A stretch of 64,000 bases of DNA, taken from Bacteroidia bacterium. Its GTDB lineage: Bacteria > Bacteroidota > Bacteroidia > B-17B0 > Aurantibacillaceae. Positions within the stretch are counted from its first letter, which is position 1. The number at the start of each line of letters is the position of its first letter. The DNA is taken from contig JAGNIU010000003.1 of assembly GCA_018000995.1 (NCBI GenBank), positions 1 through 64,000 of the forward strand. Reading direction: 5' to 3'. The notes under the pieces are model-generated. The model did not search any database. It saw only the letters and a list, made by a program, of their open reading frames with translations, and was not told where the DNA came from. The position numbers and the translations under genes are program-made. Positions 1 through 64,000 of this stretch are shown here, piece by piece.

Positions 1-469
1 TACCAGGGTGATTGTAGGCTACAACTTTTTCAGCAGTAACAGTGTTATAATATCCGATATCAATTTTCTCGCCAATTTTTCCAACTTGTTCCATAAACTT
101 ATCGCCTACAGTAATGTTGTTATCGTAAGGTAATGCTTTAAAGGCATCAATGTTTGCAGGATTTTTTTCTAATGCAATTGTTGCAATGCTTTCAGCGAAA
201 GCAATAAAGTCAGCATTTTTAGCAACGAAATCTGTTTCGCAGTTTACGCTTACTAATACACCTTGCTTGCCACTAACTTTTGCTAATACTACGCCTTCTT
301 TTGCGTCGCGATCGGCACGGTTAGCTGCAACCTTAGCACCTTTTTTTCTTAAAAAATCGATTGCTTTTTCAAAATCACCATTGCTTTCTTCCAATGCTTT
401 TTTACAATCCATCATACCTGCGCCAGTTTGTTGGCGTAATTTGTTCACATCTGCTGCTGTAATTGCCAT
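1..469 (-). CDS. tsf: Elongation factor Ts (EF-Ts), 3' part cut by window edge
   Basis: EF-Ts is the guanine-nucleotide exchange factor that recycles EF-Tu during translation in the cytoplasm. The minus strand reads [20 protein letters not shown] followed by DCKKALEE, the UBA-like N-terminal domain that binds EF-Tu, and then the [10 protein letters not shown] motif typical of the core domain. ATG is at 467-469. About 156 codons are present and the C-terminal dimerisation part lies beyond base 1. It is the last gene of the rplM-rpsI-rpsB-tsf run, separated from rpsB by 103 bp that contain an intrinsic terminator, so tsf expression probably depends on read-through or on its own promoter. Identification is secure. 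Confidence 0.96.
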
Positions 470-516
470 AATATTTATTGTTTTAATGTTTAGTGTTACT
501 TCTTGTATTGTTGGGT

Positions 517-552
517 AAAAAAAACGGTCAACCTGTTACCAGAATGACCGTT
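517..552 (-). terminator. Intrinsic terminator between rpsB and tsf
   Basis: The stem AACGGTCA (523-530) pairs with TGACCGTT (545-552) across a 14-nt loop and, read on the minus strand, is followed by a run of eight T. It sits after the rpsB stop and before the tsf start, so it would attenuate rather than end the operon. Confidence 0.8.
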
Positions 553-572
553 CTATAAATTTAATGTTTAAA

Positions 573-1436
573 TTATTTTTTCGCGGTCGTTACTCTTTTG
601 CGTGGACGTTTTGCGCCACCGCTTCCTTTTTCAGTCTCTTCGTCATCCTTAGAACCTTTAATTTTAAGGCCTTCTGCTAATTCTTCAGCTTCGTGTTTAG
701 AGTCTTCCTTAGTTTCTTTTTCTTCAGCTGCTTGAGATTCTTTATCAATCTTACGCTCAGCTAAACCTTCTTGAATTGCATCAGCCATTAATTGAGTGAT
801 GTAAGCAATAGAAGTTGAAGCATCATCATTTGCAGGAATTGCGTAATCAACTTCGTTAGGGTTTGAGTTAGTATCAACAATAGCGAAAGTTGGAATGTTT
901 AAACGTTTTGCTTCTTTAACTGCGATATGTTCTTTAGTGATATCAACAATAAATAAAGCAGCCGGTAAACGAGATAAATCTGCCATTGAACCAAATTGAG
1001 TTTCTAATTTTGCACGCTCGCGTGAAAATTGAAGACGCTCTTTTTTAGAAATGCTATCAAAAGTTCCATCAGTTGCCATCTTGTCAATTTGACCCATACG
1101 ACGGATAGATTTACGGATAGTTTGGAAGTTGGTTAACATACCACCTGGCCAACGCTCAGTAACATAAGGCATGTTAAGAGGTTTAATTCTATCAGCAACA
1201 ATATCTTTCGCTTGCTTTTTAGTAGCAACAAATAATATTTTTTTACCTGAACGTGCAATTTGCTGAAGTGCGATAGCAGCTTCGTCAATTTTCACTACAG
1301 TTTTATTTAAATCGATAATGTGAATTCCGTTTTTTTCAGCGTAGATATAAGGAGCCATTGCTGGATTCCATTTACGTTTAAGGTGACCAAAATGTGCACC
1401 TGCTTCAAGTAATTGATTAAAAGTTGTTCTAGGCAT
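573..1436 (-). CDS. rpsB: 30S ribosomal protein uS2
   Basis: This is a structural protein of the small ribosomal subunit. The start is typical of the family (LLEAGAHFGHLKRKWNPAMA near residue 9) and the conserved stretches RWPGGMLTNF and FIVDITKEHIAV are present. It has 287 residues against about 240 in E. coli. The excess is a C-terminal tail of about 55 residues, very rich in Glu and Lys and ending in a basic patch (GGAKRPRKR), which lies outside the conserved S2 fold. The start follows rpsI by 21 bp, in the order rplM-rpsI-rpsB, so it is cotranscribed. A terminator lies just downstream, before tsf. Identification is secure; the role of the tail is unknown to me. Confidence 0.97.
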   Translation of the reverse strand: MPRTTFNQLLEAGAHFGHLKRKWNPAMAPYIYAEKNGIHIIDLNKTVVKIDEAAIALQQIARSGKKILFVATKKQAKDIVADRIKPLNMPYVTERWPGGMLTNFQTIRKSIRRMGQIDKMATDGTFDSISKKERLQFSRERAKLETQFGSMADLSRLPAALFIVDITKEHIAVKEAKRLNIPTFAIVDTNSNPNEVDYAIPANDDASTSIAYITQLMADAIQEGLAERKIDKESQAAEEKETKEDSKHEAEELAEGLKIKGSKDDEETEKGSGGAKRPRKRVTTAKK

Positions 1437-1457
1437 TTCTTTTCTATTATTAAAATA

Positions 1458-1844
1458 TTAACGTTTGCTGAATTGGAAGCGAGCACGTGCTTTCTTCTGA
1501 CCAAATTTCTTACGCTCAACCATACGTGGATCACGAGTCATAAGTCCTTCTGCTCTTAAATCTTTTTTAAGTTCAGGATTAATTTCAACTAAAGCTTTAG
1601 CAATAGCTAAACGGATAGCTTGCGCTTGTCCGGTAATTCCGCCACCTTTTACATTTGCTTTTACATCATACTCACCAAGAACTTTAGAAATAACTAAAGC
1701 TTGAGTTACGTAATAATGTAATGTTGGTGTAGAGAAATATTCTTTATAGTCTTTACCGTTAACTTCGATGCTGCCTTTACCTTTTGTGATATAAGCGCGG
1801 GCTACTGAAGTTTTTCTGCGTCCTGATGTGTTAGTTACTTCCAT
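1458..1844 (-). CDS. rpsI: 30S ribosomal protein uS9
   Basis: This small-subunit protein has a C-terminal tail that reaches the P-site tRNA. It shows the family start TSGRRKTSVARAYITKGKG, the central VKGGGITGQAQAIRLAIAKAL and the basic tail ending KKARARFQFSKR, whose terminal Lys-Arg is conserved. The 128-residue length is normal. It begins 8 bp after the rplM stop, the usual rplM-rpsI pairing, and is very probably read from the rplM promoter. Nothing is unusual. Confidence 0.97.
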   Translation of the reverse strand: MEVTNTSGRRKTSVARAYITKGKGSIEVNGKDYKEYFSTPTLHYYVTQALVISKVLGEYDVKANVKGGGITGQAQAIRLAIAKALVEINPELKKDLRAEGLMTRDPRMVERKKFGQKKARARFQFSKR

Positions 1845-1852
1845 TCTTTCAA

Positions 1853-2311
1853 TTATGCTTTAATTGTATTTAAATCAATCTTCTTTGGTTGTTGCGCTTC
1901 ATGCTTATGCTCTGTACCTGCATAAATGAAGATGTTAGTGTTTAAGCGACGACCCAAACGGTTTTTAGGAAGCATACCGTGAACGGCATGACTAATAACC
2001 TCAGAAGGCTTAGTGCCTAATAAAAACTTAGGTGTAGCAAAACGCTGACCTCCCGGGTAACCGGTGTAGCGGACATATTCTTTATCAGTTAATTTCTTAC
2101 CTGTAAAGCGAACTTTATCAGCGTTAATAATAACCACATTAGCGCCACAATCCACATAAGGAGTGAAATCAGCTCTGTGTTTACCGCGTAATAAATACGC
2201 TACTTTAGAGGCCAAACGACCTACTACTTCATTTTCCGCGTCAATCAGTAACCATTCCTTCTTGGCGGTAGCTTGATTAACAAACTTTGTTTTATAACTT
2301 AATGCGTCCAC
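1853..2311 (-). CDS. rplM: 50S ribosomal protein uL13, GTG start
   Basis: This is an early-assembly protein of the large subunit. Recognisable parts are WLLIDAENEVVGRLASKVA near the N terminus, RGKHRADFTPYVDCG and GMLPKNRLGRR. It has 152 residues, slightly longer than the E. coli protein. The start codon is GTG (2309-2311); I chose it because it gives MDALSYKT, close to the Bacteroidota family start M(N/D)xLSYKT, and no ATG is available nearby. It is the first gene of the operon, about 40 nt below a strong TTTG/TAnnTTTG promoter, and its short leader contains a small hairpin. Confidence 0.95.
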   Translation of the reverse strand: MDALSYKTKFVNQATAKKEWLLIDAENEVVGRLASKVAYLLRGKHRADFTPYVDCGANVVIINADKVRFTGKKLTDKEYVRYTGYPGGQRFATPKFLLGTKPSEVISHAVHGMLPKNRLGRRLNTNIFIYAGTEHKHEAQQPKKIDLNTIKA

Positions 2312-2332
2312 TGTTCAAAATATTTGTTTTTT

Positions 2333-2346
2333 CCCTAAAATTAGGG
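2333..2346 (-). promoter_or_regulatory. Small hairpin at the 5' end of the rplM leader
   Basis: CCCTA pairs with TAGGG around a 4-nt loop. The hairpin lies immediately downstream of the predicted transcription start and about 20 nt before the GTG start of rplM. It could be an autoregulatory ribosomal-protein leader or merely an mRNA-stabilising 5' hairpin. The stem is short, so the call is tentative. Confidence 0.3.
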
Positions 2347-2350
2347 GCTG

Positions 2351-2382
2351 CAAATCTATGAAGTTTTTTTATCCCGAACAAA
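2351..2382 (-). promoter_or_regulatory. Bacteroidota-type promoter for rplM-rpsI-rpsB-tsf
   Basis: On the minus strand TTTG (2379-2382) lies 20 nt upstream of TAGATTTG (2351-2358), an exact match to the -33/-7 consensus TTTG...TAnnTTTG. Transcription would start near 2345, giving a leader of about 35 nt before the rplM start. Confidence 0.75.
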
Positions 2383-2550
2383 CTTTTAGCCTATTATTTT
2401 AGACTAACAGCCACAAAAACAGACTAAAACACCCCTGAATTACTTATTTGACCTATTGCTATTAGTTAATGCGGGAGAAAGTCAAAGCATAATCAATATA
2501 AATGACTAACAATCAATTAATTAGAATAATTCGCTTAAAAAGCCAAAAGT

Positions 2551-3381
2551 TTATTTAAGGTGCTTCTTAATAAAGTCTCTGGCATTAACAAAAGCGTCTT
2601 CAGAGAAGCTTTTCTGAAAGTGAGGGTTACTTGGGTTAGCAAAGGCGTGATCAGCGTCGTACGACTTAATTACTACGTCTTTACCGGCCTCTTTCATCTT
2701 TATTTCAAATTTTGAAACTACTTCCTTATTTATCCATTCGTCTTTTTGAGCAAAAACAAACATTACGGGCGCATTTAGTGTAGTCAGTTTCTGCAGATTA
2801 TCTTCAGGCATACCATAATATATTACGCATGCTTTCGCTTGTTTTCCGGCTAATAAACTGGCTTGCATCGACCATCCTCCACCGAAACACCAGCCAATGG
2901 TTGCAATTTTAGCATCAGTGCCTACATATTTTAAAGCGCCTCTAATAATATCTGTTGCTCTTCCGGTTTTTACTTGCCCCATATATTTAGAAGCAGAATC
3001 GCGTGTGCTGGCAATTTTTTTGTCGTATAAATCTAAAGCAATTACTCTTGCACCTGTTTCTTTTGCAATTCTTTCTGATTCTTGTTTTATGTAATCATTT
3101 AATCCCCACCATTCATGAATAACAAAAATCACATTTTTATTTGTGGCCTCACCAACTTCATAAGCATATCCCTGTTTTCCATCTTCGGTTGAAAAGGAAA
3201 TATCTTTTCCTTTTGGAGATTGTAAAGTAAAAGGAATTGGCTCGTCATGCGCCGCCACAAATTTTTTGTCGCCCGTTAACATAGCAAACGCATCTGTTGA
3301 TTTTGGTTTAGCGCAGCATGTAACTTGACTGTAAGATATAACTGATGTTAATAAAGCGACTGAGGTAAATAGTTTTTTCAT
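2551..3381 (-). CDS. Secreted dienelactone hydrolase family protein
   Basis: This is an alpha/beta hydrolase of the dienelactone hydrolase (DLH) family, 276 residues. The first 18 residues form a signal peptide (MKKLFTSVALLTSVISYS), so the enzyme acts outside the cytoplasm, unlike classical DLH. The nucleophile elbow GWCFGGG puts Cys at residue 165; Asp214 (AQKDEW) and His245 (DADHAF) complete a Cys-His-Asp triad. HEWWGLNDYI near residue 89 is the conserved segment after the first core strands. It is a single gene with the M16 protease terminator directly upstream. The natural substrate cannot be told from sequence; family members open lactones or cleave small esters. Confidence 0.85.
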   Translation of the reverse strand: MKKLFTSVALLTSVISYSQVTCCAKPKSTDAFAMLTGDKKFVAAHDEPIPFTLQSPKGKDISFSTEDGKQGYAYEVGEATNKNVIFVIHEWWGLNDYIKQESERIAKETGARVIALDLYDKKIASTRDSASKYMGQVKTGRATDIIRGALKYVGTDAKIATIGWCFGGGWSMQASLLAGKQAKACVIYYGMPEDNLQKLTTLNAPVMFVFAQKDEWINKEVVSKFEIKMKEAGKDVVIKSYDADHAFANPSNPHFQKSFSEDAFVNARDFIKKHLK

Positions 3382-3394
3382 AATTATAAAATTT

Positions 3395-3420
3395 AAAAAA
3401 TCCCGCTGTTGGGCGGGATT
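3395..3420 (-). terminator. Intrinsic terminator of the M16 protease gene
   Basis: The stem AATCCCGC (3399-3406) pairs with GCGGGATT (3413-3420) around a 6-nt loop, followed on the minus strand by six T. It ends only about 14 bp before the ATG of the downstream hydrolase gene. Confidence 0.8.
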
Positions 3421-3485
3421 AAATTTAAGTGGATTATATTTTAGATAAGCTGAGTTATATCATGCGATACCCAAATAAATGTCTT

Positions 3486-6350
3486 TTATTTTGTTACCGG
3501 AGCGTTTGCTTTTATTTCGTTTCCGTTCAAATCTAATTCGGTAATATCATATCCCAAAGCTTTCACCTTATCAAAATTGCTGGCTTTATCGCCTACAATT
3601 AAAATAACCATATTATTGTATGGAAGGTGTTTTTTAGCGCGTTCGTTAATTTCTGCTTTAGTTATAGTATTCAAAATATCCCCTTGTTGCTTTACAAAAT
3701 CTTTAGGCAAATTGTAATCTAAAATACGTTTTACAAATCCTAATTTTTGAAATGGTGATTCATATTTTAATGCATCCGATTGAGCCATCGCATTTTTTGC
3801 AAAGGTTAATTCATCATCAGTAACACCTGCATCAGCATATTTTTTTAATTCTGTCATTAAATCAACTATGCTACTGTCGGTTGAGTTCGCTCTGAAGCCA
3901 CCACTGATAGTATATGGCCCTGCAACTTTATTTCCACCGGAGAAACCACCGCGTGTTCCGTAAGTAAATCCTCTTACTTCACGTAATAAAAAGTTAATAC
4001 GACTGTTAAACGCACCTGCAAAAGCAAAATTCATAATAGAATTTTTAAAATAATCGCCTGTTGCATCGTAAGCAATATTTGTCATGTACCCAATACGAAT
4101 TTCTGATTGCGGCGCCCCTTTTTTATCAGCGAAATAAACTTTTGTTTTTGAAATCGCCGGTGCATCAGGTTGTTTAATGATGTTTAATGTATTTGGTTTT
4201 AATTTGTTCATGAAACCTAATTTCGACATCACTTCATCTTTTTTCACATCACCACTAATGGCAATCGACGTTTCGTTTGAAGATAATCCCGCATAGAATT
4301 TTTTAATATCATCTAAACTAATAGCGTTTACAGTTTCAGGTGTACCGTCACCATTAATTCCCATAATGTGATTTGGTCCGTAAACTAATTTCGCATAAAT
4401 ATTACTAGCGATATTAGCAGCAGAAGTTTGTTGTTGCGCTAAACCATCTAACTGATCTTTTTTCACTAGTTCATAATCTTCAGTATCAAATTTTGGTGAG
4501 AAAATAATTTCTTCTGCAATTTTTAATGTTGCATCTAAATTTGATTTTAAACATGAAATGCTAATAGAGAATTCTTCGCTTCCTGAACCAACGCTAACAG
4601 AACTTCCTAATTTGTCTAACATAGCTTCAATATCTTCAGCACTATGTTGTGTAGTACTTTCTTCCATTAAGGATGATAACATACTGGAGATGCCTGCTTT
4701 TTCTTTTGGCTCATAACGGTGACCAGCCTTAAAGCTGATTAAGATATTTACTTTCGGAATTTCGTTATTACTAACACCAATTAAATTAATGCCATTGGTT
4801 AATTTATCAGTCCAATAATCCGGAACAGGAACTAAAGAAGCCGGTTTTGCATTTGGCATTTTGCTTCTGTCGAAAACATCTTTTGGTTCAGTGTAACTTA
4901 AGTTTTTGTATTCTGAACTTTCTTGTTGAATATTTCTCGTGTACATTTTCCAGGTTTCGTCATGCGCTTTTAATTCTGCTTTCCCTTTCGGAACGCAACT
5001 TAAAACAACTGCGTTTTTTCCTTTGATGTAAGTGTTGTAAACACGCATTACGTCAGCTTTAGTTACTTTTAAATAAGCGGCAATTTCTTTTTTCAAATAA
5101 TTTCCATCACCTGTGTAAGTATAATAAGCTGCTAATTGAGCACCTTTTCCTTGAACAGTTGCTAAACCATCATACAAACTACTTTGAAATGAAGCTTTAA
5201 ATTTTTCAATGTCTTCATCAGTAGCACCGGTTTTTTCCCATTTTTCCAATGTAGATTTTAATTCTTTTTCCATTTCCGCTAAAGCAGTACCGGCATTCGC
5301 TCTAATTCCGAATTCAAATTGACCTGCTAATTCTCTGCTATACTGATAACAATTTGCAGACACAGCCTTCTTCGATTTGATAAACGCTTCATACATCGGT
5401 GAACTTTTTGAACCTGATAAAATTTGTCCTAGCACTGTAAGCGCTGCATCGTCTTCTGTTCTTGCAGCAACTGTTGGAAATGACCAGCGTACCATTGGGA
5501 ATTTCACGTTATCTTCATAATGGATATAACGGTTTTCAGCTAAACTAACTTTTGTTATTTGCTGAGGTTTTACTTCCGGTCCACGTGGAATAGAACCAAA
5601 ATATTTGTCAGCTAACTTAATTATCTCTTCAGTATTTACATCACCAGCAACAGTTAATACAGCATTGTTTGGTCCGTACCAACGCATGTAAAAACGTTTT
5701 AAATCATTTACGTCAACGCGATTTAAATCTTCAATATAACCAATGGTTGTCCAGCTATAAGGATGTCCTTGCGGATATAAAGCTTCTCCAATTTTTTCTC
5801 CCATTAAACCATACGGACGATTATCATAATTTTGTCCGCGCTCGTTTTTTACAGTAGCACGCTGTACTTCAAATTTCTTTTGTGTTACTGAATCTAATAA
5901 GAAGCCCATACGATCAGCTTCTAACCAAAGCATTTTTTCTACTTGATTACTCGGAACAGTTTCAAAATAATTAGTACGATCGCTATTAGTTGAACCGTTT
6001 AAAGTTCCCCCAGCTTCAGTAATAACTTTAAAGTGTTGTTCGTCGGCAACGTTTTTTGAACCTTGAAACATCATGTGCTCAAAAAAGTGCGCAAAGCCCG
6101 AGCGCCCTTCTTGTTCGCGTGCTGAACCAACGTGATAAGTTACATCTACATATGCAACAGGATCTGAATGATCTTCGTGAACCAAAATAGATAAGCCATT
6201 TGGCAACACATATTTTTTATAAGTGATTACAATTTCATTTCCTGTTTTCTTTACTTCTTCAACAAATTTTGGTCCTTGCGAAAAGGTAATCTGCGGAGCG
6301 GTTAATAAGCTAAAAAGCAAACCGACTGAAACAATAAGTTTTAATTTCAT
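3486..6350 (-). CDS. Two-domain M16 family zinc protease (insulinase/pitrilysin type), secreted
   Basis: This protease has 954 residues with an N-terminal signal peptide (about residues 1-24), so it is probably periplasmic. The first M16 domain carries the inverted zinc motif HFFEH at residues 88-92, with the downstream acidic helix KNERGQNY as expected for the third zinc ligand. The second half (from about residue 510) repeats the M16 fold and contains FTYGTRGGFSGG, the R/Y-type segment of the substrate-binding half, without a second HxxEH. This is the single-chain arrangement in which one half is catalytic and the other closes the chamber. Such proteins degrade peptides of roughly 20-70 residues. 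It forms its own transcription unit with a terminator at 3395-3420. Confidence 0.92.
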   Translation of the reverse strand: MKLKLIVSVGLLFSLLTAPQITFSQGPKFVEEVKKTGNEIVITYKKYVLPNGLSILVHEDHSDPVAYVDVTYHVGSAREQEGRSGFAHFFEHMMFQGSKNVADEQHFKVITEAGGTLNGSTNSDRTNYFETVPSNQVEKMLWLEADRMGFLLDSVTQKKFEVQRATVKNERGQNYDNRPYGLMGEKIGEALYPQGHPYSWTTIGYIEDLNRVDVNDLKRFYMRWYGPNNAVLTVAGDVNTEEIIKLADKYFGSIPRGPEVKPQQITKVSLAENRYIHYEDNVKFPMVRWSFPTVAARTEDDAALTVLGQILSGSKSSPMYEAFIKSKKAVSANCYQYSRELAGQFEFGIRANAGTALAEMEKELKSTLEKWEKTGATDEDIEKFKASFQSSLYDGLATVQGKGAQLAAYYTYTGDGNYLKKEIAAYLKVTKADVMRVYNTYIKGKNAVVLSCVPKGKAELKAHDETWKMYTRNIQQESSEYKNLSYTEPKDVFDRSKMPNAKPASLVPVPDYWTDKLTNGINLIGVSNNEIPKVNILISFKAGHRYEPKEKAGISSMLSSLMEESTTQHSAEDIEAMLDKLGSSVSVGSGSEEFSISISCLKSNLDATLKIAEEIIFSPKFDTEDYELVKKDQLDGLAQQQTSAANIASNIYAKLVYGPNHIMGINGDGTPETVNAISLDDIKKFYAGLSSNETSIAISGDVKKDEVMSKLGFMNKLKPNTLNIIKQPDAPAISKTKVYFADKKGAPQSEIRIGYMTNIAYDATGDYFKNSIMNFAFAGAFNSRINFLLREVRGFTYGTRGGFSGGNKVAGPYTISGGFRANSTDSSIVDLMTELKKYADAGVTDDELTFAKNAMAQSDALKYESPFQKLGFVKRILDYNLPKDFVKQQGDILNTITKAEINERAKKHLPYNNMVILIVGDKASNFDKVKALGYDITELDLNGNEIKANAPVTK

Positions 6351-6457
6351 GTTAGTTAAATTGATGAGAAACGAAAGTAAGCGTATTTAATTAAATAACG
6401 TAAAAACGTCTCTAAAATAATGGTAAAAAGGCAGTTTTATCACGCATAATGGGGGAC

Positions 6458-6487
6458 AAAAAAACCCCGCTTTTAGGGCGGGGTTTT
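6458..6487 (-). terminator. Intrinsic terminator of the first giant T9SS protein gene
   Basis: The stem AAAACCCCGC (6461-6470) pairs with GCGGGGTTTT (6478-6487) with a 7-nt loop and a T-run on the minus strand. It lies 21 bp after the stop codon at 6509. Confidence 0.85.
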
Positions 6488-6508
6488 AAGTCTATTTATA
6501 AGCTTATG

Positions 6509-9500
6509 TTATCTGATTAGAGTTACGTGACCTTTGAGTTCGTGTGACTTACCAAACACGTCTGTACAATCAATTAACCAAGTATAAACGTCTTCTTTAC
6601 AAACTTTAGTTCCACGTCCTTGGAAAGTACCATCCCATGAATCTGTAAATTCTTTAGTAGCGAATACTTTTTCTCCCCAACGGTCGAAAATAGTAAGTTC
6701 GTATTTTACAATTCCGAATCCTTTAGGGAAGAACACATCGTTAAATCCATCGGCATTTGGAGTAAATGCATTTGGAACATATAAACCGTAGTCTTCACCA
6801 ACAACTAGAGGACGTAAAATTGTATCCATACATCCTTTATCACTCTTAACAATTAAAGCAACAACATAATTACCTGGCTCGTAATATTGGAAGTGTGGAT
6901 TCTGTTCAATGGAAGTGTATTGAGCTGTATTCATAAAGAACCAATTCCAGCTTACAATATTTGCACCCCAAGATGCATCTGTGAAGGTAACCTCGCCATC
7001 AATATTAATGATTGGTTTAATTGGAGCGTGATTAAAATCAGCAACCGGTTTAGGATATACTTCTGCAGTGTAAGTAGTAGAGCCTAAACAACCATTAATA
7101 TCTGTAACCACAGCATTGATTGTATAAACACCTTGAGCATTATAACAAGATTGCGCTGTAAGAACACCGTTAGCAGCGTCACCGTTACCAAATGTCCAAT
7201 AAGCAGATGTTGCAGTTGGAGTACTTTGTACAGTATATGTTACACATAATGGAGCACAACCAACGTTTGGTCCTGATGTAATTTGTGGTACCGGTAAAGG
7301 ATTAACTATTGTATTGATAGTTGTTGTTGCGAAACACCCTGTAATATCTGTAACTGTTACTTGATAAATACCACCAACTGCGAATGAACTACCTAAAACA
7401 GTAGGACTTTGAACCGCAGAAGTAAATCCGTTTGGTCCTGTCCACTGATAAAGTGTACCGCCGCTTGCTGTTAAATTCATCACATCATTTAAACAGATTG
7501 GGCTGTTAGAACTAATGTTTGGAATAGGAGCAGGGTTAATTACAATAGTAGCAACTGCAGTATTTGTACAAGTATTTGCATCAGTAACTAAAACTGTATA
7601 CTGACCGGCACTTGCCGAACCAGCGTTAAATATAACTGGATTTTGTAAACCTGAAACAAAACCGCCTGGTCCGCTCCATGAATAAGAAACGCCACCGTTT
7701 GCTGATAGTTGCGCGTTAGCATTTTCACAAACTGCTGTTCCTGTTGCAGCAACAATTGGCTGAGCATTTACAACAACATTAGCAGTTGTAAAGTTCACAC
7801 AACCATTTGCATCAGTTGCAACAACAGTATATGTTCCGGCATTTGCCATTCCTGCTGCAGTAATAGTTTCAGTTGGATTAGAACCAACAAATGAATTAGG
7901 GCCAGCCCAAATAAATGCTGTACCACCGGTAGCGCTTAAATTTATATCTGTACCAATACAAATTGGACTGTTAGTTACAATGTTTGGAGTTGGTAAAGGA
8001 TTAATAACAACTACCGCAGTAGTCATAGCAGAACAAGTTCCTGCTGTAGCTAATAAAGTGTAAGTACCATTCGCTGCCATTGTAACAGGATTAATACTTG
8101 CATTTTGATTTGGATCACTGAAACTGTTTGGCCCTGTCCATTGATAAACAGCACCACCGCTTCCTGATAAAGTTAATTGACCACCAACACAAATTGGGCT
8201 GTTGGTTACAATAGTAGGTGATGGAACAGCAAATACACCAACGTTAGAGACTGCAGTATTTGTACAGCCTGCCGCGGTGGTTAATGTTACAGAATAAGCT
8301 CCTGTCATACCGATTGTAGATACAGCGATATTAGGATTTTGTGCAGCAGAAGTAAATCCTAAAGGACCAGTCCATGCGTAAGTTGCTCCACCTGCAGTTG
8401 CTGTTAAGTTAATAGGGTCGCCAACACAAACTGTTGGGTTATTAACTACTAATGGAGGATTTGAATTTATAATTACAACAGTAGTAACTGAATTAGTACA
8501 GTTGTTAGCATCAATAACAGTAAACGTATAAGTACCACCTGCAGTTGTTGTAACGCTAGGTATACTTGGGCTTTGTGCATTACTTGAGAAACTGTTTGGA
8601 CCGCTCCAAGTGTATGTTGAAGAAGCGCTACCTGTTAAGTTTAATGTTGCGCCTTCACATAACGGTCCGTTATTTCCTGCAACAGGAACCGGTAATGCGT
8701 TAACAACAACGTTAGTTGAACCACTTGCAAAGCAACCGCCTAAGTTAACTGTAAAGTTATAGGTACCACTCATTGCGGCAGTCGAAGCGGCAATGGTTGG
8801 ATTTTGTAAAGCTGAATTAAATGCAGCCGGACCAGTCCAAGTATAAGTTGTACCTGCTGAACCATTTAATTGAATAGTTTGTCCTGCGCAATACGGACCA
8901 GTATTATTTGCAGCAGCAGTTGGAGTTGCAATAGTAACTTGAGTTGTTGCAGAACCTAAACAACCTAAAAGGTTTACGTTAACAGTATAAATACCTGCAG
9001 CAGGCATTGTAATAGCTGTAATAGTTGGATTTTGAACAGCCGATGCAAAAGCATTTGGACCAACCCACGAATAGGTTCCTCCTCCTGTACTGGTAAATGA
9101 AACGTTACCACCAACACAAATAGGACTGTTATTGTTTGCCGTAACAGTTGGCATTGGATTAACAACAATAACAGAAGATGCCGAAGTTGTACAACCTAAA
9201 TTTGTAATGGTATGTGTTACTGTATACGTTCCCGGCGCTGTAAAGCTAACTGGTCCGTAAGGCGTAGCGTTACCTGAAGGAGGGGCGCCGACCGTTGGAT
9301 TAAAATCAAAAGTATGAGTTCCTGCAGCTTGACTTGCAGTAAACACGTAACTGTTTCCGGTTAAACACTGAGTAGGAGTAGGAATTGTAAATGCAGGGTT
9401 TGGTCCGGCAGGTACGTTAATAACGGATTGTACAGAAGCGGTACATCCAGCCGCGTTCGTGACCGTATGCACAACGGTGTACGTTGTGGAAGGCGGAAAA

Positions 9501-10864
9501 TTGACGACTGTAGTTGTTGCCGTGGTTGTGAAACTTGGTGGTGGTCCGGCACCTATAAACGAATATGTTTGCACGGCGGGTGGCCCCGTTCCAGTATTTG
9601 TGAATGAGAATGTTGTACACGCATTAGCCGAAGTAAATGTTGCAATAGGCGGTACACCAAAAGTTAATGTTACAATACGAACAATTGGAGTACATGAACC
9701 CGGAGGTGTCATGGTTAAAGTATAATTACCACCTACAGTAGTTGTAAACGATTGATTTGGATTATTTGTTACACCACTTCCGGCAGGGCCAGTCCAATTG
9801 TAAGGTTGAAGTCCTGTAGGTGCGGTAACAGTTGCAGTACCTGCGGCACAAGCAGTAACAGTTACGTTTGAAGTTGAACCAACAGGGAAAGGAGTGTTGT
9901 TAACGTTAATTGTCATAGGAGAACAAAGCATATCAACAAACGCCATACCATGATGTGCCCAGCCATCACAGTCACCTACAGTAATTTGAATTGTAACGCA
10001 TGATCCTAAGTATGGAGTTAAGTCAACAGAATACATTTGCCAAGCAGTAGTCCAAGAAATACCTGAACTATTAGTTGTCCATCCTGCTGGTACAGTAGAT
10101 GCGCAGGACGCACCAGGGGCATTTAAACTTAAACTAGGACAAGCTAAAGGAGCATTTGAACAATTTAGCATAGTTAGTTTTAAGTATGGTTGATCGCAGC
10201 ATGCGTGACCAGAACCGTCCATTTCAGCCATATAAGCTAATTGGAATAATGCGTTTGTTGATGTAACAGGGAATGTTTGCTGAATACGAACAACCTCACC
10301 TTGATTGGTAATATTGTCGTTCATTTGCAAAATTTTCGTTCCGCCTAATGGTGAAGTTGGAATCGTACCAATTAAAGCACCACTAACGAAAGGAGTAGTT
10401 CTAATCCATGCATCTAATCCGCCCGCAGTAGGACAACACCCACCCATAGAACAAGAACTAGTGTTTGAGCCTTCTGAAATAGTCCATCCTGCTAAAGTTG
10501 CACCAACTAATCCAACAGGAGAAGCTTCGAAATCTTCATTTACACAGGGTGCTGCGTTAATAGTAGGCATTGAACCTTTTGCGAAAGAGTCCATTGAAGG
10601 TGCAGGGCTATAACCGTATTTCTTATTGATGAAATTACGTTTTGCACGATACATGTAAACTTTATATTCAATACCAAAATAACCACCTTTTAAGGCATGA
10701 GCACTATGCCCAACTTCATTGAATCCCTTAATGGAATCCGATGGAAAAATATAACTCAAATACTTCAGTCGTGAAGATTGAGATACAGATTGTGAATACA
10801 AATTTTGGTTGCTTAAAAATAAACAAGCAAAAATTAATACTGAGATTTTAAATATTTTTTTCAT
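6509..10864 (-). CDS. Giant Ig/PKD-repeat surface protein with type B T9SS sorting domain
   Basis: The protein has 1451 residues: a signal peptide (to about residue 25), an N-terminal globular region of about 300 residues with Cys pairs (ACCDQPYL, GDCDGWAHHG), then eight consecutive Ig-like modules of about 80 residues sharing the pattern Y-x-W-(T/S)-GP-x-x-F-x-S-x-x-QNP and ending in a GC pair, then two PKD-like domains and the type B (gliding-motility-associated) C-terminal domain. That domain begins YVPNAFTPNADGFNDVF and contains FDRWGEKVF and the end KSHELKGHVTLIR. The type B tail marks it as exported by T9SS. The likely role is a surface adhesin or a partner of a PorP/SprF protein; no enzymatic motif was seen. 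It is a tandem paralogue of the gene at 11073-15464. Confidence 0.88.
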   Translation of the reverse strand: MKKIFKISVLIFACLFLSNQNLYSQSVSQSSRLKYLSYIFPSDSIKGFNEVGHSAHALKGGYFGIEYKVYMYRAKRNFINKKYGYSPAPSMDSFAKGSMPTINAAPCVNEDFEASPVGLVGATLAGWTISEGSNTSSCSMGGCCPTAGGLDAWIRTTPFVSGALIGTIPTSPLGGTKILQMNDNITNQGEVVRIQQTFPVTSTNALFQLAYMAEMDGSGHACCDQPYLKLTMLNCSNAPLACPSLSLNAPGASCASTVPAGWTTNSSGISWTTAWQMYSVDLTPYLGSCVTIQITVGDCDGWAHHGMAFVDMLCSPMTINVNNTPFPVGSTSNVTVTACAAGTATVTAPTGLQPYNWTGPAGSGVTNNPNQSFTTTVGGNYTLTMTPPGSCTPIVRIVTLTFGVPPIATFTSANACTTFSFTNTGTGPPAVQTYSFIGAGPPPSFTTTATTTVVNFPPSTTYTVVHTVTNAAGCTASVQSVINVPAGPNPAFTIPTPTQCLTGNSYVFTASQAAGTHTFDFNPTVGAPPSGNATPYGPVSFTAPGTYTVTHTITNLGCTTSASSVIVVNPMPTVTANNNSPICVGGNVSFTSTGGGTYSWVGPNAFASAVQNPTITAITMPAAGIYTVNVNLLGCLGSATTQVTIATPTAAANNTGPYCAGQTIQLNGSAGTTYTWTGPAAFNSALQNPTIAASTAAMSGTYNFTVNLGGCFASGSTNVVVNALPVPVAGNNGPLCEGATLNLTGSASSTYTWSGPNSFSSNAQSPSIPSVTTTAGGTYTFTVIDANNCTNSVTTVVIINSNPPLVVNNPTVCVGDPINLTATAGGATYAWTGPLGFTSAAQNPNIAVSTIGMTGAYSVTLTTAAGCTNTAVSNVGVFAVPSPTIVTNSPICVGGQLTLSGSGGAVYQWTGPNSFSDPNQNASINPVTMAANGTYTLLATAGTCSAMTTAVVVINPLPTPNIVTNSPICIGTDINLSATGGTAFIWAGPNSFVGSNPTETITAAGMANAGTYTVVATDANGCVNFTTANVVVNAQPIVAATGTAVCENANAQLSANGGVSYSWSGPGGFVSGLQNPVIFNAGSASAGQYTVLVTDANTCTNTAVATIVINPAPIPNISSNSPICLNDVMNLTASGGTLYQWTGPNGFTSAVQSPTVLGSSFAVGGIYQVTVTDITGCFATTTINTIVNPLPVPQITSGPNVGCAPLCVTYTVQSTPTATSAYWTFGNGDAANGVLTAQSCYNAQGVYTINAVVTDINGCLGSTTYTAEVYPKPVADFNHAPIKPIINIDGEVTFTDASWGANIVSWNWFFMNTAQYTSIEQNPHFQYYEPGNYVVALIVKSDKGCMDTILRPLVVGEDYGLYVPNAFTPNADGFNDVFFPKGFGIVKYELTIFDRWGEKVFATKEFTDSWDGTFQGRGTKVCKEDVYTWLIDCTDVFGKSHELKGHVTLIR

Positions 10865-11010
10865 TGTAATATAGCTTGGTGTAAATATATAAATACCAAT
10901 GAAGTTTCCTAATACCGCTCACTAAGTAATGCAATAGTTTCACTAATTAGCTGTCTATTTTCGTCGACAAGTCTCTAAATTGTTTTAAAGTATTTTGGAG
11001 GAAAAGAAGC

Positions 11011-11038
11011 AAAAAAGCCACCGTTTAGGTGGCTTTTT
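11011..11038 (-). terminator. Intrinsic terminator of the second giant T9SS protein gene
   Basis: The stem AAAAAGCCACC (11012-11022) pairs perfectly with GGTGGCTTTTT (11028-11038) around GTTTA. It lies downstream of the stop at 11073 and separates the two paralogues, so each is its own transcription unit. Confidence 0.88.
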
Positions 11039-11072
11039 AAGCGTTTTTTTGTTAAAAATGAATGAAATAAGA

Positions 11073-14000
11073 CTATCTAATCAAAGTTACATGTCCTTTA
11101 AGCTCGTGAGATTTTCCAAATACATTAGTAACATTAATTAACCAGGTGTAAGCACCTTCCTCAATAATTTTACTTCCGCGTCCTTGGAAAGTACCATCCC
11201 AACCTTCTTCAAATACATTTGTGTGGAATACTTTTTCCCCCCAACGGTCAAAAACATTTATTTCATATTTCACAATACCAAAACCTTTTGGTTGGAAAAT
11301 ATCATTTAAACCATCACCATTAGGAGTGAAGGCATTTGGAACATAAATTCCATAATCTTCTCCTACAACTAAAGTTCTAACAATAGTATCTAAACAACCT
11401 TTATCGCTTTTTACAACTAAAGCTACTGCATAAGTTCCCGGTTCAGTATACATGAACATTGGATTTTGTAGAATAGAAGTGTATTGAGCTGTATTCATAA
11501 AGTACCAATTCCAGCTAGTTATAGTTGCATTGTAAGAAGCATCCGTGAATGTTACTTCCTGATCAATATTAAGAATTGGTTTAATTGGTGCGTGATTGAA
11601 ATCTGCAACAGGTGTTGGATAAACTTCAACAGTTTGAGTATTGCTTCCTGTACATCCATTAGCGTCGGTTACAGTTGCTCCAACAGTATATATACCAACT
11701 GAAGAATAACAATTATCAGTATTCATAACACCATTAATTGTTGAGCCATCACCCATTGTCCAGATTGCACTTACTAAACCGGTTCCGGTAACTGTAAATG
11801 TTGCACAAACCGGCGAACAACCTTTGTTGTTTGCAGCAATTATATTAGCAGATGGTAAAGCATTTACAACGGCGTTAACAGCTGTAGTTGCAGTACAACC
11901 ATTAAGACTTGATGCAGTTAAATTGTAAGTGCCTGCATAAGAAACAGAACTCGCTAAAACTGTAAATGTAGATCCTGAACCAAATGAACCGTTAGGTCCG
12001 CTCCAAGAGTAAGAAACTCCACCTGTTCCGTTAAAGCTTAAAACACCACCAACACAAACCGGCGCCATTACATTAGCAATTGGAGTAGGAACTTGTTCAA
12101 CAGTTGCAGTGGTTACTGCAGTATTGGTACAACCTTGTGCACTTGTCACTGTAACAGTATAAACTCCGTTCATCGACATTGTTGCACTTGGTATGTTTGG
12201 ATTTTGAGCTGAAGATGTGAATCCTCCAGGACCACTCCACGCATAAGTAGAACCACCGTTTGCGTTTAATATAATTGTAGAGTTTTCACAAACAGAAGAT
12301 GTGTTAGCGCTCACAACCGGAGTTGGATTAACTAGAACATTTGTATTTGAAGTACCAATACAACCATTTGCATCAGTAACAGTAACTACATATGAACCGC
12401 TATGACCAACAACCGCATTTGGCACTGTTGGATTTTGTAAGTTTGAATTGAAACTTGTTGCGCTCCACGTGTAAGAAACAAACGCTCCAACATTTAATTG
12501 GATAGTTGTTCCTGGACAATAAGGTCCTGTATTTGCAGGAACCGGTACTGGAAGAGCATTAACTGTTACAGAAGTTGTAGCAAAAGATAAACAACCTCCG
12601 TTTGAAGTAGTAACACTATAAGTTCCCGACATAGCAGAAGTAGAACCACCAATTGTAGGGTTTTGTAAGTTCGAATTAAAGCCCGGGCCAGTCCAAGTAT
12701 AAGATGTACCGGCAGGAGTATTTAATTGAATTGTAGCACCCGCACAATAAGGGCCAGTGTTAGCGGCAGTAGTAGTAGGGGTAGTAACCGTTACACTAAC
12801 AGTACCTGTGTTTTTACAACCTTGTGTGCTTGTCACTGTAACCGTGTATACACCAGCCATAGCAGTTGTAGCACCCGTTATAATTGGATTTTGAACTGCA
12901 GAAGCAAAACTATTTGGTCCGGACCATAAATAGGTTCCGCCCCCCGTAGTTGTGAGATTAATATTATTTCCTAAACAAACCGGACTATTACTTCCCATTA
13001 CCGGATTAGGTAGAGGATTAATAACAACGGTGGTTGTTTTAATACTTGTACAATTTCCAACACCGGCAGTTACTGTATAAACTCCAGCGAGAGTTGTACT
13101 TGATGCGGTTAAAGTTGGATTTTGAACTGTAGAACTAAACCCACCCGGTCCAGACCAAGTATAAGTTGCACCTGCTCCAGCATTAGCATTTAATTGCATA
13201 GTTGCCCCAACACAATAAGGACCTGTGTTTGAAACAGTAGTTGAAGCAGCACTTACAATAACAACACTTGTTGTATAAACTTGAACAGGACAACCTGTGT
13301 AACCAACATAAAAAGTATAAGTTCCAGCAGTTGCTGTTGTTGTTACTGCAATTGTAGGAGAAGAAACCATATATCCACCATAATAATATGGAGTTGGTCG
13401 ATACCAATACCAATACGAAGCACCAGCCGGAACGGAAGCGCTAAATGATAACGGTGAACCCAAACATACAGGTCCGGAATTTGAAACTGTAGCAGTTGGT
13501 GTTGTTCCCATCGTTAAATTAATTGTACGTGTTGTGATACAACCAAAATTATTCACAGTTAAAGTATATACACCATTATTTACGGTTTGCCAATTTGTAA
13601 CGGTTGCGTTTAAACCAACACCGGTCCAACTATTAGGACCAGCCCAAGTTAAAATTCCTGGCCCGCCAGCTCCTGATAGAGAACCTGTCGCACCAGCACA
13701 TGGAGGCGCAGCCGCTGTTAATATTGAAGCTGTTGGCGCGGCATTAACTACTACAACCGATTGCGTTGAAGACACACAACCTGCAGAGTTAATAGTATGC
13801 GTTACGGTAAAGTTTCCTGTTGCACTAAAGCTAACCGGACCATATGGATTTGTTAAACCTGTAGGAGGGGAGCCGACCGTTGGATTAAATGCAAATGTGT
13901 GAGAGCCCGCTGCTGTTGTTGCATTAAACGTAAACGCATTCCCGGCTAAACATTGTGTCCAGGATGGCGCAGCTGTAAATGCCGGACTCGGCCCGGGTGG

Positions 14001-15464
14001 TGTTGTTATCACCATGGAGAACGTTGCCGGACAGTTTTGCGGATTTGTTACTGTTTGATAAATGGTATAGGTTGTAGACGGTCCAAAATTCACAACGCTT
14101 GTTGCATTTGTAGTTGTGAAAGATGAAGGTGCGCCTGGACCGGTGAAAGAATAGGATTGTACAGAAGGAGGCCCTGTTCCTGTATTTGTAATTGTATATG
14201 TAGTACAAGTATTGTTAACAGTAAATCCGGCATTAGGAAAAGATCCAAATTGAAGATTAACTGTTTTAGTAATCGGCGTACAAATACCAATTGGATTCAT
14301 TGTTAATGTATAGTTCCCAGGCATAGTTGTAGTAACAGTTTGATTTGGATTGGCGGTGATACCACTACCCGCAGGACCTGTCCAACTATATGGCCCAAGT
14401 CCGGGAGGAGCAACCATTGTTCCTGTTGTAACACCACAAGCAGCAACACCAACTATGGCATTTCCTGCAGGGAATTGAATATTATTTACAGTAACTGTCA
14501 TTGGTAAACATTGGAAATCGAAGAATGCATAACCATAATGTGCCCAACCATCACAATCACCAACTGTTACTTTAATCGTAACACAAGAACCTAAGTATGG
14601 AGATAAGTCGATTGCTCTAATCATCCAAGCCGGTGTCCAAGAAATATTTGAAGAATTGGTTGACCAACCTGTTGCTGAAACTGTAGCACAAGAAGGGCCC
14701 GGAGGCGTAACACTAACTTGTGGACAAGCTAAAATGTTATTCATACAATCTAATAATTCAATCTTTAAATATGGTTGATCGCAACATGCGTGACCAGAAC
14801 CATTCATTGCAGCCATAAAGGCTAATTGAAACAATGCGTTTGAAGATGTTACAGGGAAAGTTTGTTGAATACGAACAACTTCACCTTTAGCAGTAATGTT
14901 ATCATTCATTTGAATAACCTTTGTTCCACCAAATGGTGAATTAGGAATAACACCAAGTGGTGCCGGCGCAGTCCAAGGTGTTTGACGAATCCACGCGTCA
15001 GTACTACCTGCGTTCGGGCAACAACCTGATTGAGTACAAGAACCATTTACGCCAGAGTTTTGACCCCAAGAAACTTGCCATCCCAATAAGCTGGTTCCAA
15101 TTGTTCCAACTGTAGTTGTAGATGTTGAATGCGGCGAAGCTTCAAAATCTTCGTTAATACAGGGCGCAGCATTAATAACTGGTGTATTACCGCCTTTTGC
15201 CGTTGTGTTAAAACCTGGTCCGGTTGAATAACCGTATTTTTTATTAATAAAATCACGTTTCATGCTATACATGATAACATGATATTCTGATCCAAAAAAT
15301 CCGCGATTTAAGGCCTCGTTTTTCGCAGCAGTTTCATCAAATCCTGCCATAGAATCCGACGGGAAAATATGAGTTAAATACTTAAATGGCGCTTGTGCAT
15401 TAGCGTTAGCAACGATAATAAGAGCAAAAGCACTTAAAATTAATTTTGAAAAAAACTTCTTCAT
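11073..15464 (-). CDS. Giant Ig/PKD-repeat surface protein with type B T9SS sorting domain, paralogue
   Basis: The protein has 1463 residues and the same architecture as its neighbour: signal peptide to about residue 23, the N-terminal region with the same Cys landmarks (ACCDQPYLKI, GDCDGWAHYG), eight Ig-like modules, two PKD-like domains, and the type B tail from GIYVPNAFTPNGDGLNDIF to KSHELKGHVTLIR. The ends are nearly identical between the paralogues while the middle modules have diverged. One module (around 13360-13425) is aberrant: the usual Y-x-W-x-GP core is replaced by a Tyr/Trp-rich segment, YWYWYRPTPYYYGGY. It is probably a cell-surface or secreted structural protein. The function is inferred from architecture only. 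Confidence 0.88.
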   Translation of the reverse strand: MKKFFSKLILSAFALIIVANANAQAPFKYLTHIFPSDSMAGFDETAAKNEALNRGFFGSEYHVIMYSMKRDFINKKYGYSTGPGFNTTAKGGNTPVINAAPCINEDFEASPHSTSTTTVGTIGTSLLGWQVSWGQNSGVNGSCTQSGCCPNAGSTDAWIRQTPWTAPAPLGVIPNSPFGGTKVIQMNDNITAKGEVVRIQQTFPVTSSNALFQLAFMAAMNGSGHACCDQPYLKIELLDCMNNILACPQVSVTPPGPSCATVSATGWSTNSSNISWTPAWMIRAIDLSPYLGSCVTIKVTVGDCDGWAHYGYAFFDFQCLPMTVTVNNIQFPAGNAIVGVAACGVTTGTMVAPPGLGPYSWTGPAGSGITANPNQTVTTTMPGNYTLTMNPIGICTPITKTVNLQFGSFPNAGFTVNNTCTTYTITNTGTGPPSVQSYSFTGPGAPSSFTTTNATSVVNFGPSTTYTIYQTVTNPQNCPATFSMVITTPPGPSPAFTAAPSWTQCLAGNAFTFNATTAAGSHTFAFNPTVGSPPTGLTNPYGPVSFSATGNFTVTHTINSAGCVSSTQSVVVVNAAPTASILTAAAPPCAGATGSLSGAGGPGILTWAGPNSWTGVGLNATVTNWQTVNNGVYTLTVNNFGCITTRTINLTMGTTPTATVSNSGPVCLGSPLSFSASVPAGASYWYWYRPTPYYYGGYMVSSPTIAVTTTATAGTYTFYVGYTGCPVQVYTTSVVIVSAASTTVSNTGPYCVGATMQLNANAGAGATYTWSGPGGFSSTVQNPTLTASSTTLAGVYTVTAGVGNCTSIKTTTVVINPLPNPVMGSNSPVCLGNNINLTTTGGGTYLWSGPNSFASAVQNPIITGATTAMAGVYTVTVTSTQGCKNTGTVSVTVTTPTTTAANTGPYCAGATIQLNTPAGTSYTWTGPGFNSNLQNPTIGGSTSAMSGTYSVTTSNGGCLSFATTSVTVNALPVPVPANTGPYCPGTTIQLNVGAFVSYTWSATSFNSNLQNPTVPNAVVGHSGSYVVTVTDANGCIGTSNTNVLVNPTPVVSANTSSVCENSTIILNANGGSTYAWSGPGGFTSSAQNPNIPSATMSMNGVYTVTVTSAQGCTNTAVTTATVEQVPTPIANVMAPVCVGGVLSFNGTGGVSYSWSGPNGSFGSGSTFTVLASSVSYAGTYNLTASSLNGCTATTAVNAVVNALPSANIIAANNKGCSPVCATFTVTGTGLVSAIWTMGDGSTINGVMNTDNCYSSVGIYTVGATVTDANGCTGSNTQTVEVYPTPVADFNHAPIKPILNIDQEVTFTDASYNATITSWNWYFMNTAQYTSILQNPMFMYTEPGTYAVALVVKSDKGCLDTIVRTLVVGEDYGIYVPNAFTPNGDGLNDIFQPKGFGIVKYEINVFDRWGEKVFHTNVFEEGWDGTFQGRGSKIIEEGAYTWLINVTNVFGKSHELKGHVTLIR

Positions 15465-15545
15465 TATAATATGGGTTTAAACTTAAGCGAAGTTATAGAA
15501 AACGATAGGAAACCCTCTTCCATTCACTCATTCTTATTGGATTTC

Positions 15546-15639
15546 CACGAATTAAAAAGGGGGCATTTGACCACTTTTTTGTCGATTTAAATGTGAAATT
15601 CGTCTATCTAATTAGAATTACGAGCCCTTTTAATTCGTG
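15546..15639. repeat. Inverted repeat beside the remnant sorting tail
   Basis: CACGAATTAAAAAGGG at 15546-15561 is the inverse of CCCTTTTAATTCGTG at 15625-15639, with one bulged A. The right arm lies inside the remnant tail (it encodes HELKG on the minus strand). The arms are about 63 nt apart. This could be an inverted partial duplication of the tail or chance in AT-rich DNA. Confidence 0.45.
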
Positions 15640-15642
15640 AGA
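15604..15642 (-). pseudogene. Remnant of a third type B sorting tail
   Basis: On the minus strand these 39 bases read SHELKGLVILIR-stop. The two intact giants end SHELKGHVTLIR-stop, so 10 of 12 residues and the stop position match, although many codons differ at synonymous sites. Upstream the frame loses all similarity and runs into the atpC terminator hairpin; no start or sorting-domain body remains. The best reading is the 3' end of a third tandem copy whose body was deleted, leaving the tail fused to the atpC terminator region. The rest of 15465-15710 holds only this, the inverted repeat, the terminator and a possible -7 box (TAACTTCG, 15488-15495) for the 15464 gene. Confidence 0.6.
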
Positions 15643-15652
15643 TATTGGGAGT

Positions 15653-15690
15653 AAAAACAAAAAAGGGAGCTCTTTATGAACTCCCTTTTT
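15653..15690 (-). terminator. Intrinsic terminator of atpD-atpC
   Basis: The stem AAAAAGGGAG (15660-15669) pairs with CTCCCTTTTT (15681-15690) around an 11-nt loop. It lies 20 bp downstream of the atpC stop, with further T residues on the minus strand. Confidence 0.82.
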
Positions 15691-15710
15691 AGAATTTTAT
15701 TTAAAAAAAA

Positions 15711-15947
15711 TTACTCCGCTAAAACAATTACTTTGTTTTTTAGAACCTCAACAACGCCTCCTTTAACAGGAAAACTTTGTTTATTATTCGACTCTTCAGT
15801 AATCTCAATATTACCCGCTTTCAATGTAGCAATCATTGGTGCGTGATTACTTAATACTCCGAACGATCCATCAGACCCACAAAATGTTGCAGATTTAACA
15901 GTGCCTTCGTAAAGTTTTTTGTCGGGTGTTATTATTTCGAGTTTCAT
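15711..15947 (-). CDS. atpC: F1 ATP synthase epsilon subunit, short form
   Basis: This is the epsilon subunit of the F1 sector, which sits on the central stalk. It has MKLEIITPDKKLYEG at the N terminus and FGVLSNHAPMIATLKAG, the family signature. It has only 78 residues against about 130-140 in E. coli: the N-terminal beta-sandwich is complete, but the C-terminal two-helix domain that inhibits ATP hydrolysis is absent. As far as I know, short epsilon subunits are common in Bacteroidota. It is 7 bp downstream of atpD. The other ATP synthase genes are not in this window, which fits the split atpDC / atpBEFHAG arrangement known in this phylum. Confidence 0.94.
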   Translation of the reverse strand: MKLEIITPDKKLYEGTVKSATFCGSDGSFGVLSNHAPMIATLKAGNIEITEESNNKQSFPVKGGVVEVLKNKVIVLAE

Positions 15948-15954
15948 TTTTTAA

Positions 15955-17475
<1,521 letters not shown>

Positions 17476-17487
17476 CTAAATTTGGTG

Positions 17488-17495
17488 CAAATGTA
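17488..17495 (-). promoter_or_regulatory. Putative -7 element for atpD-atpC
   Basis: TACATTTG on the minus strand is an exact TAnnTTTG match, 24 bp upstream of the atpD ATG. No convincing TTTG was found at the -33 position. Confidence 0.5.
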
Positions 17496-17569
17496 TGTAT
17501 TTATTTAAATTTCATAAAAAATATGTTAATAACTTTAGAAGCTTTATTTTTACGCTCTTGTGCCCTAAA

Positions 17570-18505
17570 ATGGAAGTAGTTAAGGATTTAGATAATTGGA
17601 GTTTTGTCGATACTGGTATCATTACCATCGGTACATTCGATGGGGTTCATCGTGGCCATAAAAAATTACTTCAAAAACTGATACAAATCAGGAACCAAAA
17701 AGGGGGTAAAAGCGTAGTTTTTACATTTGAGCCCCATCCCCGAAAAGTGCTTTTTCCTGATCAAACCGATTTACAGCTGTTATCTAACCCTGATGAAAAA
17801 ATAGAATTAATTAGAGATGCGGGTATAGATATTGTAATTGTTTACCCTTTTTCAAGAGAATTCTCTCAAATAGAACCCGAAAAATTCATAAAAGAAATAC
17901 TGGTCGAGAAATTAAAGGTGAAAACCCTTGTTATTGGCTACGATCATAAATTTGGCAAGGAACGTAAAGGCGATATCAATACATTTAGAGAAGCGTCAGG
18001 AAAATACAACTTTGATGTGCAGGAAATTCCCGCAGAAGAGATAAACGATATTAATATAAGTTCAACTAAAATACGGAAAGCTCTTTTTGATGGTAGTATT
18101 AAAGATGCAACCGCTTTTTTAGGATATAATTATTTTATAAACGGTATTGTTGTTCACGGAAAAAAATTGGGCAAAACTATTAGTTTTCCAACAGCTAATA
18201 TAAGTATAGGGGACGTCGATAAATTAATTCCTAAAAACGGTGTTTATTTGGTGGGTGTTGAGGTTGAGGGCTTTAAAGGTTTTGGGATGATGAATGTTGG
18301 CACAAATCCAACAACGGATACTGATGAAAAATTGAAACTAGAGGTAAATATTTTTAACTTTGATAAAGACATTTATAACAAACACATTAAAGTTGAGTTT
18401 ATAGAACGTTTACGTGACGAAAAAAAATTCAATTCAATTGAAGAATTAATTACCGCTATTAAAAACGACGAAACTACTTGCAAACGAATTTTAAATATTT
18501 CATAA
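17570..18505 (+). CDS. ribF: Bifunctional riboflavin kinase / FAD synthetase
   Basis: This enzyme makes FMN and then FAD from riboflavin in the cytoplasm. The N-terminal adenylyltransferase domain carries TIGTFDGVHRGHKKLL and, later, ISSTKIRKAL. The C-terminal flavokinase domain shows GKKLGKTISFPTANI and NGVYLVGVEV. I start at ATG 17570 (MEVVKDLDNWS, about 311 residues), because the 25 in-frame residues before it are not family-like and overlap the atpD promoter region. A TAACTTTA box at 17530-17537 could serve as -7 element. The 3' end overlaps the following LRR gene by 28 bp. Confidence 0.93.
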   Translation: MEVVKDLDNWSFVDTGIITIGTFDGVHRGHKKLLQKLIQIRNQKGGKSVVFTFEPHPRKVLFPDQTDLQLLSNPDEKIELIRDAGIDIVIVYPFSREFSQIEPEKFIKEILVEKLKVKTLVIGYDHKFGKERKGDINTFREASGKYNFDVQEIPAEEINDINISSTKIRKALFDGSIKDATAFLGYNYFINGIVVHGKKLGKTISFPTANISIGDVDKLIPKNGVYLVGVEVEGFKGFGMMNVGTNPTTDTDEKLKLEVNIFNFDKDIYNKHIKVEFIERLRDEKKFNSIEELITAIKNDETTCKRILNIS

Positions 18506-19086
18506 GTACAATTGTTCTTTTTTTTGCTTTATCGCAAAGCAAAGCACAGTTGTTAGATTCAGTTGCATTAGCTCATACTGATGAAATTACCAATATGGAT
18601 TCAGCACTTTTAAATCCTGATAAAGTAATTAAGTTAGTGCTTCGTAAAAAACATCTTAAAAAATTTCCTGAAGAAATTCTGAAATTTAAGAACCTTCAGT
18701 ATTTAGATATTAGCAAAAACAGTATTAAAGAATTGCCTGATGGAATTGGCGACTTAACGCAATTACAATATCTAGCTTGTAGTAAAACGGGTTTAGAACA
18801 TGTTTCGAGAGATATTGGAAAACTTAAAAATTTACGTTGGATTAATTTAAATCAGAACGAATTAGTTCTGTTGCCACCTCAATTTGGCGACATGGAAAAA
18901 TTAGAAGTGGCCGATTTATGGAGTAATAATTTAGCTGAATTTCCTGCCACTCTCGGAAAACTAAAAAATCTAAAAGTATTAGATTTAAGAAATATCTTAT
19001 TTAGCGACGAACAACATCGTTACATTCAAGAGCTTTTACCAAACGCCACGGTTTATTTATCGCCTTCATGTAAATGCAAGTGGTAG
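18478..19086 (+). CDS. Secreted leucine-rich-repeat protein, TTG start overlapping ribF
   Basis: The protein has 202 residues and begins with a signal peptide of about 23 residues ending ALSQSKA. It then holds about five leucine-rich repeats of 23 residues with the LxxLxxLxxNxLxxLPxxIGxL pattern (for example LQYLDISKNSIKELPDGIG), and ends in a Cys-containing tail, SPSCKCKW. The only plausible start is TTG at 18478-18480: an in-frame TAA lies at 18460-18462 and the next ATG would remove the signal peptide. The gene therefore overlaps ribF by 28 bp and is probably translationally coupled to it. LRRs of this kind bind proteins; the partner is unknown. Confidence 0.8.
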   Translation: MQTNFKYFISTIVLFFALSQSKAQLLDSVALAHTDEITNMDSALLNPDKVIKLVLRKKHLKKFPEEILKFKNLQYLDISKNSIKELPDGIGDLTQLQYLACSKTGLEHVSRDIGKLKNLRWINLNQNELVLLPPQFGDMEKLEVADLWSNNLAEFPATLGKLKNLKVLDLRNILFSDEQHRYIQELLPNATVYLSPSCKCKW

Positions 19087-19133
19087 ATTGATTTTTATTT
19101 CTTATTTTTATATCTCAAATTAAATTTTAAAAC

Positions 19134-21935
19134 ATGAAAAAATTTACATTAAGTTTAGGCGTATTTTTTTTATCGGTTGCGGCATTTGCACAAACCGGTT
19201 ATAAATTACAGCCGAATGTTACCGCTAACGATTATTTAGCAAACACCATAATTATTAAAGTTAAAGATTCGTTTAGGCCAATGTGTTCTGAGGAAAGCGT
19301 GAACATTCCTGCATTACAAAAAAGTTTTGCAGCAATAGGTTTAACTTCTATACGCAAAAAATTTGCCAACGAGAAACCGCCCCGCGAAAAATTTAATAAA
19401 GATGGAATTGCTATGGCTGACTTATCACTTATGTACGAATGTACATATGCCGGTGCTTTACCAATCGAAAAAGCAATAAATTCGTTATTAGCAAGTAAAG
19501 CTTTAGCATATGCTGAGCCACACTTTGTTCCAGTTATAACATATACACCTAACGATCCACAGGCAACAACAAGTGGGCAGTATCATATTGGTCGTATTAA
19601 TGCTTATAATGGATGGAACACAAGTCAAGGTGACACAACAATTGTAATTGGTATTACTGATACCGGTGTAGAATATACTCACTCTGATTTAGGAAGTAAT
19701 ATTAAATACAATTACTTAGACCCAATTAATAGTGTTGATGATGATGGTGATGGGTATGTAGATAATTTCCGTGGTTGGGATGCTGGGATGAATGATAATG
19801 ATGCTACTTGGCAAGGGAGTAATCATGGCGTTCACGTTTCAGGAATTTCTTCTGCAAAAACTGATAATGCTAATGGTGTAGCAGGTATAGGATTCAAATG
19901 TAAATTTTTACCAGTGAAAATTGCAAACGCTTCAGGTAGTTTAGTTGGAGCTTATGAAGGAATTAAATACGCTGCTGATCACGGTTGCAAGGTTATCAAT
20001 TGCTCTTGGGGCGGTCCGGGCGGCGGACAAGCTGGTCAGGATGTTATTAATTATGCAACGATAAATAAAGATGCATTAGTAGTTTGCGCTGCAGGTAACA
20101 CAGGTTTGGATGAGCTTTTCTATCCGGGTGCATATGAATATGTATTAGCAGTAGTTAACACACAATCAAGCGATATTATTAATACAAGTTCTACTTACGG
20201 TTATTGGACTGATGTGAGCGCTCCTGGAACAAACATTAATTCAACAATTCAAGGAAACTCTTATAGTAATGCATTTACCGGTACTTCAATGTCAGCACCT
20301 GTTGTTGCTGGAGTTGTTGGTATTGTAAGAAGTTTTTTCCCTTCATATTCAGCTTTACAAGCCGGAGAAAGAGTTAAAACAACAACATTTAACAATTATT
20401 CTTTGCCAATTAACAGCGGACGAAAAGATAAATTAGGTACTGGTCGTGTAGATTTAGGTCGCGCATTAACTGATCCATTATCACCATCTGTTGTTTATAG
20501 TAAACTTGTATTTGATGATAAGAATGATGATATTTTTAATTTAAATGATACTTTAAGAATTGGTGGTTTATTCACAAACTACCTTGCTGCAACTTCTGCT
20601 TTAACAGCAACCTTAGCTACTCTTAATCCAGGTGTTGTTAATTTATCAAACACTGTTTCTATCGGTTCATTGGCCATGATGGGAACGATATCTAATACAG
20701 CAACTCCATTTAGTTTTAGAATTGTTTCTACTTTCACACCAAATACTCCCATCAACTATACGTTAACAGTTAAAGATGGAACTTACACCGCTCGTCAGTA
20801 TTTTACTGTACTGGCTAATGTTGATTATATTAATATCACAGTTAACGATGTTCTAACTACTGCAACAAGTAAAGGAAGAGATTTTTATAGCGCGGATGGT
20901 CAAGCTAACGGACTTGGTTTTATGTATCAAACACAAAATTTAATTTATGATGGCGGTTTAATGATTGGTGTGGATGCAGCAAATGTATCTGATTGTGTTC
21001 GTGGAACAGGAGCAACTAACGACGCTGAATTTAAAATCTCAACAAATATTTCGGAAATTAAAACAGGGGCATTAAGTAATTTTGATACTTATGCAAAATA
21101 CAGTGACTCTGCTTCAGCTTCGATTATTGGTTTAGAAGTTGATCAACGTACTTGGGCATGGAACTCAACTCCCGATAAAAAATATGTGATTTGGGAATAT
21201 GTCATCAAAAATAATTCAACAACTACTTATACAAGTATGTATGCCGGTATTTGTGCCGACTGGGATATTGATGCAACAACTTTTGCAAATAATAAATCAG
21301 CATATGATGGAAGCAACAAAATGGGTTATAGTTGGTGTACAAATCCCGGCGGAAAATATGCCGGTATTAAATTGTTAACTAGTTCTGCTCCTCCTAATTT
21401 TTACGCAGTAGATAACGTTACCGGTGGTGGTGGTGGTGTAGATATTTCCGGGGGCTTTCCAACGAATATAAAATATCAAACACTGTCAACTCAGCGTTTG
21501 GCAGCCGGAAGCGTGAGCGTTACAGGTAATGACGTTATTAATGTAATGGGTGCAGGGCCATACACAGTTGCTCCAGGTCAATCTGTTGTTGTTGCCTTTG
21601 CTTTAATAGCGGGTGATAGTTTATTAGATTTACAAAACAGTGCAGCAGCGGCACAAATAAAATATAGCGGTGTAGCAGCAGGTGTTAAAGAAAATAATAT
21701 AACTAATAATACCGTTTTGGTTTATCCAAATCCCGCCACTGATAAAATTAATGTAACGGTTAAAAATAAAATGGAAAATGATTTATTAGTTTACGATGTT
21801 ACCGGAAAATTAGTTTATCAAAACACCCTTACAGCATCAACTGTAATCAACACCGAAAAATGGAGTAGAGGAATTTACTTTGTGAAAGTATCGAATGCGG
21901 AAGGTGTGAGTACAACGAAGATAGTACTACACTAA
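19134..21935 (+). CDS. Subtilisin-family (S8) serine protease with type A T9SS sorting tail
   Basis: The protein has 933 residues: a signal peptide (to about residue 19), a propeptide-like region, then an S8 catalytic domain with the triad Asp176 (ITDTGVEYTHSD), His231 (NHGVHVSG) and Ser385 (GTSMSAP). An acidic loop, DDDGDGYVD (202-210), resembles a calcium site. A large beta-rich region follows, and the C-terminal type A sorting domain has VYPNPATDKINV and ends GIYFVKVSNAEGVSTTKIVL. It is probably exported by T9SS and attached to or released from the cell surface, where it degrades proteins. A single gene with a terminator downstream. Confidence 0.92.
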   Translation: MKKFTLSLGVFFLSVAAFAQTGYKLQPNVTANDYLANTIIIKVKDSFRPMCSEESVNIPALQKSFAAIGLTSIRKKFANEKPPREKFNKDGIAMADLSLMYECTYAGALPIEKAINSLLASKALAYAEPHFVPVITYTPNDPQATTSGQYHIGRINAYNGWNTSQGDTTIVIGITDTGVEYTHSDLGSNIKYNYLDPINSVDDDGDGYVDNFRGWDAGMNDNDATWQGSNHGVHVSGISSAKTDNANGVAGIGFKCKFLPVKIANASGSLVGAYEGIKYAADHGCKVINCSWGGPGGGQAGQDVINYATINKDALVVCAAGNTGLDELFYPGAYEYVLAVVNTQSSDIINTSSTYGYWTDVSAPGTNINSTIQGNSYSNAFTGTSMSAPVVAGVVGIVRSFFPSYSALQAGERVKTTTFNNYSLPINSGRKDKLGTGRVDLGRALTDPLSPSVVYSKLVFDDKNDDIFNLNDTLRIGGLFTNYLAATSALTATLATLNPGVVNLSNTVSIGSLAMMGTISNTATPFSFRIVSTFTPNTPINYTLTVKDGTYTARQYFTVLANVDYINITVNDVLTTATSKGRDFYSADGQANGLGFMYQTQNLIYDGGLMIGVDAANVSDCVRGTGATNDAEFKISTNISEIKTGALSNFDTYAKYSDSASASIIGLEVDQRTWAWNSTPDKKYVIWEYVIKNNSTTTYTSMYAGICADWDIDATTFANNKSAYDGSNKMGYSWCTNPGGKYAGIKLLTSSAPPNFYAVDNVTGGGGGVDISGGFPTNIKYQTLSTQRLAAGSVSVTGNDVINVMGAGPYTVAPGQSVVVAFALIAGDSLLDLQNSAAAAQIKYSGVAAGVKENNITNNTVLVYPNPATDKINVTVKNKMENDLLVYDVTGKLVYQNTLTASTVINTEKWSRGIYFVKVSNAEGVSTTKIVLH

Positions 21936-21957
21936 TTTTAATTTGAAACTGTAAATT

Positions 21958-21991
21958 AAAGGTCTGTGAATAATTCACGGACCTTTTTATT
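21958..21991 (+). terminator. Intrinsic terminator of the subtilisin gene
   Basis: A 13-bp stem (21958-21970 with 21974-21986, one G-U pair) with a 3-nt loop, followed by a T-rich tract on the plus strand. It lies between convergent genes. Confidence 0.85.
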
Positions 21992-24900
21992 TATACCTTA
22001 AATCCAACAAAGCAAATGTCATCTGTTTGTGGTAAATTTCCTTTCCACTTCAAGTGGTCTTTTATCAAAATATCTTTCTGTGTGTTTACATCCTTATCGT
22101 TAATCTGCAACAGTAATTGTTTTAAACGCGCTTTGCCGTAACGCTTTTCTGTTTTATTTTCTAATTGATCTGCAAAGCCATCAGTGGTGAAATAAATCAC
22201 ATCATTCGGTTCCAGCTGCACCATATAGGTGGTGAAATTATTTCCCTGACCGGAAGTGTTCAGTCCGCCAATAGCTTTACGATTGCCTTTATATTCTAAT
22301 AATTCATTATTACGTGCCAAAAAGAAATAATGAATGGCTGAAGAAAATAAAAGCATTTTAGTGTTGGTATTATAAATGCCAAACGAAATATCAAGCCCGT
22401 CTAATATTTCATCGTCAGAATATTTATTTAGAGCACCTTGCAAAGCTGTACTTAAATATTCCAGTATAAGTGCAGGATCTGTGAAACCCTTTCCTTCTAC
22501 AGCTTGCTTAATATAATCAGAAGCTAGAATGGTGAGCAATGAACCTGAAACGCCATGCCCTGTACAATCGCCAACCGCTAAAAAAATATTTTTATCACGT
22601 TTTTCAAACCAATAGAAATCACCACCAAGCGAATCTCTTTGACTAAAAATTAGAAAAGATTCGGGTAAGATTTCTTTTAGTAACTCTTCGGTTGGCATTA
22701 GTGCACTTTGAATTCGGCGCGCATAAGTAATGTTATCTGAAATGTCTTTATTTTTTTCGGAGATGATTTCTTTAAACTGTATTTGCTCAATTACAGTGGC
22801 CGCCGATTCGTTTATCTCTTTAATTAAAGCTTTATGTTGGTCGGAAAAATTATTGACAATAGGTGATAAAAGATTTACAGATGCAAATAAGTTGCCATTA
22901 ATAGTGATAGGTAAACTTATAACAGCTTTAGCGCCTCTAGACAACCATAACTTGTCTTCTTCGCTTAAATCTTGGTCGTTTTCAAAATCAGGTTTCTCGT
23001 AGATGTGACCTTTTAAATGATTAGGTATTGTTGGCACATCTTTTGTTGAAATAAATTTACTGGTGATATCAGAAGTTTCAGGGTCTTTAAAAAATAAATT
23101 TCCTGTGTTGCGTTCCAAATCATGAACTAAAATACTTACGCGAAGAACATTTTCTATATTATCCGACAACAATTCAATAATGCCTTTATACACATCATTT
23201 AAATTGTTGTAAGAAATTAATTTGGTTTTCGATTCATTTAAAATTTCTAATTGTTTCGAATAGTTTTCAATAATGCGGTTCTGTTCGTACTGCACAAAAT
23301 AGCTGGTAAAACTGGTACAAATATCTTTCACCATTATAGCTGTGTCGGCATTGTAAGCATTTTTGTGTAGCGAAAAGAAACCAAAGAAGCCGTAGGTTTT
23401 TGAGGCGTGGGTAATCGGAAAAATAACTGCAGATTTATAAATGTCAACAGGCTGATGGAGATTTTTATAAAGCGTTCTCCCGTCTTCGTCTAATTCAAAC
23501 TCAAAAACATTATTTTTATAATCATGTAGCCATTCTATTAATTTGCTATTAATTGAATTTGTAACGGAATTAACTTTATAATCTGTGGTGCTTAAACTAT
23601 AAGTGTGTAATACAGGATGGTACTTATCAAAAATATTCACACTAAAATAATGACTCTTATCTGAATTATTACCAAGCAAAGTTAAAATTTTGGCGTACAT
23701 GTTTGTGGTTTCGTTAGACGAAAGCACGATTTCTTTTACTAAATTAATTACATACAAATCTGCGTTGTGTTGCCTTAGTTTTTCTTCTGCCAAAACCCGT
23801 TCAGTAACATCTCTGCAAATTACCTGAGCGCCATCGTAACTGTTATCTTGCGCGCTGTACTTAAACAAAACGGATTGACCAACCCATAACGTTCGCCCAT
23901 CTTTAGTTGTAAACGGAAATTCACGGTATGATTCCTGTATTTTATTTTTAATTTGTTCTTTGTAAAAAGCTTCAATTTTATGTTTGTAATCTTCACGAAC
24001 TAAAATTTTGTAACTTTTTCCAATTAACTCTTCCTTACTATAACCGGTGTATTCGGTTGTTACATCATTAATGTAATCGAAATGTCCTTTTATGTCGGTA
24101 GTGTATATTATATCCTTTGCGTTCTCTACTAATTTCCTAAACTGTTCTTCATACTCTTTGCGTTCAGTAATATCATTACCAATTCCAACAACAATACCAT
24201 TTTCCAAAGTAGTATTGTTCCAACGAATCCATTTCTGCCTATTGTTTTTTGTTTGCAAAAGAATAGTGGCTGTGGTTTCTAATTCTCCATTCTGTATTTT
24301 AGACAGAGAGTTTGTTTCCTCGCCCTGTAGCTTTCTGATTTCCCACCAACCACGCCCTAATACTTCCTCTTCACTAAAACCTAAAACTTTTGTAAACGTT
24401 TTATTAATATAAATGATATCTCCGTTTTGTTTCGCAGCTATTACCAACGAACCCCCGTCGTTAATAACTGTATTAGCAAAAATTAATCGGTCTGATAATC
24501 TAAGTCGGATGTAAGTTCCTATAATGGATACGAACAAAATAAACGTTGTGCCAATAATGTAAAGTGTATTACTGAATAATGGAATGCTAACAATTGTTGT
24601 GATATAGAACGATATGGCAGTAATGAGTATCGAAAATATTACAAAGTGCACTGTTTTTTCGAAGATAACCGTACCTAAGCTTAAAATAACTATTTGACAA
24701 ATAACAAAAAATGGATCTAGAGATGAGAAATAACACAAGAAGACAAAATTGAAAACTACAAGACTATAAGCGGCTGTTAAAATGATGGAAATATTGTTTT
24801 TAACTTCTTCAACAAAATAAGAAAGCAATGTAATAACTAACAATAAAATGGCTAGCGCGAACGACAAATAAAGTTTATCGTCATATTCGTTAGTGATAAA

Positions 24901-25239
24901 TGAATATGCCAGAGCGCCTAAAGAAATCATTGCCGCTCCTAAAAACAAAAGGATGCGACTGCTATAAAGATTAAGGATGCCGGATTCTGTTGCATCAGTT
25001 AAATCATTATTTAAGCCTCTTTTTTTACGTAAATAAAATGCAACGCAGGCAATTATAACCAAAAGGAAGATGACCCCGCAAATTTTTATATTCTGCGTTA
25101 AAGCGAAATGAGAATTTAAATGTATTGTTAAACCAAACAAAGTTTTGTGGTTAATCCAACCATCTAAGCTTAGCGCCAACCAATAATGGCAAATACAAAG
25201 AACAGTTTGTTTGCTTTTATGCCAATACAAAAAGAGCAA
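21991..25239 (-). CDS. Membrane PAS-PAS-GAF-GAF-SpoIIE (PP2C-type) serine phosphatase
   Basis: The protein has 1082 residues. The N-terminal quarter holds several hydrophobic helices (for example IKICGVIFLLVIIACVAFYL near residue 51, and more to about 240). Two PAS domains follow (about 255-360 and 365-480; each is followed by a DITERK or DVTERV type C-cap), then two GAF-like regions (about 495-640 and 660-815), and a C-terminal SpoIIE/PP2C phosphatase domain with SLGGDFYWFE, GDCTGHGVSG, TDGFADQ and TDDICFV supplying the metal-binding Asp residues. It is probably a sensor that controls a partner-switching (anti-sigma/anti-anti-sigma) target by dephosphorylation, but no such partner is encoded nearby. 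The start is uncertain: the frame opens with TTG and has no ATG for about 100 codons. Confidence 0.85.
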   Translation of the reverse strand: MLFLYWHKSKQTVLCICHYWLALSLDGWINHKTLFGLTIHLNSHFALTQNIKICGVIFLLVIIACVAFYLRKKRGLNNDLTDATESGILNLYSSRILLFLGAAMISLGALAYSFITNEYDDKLYLSFALAILLLVITLLSYFVEEVKNNISIILTAAYSLVVFNFVFLCYFSSLDPFFVICQIVILSLGTVIFEKTVHFVIFSILITAISFYITTIVSIPLFSNTLYIIGTTFILFVSIIGTYIRLRLSDRLIFANTVINDGGSLVIAAKQNGDIIYINKTFTKVLGFSEEEVLGRGWWEIRKLQGEETNSLSKIQNGELETTATILLQTKNNRQKWIRWNNTTLENGIVVGIGNDITERKEYEEQFRKLVENAKDIIYTTDIKGHFDYINDVTTEYTGYSKEELIGKSYKILVREDYKHKIEAFYKEQIKNKIQESYREFPFTTKDGRTLWVGQSVLFKYSAQDNSYDGAQVICRDVTERVLAEEKLRQHNADLYVINLVKEIVLSSNETTNMYAKILTLLGNNSDKSHYFSVNIFDKYHPVLHTYSLSTTDYKVNSVTNSINSKLIEWLHDYKNNVFEFELDEDGRTLYKNLHQPVDIYKSAVIFPITHASKTYGFFGFFSLHKNAYNADTAIMVKDICTSFTSYFVQYEQNRIIENYSKQLEILNESKTKLISYNNLNDVYKGIIELLSDNIENVLRVSILVHDLERNTGNLFFKDPETSDITSKFISTKDVPTIPNHLKGHIYEKPDFENDQDLSEEDKLWLSRGAKAVISLPITINGNLFASVNLLSPIVNNFSDQHKALIKEINESAATVIEQIQFKEIISEKNKDISDNITYARRIQSALMPTEELLKEILPESFLIFSQRDSLGGDFYWFEKRDKNIFLAVGDCTGHGVSGSLLTILASDYIKQAVEGKGFTDPALILEYLSTALQGALNKYSDDEILDGLDISFGIYNTNTKMLLFSSAIHYFFLARNNELLEYKGNRKAIGGLNTSGQGNNFTTYMVQLEPNDVIYFTTDGFADQLENKTEKRYGKARLKQLLLQINDKDVNTQKDILIKDHLKWKGNLPQTDDICFVGFKV

Positions 25240-25392
25240 AAACTAAAAATAGAAGTTGGTAATTTGAACAAAAATAAGAGTTAAGGCAAGGCCTATGTTA
25301 AAAACGGGGCAGAGTTATTAAGATGAGACTTTTAATAAGTTGTTTACAGGCCTCCATAAACAAGAACATTAAAAACAGACCTTTAGTTTCGA

Positions 25393-27552
25393 ATGTTTAA
25401 AAATTTACATATGCAAAATAGATTTCAAAGGATATTTGTTTTGTTTTTACTCTTTACCGCTTCGAGCTTGTTTTCACAATCTAACAAAGAGCTTGAAGAA
25501 GAAGCCTATTATCATTTTAGTAATAAGGATTATAGAAAAGCTTACGAGCTATATGATAAACTTTATGCCAAAAACCCAAAAGATTTAGATTATAAATTTA
25601 AATTAGGCTATTGCTGCTTATTTTACGCTGAAAAGAAGGATAGAGCCATTGAAATATTTGAAGACATTAAGGCTAATAACAGCAAAAAATCAAAGGATAT
25701 AGATTATTATGTTGGAAAAGCTTATCATGTAAATTACCGTTTTAGTGATGCTATAAAATCATTTGAAACTTATATTGCTACGGTTGGCAGTAAGGTTAGT
25801 GATGATGATAAATTATTTGTAGAAGATGCTAAGCAAACCATTAAAAATTGTAATAATGGTATAGAATTAATTGATAAAAAAGTACAAGCTGATATTACAA
25901 ATATAGGTTCACCCATAAATACAGATGAAGTTGAAGGTGTGCCTGTAATTACCGCCGATGAATCGATGATGATATTTACCTATGCCGGTAAAAAAAGTAT
26001 GGGCGGGAAGTTAAATGATGAATTGAAAGCCGACGAGAATGGACAATTCAGAGAAGATGTTTTTATGAGTGTAAAAACAGCCGACTCAACTTGGAGCGAA
26101 CCTATAGGAATTCCTTCTTTAAATACAAATGGAAATGATGCAGCAATAGCTATTTCGCCAGATGGACAAACTATATTCTCGTTTAGTAGTAATAATGATT
26201 TAGGGGATTTGTACCAAAGTAATTTAATTGGTAACGATTGGACTAAACCTTCAAAATTAAATAAAAACGTAAACACCGAGGCTTGGGAAGGAAGTTGCTC
26301 GATGACGGCTGACGGAAGATATTTATTTTTTGCCAGCGAACGTAAAGGTGGGTTAGGTGGAAGAGATATTTATGTATCGGAAAAAGTAAATGGCGATTGG
26401 GGTCCGGCAAGTAACTTAGGTTCAAAAATTAATACACCTACAGATGAAGATGCACCTTTTATTCACCCTGATGGTATAACATTATTCTTTAGTTCAAAAG
26501 GCCATACCAGTATTGGTGGTTATGATATAATGTTCTCTCTTAAAAAAGATGGCGAGTGGTTAGAACCAAAAAACATGGGTATTCCACTTAACACAACTGA
26601 AGACGACAGATATTATGTAATTAATGCAAAAGGCGATAAAGGATTTTTCTCTTCTGATAGAGGTGGTGCCGGTGGAAAAGGAAAACAAGATATTTATGTA
26701 GTAACGCCCGGTATTTTAGGTGAGAAGCCAATTATCGCTATGTTAAAGGGGACTGTTTATGGAAACGATATTCCAATGGAAGGAAAAATTGAAGTATTTA
26801 AAGTTGCAACCAACTCTTTAATCGGACCATTTTATTCTAACAAAGTATCCGGTAAATATCTCTTGGCTTTAAGTCCCGGTTACGTTTATAAAATTAAATG
26901 TACTGCTGTAGGTTTCGATCCCATCGAAGAAGAAATGGATATCGAGAACTTAGATAAATTCTTAGAAGTAAAGAAAGATTTCTATTTGTATTCGCCCGAC
27001 TTTAAACCAACCAATACAAATGTTCCAATTTCTAGTATGACAGGAACTGCAATTCCAAATTCAACTACAGTTGCAACAACCGAGACTACTGCTACCACAA
27101 CCGAAACAACAACAAGCGTTGCAACTGAAACACCAACTACTACAACACCAACTGATCCATGTGATCCTGGTGCTAAATTACCTGACTTTACTCCGTTAAA
27201 AGGTAAGTCGTTAAACAACCCTGATGTGTACGCGCAACTATTATCTATAGGTGGAAATATTTGTGTAAGCAATATGATTTTTAAAGTGCAGATTGCTGCG
27301 TACCGTCACCCTGAAAATTATAAGTACGATCATTTAGCTCAATACGGTAAACCTGAAATTGTAAATTACCCTGATGGTATCACCCGTTTCACACAAATGG
27401 AATTTAAAACATTAAAGGATGCAGAAGCTCAACGTCAGAAAGCAATTGCAAAAGGACAAAAAGATGCTTGGGTAGTTGGATTTGTAGATGGTAAACGCTA
27501 TTCGTTAGAAGAATTAATAATGTTAGATTTCTTAGGTAAATCAATTAACTAA
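25393..27552 (+). CDS. Envelope protein with TPR, PD40 propeller, CRD and SPOR-like domain
   Basis: The protein has 719 residues. A signal peptide follows either of two ATGs (25393, or 25411, which gives MQNRFQRIFVLFLLF). TPR repeats come next (about 30-150), then WD40/PD40-like propeller blades (about 185-440; SPDGQTIFSFSS, FASERKGGLGGRDIYVSE, FFSSDRGGAGGKGKQDIYVV), a carboxypeptidase-regulatory-like beta domain (about 455-530), a Thr-rich linker (about 545-590), and a C-terminal segment resembling SPOR (FKVQIAAYR ... DAEAQRQKA ... KDAWVVGFVDGKR). TPR-propeller-CRD matches the T9SS protein PorE, except that PorE ends in an OmpA domain. SPOR domains bind peptidoglycan strands, so the anchoring logic may be the same. 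A REP-like unit abuts its stop codon. Confidence 0.8.
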   Translation: MFKNLHMQNRFQRIFVLFLLFTASSLFSQSNKELEEEAYYHFSNKDYRKAYELYDKLYAKNPKDLDYKFKLGYCCLFYAEKKDRAIEIFEDIKANNSKKSKDIDYYVGKAYHVNYRFSDAIKSFETYIATVGSKVSDDDKLFVEDAKQTIKNCNNGIELIDKKVQADITNIGSPINTDEVEGVPVITADESMMIFTYAGKKSMGGKLNDELKADENGQFREDVFMSVKTADSTWSEPIGIPSLNTNGNDAAIAISPDGQTIFSFSSNNDLGDLYQSNLIGNDWTKPSKLNKNVNTEAWEGSCSMTADGRYLFFASERKGGLGGRDIYVSEKVNGDWGPASNLGSKINTPTDEDAPFIHPDGITLFFSSKGHTSIGGYDIMFSLKKDGEWLEPKNMGIPLNTTEDDRYYVINAKGDKGFFSSDRGGAGGKGKQDIYVVTPGILGEKPIIAMLKGTVYGNDIPMEGKIEVFKVATNSLIGPFYSNKVSGKYLLALSPGYVYKIKCTAVGFDPIEEEMDIENLDKFLEVKKDFYLYSPDFKPTNTNVPISSMTGTAIPNSTTVATTETTATTTETTTSVATETPTTTTPTDPCDPGAKLPDFTPLKGKSLNNPDVYAQLLSIGGNICVSNMIFKVQIAAYRHPENYKYDHLAQYGKPEIVNYPDGITRFTQMEFKTLKDAEAQRQKAIAKGQKDAWVVGFVDGKRYSLEELIMLDFLGKSIN

Positions 27553-27600
27553 TTGATTGCGTCATCCTGAGCTTGCCGAAGGGCAATTAACTAATTGATT
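27542..27600. repeat. REP-like unit flanked by 17-bp direct repeats
   Basis: CAATTAACTAATTGATT occurs at 27542-27558 and again, identically, at 27584-27600. Between them lie 25 bp containing GTCATCCTGAGCTTGCCGAA, whose core recurs at 29009-29021 and 62545-62557. The left copy spans the stop codon of the upstream gene. It looks like a short element inserted with target duplication, or a tandem duplication around it. Confidence 0.75.
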
Positions 27601-27690
27601 TGAGATTGCGTTAGTAATCGAAGGACAAAGTAGGATAGACTAGGAGATTCGAAAAATACTGCATAGCAGTGTACTAATAGTTTGTTTGTG
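27601..27690. repeat. Degenerate REP-like sequence
   Basis: GATTGCGTTAGTAATCGAAGGA after the right direct repeat echoes the GATTGCGTC...CGAAGG of the preceding unit. It is followed by a short hairpin, ACTGC-ATA-GCAGT, near 27658-27670. No ORF is present. Confidence 0.35.
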
Positions 27691-27698
27691 TTAATTAT

Positions 27699-27732
27699 AA
27701 AAGCCCCGACAGTTTATGCCGGGGCTTTTTTT
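27699..27732. terminator. Bidirectional intrinsic terminator
   Basis: The stem AAAAGCCCCG (27699-27708) pairs with CGGGGCTTTT (27720-27729) with T-runs on both strands. It serves the gene ending at 27552 and the convergent gene ending at 27750. Confidence 0.88.
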
Positions 27733-27749
27733 ATGAGGAAATAATTAGA

Positions 27750-28379
27750 TTATTTACTAACCAATAATTTTTTAGTTGATTTACGGTTACCAGAACTCAC
27801 TTCAATAAAATAATTTCCTGAAGCAATACTTTGAGGTAATTCGAAATTGTATTCGTAATTATCAGCTACTAAATTCAAATCGCTAACAAAAACTTTTACT
27901 TCTTGTCCGGCTACATTAAATAGCTTAATGCTTACAGTAGAAGTTTCAGTTAATCCAAAACTAACTTTTACATTAGTAGTTGCTGGGTTTGGAAACAGGT
28001 TGTAGTTGTTTAAGAAATTATTTGCTGTTTCATTAATACCAACACCTGATACAACTGTAATTGTACCTTTCATTCCACTTGGACCATGAAAACCGCACAT
28101 GTAATAAACGGTACCTACTGTGGTTGCGGAAAATGTGTGTGTAGAGGTTAACGACCCCCATCCACCGCTAACTGTTCCTGTAATACCGGCTGTCCAGTTA
28201 GATAAATCTACTTGATTAAGAGGATGTCCGCCGCTTGCAGCAATAACAACCATGTCGCCAACGGCAACAGTTAATGAGGCGGGAGAATACGTGAACCCAC
28301 TAATGTTAACAGTAAAAGTAGTGGCTTTAGTGCTAAAAAGGGCAATGCAAATAAATAAAACTAGGTAGATTTTTTTCAT
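27750..28379 (-). CDS. Plastocyanin/azurin-like cupredoxin with type A T9SS sorting tail
   Basis: The protein has 209 residues from ATG 28377-28379 (MKKIYLVLFICIALF, a signal peptide); the frame is open nine codons further upstream but lacks signal-peptide character there. A cupredoxin domain of about 90 residues carries the full type 1 copper set: His52 (GGHP), Cys95, His98 and Met103 in CGFHGPSGM, with the C-x2-H-x4-M spacing of plastocyanin. A type A sorting domain follows (NLFPNPATTNVKVSF ... GNYFIEVSSGNRKSTKKLLV). It is probably an electron carrier or copper-binding protein exported to the cell surface by T9SS, unlike ordinary periplasmic cupredoxins. Confidence 0.88.
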   Translation of the reverse strand: MKKIYLVLFICIALFSTKATTFTVNISGFTYSPASLTVAVGDMVVIAASGGHPLNQVDLSNWTAGITGTVSGGWGSLTSTHTFSATTVGTVYYMCGFHGPSGMKGTITVVSGVGINETANNFLNNYNLFPNPATTNVKVSFGLTETSTVSIKLFNVAGQEVKVFVSDLNLVADNYEYNFELPQSIASGNYFIEVSSGNRKSTKKLLVSK

Positions 28380-28480
28380 ATAATTTGGGTTTAAGGTTAT
28401 ATACAAAAGTAAAGGATTTTAATTCAAAAAAACAATTTAAAGAGGTAAATACAAGGCGGCTCTTTTAATTAAAAAATGAA

Positions 28481-28508
28481 GTCATGCTGCCCACGAAGCG
28501 GTGTGCAG
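28481..28508. repeat. Short extragenic palindrome, possible diverged REP
   Basis: GTCATG is followed by CTGCCCAC (28487-28494) pairing with GTGTGCAG (28501-28508), with one mismatch and a 6-nt loop. The GTCATnCTG head resembles the unit at 27561. It is intergenic, beside a terminator. Confidence 0.35.
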
Positions 28509-28514
28509 TCTCTC

Positions 28515-28550
28515 AAAAAAAAGCCCCGAAATTATTTCGGGGCTTTTTTT
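28515..28550 (-). terminator. Intrinsic terminator of the PUR-domain gene
   Basis: The perfect stem AAGCCCCGAA / TTCGGGGCTT, extended by A/T runs, surrounds a 5-nt loop. It starts inside the stop codon of the gene ending at 28549. Confidence 0.88.
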
Positions 28551-28899
28551 AATTACCTAAATCTTCAAAATTTACATCCTTTTCTCCACCGGATTCGCCT
28601 TCTGAAACCGATGAAATAGGAGGGGCGTTTTCGCGAATATTATCTACCGCTTCATTTAAACCATCCATAAATTTTTCGAAATCTTCTTTATATAGAAATA
28701 TTTTATGCTTCTCGTAAAAAAATTTGCCATCCTGGCCAAATCGTTTTTTACTTTCGGTAATAGTTAAATAGTAATCATTACCACGAGTAGATTTAACATC
28801 AAAAAAATAAGTCCGCTTTCCCGCTCTTACTGCTTTTGAGAACAAATCGCTGTCATTGTTCCTATCATTACTCTCGTTTTTTTCAAATTCTTCCGACAT
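28549..28899 (-). CDS. PUR-alpha-like nucleic acid-binding protein (DUF3276)
   Basis: This is a 116-residue cytoplasmic protein. It carries the single PUR repeat typical of Bacteroidota DUF3276 proteins: FSKAVRAGKRTYFFDVKSTR, DYYLTITESKKRF and KHKIFLYKEDFEKFMDGLNE. The N terminus is acidic and polar and the tail is acidic. Known PUR proteins bind single-stranded DNA or RNA; the bacterial member studied structurally forms a dimer. Its specific role here is unknown. It is a single gene with its own terminator. Confidence 0.9.
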   Translation of the reverse strand: MSEEFEKNESNDRNNDSDLFSKAVRAGKRTYFFDVKSTRGNDYYLTITESKKRFGQDGKFFYEKHKIFLYKEDFEKFMDGLNEAVDNIRENAPPISSVSEGESGGEKDVNFEDLGN

Positions 28900-29008
28900 A
28901 GTCTTTTTCCTGTGTTTAGTTCAAGGCAAATATTATTAAAAATTAGTCAGTAATGAAGTCGTGTTAATAATTCGCCCTTTTTGTTAATTACAGCCCTTTA
29001 ACAAATAC

Positions 29009-29021
29009 TTCGGCAAGCTCA
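29009..29021. repeat. REP-like core, second copy
   Basis: TTCGGCAAGCTCA is identical to the inverted core at 27568-27580 and to 62545-62557. It is intergenic, next to the terminator at 29030-29060. Confidence 0.6.
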
Positions 29022-29029
29022 GCACAAGT

Positions 29030-29060
29030 AAAAAGCCCCAACTGTTAGGTCGGGGCTTTT
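29030..29060 (-). terminator. Intrinsic terminator of the first 700-residue paralogue
   Basis: AAAAGCCCC (29031-29039) pairs with GGGGCTTTT (29052-29060) around a 12-nt loop. It lies 20 bp downstream of the stop at 29081. Confidence 0.83.
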
Positions 29061-29080
29061 AATGATTTATGAATTAATTA

Positions 29081-31180
29081 TTATTGAACGATTAACTTTT
29101 TAGTTACAACCGAACCACCAACTTTTACATTATAAAAATAAATACCAGACTTAAAGTTGCTTAAATCGATATTGATTTCGTTTGAACCAACTTGACCGTT
29201 CACTTTGTAAGTATCAACCATTTGACCAATTGAATTGTAGATAACAACTTCAAAGTTTGAAGCCTCTTTTAAACCAACAACAATTGTTGTTGCATCGTTA
29301 GCAGGGTTAGGGAAGTTAGATACATAAAAATTTAAAGCTTCTTCGGTTTTTACACTCACGACCCATGGACACCAAAGTGATTTATATGCCATAGGAGTTA
29401 AACTGAAATTGGAAGGACAAAGTTGAGCACCATCTAAATAAAAGGTGTTTACATCTGTACTGCCATCATAGGTTGGGTTTCTGGTAATTGTAATAGGGAC
29501 TGTATTACAAGTTAAACTTGAACCTGAGGCCGTTCCAGACATGTAATGAAAGTACGCATCAGAATTAATATTAGTAACGCCCATTGTTACATTAATACGG
29601 GGAGTAACTTTATAAGCAACAACATCAAAACCTTTCATCAAGATATCCGGATAAATATTCCATTTAGCGCCAACAACAGTAGAATCTGATTCTGCCCAGC
29701 TATAGAAAATTTTACTTCCATCTGCAGTACGGCTTACTTGAATACGAGCATCGTAACTTATTTTAGAACCTGAACCATTACTCCACGGATTATAGGTATA
29801 GCCAGGCTGTCCAATTAATCCGGAAGGCCCTTCAGTTCCCATGGAGTCAACCATGTGATAATTCCAGCCACCAGATGACTTTGTATAAAAGTCATAAATA
29901 ACAGGATAAAAGAATGGTCCGGTTTCTCTGTAGGAATATTGTTCAGGTCCAAAAGCATAACGGTAATTCAGCGAATCTAAGTGATTACTTGAATGGCCTA
30001 AAACGGTAGTAACAAAATGTAATTGACCATTAACGTCAACCGCCGCATCAAAACCTTCGCTTCCGCTAAAATTAGCACAGATAACGTTTGTATTAGAGGC
30101 GGTAGCATAAGTCCGCTGGTATAACCCCGAAAAATTAACTGGATCTGTAAAATTGTTTGCCGGTAATAAACTCCAGGTTATACCGCTATTAGTCGTAACG
30201 TAAACTATTGGTTGCATGCCATGCATTATTGGACTGGCTCCTAAACGTGAGCCAATCATTACAATGTAACCAACACTACCATTTTCACTCCAAGCTTGTA
30301 AGGCAACATCTTTTAATAGCTTTGTGCCATTTGATGGTTTTGTGTTTACAGGTGGTATAAATGAATCAACACTCCAAACAAATGCCCCTGCATTAAATTG
30401 TCCTTTTACTAATGCTGCACCGCGTAAACCATAAGCAACGTTATTGGTAGCGTTAATGTCGTTTACAATTGTTCCAATAGATCTAGCAAAGCCACCATCA
30501 ATAGTTGTAAAAGAATAACGCGACATAGAATGTTTTTTAAGCGTTGGAGATGAATCTAAAAAAGATTGCTGATCAACTCCAACGATTCCCGGAGTTGTAG
30601 TGCCGGGAGTAGAAAGTTGTTTACTGGCATACCAGTTTCCATCCCAAGCAGAACCTGTTGTAATTGGTCCGCAAGCTACCATCCATATATTATTAATGTT
30701 TGTATTTCCAAGTGGGTTCCACATACCACCTTGCACATAGCGTGTTAAGTTTGTGCTGTTAGTCCATAAACAAGTTTCATTCCAAGTAGTACCAAAATTA
30801 GTTGTGTACAAACCAACAATTGCACTCGAATTATTATTAGTTGCAGCTGTATACGTTGAACTTTTACGCGCAACAAAAGAAACTGCATTTGTTGAAGGAT
30901 TATAGTGTAAAGGATTTGATTGCGAAATTGTATAAGCAAACACATCCATTGAACCTGTAAATAAATTAGCGGTAACTGCAGATGTTTTTGAATGACTATT
31001 AATTACAGGTTTTGTTTTTATAATAGGTTTAATAACAGAAGATGTGTTTTGAGAGGAAGGTAAATTAAAATTAGTAGTGGGAATAATTTCGATAACACTA
31101 TACGACTTCGATTGCTTTCCGTTTTGCGGATAAACATAAAGACTAATTAATAATAAAATGAAAAGTAAATATTTACCCAT
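29081..31180 (-). CDS. T9SS-exported protein of a four-member tandem family, copy 1
   Basis: The protein has 699 residues with an N-terminal signal peptide (about 1-18). The body is one large domain shared by all four paralogues, with landmarks SNPLHYNPSTNAVSFVARK, FAYRA-type aromatic segments, VDSMGTEGPSG, and two Asp-box-like motifs, TTNFGTTWNE and TTNSGITWSL. The type A sorting tail runs from NFPNPANDATTIVV to GIYFYNVKVGGSVVTKKLIV. Asp-boxes suggest a beta-propeller related to sialidase/BNR folds, but the catalytic residues of sialidases are not evident. It is the most diverged member and ends the array. Function is unknown; a surface or secreted binding protein is the reasonable guess. 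Confidence 0.83.
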   Translation of the reverse strand: MGKYLLFILLLISLYVYPQNGKQSKSYSVIEIIPTTNFNLPSSQNTSSVIKPIIKTKPVINSHSKTSAVTANLFTGSMDVFAYTISQSNPLHYNPSTNAVSFVARKSSTYTAATNNNSSAIVGLYTTNFGTTWNETCLWTNSTNLTRYVQGGMWNPLGNTNINNIWMVACGPITTGSAWDGNWYASKQLSTPGTTTPGIVGVDQQSFLDSSPTLKKHSMSRYSFTTIDGGFARSIGTIVNDINATNNVAYGLRGAALVKGQFNAGAFVWSVDSFIPPVNTKPSNGTKLLKDVALQAWSENGSVGYIVMIGSRLGASPIMHGMQPIVYVTTNSGITWSLLPANNFTDPVNFSGLYQRTYATASNTNVICANFSGSEGFDAAVDVNGQLHFVTTVLGHSSNHLDSLNYRYAFGPEQYSYRETGPFFYPVIYDFYTKSSGGWNYHMVDSMGTEGPSGLIGQPGYTYNPWSNGSGSKISYDARIQVSRTADGSKIFYSWAESDSTVVGAKWNIYPDILMKGFDVVAYKVTPRINVTMGVTNINSDAYFHYMSGTASGSSLTCNTVPITITRNPTYDGSTDVNTFYLDGAQLCPSNFSLTPMAYKSLWCPWVVSVKTEEALNFYVSNFPNPANDATTIVVGLKEASNFEVVIYNSIGQMVDTYKVNGQVGSNEINIDLSNFKSGIYFYNVKVGGSVVTKKLIVQ

Positions 31181-31243
31181 TTATGAATCGGTTAACGTTA
31201 TATGAAGTTACAAAAAAACAGATTGTTTTCACAGAACTCCCTA

Positions 31244-31280
31244 AATAAAAAAGCCCCTCTGCCTAAGGAAGAGGGGCTTT
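31244..31280 (-). terminator. Intrinsic terminator after paralogue copy 2
   Basis: AAAGCCCCTCT (31250-31260) pairs with AGAGGGGCTTT (31270-31280), T-run on the minus strand. It separates copy 2 from copy 1. Confidence 0.87.
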
Positions 31281-31299
31281 AATTATATTGAATGGAGGA

Positions 31300-33402
31300 T
31301 TATTGAATAACTAATTTCTTAGTTACAACTGAACCACCAACTTTTACGTTGTAGAAATAAATACCAGAGTTAAAGTTGCTTAAATCGATATTGATTTCGT
31401 TAGCACCTGCTTGTCCGGTCACTTTATAAGTATCAACCATTTGACCAATTGAGTTGTAAATTACCACTTCAAAATTTGAAGCATCTTTTAAACCAACAAC
31501 AATTGTAGTTGCATCGTTAGCAGGGTTAGGGAAGTTTAATACTTCGAAGTTAACCGTTGCTTGGTTAGTAATTCCAACACCAAAACCTTTTGGCGACATT
31601 GGGTTGATAGTAAAGTTAGCAGCACATGCTGTACCGTTATCTAAGTAATAAGTATCAACTTGTGCATCTCCGTTGTATGTTCCGTTTCTTGTAATTGTAA
31701 AAGGAACAGTCATACAACCAGAACTTGAACCAGCCGCTTTGTTACTCATGTAATGGAAATAAGCATCAGAGTTCATGTTAGTAGTACCTAATGTAATGTT
31801 ATATCGTGGAGTAACTTTTTTATTTACTACATCATAACCTTTCATTTGAATATCAGGATAAATATTCCATTTTACCCCTGTAACTCCTGTATCAGATTCT
31901 GTCCAGCTATAGAAAATTTTCTGACCATCCGGAGTACGGCTAACTTGAATACGAGCATCCAAGTCGTATTTAGCAGTGGCACTTGTCCAAGGATTACTTC
32001 CGTAACCTGGTTGTCCGCTAACACCTGAAGGGCCTTCAGTTCCCATTGAATCAACCATGTGATAATCCCAACCGCCTGATAGAGTTGTATAGAAATCATA
32101 AATAATAGGGTAACCGAATGGACCAGAATTATCATACGAATATTGCTCTGTTCCGAAAACATAACGGTAACCTAAAGAGTCATTATGACTATAATAGTGT
32201 CCGTAAGCCATAGTTGCTAAATGTAATTGACCATTAACGTCAACAGCAGCATCATAACCTTCGCTTCCGCTAAAGTTAGCGCAAGTAACGTTCGTGTTAG
32301 TGTTTAAAGGGTACATACGATCCCACACACCTTTAAAATTAATTGGATCAGCGAAATCATTAGCAGGTAATAAACTCCAGCTAGAGCCGCTGTTAGTTGT
32401 GATATAAACTAGTGGTTGCATGCCTTTCATGGCAGTTGAAGTGCCAGCTCTTGATCCGTACATAATAACGTAACCAACATTGCCATTTTCGCTCCAAGCA
32501 GCAATAGGAGTTGTAGTACCGAGAAGTGGACTTCCGTCAGATCTTGTATTTACAGGAGGAATAAATGAATCTACGCTCCATACAAAAGAACCTGCGTTAA
32601 ACTGCCCTTTAACTAAAAGCGCACCACGAAGACCGAAAGCGGCATTAGTTGTTCCAGCTGGGTCTGCAACGATGTTAGCCATTGAGCGAACTAAACCACC
32701 ATCAATAGCACAAAAAGAGTTACGTGACATGTAGTGACCAGGCATGAAACCACCTTGGTAATATGAAGATTGCATATCAATTCCGGGAGTAGTGTTACCG
32801 GGAGTTGTAATTTGCTTGCTTGTGTACCAGTTACCATTTGTAGTACCACCCCAACCACCGGCTCCGCTGGTAAAAGGACCTGTACCTACTAAGTAAGCGT
32901 TATTGATATTTGTATTTCCAAGCGGGTTAAAAATACCACCTTGAGGGTAACGCGCTAAATCATTAGCATTTGCCCAAATACAAGTTTCATTCCAGCTAAC
33001 ACCTAAGTCAGTTGAATATAAACCAACAATTGTACCTGAGTTACTGTTTGACGATGCATTGTAAGTAGTGCTCTTACGCGCAATCATACTTACTGCATTT
33101 GTTGCAGGGTTGTATTGTAATGGTTCTTGTTGTGGAACTAAGTAACCTAAAACATTCATTGACCCGGTAAATAAATTTGCATTAGCAATTTTACTGTTAA
33201 TGTTTGTTTTAACTACGTTTTTCGCTTTCTTAATAGGTGTGTTGAAAGTAGAAGTTGAACTTTGCGATAAACTAGGTTCAGCCCAATCGTACTTTTTCAA
33301 TTTTGTTTCAAGTACACCGCTTGGTTTTACCATTCTGGTGTTTTGTGAATACGAACTCATAGCTACTATGAATGCAGATCCAAAAAGTAAATATCTCTTC
33401 AT
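31300..33402 (-). CDS. T9SS-exported protein of a four-member tandem family, copy 2
   Basis: The protein has 700 residues: signal peptide (MKRYLLFGSAFIVAMSSYSQ), the shared family body (EPLQYNPATNAVSMIARKS, STDLGVSWNETC, TTNSGSSWSLLPAND, VDSMGTEGPSGVSG) and the type A tail NFPNPANDATTIVVGLKDAS ... FYNVKVGGSVVTKKLVIQ. Compared with the other copies it has several private changes, including a Gly-rich insertion near GAGGWGGTTNGNWYTSKQ. A TACCTTTA box lies 25 bp upstream of its ATG (33427-33434), so each paralogue is probably transcribed separately. Enzymatic function cannot be assigned. Confidence 0.83.
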   Translation of the reverse strand: MKRYLLFGSAFIVAMSSYSQNTRMVKPSGVLETKLKKYDWAEPSLSQSSTSTFNTPIKKAKNVVKTNINSKIANANLFTGSMNVLGYLVPQQEPLQYNPATNAVSMIARKSTTYNASSNSNSGTIVGLYSTDLGVSWNETCIWANANDLARYPQGGIFNPLGNTNINNAYLVGTGPFTSGAGGWGGTTNGNWYTSKQITTPGNTTPGIDMQSSYYQGGFMPGHYMSRNSFCAIDGGLVRSMANIVADPAGTTNAAFGLRGALLVKGQFNAGSFVWSVDSFIPPVNTRSDGSPLLGTTTPIAAWSENGNVGYVIMYGSRAGTSTAMKGMQPLVYITTNSGSSWSLLPANDFADPINFKGVWDRMYPLNTNTNVTCANFSGSEGYDAAVDVNGQLHLATMAYGHYYSHNDSLGYRYVFGTEQYSYDNSGPFGYPIIYDFYTTLSGGWDYHMVDSMGTEGPSGVSGQPGYGSNPWTSATAKYDLDARIQVSRTPDGQKIFYSWTESDTGVTGVKWNIYPDIQMKGYDVVNKKVTPRYNITLGTTNMNSDAYFHYMSNKAAGSSSGCMTVPFTITRNGTYNGDAQVDTYYLDNGTACAANFTINPMSPKGFGVGITNQATVNFEVLNFPNPANDATTIVVGLKDASNFEVVIYNSIGQMVDTYKVTGQAGANEINIDLSNFNSGIYFYNVKVGGSVVTKKLVIQ

Positions 33403-33426
33403 GTTTAAATTATTTGGTTAATGAAA

Positions 33427-33434
33427 TAAAGGTA
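33427..33434 (-). promoter_or_regulatory. Putative -7 element of paralogue copy 2
   Basis: TACCTTTA on the minus strand is a near match to TAnnTTTG, 24 bp before the ATG, and corresponds in position to TATCTTTA boxes upstream of copies 3 and 4. Confidence 0.4.
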
Positions 33435-33471
33435 AGAAAAAAAACGCTTCAAATAATGTGCGTTTGTTAAA

Positions 33472-33505
33472 ATAAAAAACCCCCGACTTGGTAGCCGGGG
33501 GTTTT
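33472..33505 (-). terminator. Intrinsic terminator after paralogue copy 3
   Basis: AAAACCCCCG (33476-33485) pairs with CGGGGGTTTT (33496-33505). The hairpin and its loop are identical to the one at 35671-35700, showing that the terminator was copied with the gene. Confidence 0.88.
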
Positions 33506-33523
33506 AATTATATGGATTAAGTA

Positions 33524-35599
33524 TTATTGAATAACTAATTTCTTAGTTACTACAGAATTTCCAACTTTTACGTTGTAGAAATAAATACCAGAATTAAAGC
33601 TGCTTAAGTCGATGTTGATTTCGTTTGAACCAACGTGACCATTTACTTTGTAAGTATCAACCATTTGACCGATTGAGTTATAAAGAACAACTTCAAAATT
33701 AGAAGCGTTTTGTAAACCAACAACAATTGTAGTTGCCGCGTTAGCAGGGTTAGGGAAGTTCAATACTTCAAAATTTAAACTTTCCTTATCTTGTAAAGCA
33801 GTTATACATGATTGTTTAGGAGACATTGCAGCTATACTAAAGCTTGTTGGACAAGCCTGAGCACCGCTAATATACCAAGTATCCACGTCGATACCACCAT
33901 TAAGTGTAGAGTTACGAGCGATAGTGAAAGGAACTTCAAAACAACCTGTGGTATTTACCGCTTTGTTACTCATGTATTGGTAATAAGCATCAGAGTTCAT
34001 GTTAGCAACACCCATTGTTAAGTTCATACGAGGAGTAACCATTTTACTGGTTACGTCGTAACCTTTCATCATTAGGTCAGGATAGATATTCCATTTTACA
34101 CCTGCAACAGTAGAATCTGATTCTGTCCAACTATAGAAAATTTTGCTTCCATCAACAGAACGGCTAATTTGAATACGAGCATCTAAGTCCATTTTCGCTC
34201 CAGAACCGTCACTCCATGGGTTACTTCCGTAACCTGGTTGTCCGCTAGTTCCTGAAGGACCTTCAGTTCCCATTGAATCAACCATGTGATAATCCCAACC
34301 GCCAGATAGAGTTGTGTAGAAGTCATAAATAATAGGGTAATCAAAAGGACCAGTGTTACCATAAGAATATTGCTCAGTTCCGAATACATTTCTGTAATTT
34401 AAAGTATCAACGTGAGTACTAGTGTGACCATAAACCATAGAAGCTAAGTGTAATTGACCGTTCATGTCAACTGTAGCATCAAAACCTTCGCTTCCGCTAA
34501 AGTTAGGACAGATAATAGTCGAATTAGAGTTGATAGGATATAAACGATCAGTTAAACCTCTAAATTCACAAGTAAAATCTTTAGCAGGTAATAAACTCCA
34601 GCTTGCACCACTATTTGTAGTGATATAAACGATTGGTTGGTAACCACTCATTTGAGGAGGAGTTCCGGCTCTTGAACCTAAAATAACTACGTAACCTACA
34701 TTTCCATTTTCGCTCCATGCTTGAATAGGCACCCCGTAAATTAATTTACTACCATCAGTTCTATTGTTTACCGGAGGAACAAATGAGTCAACACTCCAAA
34801 CAAAAGCACCAGCATTAAATTGACCTTTTACCATTGCAGCACCACGTAAACCGTAACCTAAATTACTAGAAGTGTTATTAATATCGTTTACAATTGTAGC
34901 CATTGAACGCGCAAAACCACCGTCAATAGTTGCAAATGTGTAACGAGACATAGCATGTTTTTTAATAGTTGGAGTAGCGTCCATGTGAGACTGTTGATCA
35001 ACTCCCGGAGAGTTTGTTCCCGGAACTGAAAGTTGCTTACTAGCATACCAGTTACCATCCCAAGCACCCGCAGTGATAGGACCAGAACCAACGATATAAG
35101 CGTTGTTGATGTTAGAGTTACCAAGAGGATTCCAAATACCACCGTTCGGGTAACGAGCTAAATTTGTAGCGTTAGTCCACATACAAGTTTCATCCCAAGT
35201 AGTACCTAAGTTAGTTGAATATAAACCAACAATTGTACCAGAATTACTATTCGAAGAAGCAGTATATGTTGAACTTTTACGAGCAACAAATGATACCGCA
35301 TTAACTCCAGGATTGTACTGTAACGGATCAGATTGTGATACTAAGTAACCAAACACGTTCATTGAACCTGTAAACGGATTAACCGCAACCGCAGAGGTTT
35401 TTAGGTTACTGTTAATAGAAGGCTTAGCCTTTTTAACCGGACCTGTAAAAGTAGTTGAGTTTGTAGACCCACCTTCTTTAAAGTCAAGTTTTTTTGGTGA
35501 TATCTGAATAATGCCACTAGGCTTCGTCAGCTTAGCATTTTGTGAATAGGCACTCATAGCTACTATGAATGCAGATCCAAAAAGTAAATATTTCTTCAT
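33524..35599 (-). CDS. T9SS-exported protein of a four-member tandem family, copy 3
   Basis: The protein has 691 residues. Its signal peptide, MKKYLLFGSAFIVAMSAYSQ, is almost the same as that of copy 2. The body is closest to copy 4 (shared KKLDFKEGGS, SDPLQYNPGVNAVSFVARK, YSTNLGTTWDETC, VDSMGTEGPSGTSGQPGYG). The tail is a type A sorting domain (NFPNPANAATTIVVGLQNAS ... FYNVKVGNSVVTKKLVIQ). A short stretch is missing after TTNSGASWSLLPAKDFT relative to the other copies (the NF/IDFKGVWDR region is shortened). It lies 118 bp downstream of copy 4 with its own -7-like box. Confidence 0.83.
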   Translation of the reverse strand: MKKYLLFGSAFIVAMSAYSQNAKLTKPSGIIQISPKKLDFKEGGSTNSTTFTGPVKKAKPSINSNLKTSAVAVNPFTGSMNVFGYLVSQSDPLQYNPGVNAVSFVARKSSTYTASSNSNSGTIVGLYSTNLGTTWDETCMWTNATNLARYPNGGIWNPLGNSNINNAYIVGSGPITAGAWDGNWYASKQLSVPGTNSPGVDQQSHMDATPTIKKHAMSRYTFATIDGGFARSMATIVNDINNTSSNLGYGLRGAAMVKGQFNAGAFVWSVDSFVPPVNNRTDGSKLIYGVPIQAWSENGNVGYVVILGSRAGTPPQMSGYQPIVYITTNSGASWSLLPAKDFTCEFRGLTDRLYPINSNSTIICPNFSGSEGFDATVDMNGQLHLASMVYGHTSTHVDTLNYRNVFGTEQYSYGNTGPFDYPIIYDFYTTLSGGWDYHMVDSMGTEGPSGTSGQPGYGSNPWSDGSGAKMDLDARIQISRSVDGSKIFYSWTESDSTVAGVKWNIYPDLMMKGYDVTSKMVTPRMNLTMGVANMNSDAYYQYMSNKAVNTTGCFEVPFTIARNSTLNGGIDVDTWYISGAQACPTSFSIAAMSPKQSCITALQDKESLNFEVLNFPNPANAATTIVVGLQNASNFEVVLYNSIGQMVDTYKVNGHVGSNEINIDLSSFNSGIYFYNVKVGNSVVTKKLVIQ

Positions 35600-35624
35600 G
35601 TTTAAGTTATTTGGTTAATTAAAA

Positions 35625-35632
35625 TAAAGATA
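35625..35632 (-). promoter_or_regulatory. Putative -7 element of paralogue copy 3
   Basis: TATCTTTA on the minus strand, 25 bp before the ATG. The same octamer occurs upstream of copy 4 at 37840-37847. No clear -33 element. Confidence 0.42.
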
Positions 35633-35665
35633 CGTAAAAAAATGCTTAATAATGTGTGTTTGTTA

Positions 35666-35700
35666 AATAAAAAACCCCCGACTTGGTAGCCGGGGGTTTT
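35666..35700 (-). terminator. Intrinsic terminator after paralogue copy 4
   Basis: AAAACCCCCG (35671-35680) pairs with CGGGGGTTTT (35691-35700). It is identical in stem and loop to the terminator after copy 3. Confidence 0.88.
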
Positions 35701-35718
35701 AATATATTGAATTGAGTA

Positions 35719-37803
35719 TTATTGAATAACTAATTTCTTAGTTACAACTGAATTTCCAACTTTTACGTTATAGAAATAAACACCAGAGTTAAAGCTGCTT
35801 AAGTCGATGTTGATTTCGTTTGAACCAACTTGACCATTTACTTTATAAGTATCAACCATTTGACCGATTGAGTTATAAAGAACAACTTCAAAGTTTGAAG
35901 CATCTTTTAATCCTACAACAATAGTAGTTGCAGCGTTAGCTGGGTTAGGGAAGTTTAATACTTCAAAATTAACTGTAGAAGCATTAGCAACACCAACACC
36001 TAAACCTTTTGGTGACATTGGGTTTAATGTAAAGTTTGAAGGGCAAGCTTGAGCACCGCTTACGTACCAAGTATCAACGTTAACACCACCATTAAGAGTT
36101 GCGTTACGGGTAATAGTAAACGGAACTTCATAACAACCTGTAGTATTTGCTGCTTTTGGACTCATGTATTGGTAATAAGCATCAGAGTTCATGTTAGTAA
36201 CACCAAGTGTTAAGTTCATACGAGGAGTAACTTTTTTAGCTACTACATCATAACCTTTCATCATGATATCAGGATAGATATTCCATTTAACACCAGCAAC
36301 AGTTGAATCTGATTCTGTCCAGCTATAGAAAATTTTACTTCCATCAGCAGTACGGCTAATTTGAATACGAGCATCTAAATCCATTTTCGCACCAGAACCA
36401 TCGCTCCATGGGTTACTTCCGTAACCTGGTTGACCGCTTGTACCTGAAGGACCTTCAGTTCCCATTGAATCTACCATGTGGTAATCCCAACCGCCAGAAG
36501 TTTTTGTATAGAAGTCATAAATAATAGGATAATCAAATGGACCAGTGTTACCATAAGAATACTGCTCAGTTCCAAATACGTTTCTGTAACCTAAAGTATC
36601 AACATGAGTACTAATGTGACCATAAGTCATAGTAGCTATGTGTAATTGTCCGTTAATATCAACTGTTGCATCAAAACCTTCGCTTCCGCTAAAGTTAGGA
36701 CAGATAATAGCTGTATTAGAATTGATTGGATATAAACGATCCCACACACCTTTGAAATCAATTGGATTAGCAAAATCATTAGCAGGTAATAAACTCCAGC
36801 TTGTACCACTGTTAGTAGTGATATAAACGATTGGTTGATAACCACTCATTTGAGCATTAGTACCAGCTCTTGAACCAACTAACACAACGTAGCCTACAGC
36901 TCCGTTTTCACTCCATGCTTGAATAGGAGTACTTGTTAAAAGTTTAGTTCCAGCTGTGTTAGAATTTACCGGAGGACAGAAAGAGTCAACGCTCCAAACA
37001 AAAGCACCAGCGTTAAATTGACCTTTCACCATTGCAGCACCACGCATACCAAATCCATTAGGACCAGCTGCTGTACTATTTGGATCGTTAGCAACAAGAG
37101 CTATAGAACGCGCAAAACCACCGTCAATAGTACTAAATGAATAACGAGAAAACTCATGCTTTTTAAGAGATGTAGAGGCGTTAGTAACTGATTGTTGATC
37201 AGTACCAGCAGTAGTGTTACCAGGAGTAGTAATTTGCTTACTAGCATACCAGTTTCCATCCCAAGTGCTACCTGTAGTGTAAGGGCCAGCACCAACGATA
37301 TAAGCGTTGTTGATGTTAGAGTTACCAAGTGGATTCCAAATACCACCGTTCGGGTAACGAGCTAAATTTGTAGCATTAGCCCACAAACAAGTTTCATCCC
37401 AAGTAGTACCTAAGTTAGTTGAATATAAACCAACAATTGTTCCTGAGTTGCTATTAGAAGATGCAGTATAAGTTCCGTTTTTACGTGCAACAAATGATAC
37501 TGCATTAACTCCAGGGTTGTACTGTAATGGATCTGATTGAGATACTATGTAGCCAAACACGTTCATTGAACCTGTAAACATATTAACCGCAACTGCAGAT
37601 GTTTTTAGGTTGTTCTTAATTGCTGGTTTAGCTTTTTTAACCGGACCAGTAAATGAAGTAGAGTTCATAGAACCACCTTCTTTAAAGTCAAGTTTTTTTG
37701 GTGTAATCTGAATAATACCGCTTGGCTTATTCATCTTAGCATTTTGTGAAAACGCGCTAATAGCTACTAAAAGCGCACCTCCGATGAGTAGATGTTTTTT
37801 CAT
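35719..37803 (-). CDS. T9SS-exported protein of a four-member tandem family, copy 4
   Basis: The protein has 694 residues and is the first of the array in transcription order. It has a signal peptide (MKKHLLIGGALLVAISAFSQ), the family body (SDPLQYNPGVNAVSFVARKN, STNLGTTWDETCLW, TTNSGTSWSLLPANDFANP, VDSMGTEGPSGTSGQPGYG) and a type A tail nearly identical to copy 3. The tail and the mid-region are far more alike between copies 3 and 4 than to copies 1 and 2, indicating the most recent duplication. The promoter at 37840-37869 is the best of the array. Confidence 0.83.
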   Translation of the reverse strand: MKKHLLIGGALLVAISAFSQNAKMNKPSGIIQITPKKLDFKEGGSMNSTSFTGPVKKAKPAIKNNLKTSAVAVNMFTGSMNVFGYIVSQSDPLQYNPGVNAVSFVARKNGTYTASSNSNSGTIVGLYSTNLGTTWDETCLWANATNLARYPNGGIWNPLGNSNINNAYIVGAGPYTTGSTWDGNWYASKQITTPGNTTAGTDQQSVTNASTSLKKHEFSRYSFSTIDGGFARSIALVANDPNSTAAGPNGFGMRGAAMVKGQFNAGAFVWSVDSFCPPVNSNTAGTKLLTSTPIQAWSENGAVGYVVLVGSRAGTNAQMSGYQPIVYITTNSGTSWSLLPANDFANPIDFKGVWDRLYPINSNTAIICPNFSGSEGFDATVDINGQLHIATMTYGHISTHVDTLGYRNVFGTEQYSYGNTGPFDYPIIYDFYTKTSGGWDYHMVDSMGTEGPSGTSGQPGYGSNPWSDGSGAKMDLDARIQISRTADGSKIFYSWTESDSTVAGVKWNIYPDIMMKGYDVVAKKVTPRMNLTLGVTNMNSDAYYQYMSPKAANTTGCYEVPFTITRNATLNGGVNVDTWYVSGAQACPSNFTLNPMSPKGLGVGVANASTVNFEVLNFPNPANAATTIVVGLKDASNFEVVLYNSIGQMVDTYKVNGQVGSNEINIDLSSFNSGVYFYNVKVGNSVVTKKLVIQ

Positions 37804-38210
37804 GTTATTTTATTTATTTGTGTTTTTTAATTAAGTTTCTAAAGATACTAATAAAGCCTAAATAGCAAAAAAAAGATTTTTAACAGTTTCATAACTAAAA
37901 AAGAACATTCATGTGCTTTTTTAATAGTAGAATTTAGCGCCTCTTTTTTTTAAATAAATTGATTAGGAACCCAATAAATTCAAGTTATAATTGTTAAAAA
38001 GTCTCTTTTTCGAAATTAAGTCAATTTCTAAGCCAGCCGATTGTCATATTAATGTCATGAATTTTAATCCTAAAACAAATTGTACCAAAATGTTTAGTTT
38101 AATAAACAGTCCCGGGGATGGGATAATCTAAGTTACTGAAGAAATTTCGTTTTTACAAATTATTTTTGATTTTTATTTTCATAAAAAATAACGCACTAAA
38201 AACAAAGGAG
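37804..38210. other. 407-bp gene-free region with promoter of copy 4
   Basis: No ORF or RNA gene is recognisable. It contains the copy 4 promoter near its left end and a direct repeat TGTCAT-ATTAA-TGTCAT near 38043-38058. No strong terminator was seen for the gene ending at 38211; only a weak AT-rich fold follows it. Confidence 0.5.
37840..37869 (-). promoter_or_regulatory. Promoter of paralogue copy 4
   Basis: On the minus strand TTTG (37866-37869) lies 18 nt before TATCTTTA (37840-37847), about 37 bp upstream of the ATG. It fits the Bacteroidota consensus except for the last base of the -7 box. Confidence 0.6.
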
Positions 38211-40187
38211 TTATTTTATATCCGCAAAACTACTTACAGCAATAATTTGAATTTTTCGCTCGCGGGCGGCGTACGGACTGTATACAGAATTCTTTACATC
38301 CTTCACATCATCACTCACAATACTCTTAGGTAATTCGCCAATTTGAACATCAGTTAGCAGTAAATAATTTTTGGTGGAGTCTTCTGTGTTTACATATTTT
38401 TTAAACATACCATCTTTATACTCCATAAAATAATTACGTAAACTGCTAATGCGTCGCTTTGCTAAATTCACATTGTAATCGGTACTTGCTAACGGACTGC
38501 AATACCCCTTCATTGTAATTTTTACTTTTTCGCCGCGTGCTAAAACATCTTCCATCAGCCGCGCAAATTTATCTAAGTCTTGCATCCCAGCGTCAACGCT
38601 GTCTTCAAAAAAATTAGTGAGACGGTCTTCCGCTTGTGCTTTTTCTGCATCATCTAAACCTGCAGGATATTCCTGAAAATACTTTGGTTTTAGAGCAATA
38701 TAATCTTCGTAAGTTTTTTTGTAATTTTTTGTTGTAGTGATGGCCAATGTTTTTTTATCCGGTTCATCATTATGAAAATACAAAGTAAGCGGACATAATA
38801 TTTTTAATTGATCCATAATTACTTTTACAGTATCAACAGGTTTTGGTGGTTCATCAATTTTTAAAGGTTCAATGGCAAAGCAATAAATATCGTTACAACA
38901 ACTTTGTTTTTCTTCGAAGTAAGAACCAATTCTATTAGAAGAAATATAGGCTTTGTTTTTCTTCGCGTTTACGCTATAATAAATATCGTTGTAACTACTA
39001 TTAATTGGATGACCTTCGTTTTCAGGGTCAACAAACGCGCCATCTTTAAATTCACTTTTGAAAATATCGAAGCCACCCATGCCTTTGTGCCAGGTACTAC
39101 TGAAATGTAAAGTGTTATTTTCTTTTACAAACCAAGGTGTGATTTCATCTTCAGTTGAATTTATTTTTTTACCCGCGTTAACAGGCGTTGAAAAATTTAA
39201 ATCATTATCAAATGTACTGTACCAAATATCAAAACCACCCTCACCACCTTTGCGCGTACTGCTAAAAAACAAAACATCTTTACCGTTTAACTTGCTAACA
39301 TTTGGTTGAGTGTTATTAGATTGATAAATATTAATAGGAGGAGGTAATGGTTTTAAAACAGTCCATTTCCCATCGGTGTATTGCGAAAAATAAATCTGGC
39401 AACTATAATCAACTGTTGTTACAGCATTACATCTTGAAACAAATATTTTTGTAAAATCATCATTAAAACTTGTGTTGGCATTATGAATATTACTGGCATT
39501 AAATAAACTATCTAAAGCTTTTGCTTTTTGCCAAACTTCATTTGTTTTTTTTGCAGTGTATAATTTATTGAAAGCAATGTTATTCATATCGCGCTTACCT
39601 TTTCCGGTGTAACGTAACGAGGAGAAAAATAAAACTGTATCTAATTCAAACGGCGCATATTCACTCACACGGCTATTTACATTACTATCTAAATGTTCAA
39701 TATTTACTTTTAAGGGATTGGCTAAAAGTATTAATGATAAATCACAAGCTTCTGCTTCGCGCAACGCTTTGGTAACTAATTGTTGTTTGTATTTATCTTT
39801 TGTTGATTTATTTTTCTTTGCATATTTTTCAAAATATTTTTTAGCGTCTTTGTACTTCCCTTGACTTTTTAAAATAGTTCCCATCCATAATGGAGTTTCA
39901 GGATACATTTTAGCGTTATCCTCTTTCATTACTTTATCATACCAGTGATAAGCAATAGAAAAATCATAGTTTAAGCGGGAAGCCTCGGCGTATTTATATT
40001 GGTAAATTACTTGTGTTGAATCCAATAAAATTAATTGATTGAAATATTGTGCCGCCGAAAAATAATCTTTCTCACCAAAACTTTCTACCCCTTTAGCGTA
40101 CAAGGTTTTTTTATTCTGCGATACCAATGCTGTTGAACAAACAACAAAGAGAAGTGAAAGGAAATATGTAAAGCTTTTTTGTTTCAC
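38211..40187 (-). CDS. TPR-PD40-OmpA envelope protein paired with a PorP/SprF-like gene
   Basis: The protein has 658 residues: signal peptide (to about 24), TPR-like helices (about 27-150), PD40/WD40-like blades (about 185-430, for example VLFFSSTRKGGEGGFDIWYS and LHFSSTWHKGMGGFDIFKSE), and a C-terminal OmpA-like domain (about 520-655: VKITMKGYCSPLASTDYNVN then LAKRRISSLRNYF). The domain order resembles PorE of T9SS, without an obvious CRD. In the OmpA motif the usual diaminopimelate-binding Asp position is Ser, while the Arg pair is kept. It starts 3 bp after the PorP-like gene and is surely cotranscribed with it. It probably links an outer-membrane T9SS component to peptidoglycan. Confidence 0.82.
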   Translation of the reverse strand: MKQKSFTYFLSLLFVVCSTALVSQNKKTLYAKGVESFGEKDYFSAAQYFNQLILLDSTQVIYQYKYAEASRLNYDFSIAYHWYDKVMKEDNAKMYPETPLWMGTILKSQGKYKDAKKYFEKYAKKNKSTKDKYKQQLVTKALREAEACDLSLILLANPLKVNIEHLDSNVNSRVSEYAPFELDTVLFFSSLRYTGKGKRDMNNIAFNKLYTAKKTNEVWQKAKALDSLFNASNIHNANTSFNDDFTKIFVSRCNAVTTVDYSCQIYFSQYTDGKWTVLKPLPPPINIYQSNNTQPNVSKLNGKDVLFFSSTRKGGEGGFDIWYSTFDNDLNFSTPVNAGKKINSTEDEITPWFVKENNTLHFSSTWHKGMGGFDIFKSEFKDGAFVDPENEGHPINSSYNDIYYSVNAKKNKAYISSNRIGSYFEEKQSCCNDIYCFAIEPLKIDEPPKPVDTVKVIMDQLKILCPLTLYFHNDEPDKKTLAITTTKNYKKTYEDYIALKPKYFQEYPAGLDDAEKAQAEDRLTNFFEDSVDAGMQDLDKFARLMEDVLARGEKVKITMKGYCSPLASTDYNVNLAKRRISSLRNYFMEYKDGMFKKYVNTEDSTKNYLLLTDVQIGELPKSIVSDDVKDVKNSVYSPYAARERKIQIIAVSSFADIK

Positions 40188-40190
40188 AAA

Positions 40191-41210
40191 TTACATGAAT
40201 ACCGGACAAACACGTTTTTTAGCAATGAACGGACGGTTACGTTTAATTATATGCGTAATAAAAATTTCGAACGCTCCACGGCGGTTTGTGGCTGCAATAA
40301 ATTTACTGGTGTTTAAATCGTAACTCATTCCCGCGGTTGTTGTTTTAAATGTATAACCCAAACGAGTAATAAATGCATCTCTTGTTCTTAAATAAAATCC
40401 TAATGAAACACCATTGTTGGTTTCGGTATTCATCATGTATTTAATGTTTGCGCCGGGAACAAATTCATTGTATTTACCTTGATGAGAATAAAGTATTTCG
40501 GCTTGTGCAATAAATTTATTGTTATCCGTAACCGGTAATTCAAATCCAATATAATTTCCCAATTTAGAATCTAATTTACTTAATGTGTTTCCCTGATAAG
40601 TTACAGAAGGATTGGTTAAGTGATTAAATGAAAACGCATAAGTTAAACGCATGAATTGCGAAAACGAATATTGAAAAGCTACCCCAACATTAAAATCGGT
40701 AAAGCCTGTTTTAAAACGCCCAAAGTTTTCGCCGGTTGGTGAATTGTTATCGTAATCATAACCATCAAATTGATTATCGAAACTCATTTTATTATAATTA
40801 AAATTAGATGAACTATAACCGGTGTTAAGTCCAACACTAACTAACAAAGCCGAATCTTTTTTCAATTTATGAATGAATGAACCGCTGAGGTAAATTTGAT
40901 TGGTAGTATAAAATGCATCTCCGGCCTGATCGTTATTAAATTGTAAGCCAATTCCAATACAATCTGATTTTAATTTTTCCGGTCTGTATCGCATATCCGC
41001 TGCAAAGCCAAAAGTTTTATAAGGTACAGGAACGCTTTGCCACTGACTACGATAAATACCATTAAAACGATAATCGCCATCAAACAACCCGGTAAATGCA
41101 GGATTTAAATTAAGAAGCGAACCGTTGTATTGCGAGAAGTGTATGTCCTGACCTTTTAAAACAGGGTAGGAGCATAATAAAAAAAGTATGAGAAAATACC
41201 TAAACTTCAT
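40191..41210 (-). CDS. PorP/SprF family outer membrane beta-barrel protein
   Basis: The protein has 339 residues with signal peptide (about 1-20) and the family start QDIHFSQYNGSLLNLNPAFT, then GIYRSQWQSVPVPYKTFGF. Alternating aromatic strands continue to the C terminus, which ends RNRPFIAKKRVCPVFM. PorP/SprF proteins are T9SS outer-membrane proteins; each is usually dedicated to a particular type B cargo protein. It forms an operon with the TPR-PD40-OmpA gene (3-bp gap). The type B giants at 6509-15464 are possible clients, though they are 25 kb away. An exact TAnnTTTG box lies only 6 bp before the ATG. Confidence 0.88.
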   Translation of the reverse strand: MKFRYFLILFLLCSYPVLKGQDIHFSQYNGSLLNLNPAFTGLFDGDYRFNGIYRSQWQSVPVPYKTFGFAADMRYRPEKLKSDCIGIGLQFNNDQAGDAFYTTNQIYLSGSFIHKLKKDSALLVSVGLNTGYSSSNFNYNKMSFDNQFDGYDYDNNSPTGENFGRFKTGFTDFNVGVAFQYSFSQFMRLTYAFSFNHLTNPSVTYQGNTLSKLDSKLGNYIGFELPVTDNNKFIAQAEILYSHQGKYNEFVPGANIKYMMNTETNNGVSLGFYLRTRDAFITRLGYTFKTTTAGMSYDLNTSKFIAATNRRGAFEIFITHIIKRNRPFIAKKRVCPVFM

Positions 41211-41216
41211 CTAAAA

Positions 41217-41224
41217 CAAATATA
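41217..41224 (-). promoter_or_regulatory. Possible -7 element giving a near-leaderless porP-like mRNA
   Basis: TATATTTG on the minus strand is an exact consensus match, ending 6 bp before the ATG at 41210, so transcripts would have almost no leader. No -33 element was found; it may be fortuitous. Confidence 0.35.
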
Positions 41225-41301
41225 ATTAATTAGGGTGGTAAATAAAAACTGAATCTGTAATTTGTTAAAGGTTAAATAGGAAACTATTTAGGGTAAATTA
41301 G

Positions 41302-41309
41302 TACATTTG
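41302..41309 (+). promoter_or_regulatory. Putative -7 element of the glutaryl-CoA dehydrogenase gene
   Basis: TACATTTG is an exact consensus match, 15 bp upstream of the ATG at 41325. -33 element unclear. Confidence 0.5.
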
Positions 41310-41324
41310 CTAAAATTTTAAGCA

Positions 41325-42503
41325 ATGGCTACAGATAATTTTCAAGCACACGATTATTACTTAATGGATGAGTTATTATCCGACGAACATAAATTAATTC
41401 GTGAAACCGCCCGTGCATGGGTAAAAAAGGAAGTCACTCCAATTGTTGAAGAAGCTTGTCAAACTACAAAATTCCCGAAGCAATGGATAAAAGGTTTAGC
41501 TGAGATTGGGGCTTTTGGTCCTTATATACCAACAGAGTATGGCGGAGCAGGTTTAGATCAAATTTCTTATGGTTTGATTATGCAAGAACTTGAGCGCGGT
41601 GATAGTGGTCTTAGATCAACAGCATCAGTACAAAGTTCTTTGGTAATGTTTCCTATTTACACTTATGGAAGCGAAGAGCAAAAGAAAAAATATTTACCAA
41701 AATTAGCGGCCGGCGACATGATGGGTTGTTTTGGTTTAACAGAGCCTGATCATGGGAGTAATCCAAATGGAATGATTACTAACATAAAAGATAAAGGCGA
41801 TCATTATTTATTAAATGGGGCAAAGATGTGGATTAGTAATTCGCCTTTTGCTGATATCGCAGTTGTTTGGGCAAAGGATGAAGCAGGTGATATTCGTGGT
41901 TTAATTGTTGAGCGTGGTATGAAAGGATTTACAACTCCTGAAACTCATGGAAAATGGAGTTTACGCGCAAGTTCAACAGGTGAATTGGTTTTTGATAATG
42001 TAAAAGTTCCAAAAGAAAATTTATTTCCAAATATTAAAGGATTAAAAGGTCCTTTGGGATGTTTAAATAGTGCGCGTTACGGAATTGCATGGGGTGTAAT
42101 TGGTGCAGCTATGGATTGTTATGATAGTGCTTTGCGTTACAGTAAAGAGCGCATTCAATTTGGAAAACCAATTGGAGGATTTCAGTTAACGCAAAAAAAA
42201 TTAGCTGAAATGATTACGGAAATTACAAAGGCACAAATGTTAACCTGGAGATTAGGTGTTTTGAAAAACGAACACCGCGCATCACCCGCTCAAATTTCAA
42301 TGGCAAAACGTAATAATGTGAATATGGCCTTAACTATTGCCCGTGAGGCACGTCAAATACATGGCGGAATGGGAATAACAGGAGAATATCCGATTATGCG
42401 TCACATGATGAATTTAGAGAGTGTAATAACTTACGAAGGAACTCATGATATTCACTTATTAATAACAGGAATGGATGTTACCGGATTTAATGCATTCAGT
42501 TAA
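41325..42503 (+). CDS. gcdH: Glutaryl-CoA dehydrogenase
   Basis: This FAD enzyme of the acyl-CoA dehydrogenase family oxidises and decarboxylates glutaryl-CoA to crotonyl-CoA in lysine/tryptophan breakdown. It has 392 residues. Motifs specific to glutaryl-CoA dehydrogenase rather than to general acyl-CoA dehydrogenases are SVQSSLVMFPIYTYGSEEQK with the preceding Arg97, the FAD/substrate loop CFGLTEPDHGSNP, KMWISNSPFADIAVVWAK, GCLNSARYGIAWGVIGA, and the catalytic Glu371 in TYEGTHDIH. A single gene between a -7 box and a terminator. The rest of the pathway is not in the window. Confidence 0.93.
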   Translation: MATDNFQAHDYYLMDELLSDEHKLIRETARAWVKKEVTPIVEEACQTTKFPKQWIKGLAEIGAFGPYIPTEYGGAGLDQISYGLIMQELERGDSGLRSTASVQSSLVMFPIYTYGSEEQKKKYLPKLAAGDMMGCFGLTEPDHGSNPNGMITNIKDKGDHYLLNGAKMWISNSPFADIAVVWAKDEAGDIRGLIVERGMKGFTTPETHGKWSLRASSTGELVFDNVKVPKENLFPNIKGLKGPLGCLNSARYGIAWGVIGAAMDCYDSALRYSKERIQFGKPIGGFQLTQKKLAEMITEITKAQMLTWRLGVLKNEHRASPAQISMAKRNNVNMALTIAREARQIHGGMGITGEYPIMRHMMNLESVITYEGTHDIHLLITGMDVTGFNAFS

Positions 42504-42526
42504 TGTTTAATAATTTTGATAATAAG

Positions 42527-42556
42527 AACGGATTGCTAAAACGGCAATCCGTTTTT
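42527..42556 (+). terminator. Intrinsic terminator of gcdH
   Basis: AACGGATTGC (42527-42536) pairs with GCAATCCGTT (42544-42553), followed by T residues. Confidence 0.87.
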
Positions 42557-42583
42557 GTTTTATAAATTGCTAAAAATTTTAAT

Positions 42584-43234
42584 ATGTCATATTTAGTAGC
42601 CCCTTCCATTTTATCGGCCGATTTTGCAAACATCCAGCGTGATGTTGAAATGATAAACAGTAGTAATGCCGATTGGTTTCATGTGGATATTATGGATGGT
42701 GTTTTTGTGCCGAATATTTCGTTTGGATTTCCTGTTATAAAAGCAATTAAAAAGCACGCTAAAAAACCCTTAGATGTACATTTAATGATTGTGAACCCTG
42801 ATCAGTACGTGCAAGCATTTAAAGATGCGGGCGCAGATATTTTAACGGTTCATTACGAAGCGTGTACACACTTACACCGCAGTATTCAACTCATAAAAAG
42901 TACGGGTATGAAAGCGGGGGTTGCAATTAATCCACATACACCGGTTTCGGTTTTGGAAGATATTATTTGTGAAATTGATTTGGTATGTATGATGAGTGTG
43001 AATCCCGGTTTTGGCGGACAAAAATTTATTGAAAACACTTATCACAAAGCAAGATTATTAAAAGCAATGATAAAAGAAAAACATGCAACCACTTTAATTG
43101 AAATAGATGGTGGTGTAGATTTAAATAACTACAAAAAATTATTGCAAAGCGGCGCTGATGTTTTAGTGGCGGGTAATACTGTTTTCTCAAGTAAAAATCC
43201 TATTGAAACAATAAAGGAATTAAAGACTATTTAA
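42584..43234 (+). CDS. rpe: Ribulose-phosphate 3-epimerase
   Basis: This enzyme interconverts ribulose-5-phosphate and xylulose-5-phosphate in the pentose phosphate pathway. The 216-residue TIM barrel shows all family signatures: APSILSADFAN at the N terminus, HVDIMDGVFVPNISFG (metal-binding His and catalytic Asp), VHLMIVNPD, MSVNPGFGGQKFI, EIDGGVDLNN (second catalytic Asp), and GADVLVAGNTVF for phosphate binding. A single gene with a downstream terminator. Confidence 0.96.
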   Translation: MSYLVAPSILSADFANIQRDVEMINSSNADWFHVDIMDGVFVPNISFGFPVIKAIKKHAKKPLDVHLMIVNPDQYVQAFKDAGADILTVHYEACTHLHRSIQLIKSTGMKAGVAINPHTPVSVLEDIICEIDLVCMMSVNPGFGGQKFIENTYHKARLLKAMIKEKHATTLIEIDGGVDLNNYKKLLQSGADVLVAGNTVFSSKNPIETIKELKTI

Positions 43235-43254
43235 ATTATCAATGTGTTTAAAAA

Positions 43255-43286
43255 TAAAAAGTCCCGCTAAAAGCGGGACTTTTTTA
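43255..43286. terminator. Bidirectional intrinsic terminator
   Basis: GTCCCGCT (43261-43268) pairs with AGCGGGAC (43272-43279) with A/T runs on both sides. It serves rpe and the convergent gene ending at 43318. Confidence 0.87.
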
Positions 43287-43317
43287 TTATAAATCAATAA
43301 TCTGTAATGATTAAATA

Positions 43318-45294
43318 TTAATCAACTTTGATTAGTTTTTGTTTTGATAAAACTTCTTTTCCGGAATTCGAAACTTCCAAAAGATAAATTCCGGAACTTA
43401 ATTCTTCTACATCAAGTGATAGTTGTACTTGTCCTGCATTTATGTCATGTAAAAAGCTCTTCACAACTTTTCCAAACGCATCATAAACTAGTATACTTGC
43501 CTGAGTAGTTATTTTTGAGTCGAAGCCTAAATTGAAGCGGTTTTTTACCGGGTTAGGGTAAATAGCATTAACAACAATTTCTCCATCCATAGCACCTAAT
43601 GGATAAACATAAGTACTTTTTCTTTCTCCTGTTTTCTCAATTGCAGTTACACGGTAATAATTTACTGCACCATTAATGGATGATTTATCTTCAAATTGAT
43701 ATTTAGAATTTGCTTTATTAAATGGTCTAACATTTCCAATTGGAATAAAAGTTTGAGCATCCAAAGCGCGTTCAACAATAAATTCTTTTATGTTTGATTC
43801 TTCTGAAGTTTCCCAATATAAATAATTTGATTTTTCAATCCTTTCGCCATAAAATCTTGCAAAATTAATGGGTAAAACTAAACAGGTACCGGCACTACCA
43901 CAAGTAGTCGTATATCTGTATCCGGTATTCGTCATGTTCCATTGATTATACGGACCAGCTCCTCCAACAGCATTATGCATTGTGGCATTTACAGGCGGTC
44001 GGTAAATAGTTCCATTAAAGTTATGTAAACCTAATACAGCTTCGCCGTTATTAAATGTTGGACAAACGCCTTTATTCCTCACGTGAATTTCAATATTGTT
44101 GCTGGTTTCAAATAATCTAATCTGGCTTGAATGGTAAATAGCCGGACTTGCTGTTCCGCAAGAGAACATGGGCACATTTTCCCAAGAAACGGTAAATACT
44201 CTATTTGGAGCCGTACCGGTAGTTGTATATTGAATGACCCCGCCTAAACCAGGATGAATATCATGCCATGGTGCTAATACTGCATTACGTGGAATAGAAG
44301 TTGCATTTACAGGAGCAGGATTTGGAATGGTATAGCCTGTTCCAACGCCACCTGCCGCATAAGTACTAAAGGCAACATTTGGATTACAAGGAATAGCATC
44401 AAAAACGAAGGCAGCATTAGAGGCCACAAAACCTCCCCAATAAGTACCGCCATCATAACAAAATGGAAAACCAAAAGTAACAATGGATGTAAATAAAACG
44501 TCGTCAGTAGTTGGTAATACATTACCTGTAAAAGCATGAAAGCTATAAGTTGTTGCAGCTACAGTATAAGCCATATTACAAGATGATGAACCATAAGCGA
44601 CTGCTGCTTGAGCAGTACTTGTTCCTGAGTTTGGAGCACAAGTAGTTATCCTTCTGTAAAAAGTACTCGCACTAATAGGTCTAGTTATTACAGCGGTAGT
44701 AGCACCTGCAACACTCGTCCACGGGCCTGTAGAACTTGGTCCTGATTGCCATTGATAAGTTAGTCCGCACCCGGCTGCCGCACTTCCTGTAACTGAAAGA
44801 CCAACTGAACCTGCGGGAGGACAAGTTGGCGCAAGATTTGTTGCAGTTCCTCCGGGAGGAGTACCAGAACAACCAGGAGCACAAGTAATTGTTGCGTCCC
44901 ACCCCGCACGAACTCCACTGCCATCAGATGTCCAACTAAAAGTTATAGAGCTCCCTGTAGAAATAACAACACCAGGACTTGCGCCACCGGCGTAATTGCC
45001 AATTAAAGGGCTTGCACCATTAGGTCCATCATAAATGCGTAATCTATCACAGCAAGCTTCGGTTGTGTAAGAGCTTGAAAAGCTTATTTGCAGGCAACTT
45101 CCGGCAGGGACAGAAAAGGTTTTAGTCATGTTTTGGCTATTAGCATAATTAGCAGCACTTCCACCACTATCATAAAATAAAGATGTTGAGGGACAGGTTA
45201 AATTAACATTCACATTACTCATTAAATAAGTAGTCTGTGATTTTGTATTTAATGCGATAATTAAAAGTGCAATAAGTATAAATATTTTTTTCAT
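43318..45294 (-). CDS. CUB/Ig-like surface protein with type A T9SS sorting tail
   Basis: The protein has 658 residues: signal peptide (about 1-19), a CUB-like domain (about 30-140; CCDRLRIYDGPNGASPLIGN and ITFSWTSDGSGVRAGWDATI), one Ig-like module (about 145-235; LTYQWQSGPSSTGPWTSVAG), a beta-rich central domain, a fibronectin-like region (LPINFARFYGERIEKSNYLY), and a type A tail (NAIYPNPVKNRFNLGF ... GIYLLEVSNSGKEVLSKQKL). No catalytic motif was seen. It is preceded by a small secreted protein gene 5 bp upstream, so the two form an operon. The pair at 46468-49288 has the same organisation and shares the Ig-like module. Probably a surface-exposed binding protein. Confidence 0.83.
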   Translation of the reverse strand: MKKIFILIALLIIALNTKSQTTYLMSNVNVNLTCPSTSLFYDSGGSAANYANSQNMTKTFSVPAGSCLQISFSSSYTTEACCDRLRIYDGPNGASPLIGNYAGGASPGVVISTGSSITFSWTSDGSGVRAGWDATITCAPGCSGTPPGGTATNLAPTCPPAGSVGLSVTGSAAAGCGLTYQWQSGPSSTGPWTSVAGATTAVITRPISASTFYRRITTCAPNSGTSTAQAAVAYGSSSCNMAYTVAATTYSFHAFTGNVLPTTDDVLFTSIVTFGFPFCYDGGTYWGGFVASNAAFVFDAIPCNPNVAFSTYAAGGVGTGYTIPNPAPVNATSIPRNAVLAPWHDIHPGLGGVIQYTTTGTAPNRVFTVSWENVPMFSCGTASPAIYHSSQIRLFETSNNIEIHVRNKGVCPTFNNGEAVLGLHNFNGTIYRPPVNATMHNAVGGAGPYNQWNMTNTGYRYTTTCGSAGTCLVLPINFARFYGERIEKSNYLYWETSEESNIKEFIVERALDAQTFIPIGNVRPFNKANSKYQFEDKSSINGAVNYYRVTAIEKTGERKSTYVYPLGAMDGEIVVNAIYPNPVKNRFNLGFDSKITTQASILVYDAFGKVVKSFLHDINAGQVQLSLDVEELSSGIYLLEVSNSGKEVLSKQKLIKVD

Positions 45295-45299
45295 AAGTA

Positions 45300-45680
45300 T
45301 TATTTTATTGTTACGGCTTCCCCATCAATTCCACTATCCATAATTTCTTGATAAGCCTCTTCATCTTTTATTACAAGATTCTCGTTCCCGCCACAAGTAA
45401 TGCCTATTACTTTTACCAAATCGTAAAAATATTGAAACTCAGAATTAACATTTACTGCTTTTAAATCAACAAGAAGACAGTTATGATCTTTATAAACATA
45501 AACAGCTTTAGTAATTTGTTTATGCTTTTCTAATTCAACCGTTAAATTTTCTAATTGTGCCTTCGTAATATCAGGCATTACAATCACCGCCTTAGTCTCA
45601 ATGGGGGTGATTGGATTTATTTGTGTTTTTGCAATAAAACTTAAGCTTAAAAAAAGCATTAATATTAGGGATTTTTGCAT
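45300..45680 (-). CDS. Small secreted protein, first gene of divergent module A
   Basis: The protein has 126 residues with a signal peptide (about 1-20; MQKSLILMLFLSLSFIAKTQ). The mature part reads as a beta-alpha-beta pattern of about 80 residues (AVIVMPDITKAQLENLTVEL, then AVYVYKDHNCLLVDL) reminiscent of small ferredoxin-like folds, but without a CxxC metal site; two Cys residues are present (CLL, TCGG). It is recognisably related to the product of 46468-46836. The gene is 5 bp upstream of the T9SS surface protein gene and must be cotranscribed. I do not recognise the family; a chaperone or accessory partner for the surface protein is a guess. Confidence 0.7.
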   Translation of the reverse strand: MQKSLILMLFLSLSFIAKTQINPITPIETKAVIVMPDITKAQLENLTVELEKHKQITKAVYVYKDHNCLLVDLKAVNVNSEFQYFYDLVKVIGITCGGNENLVIKDEEAYQEIMDSGIDGEAVTIK

Positions 45681-45801
45681 GGAATTAAATGTTAAGAGAA
45701 TGTGAACTAAAACAGTTTAAATTTAACGTAAAAACAGAAAAAATAATAGTGTCTGCTTCAAAAATGAGTGAGTAATAAGTCTGAATGAGTAAGCTAATAC
45801 C

Positions 45802-45821
45802 TTGATATAAAGCTATATCAA
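45802..45821. promoter_or_regulatory. Perfect 8-bp inverted repeat, possible operator
   Basis: TTGATATA-AAGC-TATATCAA, a perfect palindrome with a 4-nt centre, 122 bp upstream of the 45680 start. A related GATATA...TATATC pair occurs at 45864-45883. The spacing suits a dimeric regulator, but chance in AT-rich DNA is possible. Confidence 0.4.
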
Positions 45822-46420
45822 ATAAGTAAAAGCGAACTTTTCTATAAACCTGATGTTTTTATCGATATAAGTTTATATATATCAGACGAAAAAAAGTACC
45901 TGTAGAACTGACAACCCATTTTTTTACAGAGATTATAGAATAATCGTCATTTAAATTGAAATAGAATAAATAAGTATTTCCCGTTATCCTCTTTAGTGAA
46001 ACAGCTTTCTTATCACAGTAATTACTTATCAAAAATGGAAGAGTAAAAATAAATTATAAACTCACTTTTTATAAAACTTTTACTTTATAGGCCGCCAGTT
46101 ACCAAAACAAAGCAATATGGTTTTAATCAATTGTTTTTCTAGAAAGTTTATTTAGGTCAATATTCAAAATTCGGTTTCTATTTATAATTAAATGAAGAAG
46201 CATTTCTGTAAAAAAATTTGCCGATTATTGAGTAAACAGTGTTGGATGTTGAGTGAGCTGGCTGATATAACAAGTCTAATTTTTTTGGCAGCAATTACTA
46301 AATAATGAATTAGTGGAAATTCGTATTTACCATGACTAAATAATTTGTTTGTGAGCATTATCAGAATTACTATTTATTTAACAGAAAGACTATACTGATA
46401 CAATTTATTCGGGAGATAAA

Positions 46421-46441
46421 TTTTTCTTTTTCTTTTTCTTT
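46421..46441 (+). repeat. (TTTTTC)3 hexamer repeat in a promoter spacer
   Basis: Three perfect TTTTTC units plus TTT lie 4 bp upstream of the TATCTTTA box of the 46468 gene, where the -33/-7 spacer would be. Copy-number change would alter spacing. Confidence 0.6.
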
Positions 46442-46444
46442 AAT

Positions 46445-46452
46445 TATCTTTA
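46445..46452 (+). promoter_or_regulatory. Putative -7 element of module B
   Basis: TATCTTTA, the same octamer as in the paralogue array, 15 bp upstream of the ATG at 46468. The upstream region is the hexamer repeat, without a TTTG. Confidence 0.42.
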
Positions 46453-46467
46453 AGTAAACTTATTATA

Positions 46468-46836
46468 ATGAAAAAGATATTTCTTGTGTTTGTATTCATT
46501 TACAATTTCGGATTAACAATGTCCGGACAAAACTCTGTCATATCTTCTGATGAAAGTTTTGTAATTGGTTTAAGCAAAATATCACATGTACAATTACAAT
46601 TTGTAAAATCAGATTTGGAAATTATGTCCAAAATAAGTTCGGCAGAATTTGTTTTCAATGACAATATTTTAATTATTAAACCCGATTACACGGATACCTC
46701 TTTGCTTGAGTATGCAGAGATTGAAAAAATTCTCCTAAAATATTTTAATCAGGCAGATATTCATAAAAAAGGTAATTTGAAAACATCTGAACTTCAAGCG
46801 CAATATGCTAAAACCGATAAATACATTATTAAGTAA
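46468..46836 (+). CDS. Small secreted protein, first gene of divergent module B
   Basis: The protein has 122 residues with a signal peptide (about 1-20). The mature part aligns by eye with the product of 45300-45680: VIGLSKISHVQLQFVKSDLE against VIVMPDITKAQLENLTVELE, and AEFVFNDNILII against AVYVYKDHNCLLV. It therefore has the same beta-alpha-beta pattern, without the cysteines. It is followed after 16 bp by the T9SS surface protein gene. The family is not recognised. The relation of the two small proteins and the identical gene order argue that they belong with the adjacent surface proteins. Confidence 0.7.
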   Translation: MKKIFLVFVFIYNFGLTMSGQNSVISSDESFVIGLSKISHVQLQFVKSDLEIMSKISSAEFVFNDNILIIKPDYTDTSLLEYAEIEKILLKYFNQADIHKKGNLKTSELQAQYAKTDKYIIK

Positions 46837-46852
46837 TTTAAAAAAGTAGAGC

Positions 46853-49288
46853 ATGAAAAATTTATTTACCTTACTTTTCTTTTTCTTTTTTTGCGGCATT
46901 GCATTTTCACAGCCTTGTAATATAGGAACGATTAATCAAATAGCTACGTTGCCTTATACTTCCGGAGCTCTTACAACCTGTGGCGCAGTAGATAATATAA
47001 CTTCAGCTAACGCGGTAACTTGTGGCAGCACACTATATTTTGGTGGTGAAGATGCTGTTCATACTTTTACCCCAACATTTAGTGGTCAACTTGAGATAGC
47101 CATTACCTCAACCGGTTCATGGTCGGGTCTTTTCTTGTATGCCGGATGCCCTATTAGTGGTGGCTCTTGTATTACCAATTCAACCAGCTCAACCGGAAGT
47201 AAAACTGTTTGTGCTAATGTTGTTGCGGGTACAGTTTATTATGTAGTGATCGATTCTTGGCCTTCTCCAACCTGCAATCCGTATTCTTTAAGTATTTCAG
47301 GATGTTCAGGAGTTCCGGCCGGAGGTACAGCAAATACTACCTCAGCTTCAGTTTGCGCATCAGGGAATACAGTCGGACTATCAGTTACCGGTTCTTCAAC
47401 AGGCGCTTGCGGTTTTACTTATCAATGGCAATCTGCTCCCGCAGCAGCAGGACCTTGGACTAACGTAGGAGGTGCAACGGCAGCAACTTATAGCCCCGGT
47501 ATTACCGGTGTAATTTGTTACCGACGTTTAACGACTTGCGCGGCCGGAACGGGAACATCAACTTCTGTTTGCCTTTCAATTGCAACATGTGCAGCGCCAA
47601 CTGGCGGTAGTGCTGCAGCAGCACCAACTGTTGCCTGTGCTGCAGGTGGTACTGTAGCTTTATCTGTTACCGGTGGCTCAACCGGTTGTGGTTATACCTA
47701 TCAATGGGAATCAGCACCCGCAGCGGCCGGACCATGGACAAACATTGCAGGAGCAACATTTTCAACTGCTGTTGGTACTGTAAATTCACCCTCTACTTGT
47801 TTCAGAAGAAGAATAATGTGTGGTGCCAGTTCTGCAACTTCAACCGCTGTTTGTGTTACACCGGCAGCAACATGCGCTTCTCAATTAGGCTCAGGAGTAG
47901 TTGCTGTGGGCGCATTGCCTTATAGCACTTCAGGTACAACTTGTGGTTCTGGAAACGACCTTACTACTGCAAATGTTTCAACAAGTGGTTGCTCCAGCAC
48001 CTCCTATTTCACAGGTGAGGATCAGGTTTTTGTATTTACACCAACTACTAACGGAAATATTACCATTAACTTAACATCTACAGGAACATGGACCGGTTTG
48101 ATGCTTTATAACACTTGTCCGCTTAGCTGCTCAGGTAGTAGCGGTTGTGTAGGTTCCTCTACTAGTTCAACAGGAAATAAATCTTTGGTAGTTTGTGTTA
48201 ACGCCGGTACAACGTATTATTTAATTTTAGATTCATTTGCTTCGCCGGCATGTAATCCCTATTCCAGTTTAACTATTTCTGCACCATCAGTAACATCTAC
48301 TACTAACGACTTTTGTAGCTCTCCTACTTCTTTAAGTTCTGGTGGTACATTTACAGGTTCAACAACAGGTATGACAGCCGACCAACCCGGAAATTTATCA
48401 GGTACGTTTTGTGGTTCAACAGAAAACAATCAATGGTTCTCTTTTGTTGCTACTGCAGCCACTCATACGTTTGGTTTTACTGGTATTGGTGGCGCAAGCT
48501 GTCCTTACGGCGTACAAGGACAAGTGTTTAATGTAGCAACAACACCAACTCCTTGTGCTTCCTGTACAAGTTTTACAAATCAATCAACTCCATGTTACAA
48601 TCCGGGTACAACTGCAAGCGGCACTTTAACGGCCACCAGCTTAACCATTGGACAAACCTATTATTTAGTTGTAGATGGTAATGCAGGTTCAGCTTGTACC
48701 TTTAGTATTAATGGATGGAGCACTCCTGTTTTACCAGTTGATTTAATTAGTTTTAATGGAATTGGTCTTGATACTAAAACTAACAAGTTAGAGTGGAGGG
48801 TAGCCATGGAATCTAATTTCGATCATTACCAAATTCAACGTTCTGTAGATGGAAAAAGTTTTAGTGATTTAGACAAAGTTTTTGCAAGCGTCTCTTCTAA
48901 CAGTGAGAAAACATATAATTATTACGATAAATCTTTCGTAGAGAACATCAACTATTACCGACTAAAAATAGTAGACAAAGATGCAACATTCAGATATAGT
49001 AATTTGGTTGCTATTAATTCGGATAAGAGCTCGAAGTTTAAGGTAAACAAAATTTTCCCTAATCCTGCTAATACAGATATTTATATGTCGGTTGATATAC
49101 CAACAGATACTGAAATTGAATATCAGATTTTAGATGTTACCGGACGCATAGTTGCGCAAAGCAAACAGGCGGTTAGCATGGGCACTACAGTATTAAGTGT
49201 TAATCTTGAAAAATTAAGCAAAGGGATTTACTACTTAAAGTTTGATTGCAATAACGAGACTAAGGTTGAGAAATTCAGTCTTCAATAA
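46853..49288 (+). CDS. PPC/Ig-like surface protein with type A T9SS sorting tail
   Basis: The protein has 811 residues: a signal peptide with a Phe-rich core (LLFFFFFCG), a PPC-like beta domain (about 30-150), two Ig-like modules (GFTYQWQSAPAAAGPWTNVG and GYTYQWESAPAAAGPWTNIA), a second PPC-like domain clearly homologous to the first (about 350-480; TGEDQVFVFTP against GGEDAVHTFTP), a third beta domain, a fibronectin-like part (LPVDLISFNGIGLDTKTNKL), and the type A tail (NKIFPNPANTDIYMSV ... GIYYLKFDCNNETKVEKFSL). The Ig-like module matches that of the 43318 gene, so the two surface proteins are partial paralogues. Many Cys residues suggest disulfide stabilisation. A surface-exposed binding role is inferred. 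Confidence 0.83.
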   Translation: MKNLFTLLFFFFFCGIAFSQPCNIGTINQIATLPYTSGALTTCGAVDNITSANAVTCGSTLYFGGEDAVHTFTPTFSGQLEIAITSTGSWSGLFLYAGCPISGGSCITNSTSSTGSKTVCANVVAGTVYYVVIDSWPSPTCNPYSLSISGCSGVPAGGTANTTSASVCASGNTVGLSVTGSSTGACGFTYQWQSAPAAAGPWTNVGGATAATYSPGITGVICYRRLTTCAAGTGTSTSVCLSIATCAAPTGGSAAAAPTVACAAGGTVALSVTGGSTGCGYTYQWESAPAAAGPWTNIAGATFSTAVGTVNSPSTCFRRRIMCGASSATSTAVCVTPAATCASQLGSGVVAVGALPYSTSGTTCGSGNDLTTANVSTSGCSSTSYFTGEDQVFVFTPTTNGNITINLTSTGTWTGLMLYNTCPLSCSGSSGCVGSSTSSTGNKSLVVCVNAGTTYYLILDSFASPACNPYSSLTISAPSVTSTTNDFCSSPTSLSSGGTFTGSTTGMTADQPGNLSGTFCGSTENNQWFSFVATAATHTFGFTGIGGASCPYGVQGQVFNVATTPTPCASCTSFTNQSTPCYNPGTTASGTLTATSLTIGQTYYLVVDGNAGSACTFSINGWSTPVLPVDLISFNGIGLDTKTNKLEWRVAMESNFDHYQIQRSVDGKSFSDLDKVFASVSSNSEKTYNYYDKSFVENINYYRLKIVDKDATFRYSNLVAINSDKSSKFKVNKIFPNPANTDIYMSVDIPTDTEIEYQILDVTGRIVAQSKQAVSMGTTVLSVNLEKLSKGIYYLKFDCNNETKVEKFSLQ

Positions 49289-49359
49289 GTTTCGTTGCTT
49301 ATCATTTTTCCGTTACCTACATTAGTGTTTTATTTTAGCAAAGCTATTTAAAAGCATTA

Positions 49360-50844
49360 ATGAACACTTCTTCATCTCCTATAAGTAAAACGGCTTTTTT
49401 AAAGTACGATCAATGCCATAAAGCATTTTTCTTTTATAAAAAGCATCCGTATTTACGAGATCCTATTTCGAAAGAAAAGCAATTTACATTTAACCGTGGA
49501 CATAGCGTAGGAAATTTAGCACAGCAATTATTTCCTGATGGTATTGATGTTTCTAAACAAGTTAAAAACAGTAAAGCTGCTTACGAACTAACTCGGCAAC
49601 TTTTAAACGAAGGTGTGAAGACAATTTACGAAGCCACTTTTGTTTTTAATGGGGTTTTGGTAATGATAGATATTCTTCACTTCGATGGTGAAAACTGGAT
49701 GGCCTATGAAGTAAAGAGTTCATTAAAAATTAGTGAGGCGTATATAAAAGATGCATGTTTACAGTATTACGTTCTAAAAAACACACTCATAAATTTTAGC
49801 GATTTATTTTTAGTGACGTTAAACAGCGCGTACATTTTTGAAAATAAAATTAATCTAAAACAACTTTTCAAAAAACGCAGCATAAAAATAAATGCAGAAG
49901 AGAACATTGATTTTTTTTCTCGCACTATTACGCAAATGAATTTGGTATTAGAACGCAATGCGATTCCGGATATTCCTATTGGGAAACAATGTTTTTCGCC
50001 GTACGAATGCGATTACTTAGGCACCTGTTGGAAAAATGCACAAGACCCAAAATCTGTTTTTAAAATCGGAAAATCAGACAGGGAACAGCTGTTTGCTCTT
50101 TATTTTTCAGGCGCAGAAACCGTTGATAAAATTGATTTGAATTCCGATTTAAAACCACACCTTAAAATTCAAGCGAATAGTATTAATACAGGCGAACCTT
50201 ATTTTGAAAAAGCCCAAATAAATAATTTCATAAAAAAAATTAAAGGCAAGTATTGTTTTTTAGATATGGAAATATGGTCGCCGGCCATTCCAAAATATAA
50301 TGGTACTAGTCCGTTTGAACAAATTCCGTTTTTGTTTTCGATTTGTTATGGGAACGCAGAAACTCCTGAGTTTAAAAAATATTTGAAACCAATTGAAACT
50401 GATTCGCGAAACCAATTTTTATTAGACCTGTTAGAAGCTACAAAAGAGTTTGATTCGGTGTTGGTGTTTGATAAAAATCTGGAAATGCAAGTGTTGGGTA
50501 AACTTGAAAATATGTTTCCTGAATACAAATCAGAAATTCAAAATTTAAGAGGGAAAATGATTGATTTAGCTGAACCGATTCAAAATTTTTATTTTTTTCA
50601 CCCAAACTTCAAAGGCAATTTTTCGTTGAAAGCTGTTTCTGAAATTTTTAATAAAGAATCTGATTATGCAACACTCGAAATCGCAAGCGGCATTGTTGCT
50701 ATGCATAAATACGAAGGATTAATGGCTGAAGAAAACGATATCATTAAAGAACAAACCAAGCAGCAATTAATAGACTATTGTAACATAGATACTTTAACTT
50801 GCCTGAAATTTTTCGAATACCTTAAAGAAAAAATTAAGGAGTAG
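49360..50844 (+). CDS. DUF2779 protein: Fe-S PD-(D/E)XK nuclease fused to DEDD-type exonuclease-like domain
   Basis: The protein has 494 residues, with no signal peptide, and is cytoplasmic. The N-terminal half has a Cas4/RecB-like nuclease core: Asp104 (MIDILHFDG), Glu117-x-Lys119 (YEVKSS) and Gln135. Four cysteines are placed as in Fe-S nucleases: Cys19 near the N terminus and Cys211, Cys217 and Cys223 (CFSPYECDYLGTC) after the core. The C-terminal half is the DUF2779 region, with D302-x-E304 (FLDMEIWSPAIPKYNG) and a late YCNIDTLT, resembling the DEDD exonuclease superfamily. A role in nucleic acid processing is inferred. Its 3' end overlaps the convergent porV gene by 11 bp. Confidence 0.8.
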   Translation: MNTSSSPISKTAFLKYDQCHKAFFFYKKHPYLRDPISKEKQFTFNRGHSVGNLAQQLFPDGIDVSKQVKNSKAAYELTRQLLNEGVKTIYEATFVFNGVLVMIDILHFDGENWMAYEVKSSLKISEAYIKDACLQYYVLKNTLINFSDLFLVTLNSAYIFENKINLKQLFKKRSIKINAEENIDFFSRTITQMNLVLERNAIPDIPIGKQCFSPYECDYLGTCWKNAQDPKSVFKIGKSDREQLFALYFSGAETVDKIDLNSDLKPHLKIQANSINTGEPYFEKAQINNFIKKIKGKYCFLDMEIWSPAIPKYNGTSPFEQIPFLFSICYGNAETPEFKKYLKPIETDSRNQFLLDLLEATKEFDSVLVFDKNLEMQVLGKLENMFPEYKSEIQNLRGKMIDLAEPIQNFYFFHPNFKGNFSLKAVSEIFNKESDYATLEIASGIVAMHKYEGLMAEENDIIKEQTKQQLIDYCNIDTLTCLKFFEYLKEKIKE

Positions 50845-52093
50845 GATTAGCAGCACCCGTAGTTTCTTTATTCTGACTCTTAAATGCGTCTAAGTCAAAA
50901 GTAAGTGTAAAGCGCAATGTGTTTTGTAACGGATTACGTAATGTTGTTGGAATTAAGTAAGCCATATCTAATCCAAAAACACTGTATCTAACACCAAGAC
51001 CGATATTAAAAAACTGGCGACCGCCTTTAGTTTTATCTTCATAAAAATAACCGGCACGTACAGCAAATTGTTTAGCATACCAGTATTCAAATCCAATAGC
51101 AATATTTACTTCTTTTAATTCTTCTTTGCCACCACCCGGCGCATCGTTAAACGAACCAAACATACCTGCAGCTACCGCGCGGTTAGGGTCTTTACCACTT
51201 TCAATAATTGGAGCGCCTGTGGCTTGATCGATAGCAATAGCATTAGAATCAGCTCCGGAAATAGTTTTTTGTCTTTGATAAACCGGTGGAGTAGGAACTA
51301 ATAATTTATTGAAATCAAGATAAACACCAAACGTATTGTAATCATCAATATCAATTTTATAACCACCACCTAAACGTAAATTAATAGGAATAAAGTTTTT
51401 TACAGTAGTGTAAGATATTTTTGTTCCAATATTCGTAATCGCTAAACCGCCGGTTACAGTTGTTTTTTTACCTTCAACTTTAAAGTTTGGCTTGGTTTTG
51501 TAAAATACGCCAACGTCAACTGCAACAGATTGACCTGCCTTTGTCGGCTGACCGTTACTAAGTGTAACACCACCTGTTAAATTTGAATTGATATAACGAA
51601 TAGCTAATCCTGCTGCAAAAGTTTGTGATAGTTTTTGTGAGTAGGCTAAATCAACTGCAAATTCGTTTGGTTTAAATTGCCCTGTTGTATTACCTTGAAT
51701 ATCGGTAAACGTAATGTTTCCTAAAGAGAAATAACGCATCGATGCGCCGAATGCACTCATCTTACTTACTTTTTTGTAGAAGCTTAAATAAGAAAGACTG
51801 ATGTCCGGAACTAACTGACGTAACCATGGTGTATAAGAAATACCAAAGCCCATGTTTTTTTCTGCGAAAGCAAGCTTTGAACAATTCCAGTGAATAGAAT
51901 TAACATCAGGTTGAGTAGCCGCACCAACTTCGCCCATACCACCTTGACGTGAATCAGGAGCAATTAAAAGAAAAGGTACAGATGTTGTAATAGGATTTAT
52001 ACCACCACTTAATTGTTGCGTACTAACTTGTCCGTTAAGCTTTAGAAACGAAGCAAAACAAACTGCAATTAAAACTAAATTTTTTATGCGCAT
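50834..52093 (-). CDS. porV: T9SS outer membrane protein PorV (LptO)
   Basis: PorV is an outer-membrane beta-barrel that shuttles T9SS cargo from the translocon to the PorU sortase. The protein has 419 residues with a signal peptide (about 1-21). It shows the family features GGINPITTSVPFLLIAPDSR, GGMGEVGAATQPDVNSIHWN, GFGISYTPWLRQLVPDISL and a C-terminal strand series (GVRYSVFGLDMAYLIPT). It lies directly downstream of porU (37-bp gap), the usual pairing. Confidence 0.93.
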   Translation of the reverse strand: MRIKNLVLIAVCFASFLKLNGQVSTQQLSGGINPITTSVPFLLIAPDSRQGGMGEVGAATQPDVNSIHWNCSKLAFAEKNMGFGISYTPWLRQLVPDISLSYLSFYKKVSKMSAFGASMRYFSLGNITFTDIQGNTTGQFKPNEFAVDLAYSQKLSQTFAAGLAIRYINSNLTGGVTLSNGQPTKAGQSVAVDVGVFYKTKPNFKVEGKKTTVTGGLAITNIGTKISYTTVKNFIPINLRLGGGYKIDIDDYNTFGVYLDFNKLLVPTPPVYQRQKTISGADSNAIAIDQATGAPIIESGKDPNRAVAAGMFGSFNDAPGGGKEELKEVNIAIGFEYWYAKQFAVRAGYFYEDKTKGGRQFFNIGLGVRYSVFGLDMAYLIPTTLRNPLQNTLRFTLTFDLDAFKSQNKETTGAANPTP

Positions 52094-52130
52094 ATTAAAA
52101 TCTGCTCACCAAAGGTGAACCTCAAAAATA

Positions 52131-55100
52131 CTAATTTAAAATCACTAATTTTTCAATTTTTTCAGCTTTTTTGCTGTCATTTCCGGTAATGCTTAACTTA
52201 TAAACATATACTCCTTTTGCTAATTTATCACCAAATTCATCTTTTCCATCCCAATCAATTCCGTCAGAGCGAAAGCCTTCATTAGTAAGCGTTTGGCTAA
52301 TTGTTTTTACTACTTTACCACTTACTGTAAATATCTGAATGTTAACTTTAAGGGTTTGACAGCATTGATTGTTTTCGAAAAAGAATTTAGTTTTAGTAGT
52401 AAACGGATTTGGATAGTTAAGCACATGGGTGAGTGCCATTTCAGCCGTTGCCGCAACTACAAAATCAGTATAAACAATAGAGGAATTATTCTGTACGTCC
52501 CACACTTTTAAACTTAATCGGTGATTACCTTCTGATAATTGATTGAAAGGATATTTTACTTTTCCTTTTTGATAGCTATTTAAATCAGCCTCGTAATAAT
52601 CATTTAATACAATGGGCTTACTAGTGTTTTCATCAAGAATGGCTGTAAGATCATGTCCAATTCCGGTACCAACTGTATTAATTCCACTCGAATCGGCTAC
52701 TTCGGCATAAAGATTCGGTTCCTCGTTAGTAGTTCCTCCTGAAACGAATTTTTTATCATTCATATACAGGCCTACTACTGGTCCGGCGTTATCAGGAGCA
52801 ATAGTTGTTGATGAGCCTCCAACATAAAAATTCTTGTTATAACCATTAGCATCAATTACACCATTGTGTGCATAATAGCTTAATTTACCAATATCGAAAT
52901 TGTAGGAAATATCCTTAGGCACTATAAACGAGAAGGTGAAATCGCCATTTTTAACTTCTACTTTACCTTTGTAAATTATATTTTTTTGAATGTTAAACTT
53001 GAAAGGAATTGTTCCTCCGAGTAAGGAACTCGGATCATTTCCTAAACAGGTTATTTGTTGTTCTTTATCAAAAACAGTAGGATAAAGGATACCATTAAAG
53101 TTGCTTAATTTATTACCAACCTTATCACCAACAAAACCTTTAACTGTTACTTTAGAAAGTGCAGTTAAGGTATCAAAAGTAGTTGGTGTAATTATTTTAT
53201 TATTTATTTGACTGGTGTAAACACGCTGCTGCGGATAAGCTAATTGAAGTGCAGGATCGCCCAACAAATGGAAATTAAGGAAGTAAAACTGAACACCCGA
53301 ATTTAACTTAGTTAAACGTACCACATCACCTAAACATGGCATTTTTCCATTAGGTAAGGTGTCAAAAATATAATCGTACAATTTTGAATTCAATACGAAG
53401 TTAGTGTTCGAAAAAGCTAGCCTTACAGTTGTCAATAATGCAATAGCAGCACCATTTGGATTTAAAAAACAAAGTTCACCGGCCGATGTTCTGTCAGGGT
53501 CATCAAAACGACTGAATTCACAAGTAGCTGTAATAAATAAGGGAAGATTGTTTTTATTATTCCAAGATTGTATTTGTGCAATTTCAATAAATCGTTCATG
53601 TCCTAAACCAACTTCGCCGCCATGTCCAGTGTAATTCATAACTAAAGTTCCTTTTTCAACACGATGGTCAATGCCTGCACTAACATCAGGATAGCGCTGT
53701 CCGCCCGGGGTAGATTGTTGTAAAAAGGCATCTGCATAAAGCTTGTCGACATTATATTCAGCATGTTTAGTTTTTACTTTTATAGCTAACTGATCTGCAT
53801 CCGACATGTGAGTTTGATTGTCTTCGTCATCAGCAATAAAAGTTACCCAATTGCGCCAATCACCAAGTGGATAAGTGGAAGAAGTAACGCAAGAGCTTTC
53901 AGTTTCTGTTAAGGAAAAATTGTAATTCTTTTTGTAATAAGCTTCAACTTTATCAAGAGCAACATTTGCTTCAGCTGTTGATCTTACAGGAAATCTTCCT
54001 ACACCAACATCCACGAGTGAGCTGCTCCAATCCTCACCTTCTGTATCACCCATCCATCCGTAAAAATCATCACATACAGTAGAAATGGTTGGGTTATGTG
54101 AATTTTCTTTCGGAAATCCGCCTACCTGCCAGCCCGGAAGCATAGATGAATTATTAGGACCATAACGGTCTTTTACTTTATAAGAGCCATCGCCATACAA
54201 CAATAAATATTTTACGTGATTACCGGTTGATAGATTTCTATTATAAAGCATTCTTGTAAAATCGCGAATAGCCACAGGATCCGGTTTTCCACTGGAGAAC
54301 TCGTTATAAATTTGATCAGAAGTAACAACTGCTGAAGTAAAGCCATCGTAGGTTTGGTGTAGTTGCGCTAATTTTTGTGCTTGTGGTAAGTATCCCGGAT
54401 AAGTTACAATAACATAATCCGCTTGAGCAACTGCATGTAAGTTTTGATTGATGACTTTAGTTACAAAACTCGCATTCAAATAATCAGAACCATTAAATAC
54501 CACATACTCCTTTAATGTGTCGCTGTTTATAGTAAAATCAAGCGTATTGGCATTAAGGTTGTATTGTTGATTAGTTACGTTAGTGATATCGCTTACATCC
54601 CACACAGATACATTAGAAAAACCATTTGTGTTTAAACTATAATTGGTAAGGTTCCCGGCTCCAATTACACGTTGATCTCTGAATTGAAATTGTGTAGAGT
54701 TAAAAACTAAATTACGGCGGCAATTAAACATTATTTTATCAAGCCAGCCAACTACTACAGGAGTTTGTTTAGTTAAACTAAAGCTTAATAATGAGGAGTT
54801 GTTACAAAGGGCTTGTGAACAGCTTTCGGAAAGCGCAACATAATCTCCTAAATAATCATTAAGATTTACGGTGCCGGTATTAAAATTAACGCTATTACCA
54901 CTATAAGAAAAATTGTAAGTGGAAGGGGAAGCACCACGCCCTGCTACTTTAACCCAAGCTAAAACAGTATCATTAACAACTAAATTCGGAATAGGATAAG
55001 TAAAAGTGTAAGAGTTTGTAAAATCGAAATATTCACCATAAAATTCACTACCCGATTTAATAAAGTTAGTTGTGTTTTGCTCATGAAAATCGTAATAATC

Positions 55101-56072
55101 ATAAGTGGAAGTTGAATGAGTTGCAACACTAGAAGAAGAAGCTCGATCTGCAATACGTTTCCCTGCGCCAAGATCGGTTGTTATATAATAATAAGAGGTA
55201 TCTGAGTAATAATTTTGTTTATTGTAGAAGTCTAAACAGGTTGCAATATGTATGGGATCATAAAACCAACGGTTTGTACCTTGCCCATAAAACAGAACAT
55301 AATCTGAATTATCAAAAACATTATCACTTTCACCAACAACTTTAATAGCATTTTCTTCCAAATCATCTATTCTATAAGCATCATTTCTCTCTGGTTGCAT
55401 ATAACCACCATTACCAAAAATCCTAATGTCTTTTGGATTTAAAGTAGTCATATCGATCCCCATGTTTTTAAGAAAATTTTTATCTAATTTATAAATACCA
55501 TTTTTTGTAATTCCTATTTTGTACCAAGTGCCCGTTGCTAAAACCGAATTGCTTTTAAATGGAGTAGAGGCTGCTTTTTTCTGGGTATTAAAATTGCCAT
55601 CTGCCGTTGTCCAGTCTACGTTATATGAAATAAGTTCTTCAATAAGATTACTACTTGTAATTCGATAGGGTCGGATTTTTGCAAAGGCAAGATAATCTCT
55701 TCCGCTTTGGGCATATTGAATTTGAATAGAAAACTCGGAGCTTAAATGATTTTTATAAAGTGAGATTAATTTTTGTGAGACTTCAGAAGACAAAACAACC
55801 GTTTGGATGTTATTTAAGGTAGCTTCCGCAATATTATTTTTGTTAATTTTTTTTGAATCTAAAAAATAAGGAGCGTTACCACTTTTTAAATCAAATTGTG
55901 CGTTTTCAAGTTGAAGTGGAAAAGCAGAATTCTCAACAAATTCTGTTTTTGAAACCGGTTTCGAAATCAACGAATTTATCGGTTCTGAGGTAAGTTCTTT
56001 TTGTTTTTGGCTTAAAAGCAACCCAAATACAGAAAATAACGTTAAAGTAAGTATTAATCTAGTGTTTTTCAT
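52131..56072 (-). CDS. porU: T9SS sortase PorU (C25 gingipain-type peptidase)
   Basis: PorU cleaves the sorting domain of T9SS cargo at the cell surface and attaches the protein to lipopolysaccharide. I start at ATG 56070-56072 (MKNTRLILTLTLFSVFGLLL, a signal peptide) because the frame upstream begins only with TTG and adds three residues. The protein has about 1313 residues. The C25 caspase-like core carries the His-Gly motif NYTGHGGEVG (His near residue 814) and the catalytic Cys in FITATCEFSRFDD (near 849). The C-terminal tail itself is a sorting-type domain (NYPNPFTTKTKFFFEN ... LAKGVYVYKLSI). It forms an operon with porV and is divergent from the porP-like/gldJ unit. Confidence 0.93.
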   Translation of the reverse strand: MKNTRLILTLTLFSVFGLLLSQKQKELTSEPINSLISKPVSKTEFVENSAFPLQLENAQFDLKSGNAPYFLDSKKINKNNIAEATLNNIQTVVLSSEVSQKLISLYKNHLSSEFSIQIQYAQSGRDYLAFAKIRPYRITSSNLIEELISYNVDWTTADGNFNTQKKAASTPFKSNSVLATGTWYKIGITKNGIYKLDKNFLKNMGIDMTTLNPKDIRIFGNGGYMQPERNDAYRIDDLEENAIKVVGESDNVFDNSDYVLFYGQGTNRWFYDPIHIATCLDFYNKQNYYSDTSYYYITTDLGAGKRIADRASSSSVATHSTSTYDYYDFHEQNTTNFIKSGSEFYGEYFDFTNSYTFTYPIPNLVVNDTVLAWVKVAGRGASPSTYNFSYSGNSVNFNTGTVNLNDYLGDYVALSESCSQALCNNSSLLSFSLTKQTPVVVGWLDKIMFNCRRNLVFNSTQFQFRDQRVIGAGNLTNYSLNTNGFSNVSVWDVSDITNVTNQQYNLNANTLDFTINSDTLKEYVVFNGSDYLNASFVTKVINQNLHAVAQADYVIVTYPGYLPQAQKLAQLHQTYDGFTSAVVTSDQIYNEFSSGKPDPVAIRDFTRMLYNRNLSTGNHVKYLLLYGDGSYKVKDRYGPNNSSMLPGWQVGGFPKENSHNPTISTVCDDFYGWMGDTEGEDWSSSLVDVGVGRFPVRSTAEANVALDKVEAYYKKNYNFSLTETESSCVTSSTYPLGDWRNWVTFIADDEDNQTHMSDADQLAIKVKTKHAEYNVDKLYADAFLQQSTPGGQRYPDVSAGIDHRVEKGTLVMNYTGHGGEVGLGHERFIEIAQIQSWNNKNNLPLFITATCEFSRFDDPDRTSAGELCFLNPNGAAIALLTTVRLAFSNTNFVLNSKLYDYIFDTLPNGKMPCLGDVVRLTKLNSGVQFYFLNFHLLGDPALQLAYPQQRVYTSQINNKIITPTTFDTLTALSKVTVKGFVGDKVGNKLSNFNGILYPTVFDKEQQITCLGNDPSSLLGGTIPFKFNIQKNIIYKGKVEVKNGDFTFSFIVPKDISYNFDIGKLSYYAHNGVIDANGYNKNFYVGGSSTTIAPDNAGPVVGLYMNDKKFVSGGTTNEEPNLYAEVADSSGINTVGTGIGHDLTAILDENTSKPIVLNDYYEADLNSYQKGKVKYPFNQLSEGNHRLSLKVWDVQNNSSIVYTDFVVAATAEMALTHVLNYPNPFTTKTKFFFENNQCCQTLKVNIQIFTVSGKVVKTISQTLTNEGFRSDGIDWDGKDEFGDKLAKGVYVYKLSITGNDSKKAEKIEKLVILN

Positions 56073-56083
56073 GTGTTTCAATA

Positions 56084-56091
56084 CAAAAATA
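56084..56091 (-). promoter_or_regulatory. Putative -7 element of porU-porV
   Basis: TATTTTTG on the minus strand is an exact TAnnTTTG match, 11 bp upstream of the porU ATG, implying a very short leader. -33 element not evident. Confidence 0.42.
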
Positions 56092-56127
56092 ACGAATCGC
56101 TACGCAAAATATTGTTTAAATAAATTT

Positions 56128-56157
56128 TTTGTTTTTAAAAATAGATTATTAAATTTG
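56128..56157 (+). promoter_or_regulatory. Promoter of the porP-like/gldJ unit
   Basis: TTTG (56128-56131) lies 18 nt before TAAATTTG (56150-56157), an exact -7 match, 31 bp upstream of the ATG at 56189. It is divergent from the porU promoter. Confidence 0.65.
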
Positions 56158-56188
56158 TATAACCTTAAGTGTGACTTGATTTCTTTCT

Positions 56189-57136
56189 ATGACTAAGAGA
56201 ATTGGATTATTTTGTTTTTTAATCCTTGGGATTTTTATCGATTCTAAGGCCCAAGACCCGCAATTCACGCAGTTTTACGCTAATCCTACGTACCTAAATC
56301 CAGCTTTTGCCGGAACAGCTCGTTGCCCGCGTATTTGCCTAAACTATCGTAATCAGTGGCCTAACTTATCAGGAACCTATGTTACCTATAGTGCTTCTTA
56401 CGACCAACACGTTGACGTTATGGCCGGTGGAATTGGTATATTAGTTACAACTGATGATCAAGCACGTGGTACATTAAAGACCACAACGGCTAGTTTCATA
56501 TATTCTTACCATTTGCCCGTTAACCGTGAGTTTTCGTTAAAAATGGGCTTACAAGCTACTTATTTCCAAAAAACATTAGACCGTACCAAGCTTAATTTCG
56601 GCGATATGATTGACCCTCGTCGTGGATTTGTTTGGAATACTAACGAGATTGTACCTGCTCAAACTAAGCGTAATGCCGATTTCTCGGCTGGTATCTTAGG
56701 TTATAGCAAACGTTATTTCTTTGGGTTCGCGGCTCATCATATTACACAGCCTGACGAAGGTTTATTAGGGGTTTCTAAATTACCAGCTAAATTCACAGTT
56801 CATGGCGGTGGTATTATTAACCTTGAAAAAGGTGGAGAAAGTTACATTTCGCCTAATATCTTATTCCAAGCTCAACAAAAGTTTATTCAGCTTAATTTAG
56901 GGGTTTATTACCGTAAGGATGCTTTTGTGGCAGGTTTATGGTATCGTAACCAGGATGCTGTTATTGCTTTAGTTGGTATTAAAACAAATTCATTTCAATT
57001 TGGGTATAGTTATGATGTAACTATCTCAAAATTAGCTGGTAACACCGCTGGTTCGCACGAGATTTCGTTGCAAATTCAGATGCAGTGTAAGCCTAAGAAA
57101 AAGAAATACAGAACTATTAGTTGTCCATCTTTCTAA
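56189..57136 (+). CDS. PorP/SprF family outer membrane protein, upstream of gldJ
   Basis: The protein has 315 residues with a signal peptide (about 1-21). The family start QDPQFTQFYANPTYLNPAFA is followed by the NYRNQWPNLSGTYVTYSASY segment and beta-barrel strands. The C terminus is basic with a final Cys-Pro-x-Phe (KKKKYRTISCPSF), like the other PorP-like protein in the window (VCPVFM). It is 57 bp upstream of gldJ in the same direction and shares its promoter. Its position inside the porV-porU-gldJ cluster suggests a general T9SS role rather than one tied to a neighbouring cargo gene, but this is inference. Confidence 0.88.
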   Translation: MTKRIGLFCFLILGIFIDSKAQDPQFTQFYANPTYLNPAFAGTARCPRICLNYRNQWPNLSGTYVTYSASYDQHVDVMAGGIGILVTTDDQARGTLKTTTASFIYSYHLPVNREFSLKMGLQATYFQKTLDRTKLNFGDMIDPRRGFVWNTNEIVPAQTKRNADFSAGILGYSKRYFFGFAAHHITQPDEGLLGVSKLPAKFTVHGGGIINLEKGGESYISPNILFQAQQKFIQLNLGVYYRKDAFVAGLWYRNQDAVIALVGIKTNSFQFGYSYDVTISKLAGNTAGSHEISLQIQMQCKPKKKKYRTISCPSF

Positions 57137-57193
57137 TTTAATGTAACCTTAATCGCTTTTTTTCGTTATAACGTAACTCAAGCTCAAGATATT

Positions 57194-58876
57194 ATGAAAA
57201 TAAATATGATAAAGAACCGCAAAACATTGACAGTCATACTAGCTGTAGTTATGTTCTCTTGCGCAGAAGAACGTTCACCGGTTTCCGGTTGGGCGTACAA
57301 TGACCCACAAAATGGGGGTTTTGAAAAAGTTCCTTACGAAGAACAAGAAACAGGCCCTGGGCTTGTACTTATTGAAGGTGGTACCTTTACAATGGGACGT
57401 ATTGAACATGACGTTACTTACGAGTGGAATAACGTTCCGCGTCGTGTAACGGTTTCTTCGTTCTATATGGATGAAACTGAGGTAAGTAACTTTTCATACT
57501 TAGAATATTTATATTGGACAGGTCGTGTTTTCGGACCAACCTACCCGGATATATACTATAAGGCCTTACCTGATACTTTAGTATGGCGTGAAAAATTAGC
57601 TTATAACGAGCCTTATGTAGAATATTATTTACGTCACCCTGCTTACCGCGACTACCCGGTAGTTGGTGTAAACTGGTTACAAGCAAACGAATTTTGTGCT
57701 TGGAGAACTGACCGCGTTAATGAGTTTATCTTAATTCGTGAAGGTTTATTAGAGCACGTTCCAAATCCTTCTGAGCAAGATTATTTCAGTACTGAAGCTT
57801 ATTTGTCAGGTAAATGGCAAGGTCAGTTAAAACAAAAATTACCTTCATTTGACGAGCAAAACCCTGAGCGTGATGTACGTATGGAAGATGGTATATTCTT
57901 ACCGAAATATCGTTTACCGACAGAAGCTGAATGGGAATATGCTGCTTATGGTTTAATTGGTAACACAATTGGTGAGCGTATCACTGAGCGTCGTATTTAT
58001 CCTTGGAATGGTCATGGTGTTCGTAACGCTACTGATGAATATCAAGGTCAAATCAATGCTAACTTCGTTCGTGGTGCCGGTGACTACATGGGTACTGCAG
58101 GTTTCTTAAATGATAACGCCGACGTAACTTCTCCGGTTTATTCATATTGGCCAAACGATTACGGTTTATATAATATGGCTGGTAACGTATCTGAGTGGGT
58201 AATGGACGTTTATCGTCAAAACACTTTACAAGATGCTGATGAGTTCCGTCCTTTCCGTGGAAATGTATTCGTAACTCAACAACGTGATAGTACAACTTTA
58301 GTTGGTGGTTTAGGTGGAGATATCTTAACTAACGTAGATGGTCCTGTTTATCAAAAATTCAAACATAAAGTTAACAAACCTACATTACATGGTGTAAGTA
58401 TGGAAACTGAAGAAACAGTTGATAGCGTTTTAACACGTATGACTGGTACTCCGGGCGATCCTGAGCAAATGAATGGTAACAAAAACGTAACCGCTGAAGG
58501 TAAATCGGATATCCCGGGTCGCGTTCAGTGGAGAGAAGTTTCTGCTGCTGTTGCTGCTGATAACTTAGATGAGCGTAGAAATTATAAATCTGCTGATTAC
58601 ATTAACTATTTAGATGGTGATGTTAACTCAAGTATTTATTACGAACAAGGTGAAGATGCTTATACTGACAAATCTGAGAAGATGATGTATGAGTATGCAA
58701 AAACATCTTTAGTAAATGATAAAGCCCACGTTTATAAAGGTGGTAGCTGGAGAGACCGCGCGTACTTCTTAAATCCTGGTACACGTCGTTACTTAGATCA
58801 ACGTCAGGCAACTTCTTTCTTAGGATTCCGTTGTGCAATGGTGCGCGTAGGTAGTCCAGTTGGATTTGGTAAATAA
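57194..58876 (+). CDS. gldJ: Gliding motility lipoprotein GldJ
   Basis: GldJ is an outer-membrane lipoprotein needed for T9SS function and gliding in Flavobacterium. This 560-residue protein matches the usual GldJ length (GldK is about 100 residues shorter). A lipoprotein signal ends in VVMFSCAEE, with Cys as the lipidation site. The body is a formylglycine-generating-enzyme (FGE)-like fold with an insert: LVLIEGGTFTMGRIEHD, MDETEVSNFSYLEYL, YRLPTEAEWEYAAYG, NMAGNVSEWVMDVYR and, at the end, GGSWRDRAYFLNPGTRRYLD with GFRCAM. It lies next to murF and the porU-porV pair. A second ATG four codons in (57206) is also possible. Confidence 0.92.
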   Translation: MKINMIKNRKTLTVILAVVMFSCAEERSPVSGWAYNDPQNGGFEKVPYEEQETGPGLVLIEGGTFTMGRIEHDVTYEWNNVPRRVTVSSFYMDETEVSNFSYLEYLYWTGRVFGPTYPDIYYKALPDTLVWREKLAYNEPYVEYYLRHPAYRDYPVVGVNWLQANEFCAWRTDRVNEFILIREGLLEHVPNPSEQDYFSTEAYLSGKWQGQLKQKLPSFDEQNPERDVRMEDGIFLPKYRLPTEAEWEYAAYGLIGNTIGERITERRIYPWNGHGVRNATDEYQGQINANFVRGAGDYMGTAGFLNDNADVTSPVYSYWPNDYGLYNMAGNVSEWVMDVYRQNTLQDADEFRPFRGNVFVTQQRDSTTLVGGLGGDILTNVDGPVYQKFKHKVNKPTLHGVSMETEETVDSVLTRMTGTPGDPEQMNGNKNVTAEGKSDIPGRVQWREVSAAVAADNLDERRNYKSADYINYLDGDVNSSIYYEQGEDAYTDKSEKMMYEYAKTSLVNDKAHVYKGGSWRDRAYFLNPGTRRYLDQRQATSFLGFRCAMVRVGSPVGFGK

Positions 58877-58900
58877 TAATTCTGTTAATAAAATATATTC

Positions 58901-58933
58901 AAAACCCTCGACTTTAACGTCGGGGGTTTTTAA
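58901..58933 (+). terminator. Intrinsic terminator between gldJ and murF
   Basis: AAAACCCTCGAC (58901-58912) pairs with GTCGGGGGTTTT (58919-58930), one G-U pair, loop TTTAAC, then T residues. It lies 10 bp before the murF start. Confidence 0.87.
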
Positions 58934-58942
58934 TTTGCACCC

Positions 58943-60256
58943 ATGCAAGAAACTAGCGTAAGAGATTTGTATGAAGCATTTTTAAAATGCAATCAAAAGG
59001 TATGTACTGATACAAGAAAACTTGATGAGGGAAGCATTTTCTTTTGTTTAAAGGGCGCTAATTTTAACGCAAATGAACTTGCTTTAAAAGCATTAGAAGG
59101 CGGTTGCGCTTACGTGGTGGTTGATGAAGAGAAGTTCGCTATAAACAAAAATGCACTCTTTGTAAAGGATGTTTTAAAAGCGCTTCAACAATTAGCTAAT
59201 CATCACAGAAATCAATTAAAACTAAAAGTACTTGCTATAACCGGGAGCAATGGTAAAACCACCAATAAGGAATTAATCAATGCCGTGCTTTCTAAATCAT
59301 TCAAAACATTAGCAACAGTTGGTAATCTCAATAATCATATTGGTGTTCCATTAACATTGTTATCGCTCACTAAGGAACATGAAATTGCAATTGTAGAAAT
59401 GGGAGCGAATCACCAAGGAGAGATAAAAGAACTTTGTGAAATTGCTGAACCGGATTACGGTTTAATCACTAATATAGGAAAAGCTCACCTCGAAGGCTTT
59501 GGTGGCGAAGAAGGCGTTAAAAAAGGAAAGGGAGAAATGTACAAATACATTTCAAAAAAAGGTGGTCGTGTTTTTATTAATGCTGATGACGCTGTGTTGC
59601 ACGAAATGGCAGGCGCTATGGATAAAATCACCTATGGCACAACGAAACTTTATGATGTCATCGGGAAACAAATTAACGGCGATGAATTTGTAAGTTTTAA
59701 ATGGACTACCCGTTACAACGAGAAAGACTGGAACAAATTACCATTGGTAAAAACACACATTATCGGCCATTATAACTTCATTAATTTGTTGTGCGCGGCT
59801 TGTGTAGGAAATTATTTTAAAGTTGATATTGAAAAAATAAATGAAGCTTTATCGGAATACGTTCCTGATATGAACCGTTCTCAATTAGAGAAAACCGCAA
59901 ACAATACTTTAATTCTGGATGCATACAATGCAAATCCTTCGAGTATGAAAGTGGCTATTGACAATTTCGCGAAAATGGAAGGTGAAAACAAATTACTAAT
60001 TATTGGCGATATGTTTGAGCTGGGAGAATACGCTGCAGAAGAACATAAAAAAATTGTAGATTTAATCAATGAGAAAAAACTAAGTAACGTTATTTTAATT
60101 GGCTCTGAATTTTCGAAAACAAATTCAGGTTTCAAAACATTTTTAAATACTCAGGATTGTTTGGAAAATTTAAAAAGCGAACCACAAAAAAATAAACTCA
60201 TTTTAATAAAAGGTTCACGCGGCATGAAGTTGGAGATTTTAAAAGAAGCATTATAA
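58943..60256 (+). CDS. murF: UDP-N-acetylmuramoyl-tripeptide--D-alanyl-D-alanine ligase
   Basis: MurF adds D-Ala-D-Ala to the UDP-MurNAc-tripeptide, the last cytoplasmic step of peptidoglycan precursor synthesis. The protein has 437 residues. The N-terminal substrate domain has CTDTRKLDEGSIFFCLKG, the ATP P-loop is GSNGKTTNKE (101-110), followed by VEMGANHQGEI and ITNIGKAHLEGFGG, and the C-terminal domain has LDAYNANPSSMK and LIIGDMFELG. It begins 10 bp after a terminator, so its own promoter may overlap that hairpin or it may rely on read-through from gldJ. The next gene starts on the base after its stop. Confidence 0.95.
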   Translation: MQETSVRDLYEAFLKCNQKVCTDTRKLDEGSIFFCLKGANFNANELALKALEGGCAYVVVDEEKFAINKNALFVKDVLKALQQLANHHRNQLKLKVLAITGSNGKTTNKELINAVLSKSFKTLATVGNLNNHIGVPLTLLSLTKEHEIAIVEMGANHQGEIKELCEIAEPDYGLITNIGKAHLEGFGGEEGVKKGKGEMYKYISKKGGRVFINADDAVLHEMAGAMDKITYGTTKLYDVIGKQINGDEFVSFKWTTRYNEKDWNKLPLVKTHIIGHYNFINLLCAACVGNYFKVDIEKINEALSEYVPDMNRSQLEKTANNTLILDAYNANPSSMKVAIDNFAKMEGENKLLIIGDMFELGEYAAEEHKKIVDLINEKKLSNVILIGSEFSKTNSGFKTFLNTQDCLENLKSEPQKNKLILIKGSRGMKLEILKEAL

Positions 60257-61006
60257 ATGGTAGCAACAATTTTACATAGAGGAAAAGAATTTAGGGTTGA
60301 TTTTTTTAAACCGATTGATATTTCGATGCCGCTTCATGCAGATGATGATTGCGCGAGTGCATGGTATGTAAAACCAATGACTATCGAGCCTGTTCGAATG
60401 GGCGATTGGGTAGGGGATGTGAATCAAGGTGGAAGTGTAAATTTCCGTGATATAAAATTTAATCCGCACGGTAATGGTACGCATACAGAATGTGTTGGTC
60501 ATATCAGTAAAGAATTTGTTACGATTAATAAATGTTTAACCCGTTTTTTATTTATTGCTGAGGTCATCACTATTCTTCCTGAAGAATTAGAAAATGGCGA
60601 CAGAGTAATTTCAAAAAAAGGAGTTGAAATGTGTTTGAATGGCGCAAAACCGGAAGCAGTAATCATAAGAACTTTGGGAAATAGCCCCGCCAAATTAAAA
60701 ACGCAATACACAGGTACAAATCCTGTTTATATGACGCAAGAGTCTGTTCTCTTTTTAAATAGTATCGGTGTTGATCACATTTTATTAGACACCCCAAGTG
60801 TAGATAAAGAAGTTGACGGAGGAAAGTTAGCAGCACATCACGCCTTTTGGCAATATCCGAGCAATACGCAGTTTCAAAAAACAATTACGGAATTAATTTA
60901 TGTTCCGAATGAAGTAGATGACGGGATGTATTTATTAAATATTCAAATCGCAAGTTTCGAGAATGATGCGAGTCCGAGTAAACCTGTTTTGTATAAAGTA
61001 GTATAA
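60257..61006 (+). CDS. Cyclase-family hydrolase (kynurenine formamidase-like)
   Basis: The protein has 249 residues, without a signal peptide. It carries the metal-binding cyclase-family motif in the form FNPHGNGTHTECVGH (close to HxGTHxDxxxH, with Glu in place of Asp), plus DISMPLHADD near the N terminus and LLDTPSVDKEVDGGKLAAHH near the C terminus, both usual for the family. Members hydrolyse N-formylkynurenine or other cyclic amides and esters; the actual substrate here is not determinable. The ATG directly follows the murF TAA with no gap, so it is translationally coupled to murF. Confidence 0.82.
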   Translation: MVATILHRGKEFRVDFFKPIDISMPLHADDDCASAWYVKPMTIEPVRMGDWVGDVNQGGSVNFRDIKFNPHGNGTHTECVGHISKEFVTINKCLTRFLFIAEVITILPEELENGDRVISKKGVEMCLNGAKPEAVIIRTLGNSPAKLKTQYTGTNPVYMTQESVLFLNSIGVDHILLDTPSVDKEVDGGKLAAHHAFWQYPSNTQFQKTITELIYVPNEVDDGMYLLNIQIASFENDASPSKPVLYKVV

Positions 61007-61036
61007 GAATTAAGTATAAGGAGTAAGAATAGAATT

Positions 61037-62542
61037 TTAAAACCTGTTCAATAAAATCCGGAATGTAGTTCCTTTATTAGTTTCACTATCAAGAACAAAT
61101 ATTTTACCACCGTGGTAATTTTCAATTATTCGTTTGCATAATGAAAGACCTAATCCCCAACCGCGCTGTTTGGTAGTGAAGCCGGGTTCGAATACAGTTT
61201 TGAATTTTGATTTTGGAATTCCTTTTCCGGTATCTGAAATATCAATGGCAATGCCTTCAGGAATTTCTTTTACAAGAACAGTGATTTGTCCTTTACCATC
61301 CATGGCATCCACAGCATTCTTACATAAATTCTCTATTACCCATTCAAAAAGCGGAACAGAAATTTGAACATGAATTTCTTTTTGCGGCATTTGTATGTCG
61401 TACTTAACATTTTTTGAAGTACGGAGTTTTAAATAATCAGTTGAGTTTTGAATGACAGTACAAATATCTTCATCCTGTAAAGTAGGTTGAGAGCCAATTT
61501 TCGAGAAGCGTTCTGTAATCGTATTCAAACGTTTTATATCACGATTCATTTCATCTACCACTGTATCATCAACGCCAAGAGTTCTTAAATGTTCATTCCA
61601 TCCCATTAGTGAAGAAAGTGGCGTTCCTAATTGATGCGCAGTTTCTTTACTCATACCAACCCATACCTGATCTTGTTCTGCTTTACGTGCGGTGCTGAAT
61701 AAAATATAGGCGATCAATAAAAATAAACCGATCACACCAAATTGTACGTAAGGATAATATTTTAGTTTAGTGAGTAATTCCGATTCGGCATAAAAAATAT
61801 ATTTTACAGAATTTTCGCCGAAATCAATTGCAATTGGTGGATTTTGTTGCGAGAGATCCGTTAGCGTAGCACTTAGTCTTTCAGGCGTATTAATTTTTAT
61901 GGAATCAATTTTTTCACTTATCGCAATAATTTGAGTTCTACTCGAATCGGTATAAATTACAGGAATGTCGGCAGAGTTAAGAGCAACTTCTTGTAAGAAT
62001 GATTTGGTTAAACTATCAAACACTAATTTTATATCCGAAAAAACTTTACTGTCTTTATAATATAAAAAATTAACATGCTGTTTATAAACTTTTATAGTAA
62101 CCGGAGCATAACTTTCTTTCATTATATTTAACTGCTCCCTTAGGTACGTGGTATCCTTTTCATGTAATGAATCCAAATTTCTATTTCCTGTAATTTCGCC
62201 TGATTCATCAGTTAATATTACAGGAACAGTTGTGTTATCTTGAATTACTTTTAAAGCGAAATCGTTAATCATGTCGCCGGCCGTTAATTGACGAGTTGCT
62301 TCAGCGTAAAGCTCAACTTTTTTACGTTCCTCGAGTTTCATTTTAGTGAACAACTCGTTGGTGAATTTAATAAGCTTCGCTTTTTTCTGAACTGCCTTTG
62401 CCCAAAGTTTTACTTTTGCTCTTTCTTCTTCAGCAATGCGTTTTACTAAACTTTGTGTGTACCACAACGAGGTGATTATAATTAGAATGGCGACTACGGA
62501 TAGCACCCATTTCCAGCGTTGTTTTTTGGTGTAAATGTTCAT
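61037..62542 (-). CDS. Membrane sensor histidine kinase with duplicated extracytoplasmic domain
   Basis: The protein has 501 residues. TM1 is at about 13-30, an extracytoplasmic region covers about 31-265, and TM2 is at about 268-288 (VQFGVIGLFLLIAYILF). The H-box SKETAHQLGTPLSSLMGW (His near 303) is of the AHxLGTP kind. The ATPase domain shows NLCKNAVDAMDGKG (N box), DTGKGIPKSKF (G1) and GWGLGLSLCKRIIENYHGG (G2). The sensor region contains two similar halves: PVILTDESGEI ... FLYYKDSKV and PVIYTDSSRTQ ... YIFYAESELL. No response regulator lies beside it, so it is an orphan kinase here. A good promoter lies upstream, and a REP-like core sits in its leader. Confidence 0.88.
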   Translation of the reverse strand: MNIYTKKQRWKWVLSVVAILIIITSLWYTQSLVKRIAEEERAKVKLWAKAVQKKAKLIKFTNELFTKMKLEERKKVELYAEATRQLTAGDMINDFALKVIQDNTTVPVILTDESGEITGNRNLDSLHEKDTTYLREQLNIMKESYAPVTIKVYKQHVNFLYYKDSKVFSDIKLVFDSLTKSFLQEVALNSADIPVIYTDSSRTQIIAISEKIDSIKINTPERLSATLTDLSQQNPPIAIDFGENSVKYIFYAESELLTKLKYYPYVQFGVIGLFLLIAYILFSTARKAEQDQVWVGMSKETAHQLGTPLSSLMGWNEHLRTLGVDDTVVDEMNRDIKRLNTITERFSKIGSQPTLQDEDICTVIQNSTDYLKLRTSKNVKYDIQMPQKEIHVQISVPLFEWVIENLCKNAVDAMDGKGQITVLVKEIPEGIAIDISDTGKGIPKSKFKTVFEPGFTTKQRGWGLGLSLCKRIIENYHGGKIFVLDSETNKGTTFRILLNRF

Positions 62543-62544
62543 AG

Positions 62545-62557
62545 TTCGGCAAGCTCA
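62545..62557. repeat. REP-like core, third copy
   Basis: TTCGGCAAGCTCA, identical to 29009-29021, lies 2 bp upstream of the kinase ATG and therefore in its mRNA leader. Confidence 0.6.
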
Positions 62558-62569
62558 CTACTTGTTATA

Positions 62570-62601
62570 TAAATGTACAGGCTTATTAATTAACGTACAA
62601 A
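62570..62601 (-). promoter_or_regulatory. Promoter of the sensor kinase gene
   Basis: On the minus strand TTTG (62598-62601) lies 20 nt before TACATTTA (62570-62577), 27 bp upstream of the ATG. It fits the Bacteroidota consensus except for the last base. Confidence 0.62.
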
Positions 62602-62619
62602 TCTAATATTTAGTATAAA

Positions 62620-62647
62620 CAAAAAACCCTCCGTAGGGAGGGTTTTT
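62620..62647 (-). terminator. Intrinsic terminator of fabI
   Basis: AAAAACCCTCC (62622-62632) pairs with GGAGGGTTTTT (62637-62647) around GTAG. It lies directly downstream of the fabI stop at 62651. Confidence 0.88.
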
Positions 62648-62650
62648 AAA

Positions 62651-63460
62651 TTATTTCATTGCTTCCAATTGCTCCTGACTAACACCCGTAGTACTATAAC
62701 CACCGTCGTGGAATAAATTCTGCATGGTTACCATTTTGGTTAAATCTGAGAATAAGCTCACGCAGAAATTAGCGCAATCATCAGCACTTGCATTTCCTAA
62801 TGGAGATTGTAATTGAGCGAAATCATAAAACTCGCTAAAGCCTTTAATACCACCACCCGCACTTGTTTTAGTTGGTGATTGTGATACAGTATTAATACGA
62901 ACTTTTTTATGTTTACCATAGTGGTAACCGAAAGTACGGGAGATGCTTTCTAACATTGCTTTAATATCAGCCATATCAGTATAAAAAGGATAAGTACGTT
63001 GTGCGCCAATATAAGTTAATGCAACAACGGAGGCATGTTCGTTAAGCGCATCCATTTTGTAAGCAGTCGCTAACATTTTATGTAATGATAAAGCAGAAAC
63101 ATCAATCCCTTTATTATAAAAATCGTAATTCAATTCAGTATAAGGAATGTTTTTGCGGATGTTCACACTCATACCGATAGAGTGGAGGATAAAATCAATT
63201 TTCCCGCCTAAAGCATCCATACTTTCAGTATATAATTTGGTGATATCCTCAACGCTAGTAGCATCAGCAGGAATGATTTTCGCCCCTGTTTCGTCAGCTA
63301 ATTTTTTAATTTCACCTAAACGCATGGCTATTGGTGCGTTGGTTAAAGTAAAGGTTGCACCTTCCTGGTGACAACGTTGTGCTACTTTCCAGGCAATAGA
63401 ATTTTCATCTAATGCACCTGTAATAATTCCGCGTTTTCCTTTTAATAAATTGTAAGCCAT
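62651..63460 (-). CDS. fabI: Enoyl-[acyl-carrier-protein] reductase (NADH)
   Basis: FabI catalyses the last reduction in each round of type II fatty acid synthesis and is the target of triclosan-type inhibitors. The 269-residue short-chain dehydrogenase fold shows GKRGIITGALDENSIAW (FabI-type nucleotide site), FILHSIGMSVN, the catalytic Tyr-x6-Lys in YTDMADIKAM (about residues 158-165), and the C-terminal NLFHDGGYSTTGV. It follows recN by 39 bp but has its own -7 box and terminator. Confidence 0.96.
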   Translation of the reverse strand: MAYNLLKGKRGIITGALDENSIAWKVAQRCHQEGATFTLTNAPIAMRLGEIKKLADETGAKIIPADATSVEDITKLYTESMDALGGKIDFILHSIGMSVNIRKNIPYTELNYDFYNKGIDVSALSLHKMLATAYKMDALNEHASVVALTYIGAQRTYPFYTDMADIKAMLESISRTFGYHYGKHKKVRINTVSQSPTKTSAGGGIKGFSEFYDFAQLQSPLGNASADDCANFCVSLFSDLTKMVTMQNLFHDGGYSTTGVSQEQLEAMK

Positions 63461-63479
63461 AGTTAGTTTTTTAGTGATA

Positions 63480-63487
63480 CAAATATA
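63480..63487 (-). promoter_or_regulatory. Putative -7 element of fabI
   Basis: TATATTTG on the minus strand is an exact consensus match, 19 bp upstream of the fabI ATG in the recN-fabI gap. -33 element not clear. Confidence 0.5.
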
Positions 63488-63499
63488 AGGTTTATTAAT

Positions 63500-64000
63500 T
63501 TAATTTTGGTTGAGTAAATCCTTAGCGTTTTTAATAGCTGAAGCGCTTGGATTTCCTGTACTTAACATCTTTGCAATTTCCACAACACGCTCATCTTTAT
63601 TTAATTCTTTAATATGAGAAATGGTTTTCGCACTCTCGTCGTTCTTGTAAACAAATAAATGAAATTTTCCTTTGCTTGCAATTTGTGGTAAATGGGTTAT
63701 GCTTATCACTTGCATTTTTTCACTCATGCGTAATAAAATGTGTCCGATTTTATCAGCGACATCTCCGCTAACGCCTGTATCAATCTCATCAAAAATAATA
63801 GTCGGCAATGCTTTTTTACTTGCCATGATAGATTTTATACTGAGCATTAAACGCGATAATTCCCCACCTGAAGCAACTTTATGCAATTGTTTAAAATCGC
63901 CGCCCTTATTAGCTGAGAATAAAAACTGAATGCTGTCAAAACCACTATTGCCAAATTCAGGAAGTGTTTCTAATTCAATTTTGAAATTGGCATTGGGCAT
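63500..64000 (-). CDS. recN: DNA repair ATPase RecN, C-terminal part, cut by window edge
   Basis: RecN is an SMC-like ATPase in double-strand break repair. The last 166 or so residues are present. They hold the ABC signature VASGGELSRLMLSIK, the Walker B segment TIIFDEIDTGVSGDVADKIG and the D/H-loop region VISITHLPQIASKGK. The coiled-coil and N-terminal P-loop parts lie beyond base 64000, and the Met at the edge is internal. It is upstream of fabI in the same direction. Confidence 0.93.
   Translation of the reverse strand: MPNANFKIELETLPEFGNSGFDSIQFLFSANKGGDFKQLHKVASGGELSRLMLSIKSIMASKKALPTIIFDEIDTGVSGDVADKIGHILLRMSEKMQVISITHLPQIASKGKFHLFVYKNDESAKTISHIKELNKDERVVEIAKMLSTGNPSASAIKNAKDLLNQN

Follow-up and report, generated by a model that had tools for sequence, protein, structure and literature searches.

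Small exported proteins encoded directly upstream of type A T9SS cargos form a Bacteroidia family of candidate cargo-specific periplasmic partners

The window analysed here, the whole 64,000-nucleotide stretch of DNA, contains two modules in which a gene for a small exported protein directly precedes a gene for a T9SS type A surface cargo, and this arrangement recurs across the class as a two-gene unit. The small proteins are homologous and have a common predicted fold, they and their cargos keep one gene order, are paired almost exclusively in both directions and are duplicated together, and the small-protein subfamily is linked to the N-terminal domain of the cargo. Functionally, we give about an even chance to the reading that the product of the small gene acts in the periplasm as a folding partner or escort specific to its cargo, in which we infer physical binding, periplasmic location and chaperone action.

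Module A lies on the reverse strand, where small A (45300–45680, −; 126 aa, signal peptide, subfamily I; defined by its open reading frame, AlphaFold2 model and family alignment) lies 5 bp ahead of cargo A (43318–45294, −; 658 aa, with signal peptide, CUB domain, Ig-like module and type A T9SS tail), and the module ends in a strong terminator-like hairpin (43256–43284, −) with a 13-pair stem and a T run after it. Module B is read from the forward strand, with small B (46468–46836, +; 122 aa, signal peptide, a divergent family member defined by its open reading frame, AlphaFold2 model and profile match) as first gene and, 16 bp on, cargo B (46853–49288, +; 811 aa, with signal peptide, PPC-like and Ig-like modules, type A T9SS tail, a weak galactose-binding-like match and a cysteine content of 4.4%). 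Between the two divergent small genes lie 787 bp of AT-rich DNA (45681–46467, 26% GC), which, when scanned, matched neither Rfam nor the consensus used for Bacteroidota promoters. All four genes lie where the sequence-only reading had placed them, and its description of two type A-sorted surface proteins with a shared Ig-like module (TYQWQSxPxxxGPWT) is borne out: both cargos combine a signal peptide with a C-terminal Por_Secre_tail (cargo A, E 1.3e-14, 54.7 bits; cargo B, E 9.6e-13, 48.7 bits; domain cut-off 27 bits), and the module is common to both, within a 142-residue stretch at 48% identity. Its emphasis on conserved order together with divergent orientation stands for the gene order only, as the divergence is kept in a single syntenic relative (G006) and the module is elsewhere single or in tandem; the divergent pair is thus not a general functional unit, its orientation being incidental, and the unit is the pair of small gene and cargo.

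Evolutionarily, small A and small B are distant homologues, as their direct alignment had suggested. The pairwise alignment (E 2e-4) includes the signal peptides, which contribute part of the score; a hold-out profile of 17 small A relatives, built with signal peptides removed and with small B and its orthologue excluded, ranked these two proteins first among 689 (small B, E 1.2e-9; its orthologue, E 1.4e-12), and the reverse profile from the two B proteins found A relatives with E values down to 8.5e-11. An origin of the similarity in the signal peptides is therefore ruled out, since searches without them still match. AlphaFold2 predicts an identical order of elements in small A (mean pLDDT 78, pTM 0.72) and small B (mean pLDDT 77, pTM 0.69), a ferredoxin-like b-a-b-b-a-b-a-b, from a five-row alignment in which both proteins are included, which makes the two models partly dependent on each other. 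The folds predicted for the two proteins thus match, as the sequence-only reading had proposed to check, and mature-part profile homology with a common predicted fold places both in one new family. Its members are 108–145 aa long with an alpha/beta predicted fold; 51 of 52 have a clear signal-peptide core, none of the 52 has a lipobox, and a T9SS tail is likewise absent from the small proteins. The small rigid domain bears a conserved patch with a near-invariant Lys and an Asn/His motif. No credible Pfam or NCBIfam match was obtained among 51 members, the PDB gave no sequence match, and a Foldseek comparison of the predicted folds gave no significant relative (E at least 0.03); a FlaL2 match was set aside, as it covers essentially the signal peptide.

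Relatives were searched for by the small protein alone, blind to gene context. Profile searches placed the family in about one-third of the 87 genomes from the same order, which represent one taxonomic family, and in 34 of 396 from the class; outside the order the members of the protein family are more divergent, and a single-protein search of contigs gave matches in three metagenome-assembled genomes. No member was found in 297 genomes of the phylum, a result that hardly bears on how far the family extends, because apparently no genome known to match that profile was among them. Within the order, every readable member (36/36) has a T9SS cargo of ~640–1300 aa directly after it on the same strand, and elsewhere in the class 27 of 29 readable loci lie directly before a large protein of ~540–2000 aa, again on the same strand; the 36 and the 29 were tallied by hand among loci with a readable downstream gene, in the order after evident false matches had been set aside. 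The two unpaired loci border, respectively, a masked stretch and an opposite-strand gene near a contig end. Type A tails (E < 1e-3) were detected in all 21 cargos scanned in the order and in 23 of 26 elsewhere in the class. Across 46 pairs the small gene always comes first, with a median gap of 7.5 bp and 40 gaps of at most 30 bp, and at three loci (L063, L127, L236) both genes are duplicated in tandem copies. The pairing holds at many genomic places and across some 15 families, in which no small gene clearly stands free of a cargo. A neighbourhood search had been proposed for just this point, and since the homologues nearly always stand right before a T9SS cargo gene and the predicted folds match, the earlier notion of a functional unit of small secreted protein and T9SS cargo is supported. 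Five candidates were dropped from the family: L062 (a rhodanese), L058 4724–5494 (GLPGLI-like), L097 (a peroxiredoxin), L131 (a peptidase) and L136 (a porin-like protein after the small gene). Two weakly matching small exported proteins precede other kinds of large protein, one (L138, 6753–7145) a type B-looking 944-aa cargo and the other (L061, 7751–8140) a giant protein longer than 2293 aa, and the arrangement may thus extend past type A cargos.

The pairing was also followed from the side of the cargo. All near-full-length relatives of cargo A with readable upstream DNA have a small gene there, including three (L199, L200, L202) whose small genes the first profile had missed or scored weakly; L198 carries a second pair together with a fragment where its contig ends, and the small gene and cargo of G003 lie apart, at the ends of two contigs. 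No small gene accompanies L203, whose cargo resembles cargo A only C-terminally. Among other T9SS cargos of the source genome, the partner precedes none of 20 sampled as controls and none of six others in the window, which indicates that the small protein serves one cargo group and is not a general T9SS part. Partnered cargos are also richer in cysteine than the controls (2.9% vs 1.3%). Chance adjacency, or ascertainment in cargo-rich genomes where small secreted genes might commonly stand before T9SS cargos, has in its favour that the source genome encodes at least 150 type A cargos and that unrelated small genes precede two of the 20 controls; against pairing rates of 36/36 and 27/29, however, cargos make up only about 5% of genes, the searches were blind to neighbours and the control cargos lack a family member, so that base rate and controls together leave this explanation a negligible probability and rule it out.

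The modules sit among T9SS components (38211–41210, −; 50834–56081, −; 56189–57136, +), a set comprising PorE/OmpA-like, PorP/SprF-like, PorV and PorU sortase proteins, with porV and porU at 50834–56081 (−) and, judged by eye, a likely second PorP/SprF-like gene at 56189. The window also holds two cargo expansions: four consecutive related type A cargos of ~695 aa with near-identical C-termini (29081–37803, −), a tandem expansion in which none has a small partner, and neighbouring proteins of 1451 and 1463 aa with matching ends (...GKSHELKGHVTLIR; 6509–15464, −), which seem to have arisen when a type B-like cargo was recently duplicated. A DUF2779 (Cas4-like) gene at 49360–50844 (+) adjoins module B, and about 12 genomes of the order (L050, L052, L056, L058, L059, L060, L089, L092, L094, L120, L122, L134) and three genomes of another family have such a gene beside the module. 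As it is found in 75 of the 87 order genomes irrespective of the module, we rejected it as a third component and read the adjacency as shared locale. At L011, L012, L044–L047 and L088 the module is adjoined by a gene for a Wzc-like tyrosine kinase, whose C-terminus is a long Gly-Tyr repeat.

Small proteins and cargos also correspond in type. In subfamily II, which is the usual form beyond the order, two cysteines (positions 68 and 118 of L091) are invariant and the Lys is near-invariant; subfamily I, which includes small A, keeps the Lys and has no conserved Cys pair, and the pair is absent from both small proteins of the window. In the order, with N-terminal domain starts read by eye, subfamily I goes with CUB-first cargos (16/16), subfamily II with nidogen-like-first cargos (14/16; exceptions L052 and L063) and B-type small proteins with PPC-like cargo starts (2/2). 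Small-protein and cargo distances are correlated (Mantel r 0.58, 0/5000 permutations), and over all pairs the correlation is highest with the N-terminal 170 residues of the cargo (r 0.69), which suggests that the small protein may recognise the N-terminal domain of its cargo. We word this as a suggestion because, within subfamilies, the N-terminal region does not correlate best (r 0.33 vs 0.50–0.69 for other cargo parts); shared vertical descent would likewise produce correlated distances and subfamily–domain matching.

From a mechanistic perspective, we posit that the small protein would be made just before its cargo, probably from the same mRNA, and would pass through Sec into the periplasm, where it would stay unless carried, since without a T9SS tail it should not cross the outer membrane alone. 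There it would bind the newly exported, Cys-rich, multi-domain cargo, probably at the N-terminal domains, and would aid its folding or keep it fit for T9SS transport; at handover the C-terminal tail of the cargo would be taken up by the translocon and PorV, and the cargo would then be shown on the surface.

Small, client-specific proteins encoded beside their client are familiar as the chaperones of chaperone-usher and type III secretion systems; the present genes are likewise small and client-adjacent, whereas fold and secretion system differ and client binding is here a proposal. Closer to hand within T9SS, Flavobacterium johnsoniae encodes, downstream of its type B cargos, PorP/SprF shuttles cognate to them (PMC12618676; PMC9143113). 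The two arrangements are alike in pairing a T9SS cargo with a dedicated partner gene, one partner per cargo or cargo group, but the PorP/SprF proteins are outer-membrane beta-barrels of about 300 aa downstream of type B cargos, whereas the present proteins are small, soluble, exported, encoded upstream of type A cargos and unrelated in sequence and predicted fold; at 108–145 aa, alpha/beta and next to type A cargos in the window, they are not PorP/SprF shuttles. PorV serves type A cargos; SprE and SkpA, the latter a homologue of a periplasmic chaperone and located in the translocon, act for both cargo types (PMC10994853). All three also aid the passage of T9SS cargos, but they serve all type A (or all) cargos, whereas the present family is tied to one cargo group. 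One review of T9SS effectors says nothing of chaperones (PMC10202324), and a literature search of open-access papers, where absence is not proof, returned no description of the small-gene/cargo pair.

The main competitor of the chaperone or escort reading is that the small protein, after binding its cargo in the periplasm, leaves with it through T9SS and stays with the adhesin as a subunit that has a structural or ligand-binding role. Fixed 1:1 pairing, short gaps and co-duplication are the same genetic evidence for both, and a small rigid domain with a conserved patch would suit a subunit; we hold it clearly the less probable of the two, if still a serious candidate, as the small protein has no T9SS tail of its own and a co-transported partner of type A cargos was not found described in the T9SS literature surveyed. 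The mechanism most likely lies between chaperone or escort and co-secreted subunit, the latter explaining the pairing nearly as well. It is unlikely, though conceivable, that the two exported proteins act separately and are joined for co-expression, the small one being for instance a periplasmic or released factor in the process that the adhesin serves. Fixed order and short gaps speak directly for co-expression, with binding a further step of interpretation; yet a pairing kept over many genomic places and about 15 families exceeds what loose co-regulation would lead one to expect, and the small-protein subfamily tracks the cargo type.

Structurally, the nearest predicted topology is that of HMA domains (CCS domain I, Atx1, MerP), whose b-a-b-b-a-b order recurs in the predicted models of the small proteins at a TM-score by target of up to 0.77, and this could point to a helper that delivers metal to the cargo or aids its disulfides, the more so given the two invariant cysteines of subfamily II and the high Cys content of its cargos. 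The HMA CxxC site, however, is missing throughout (no CxxC in the b1-a1 loop of any aligned member), the small proteins have no Pfam HMA match and carry an extra C-terminal helix-strand element, and the topological agreement comes with Foldseek E values that are not significant (at least 0.03). The conserved Cys pair is missing from subfamily I, to which both window proteins are counted here, and this rules out a disulfide role for the family as a whole; we regard a metal or redox helper as quite improbable for the family, with a redox or metal role limited to subfamily II being possible.

Returning to the chaperone or escort reading, we put it at slightly short of even that this undescribed Bacteroidia family represents cognate periplasmic chaperones for Cys-rich T9SS type A adhesins, in which case type A secretion, for which PorV and general factors have been taken to suffice, would have cargo-specific partners too. 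Type B T9SS cargos are known to have such partners; for type A none was found in the literature surveyed. With its members accompanying a single adhesin group in about 15 bacterial families, the small-protein family would bring cargo-specific handling into T9SS and would assign a role to genes now called hypothetical.
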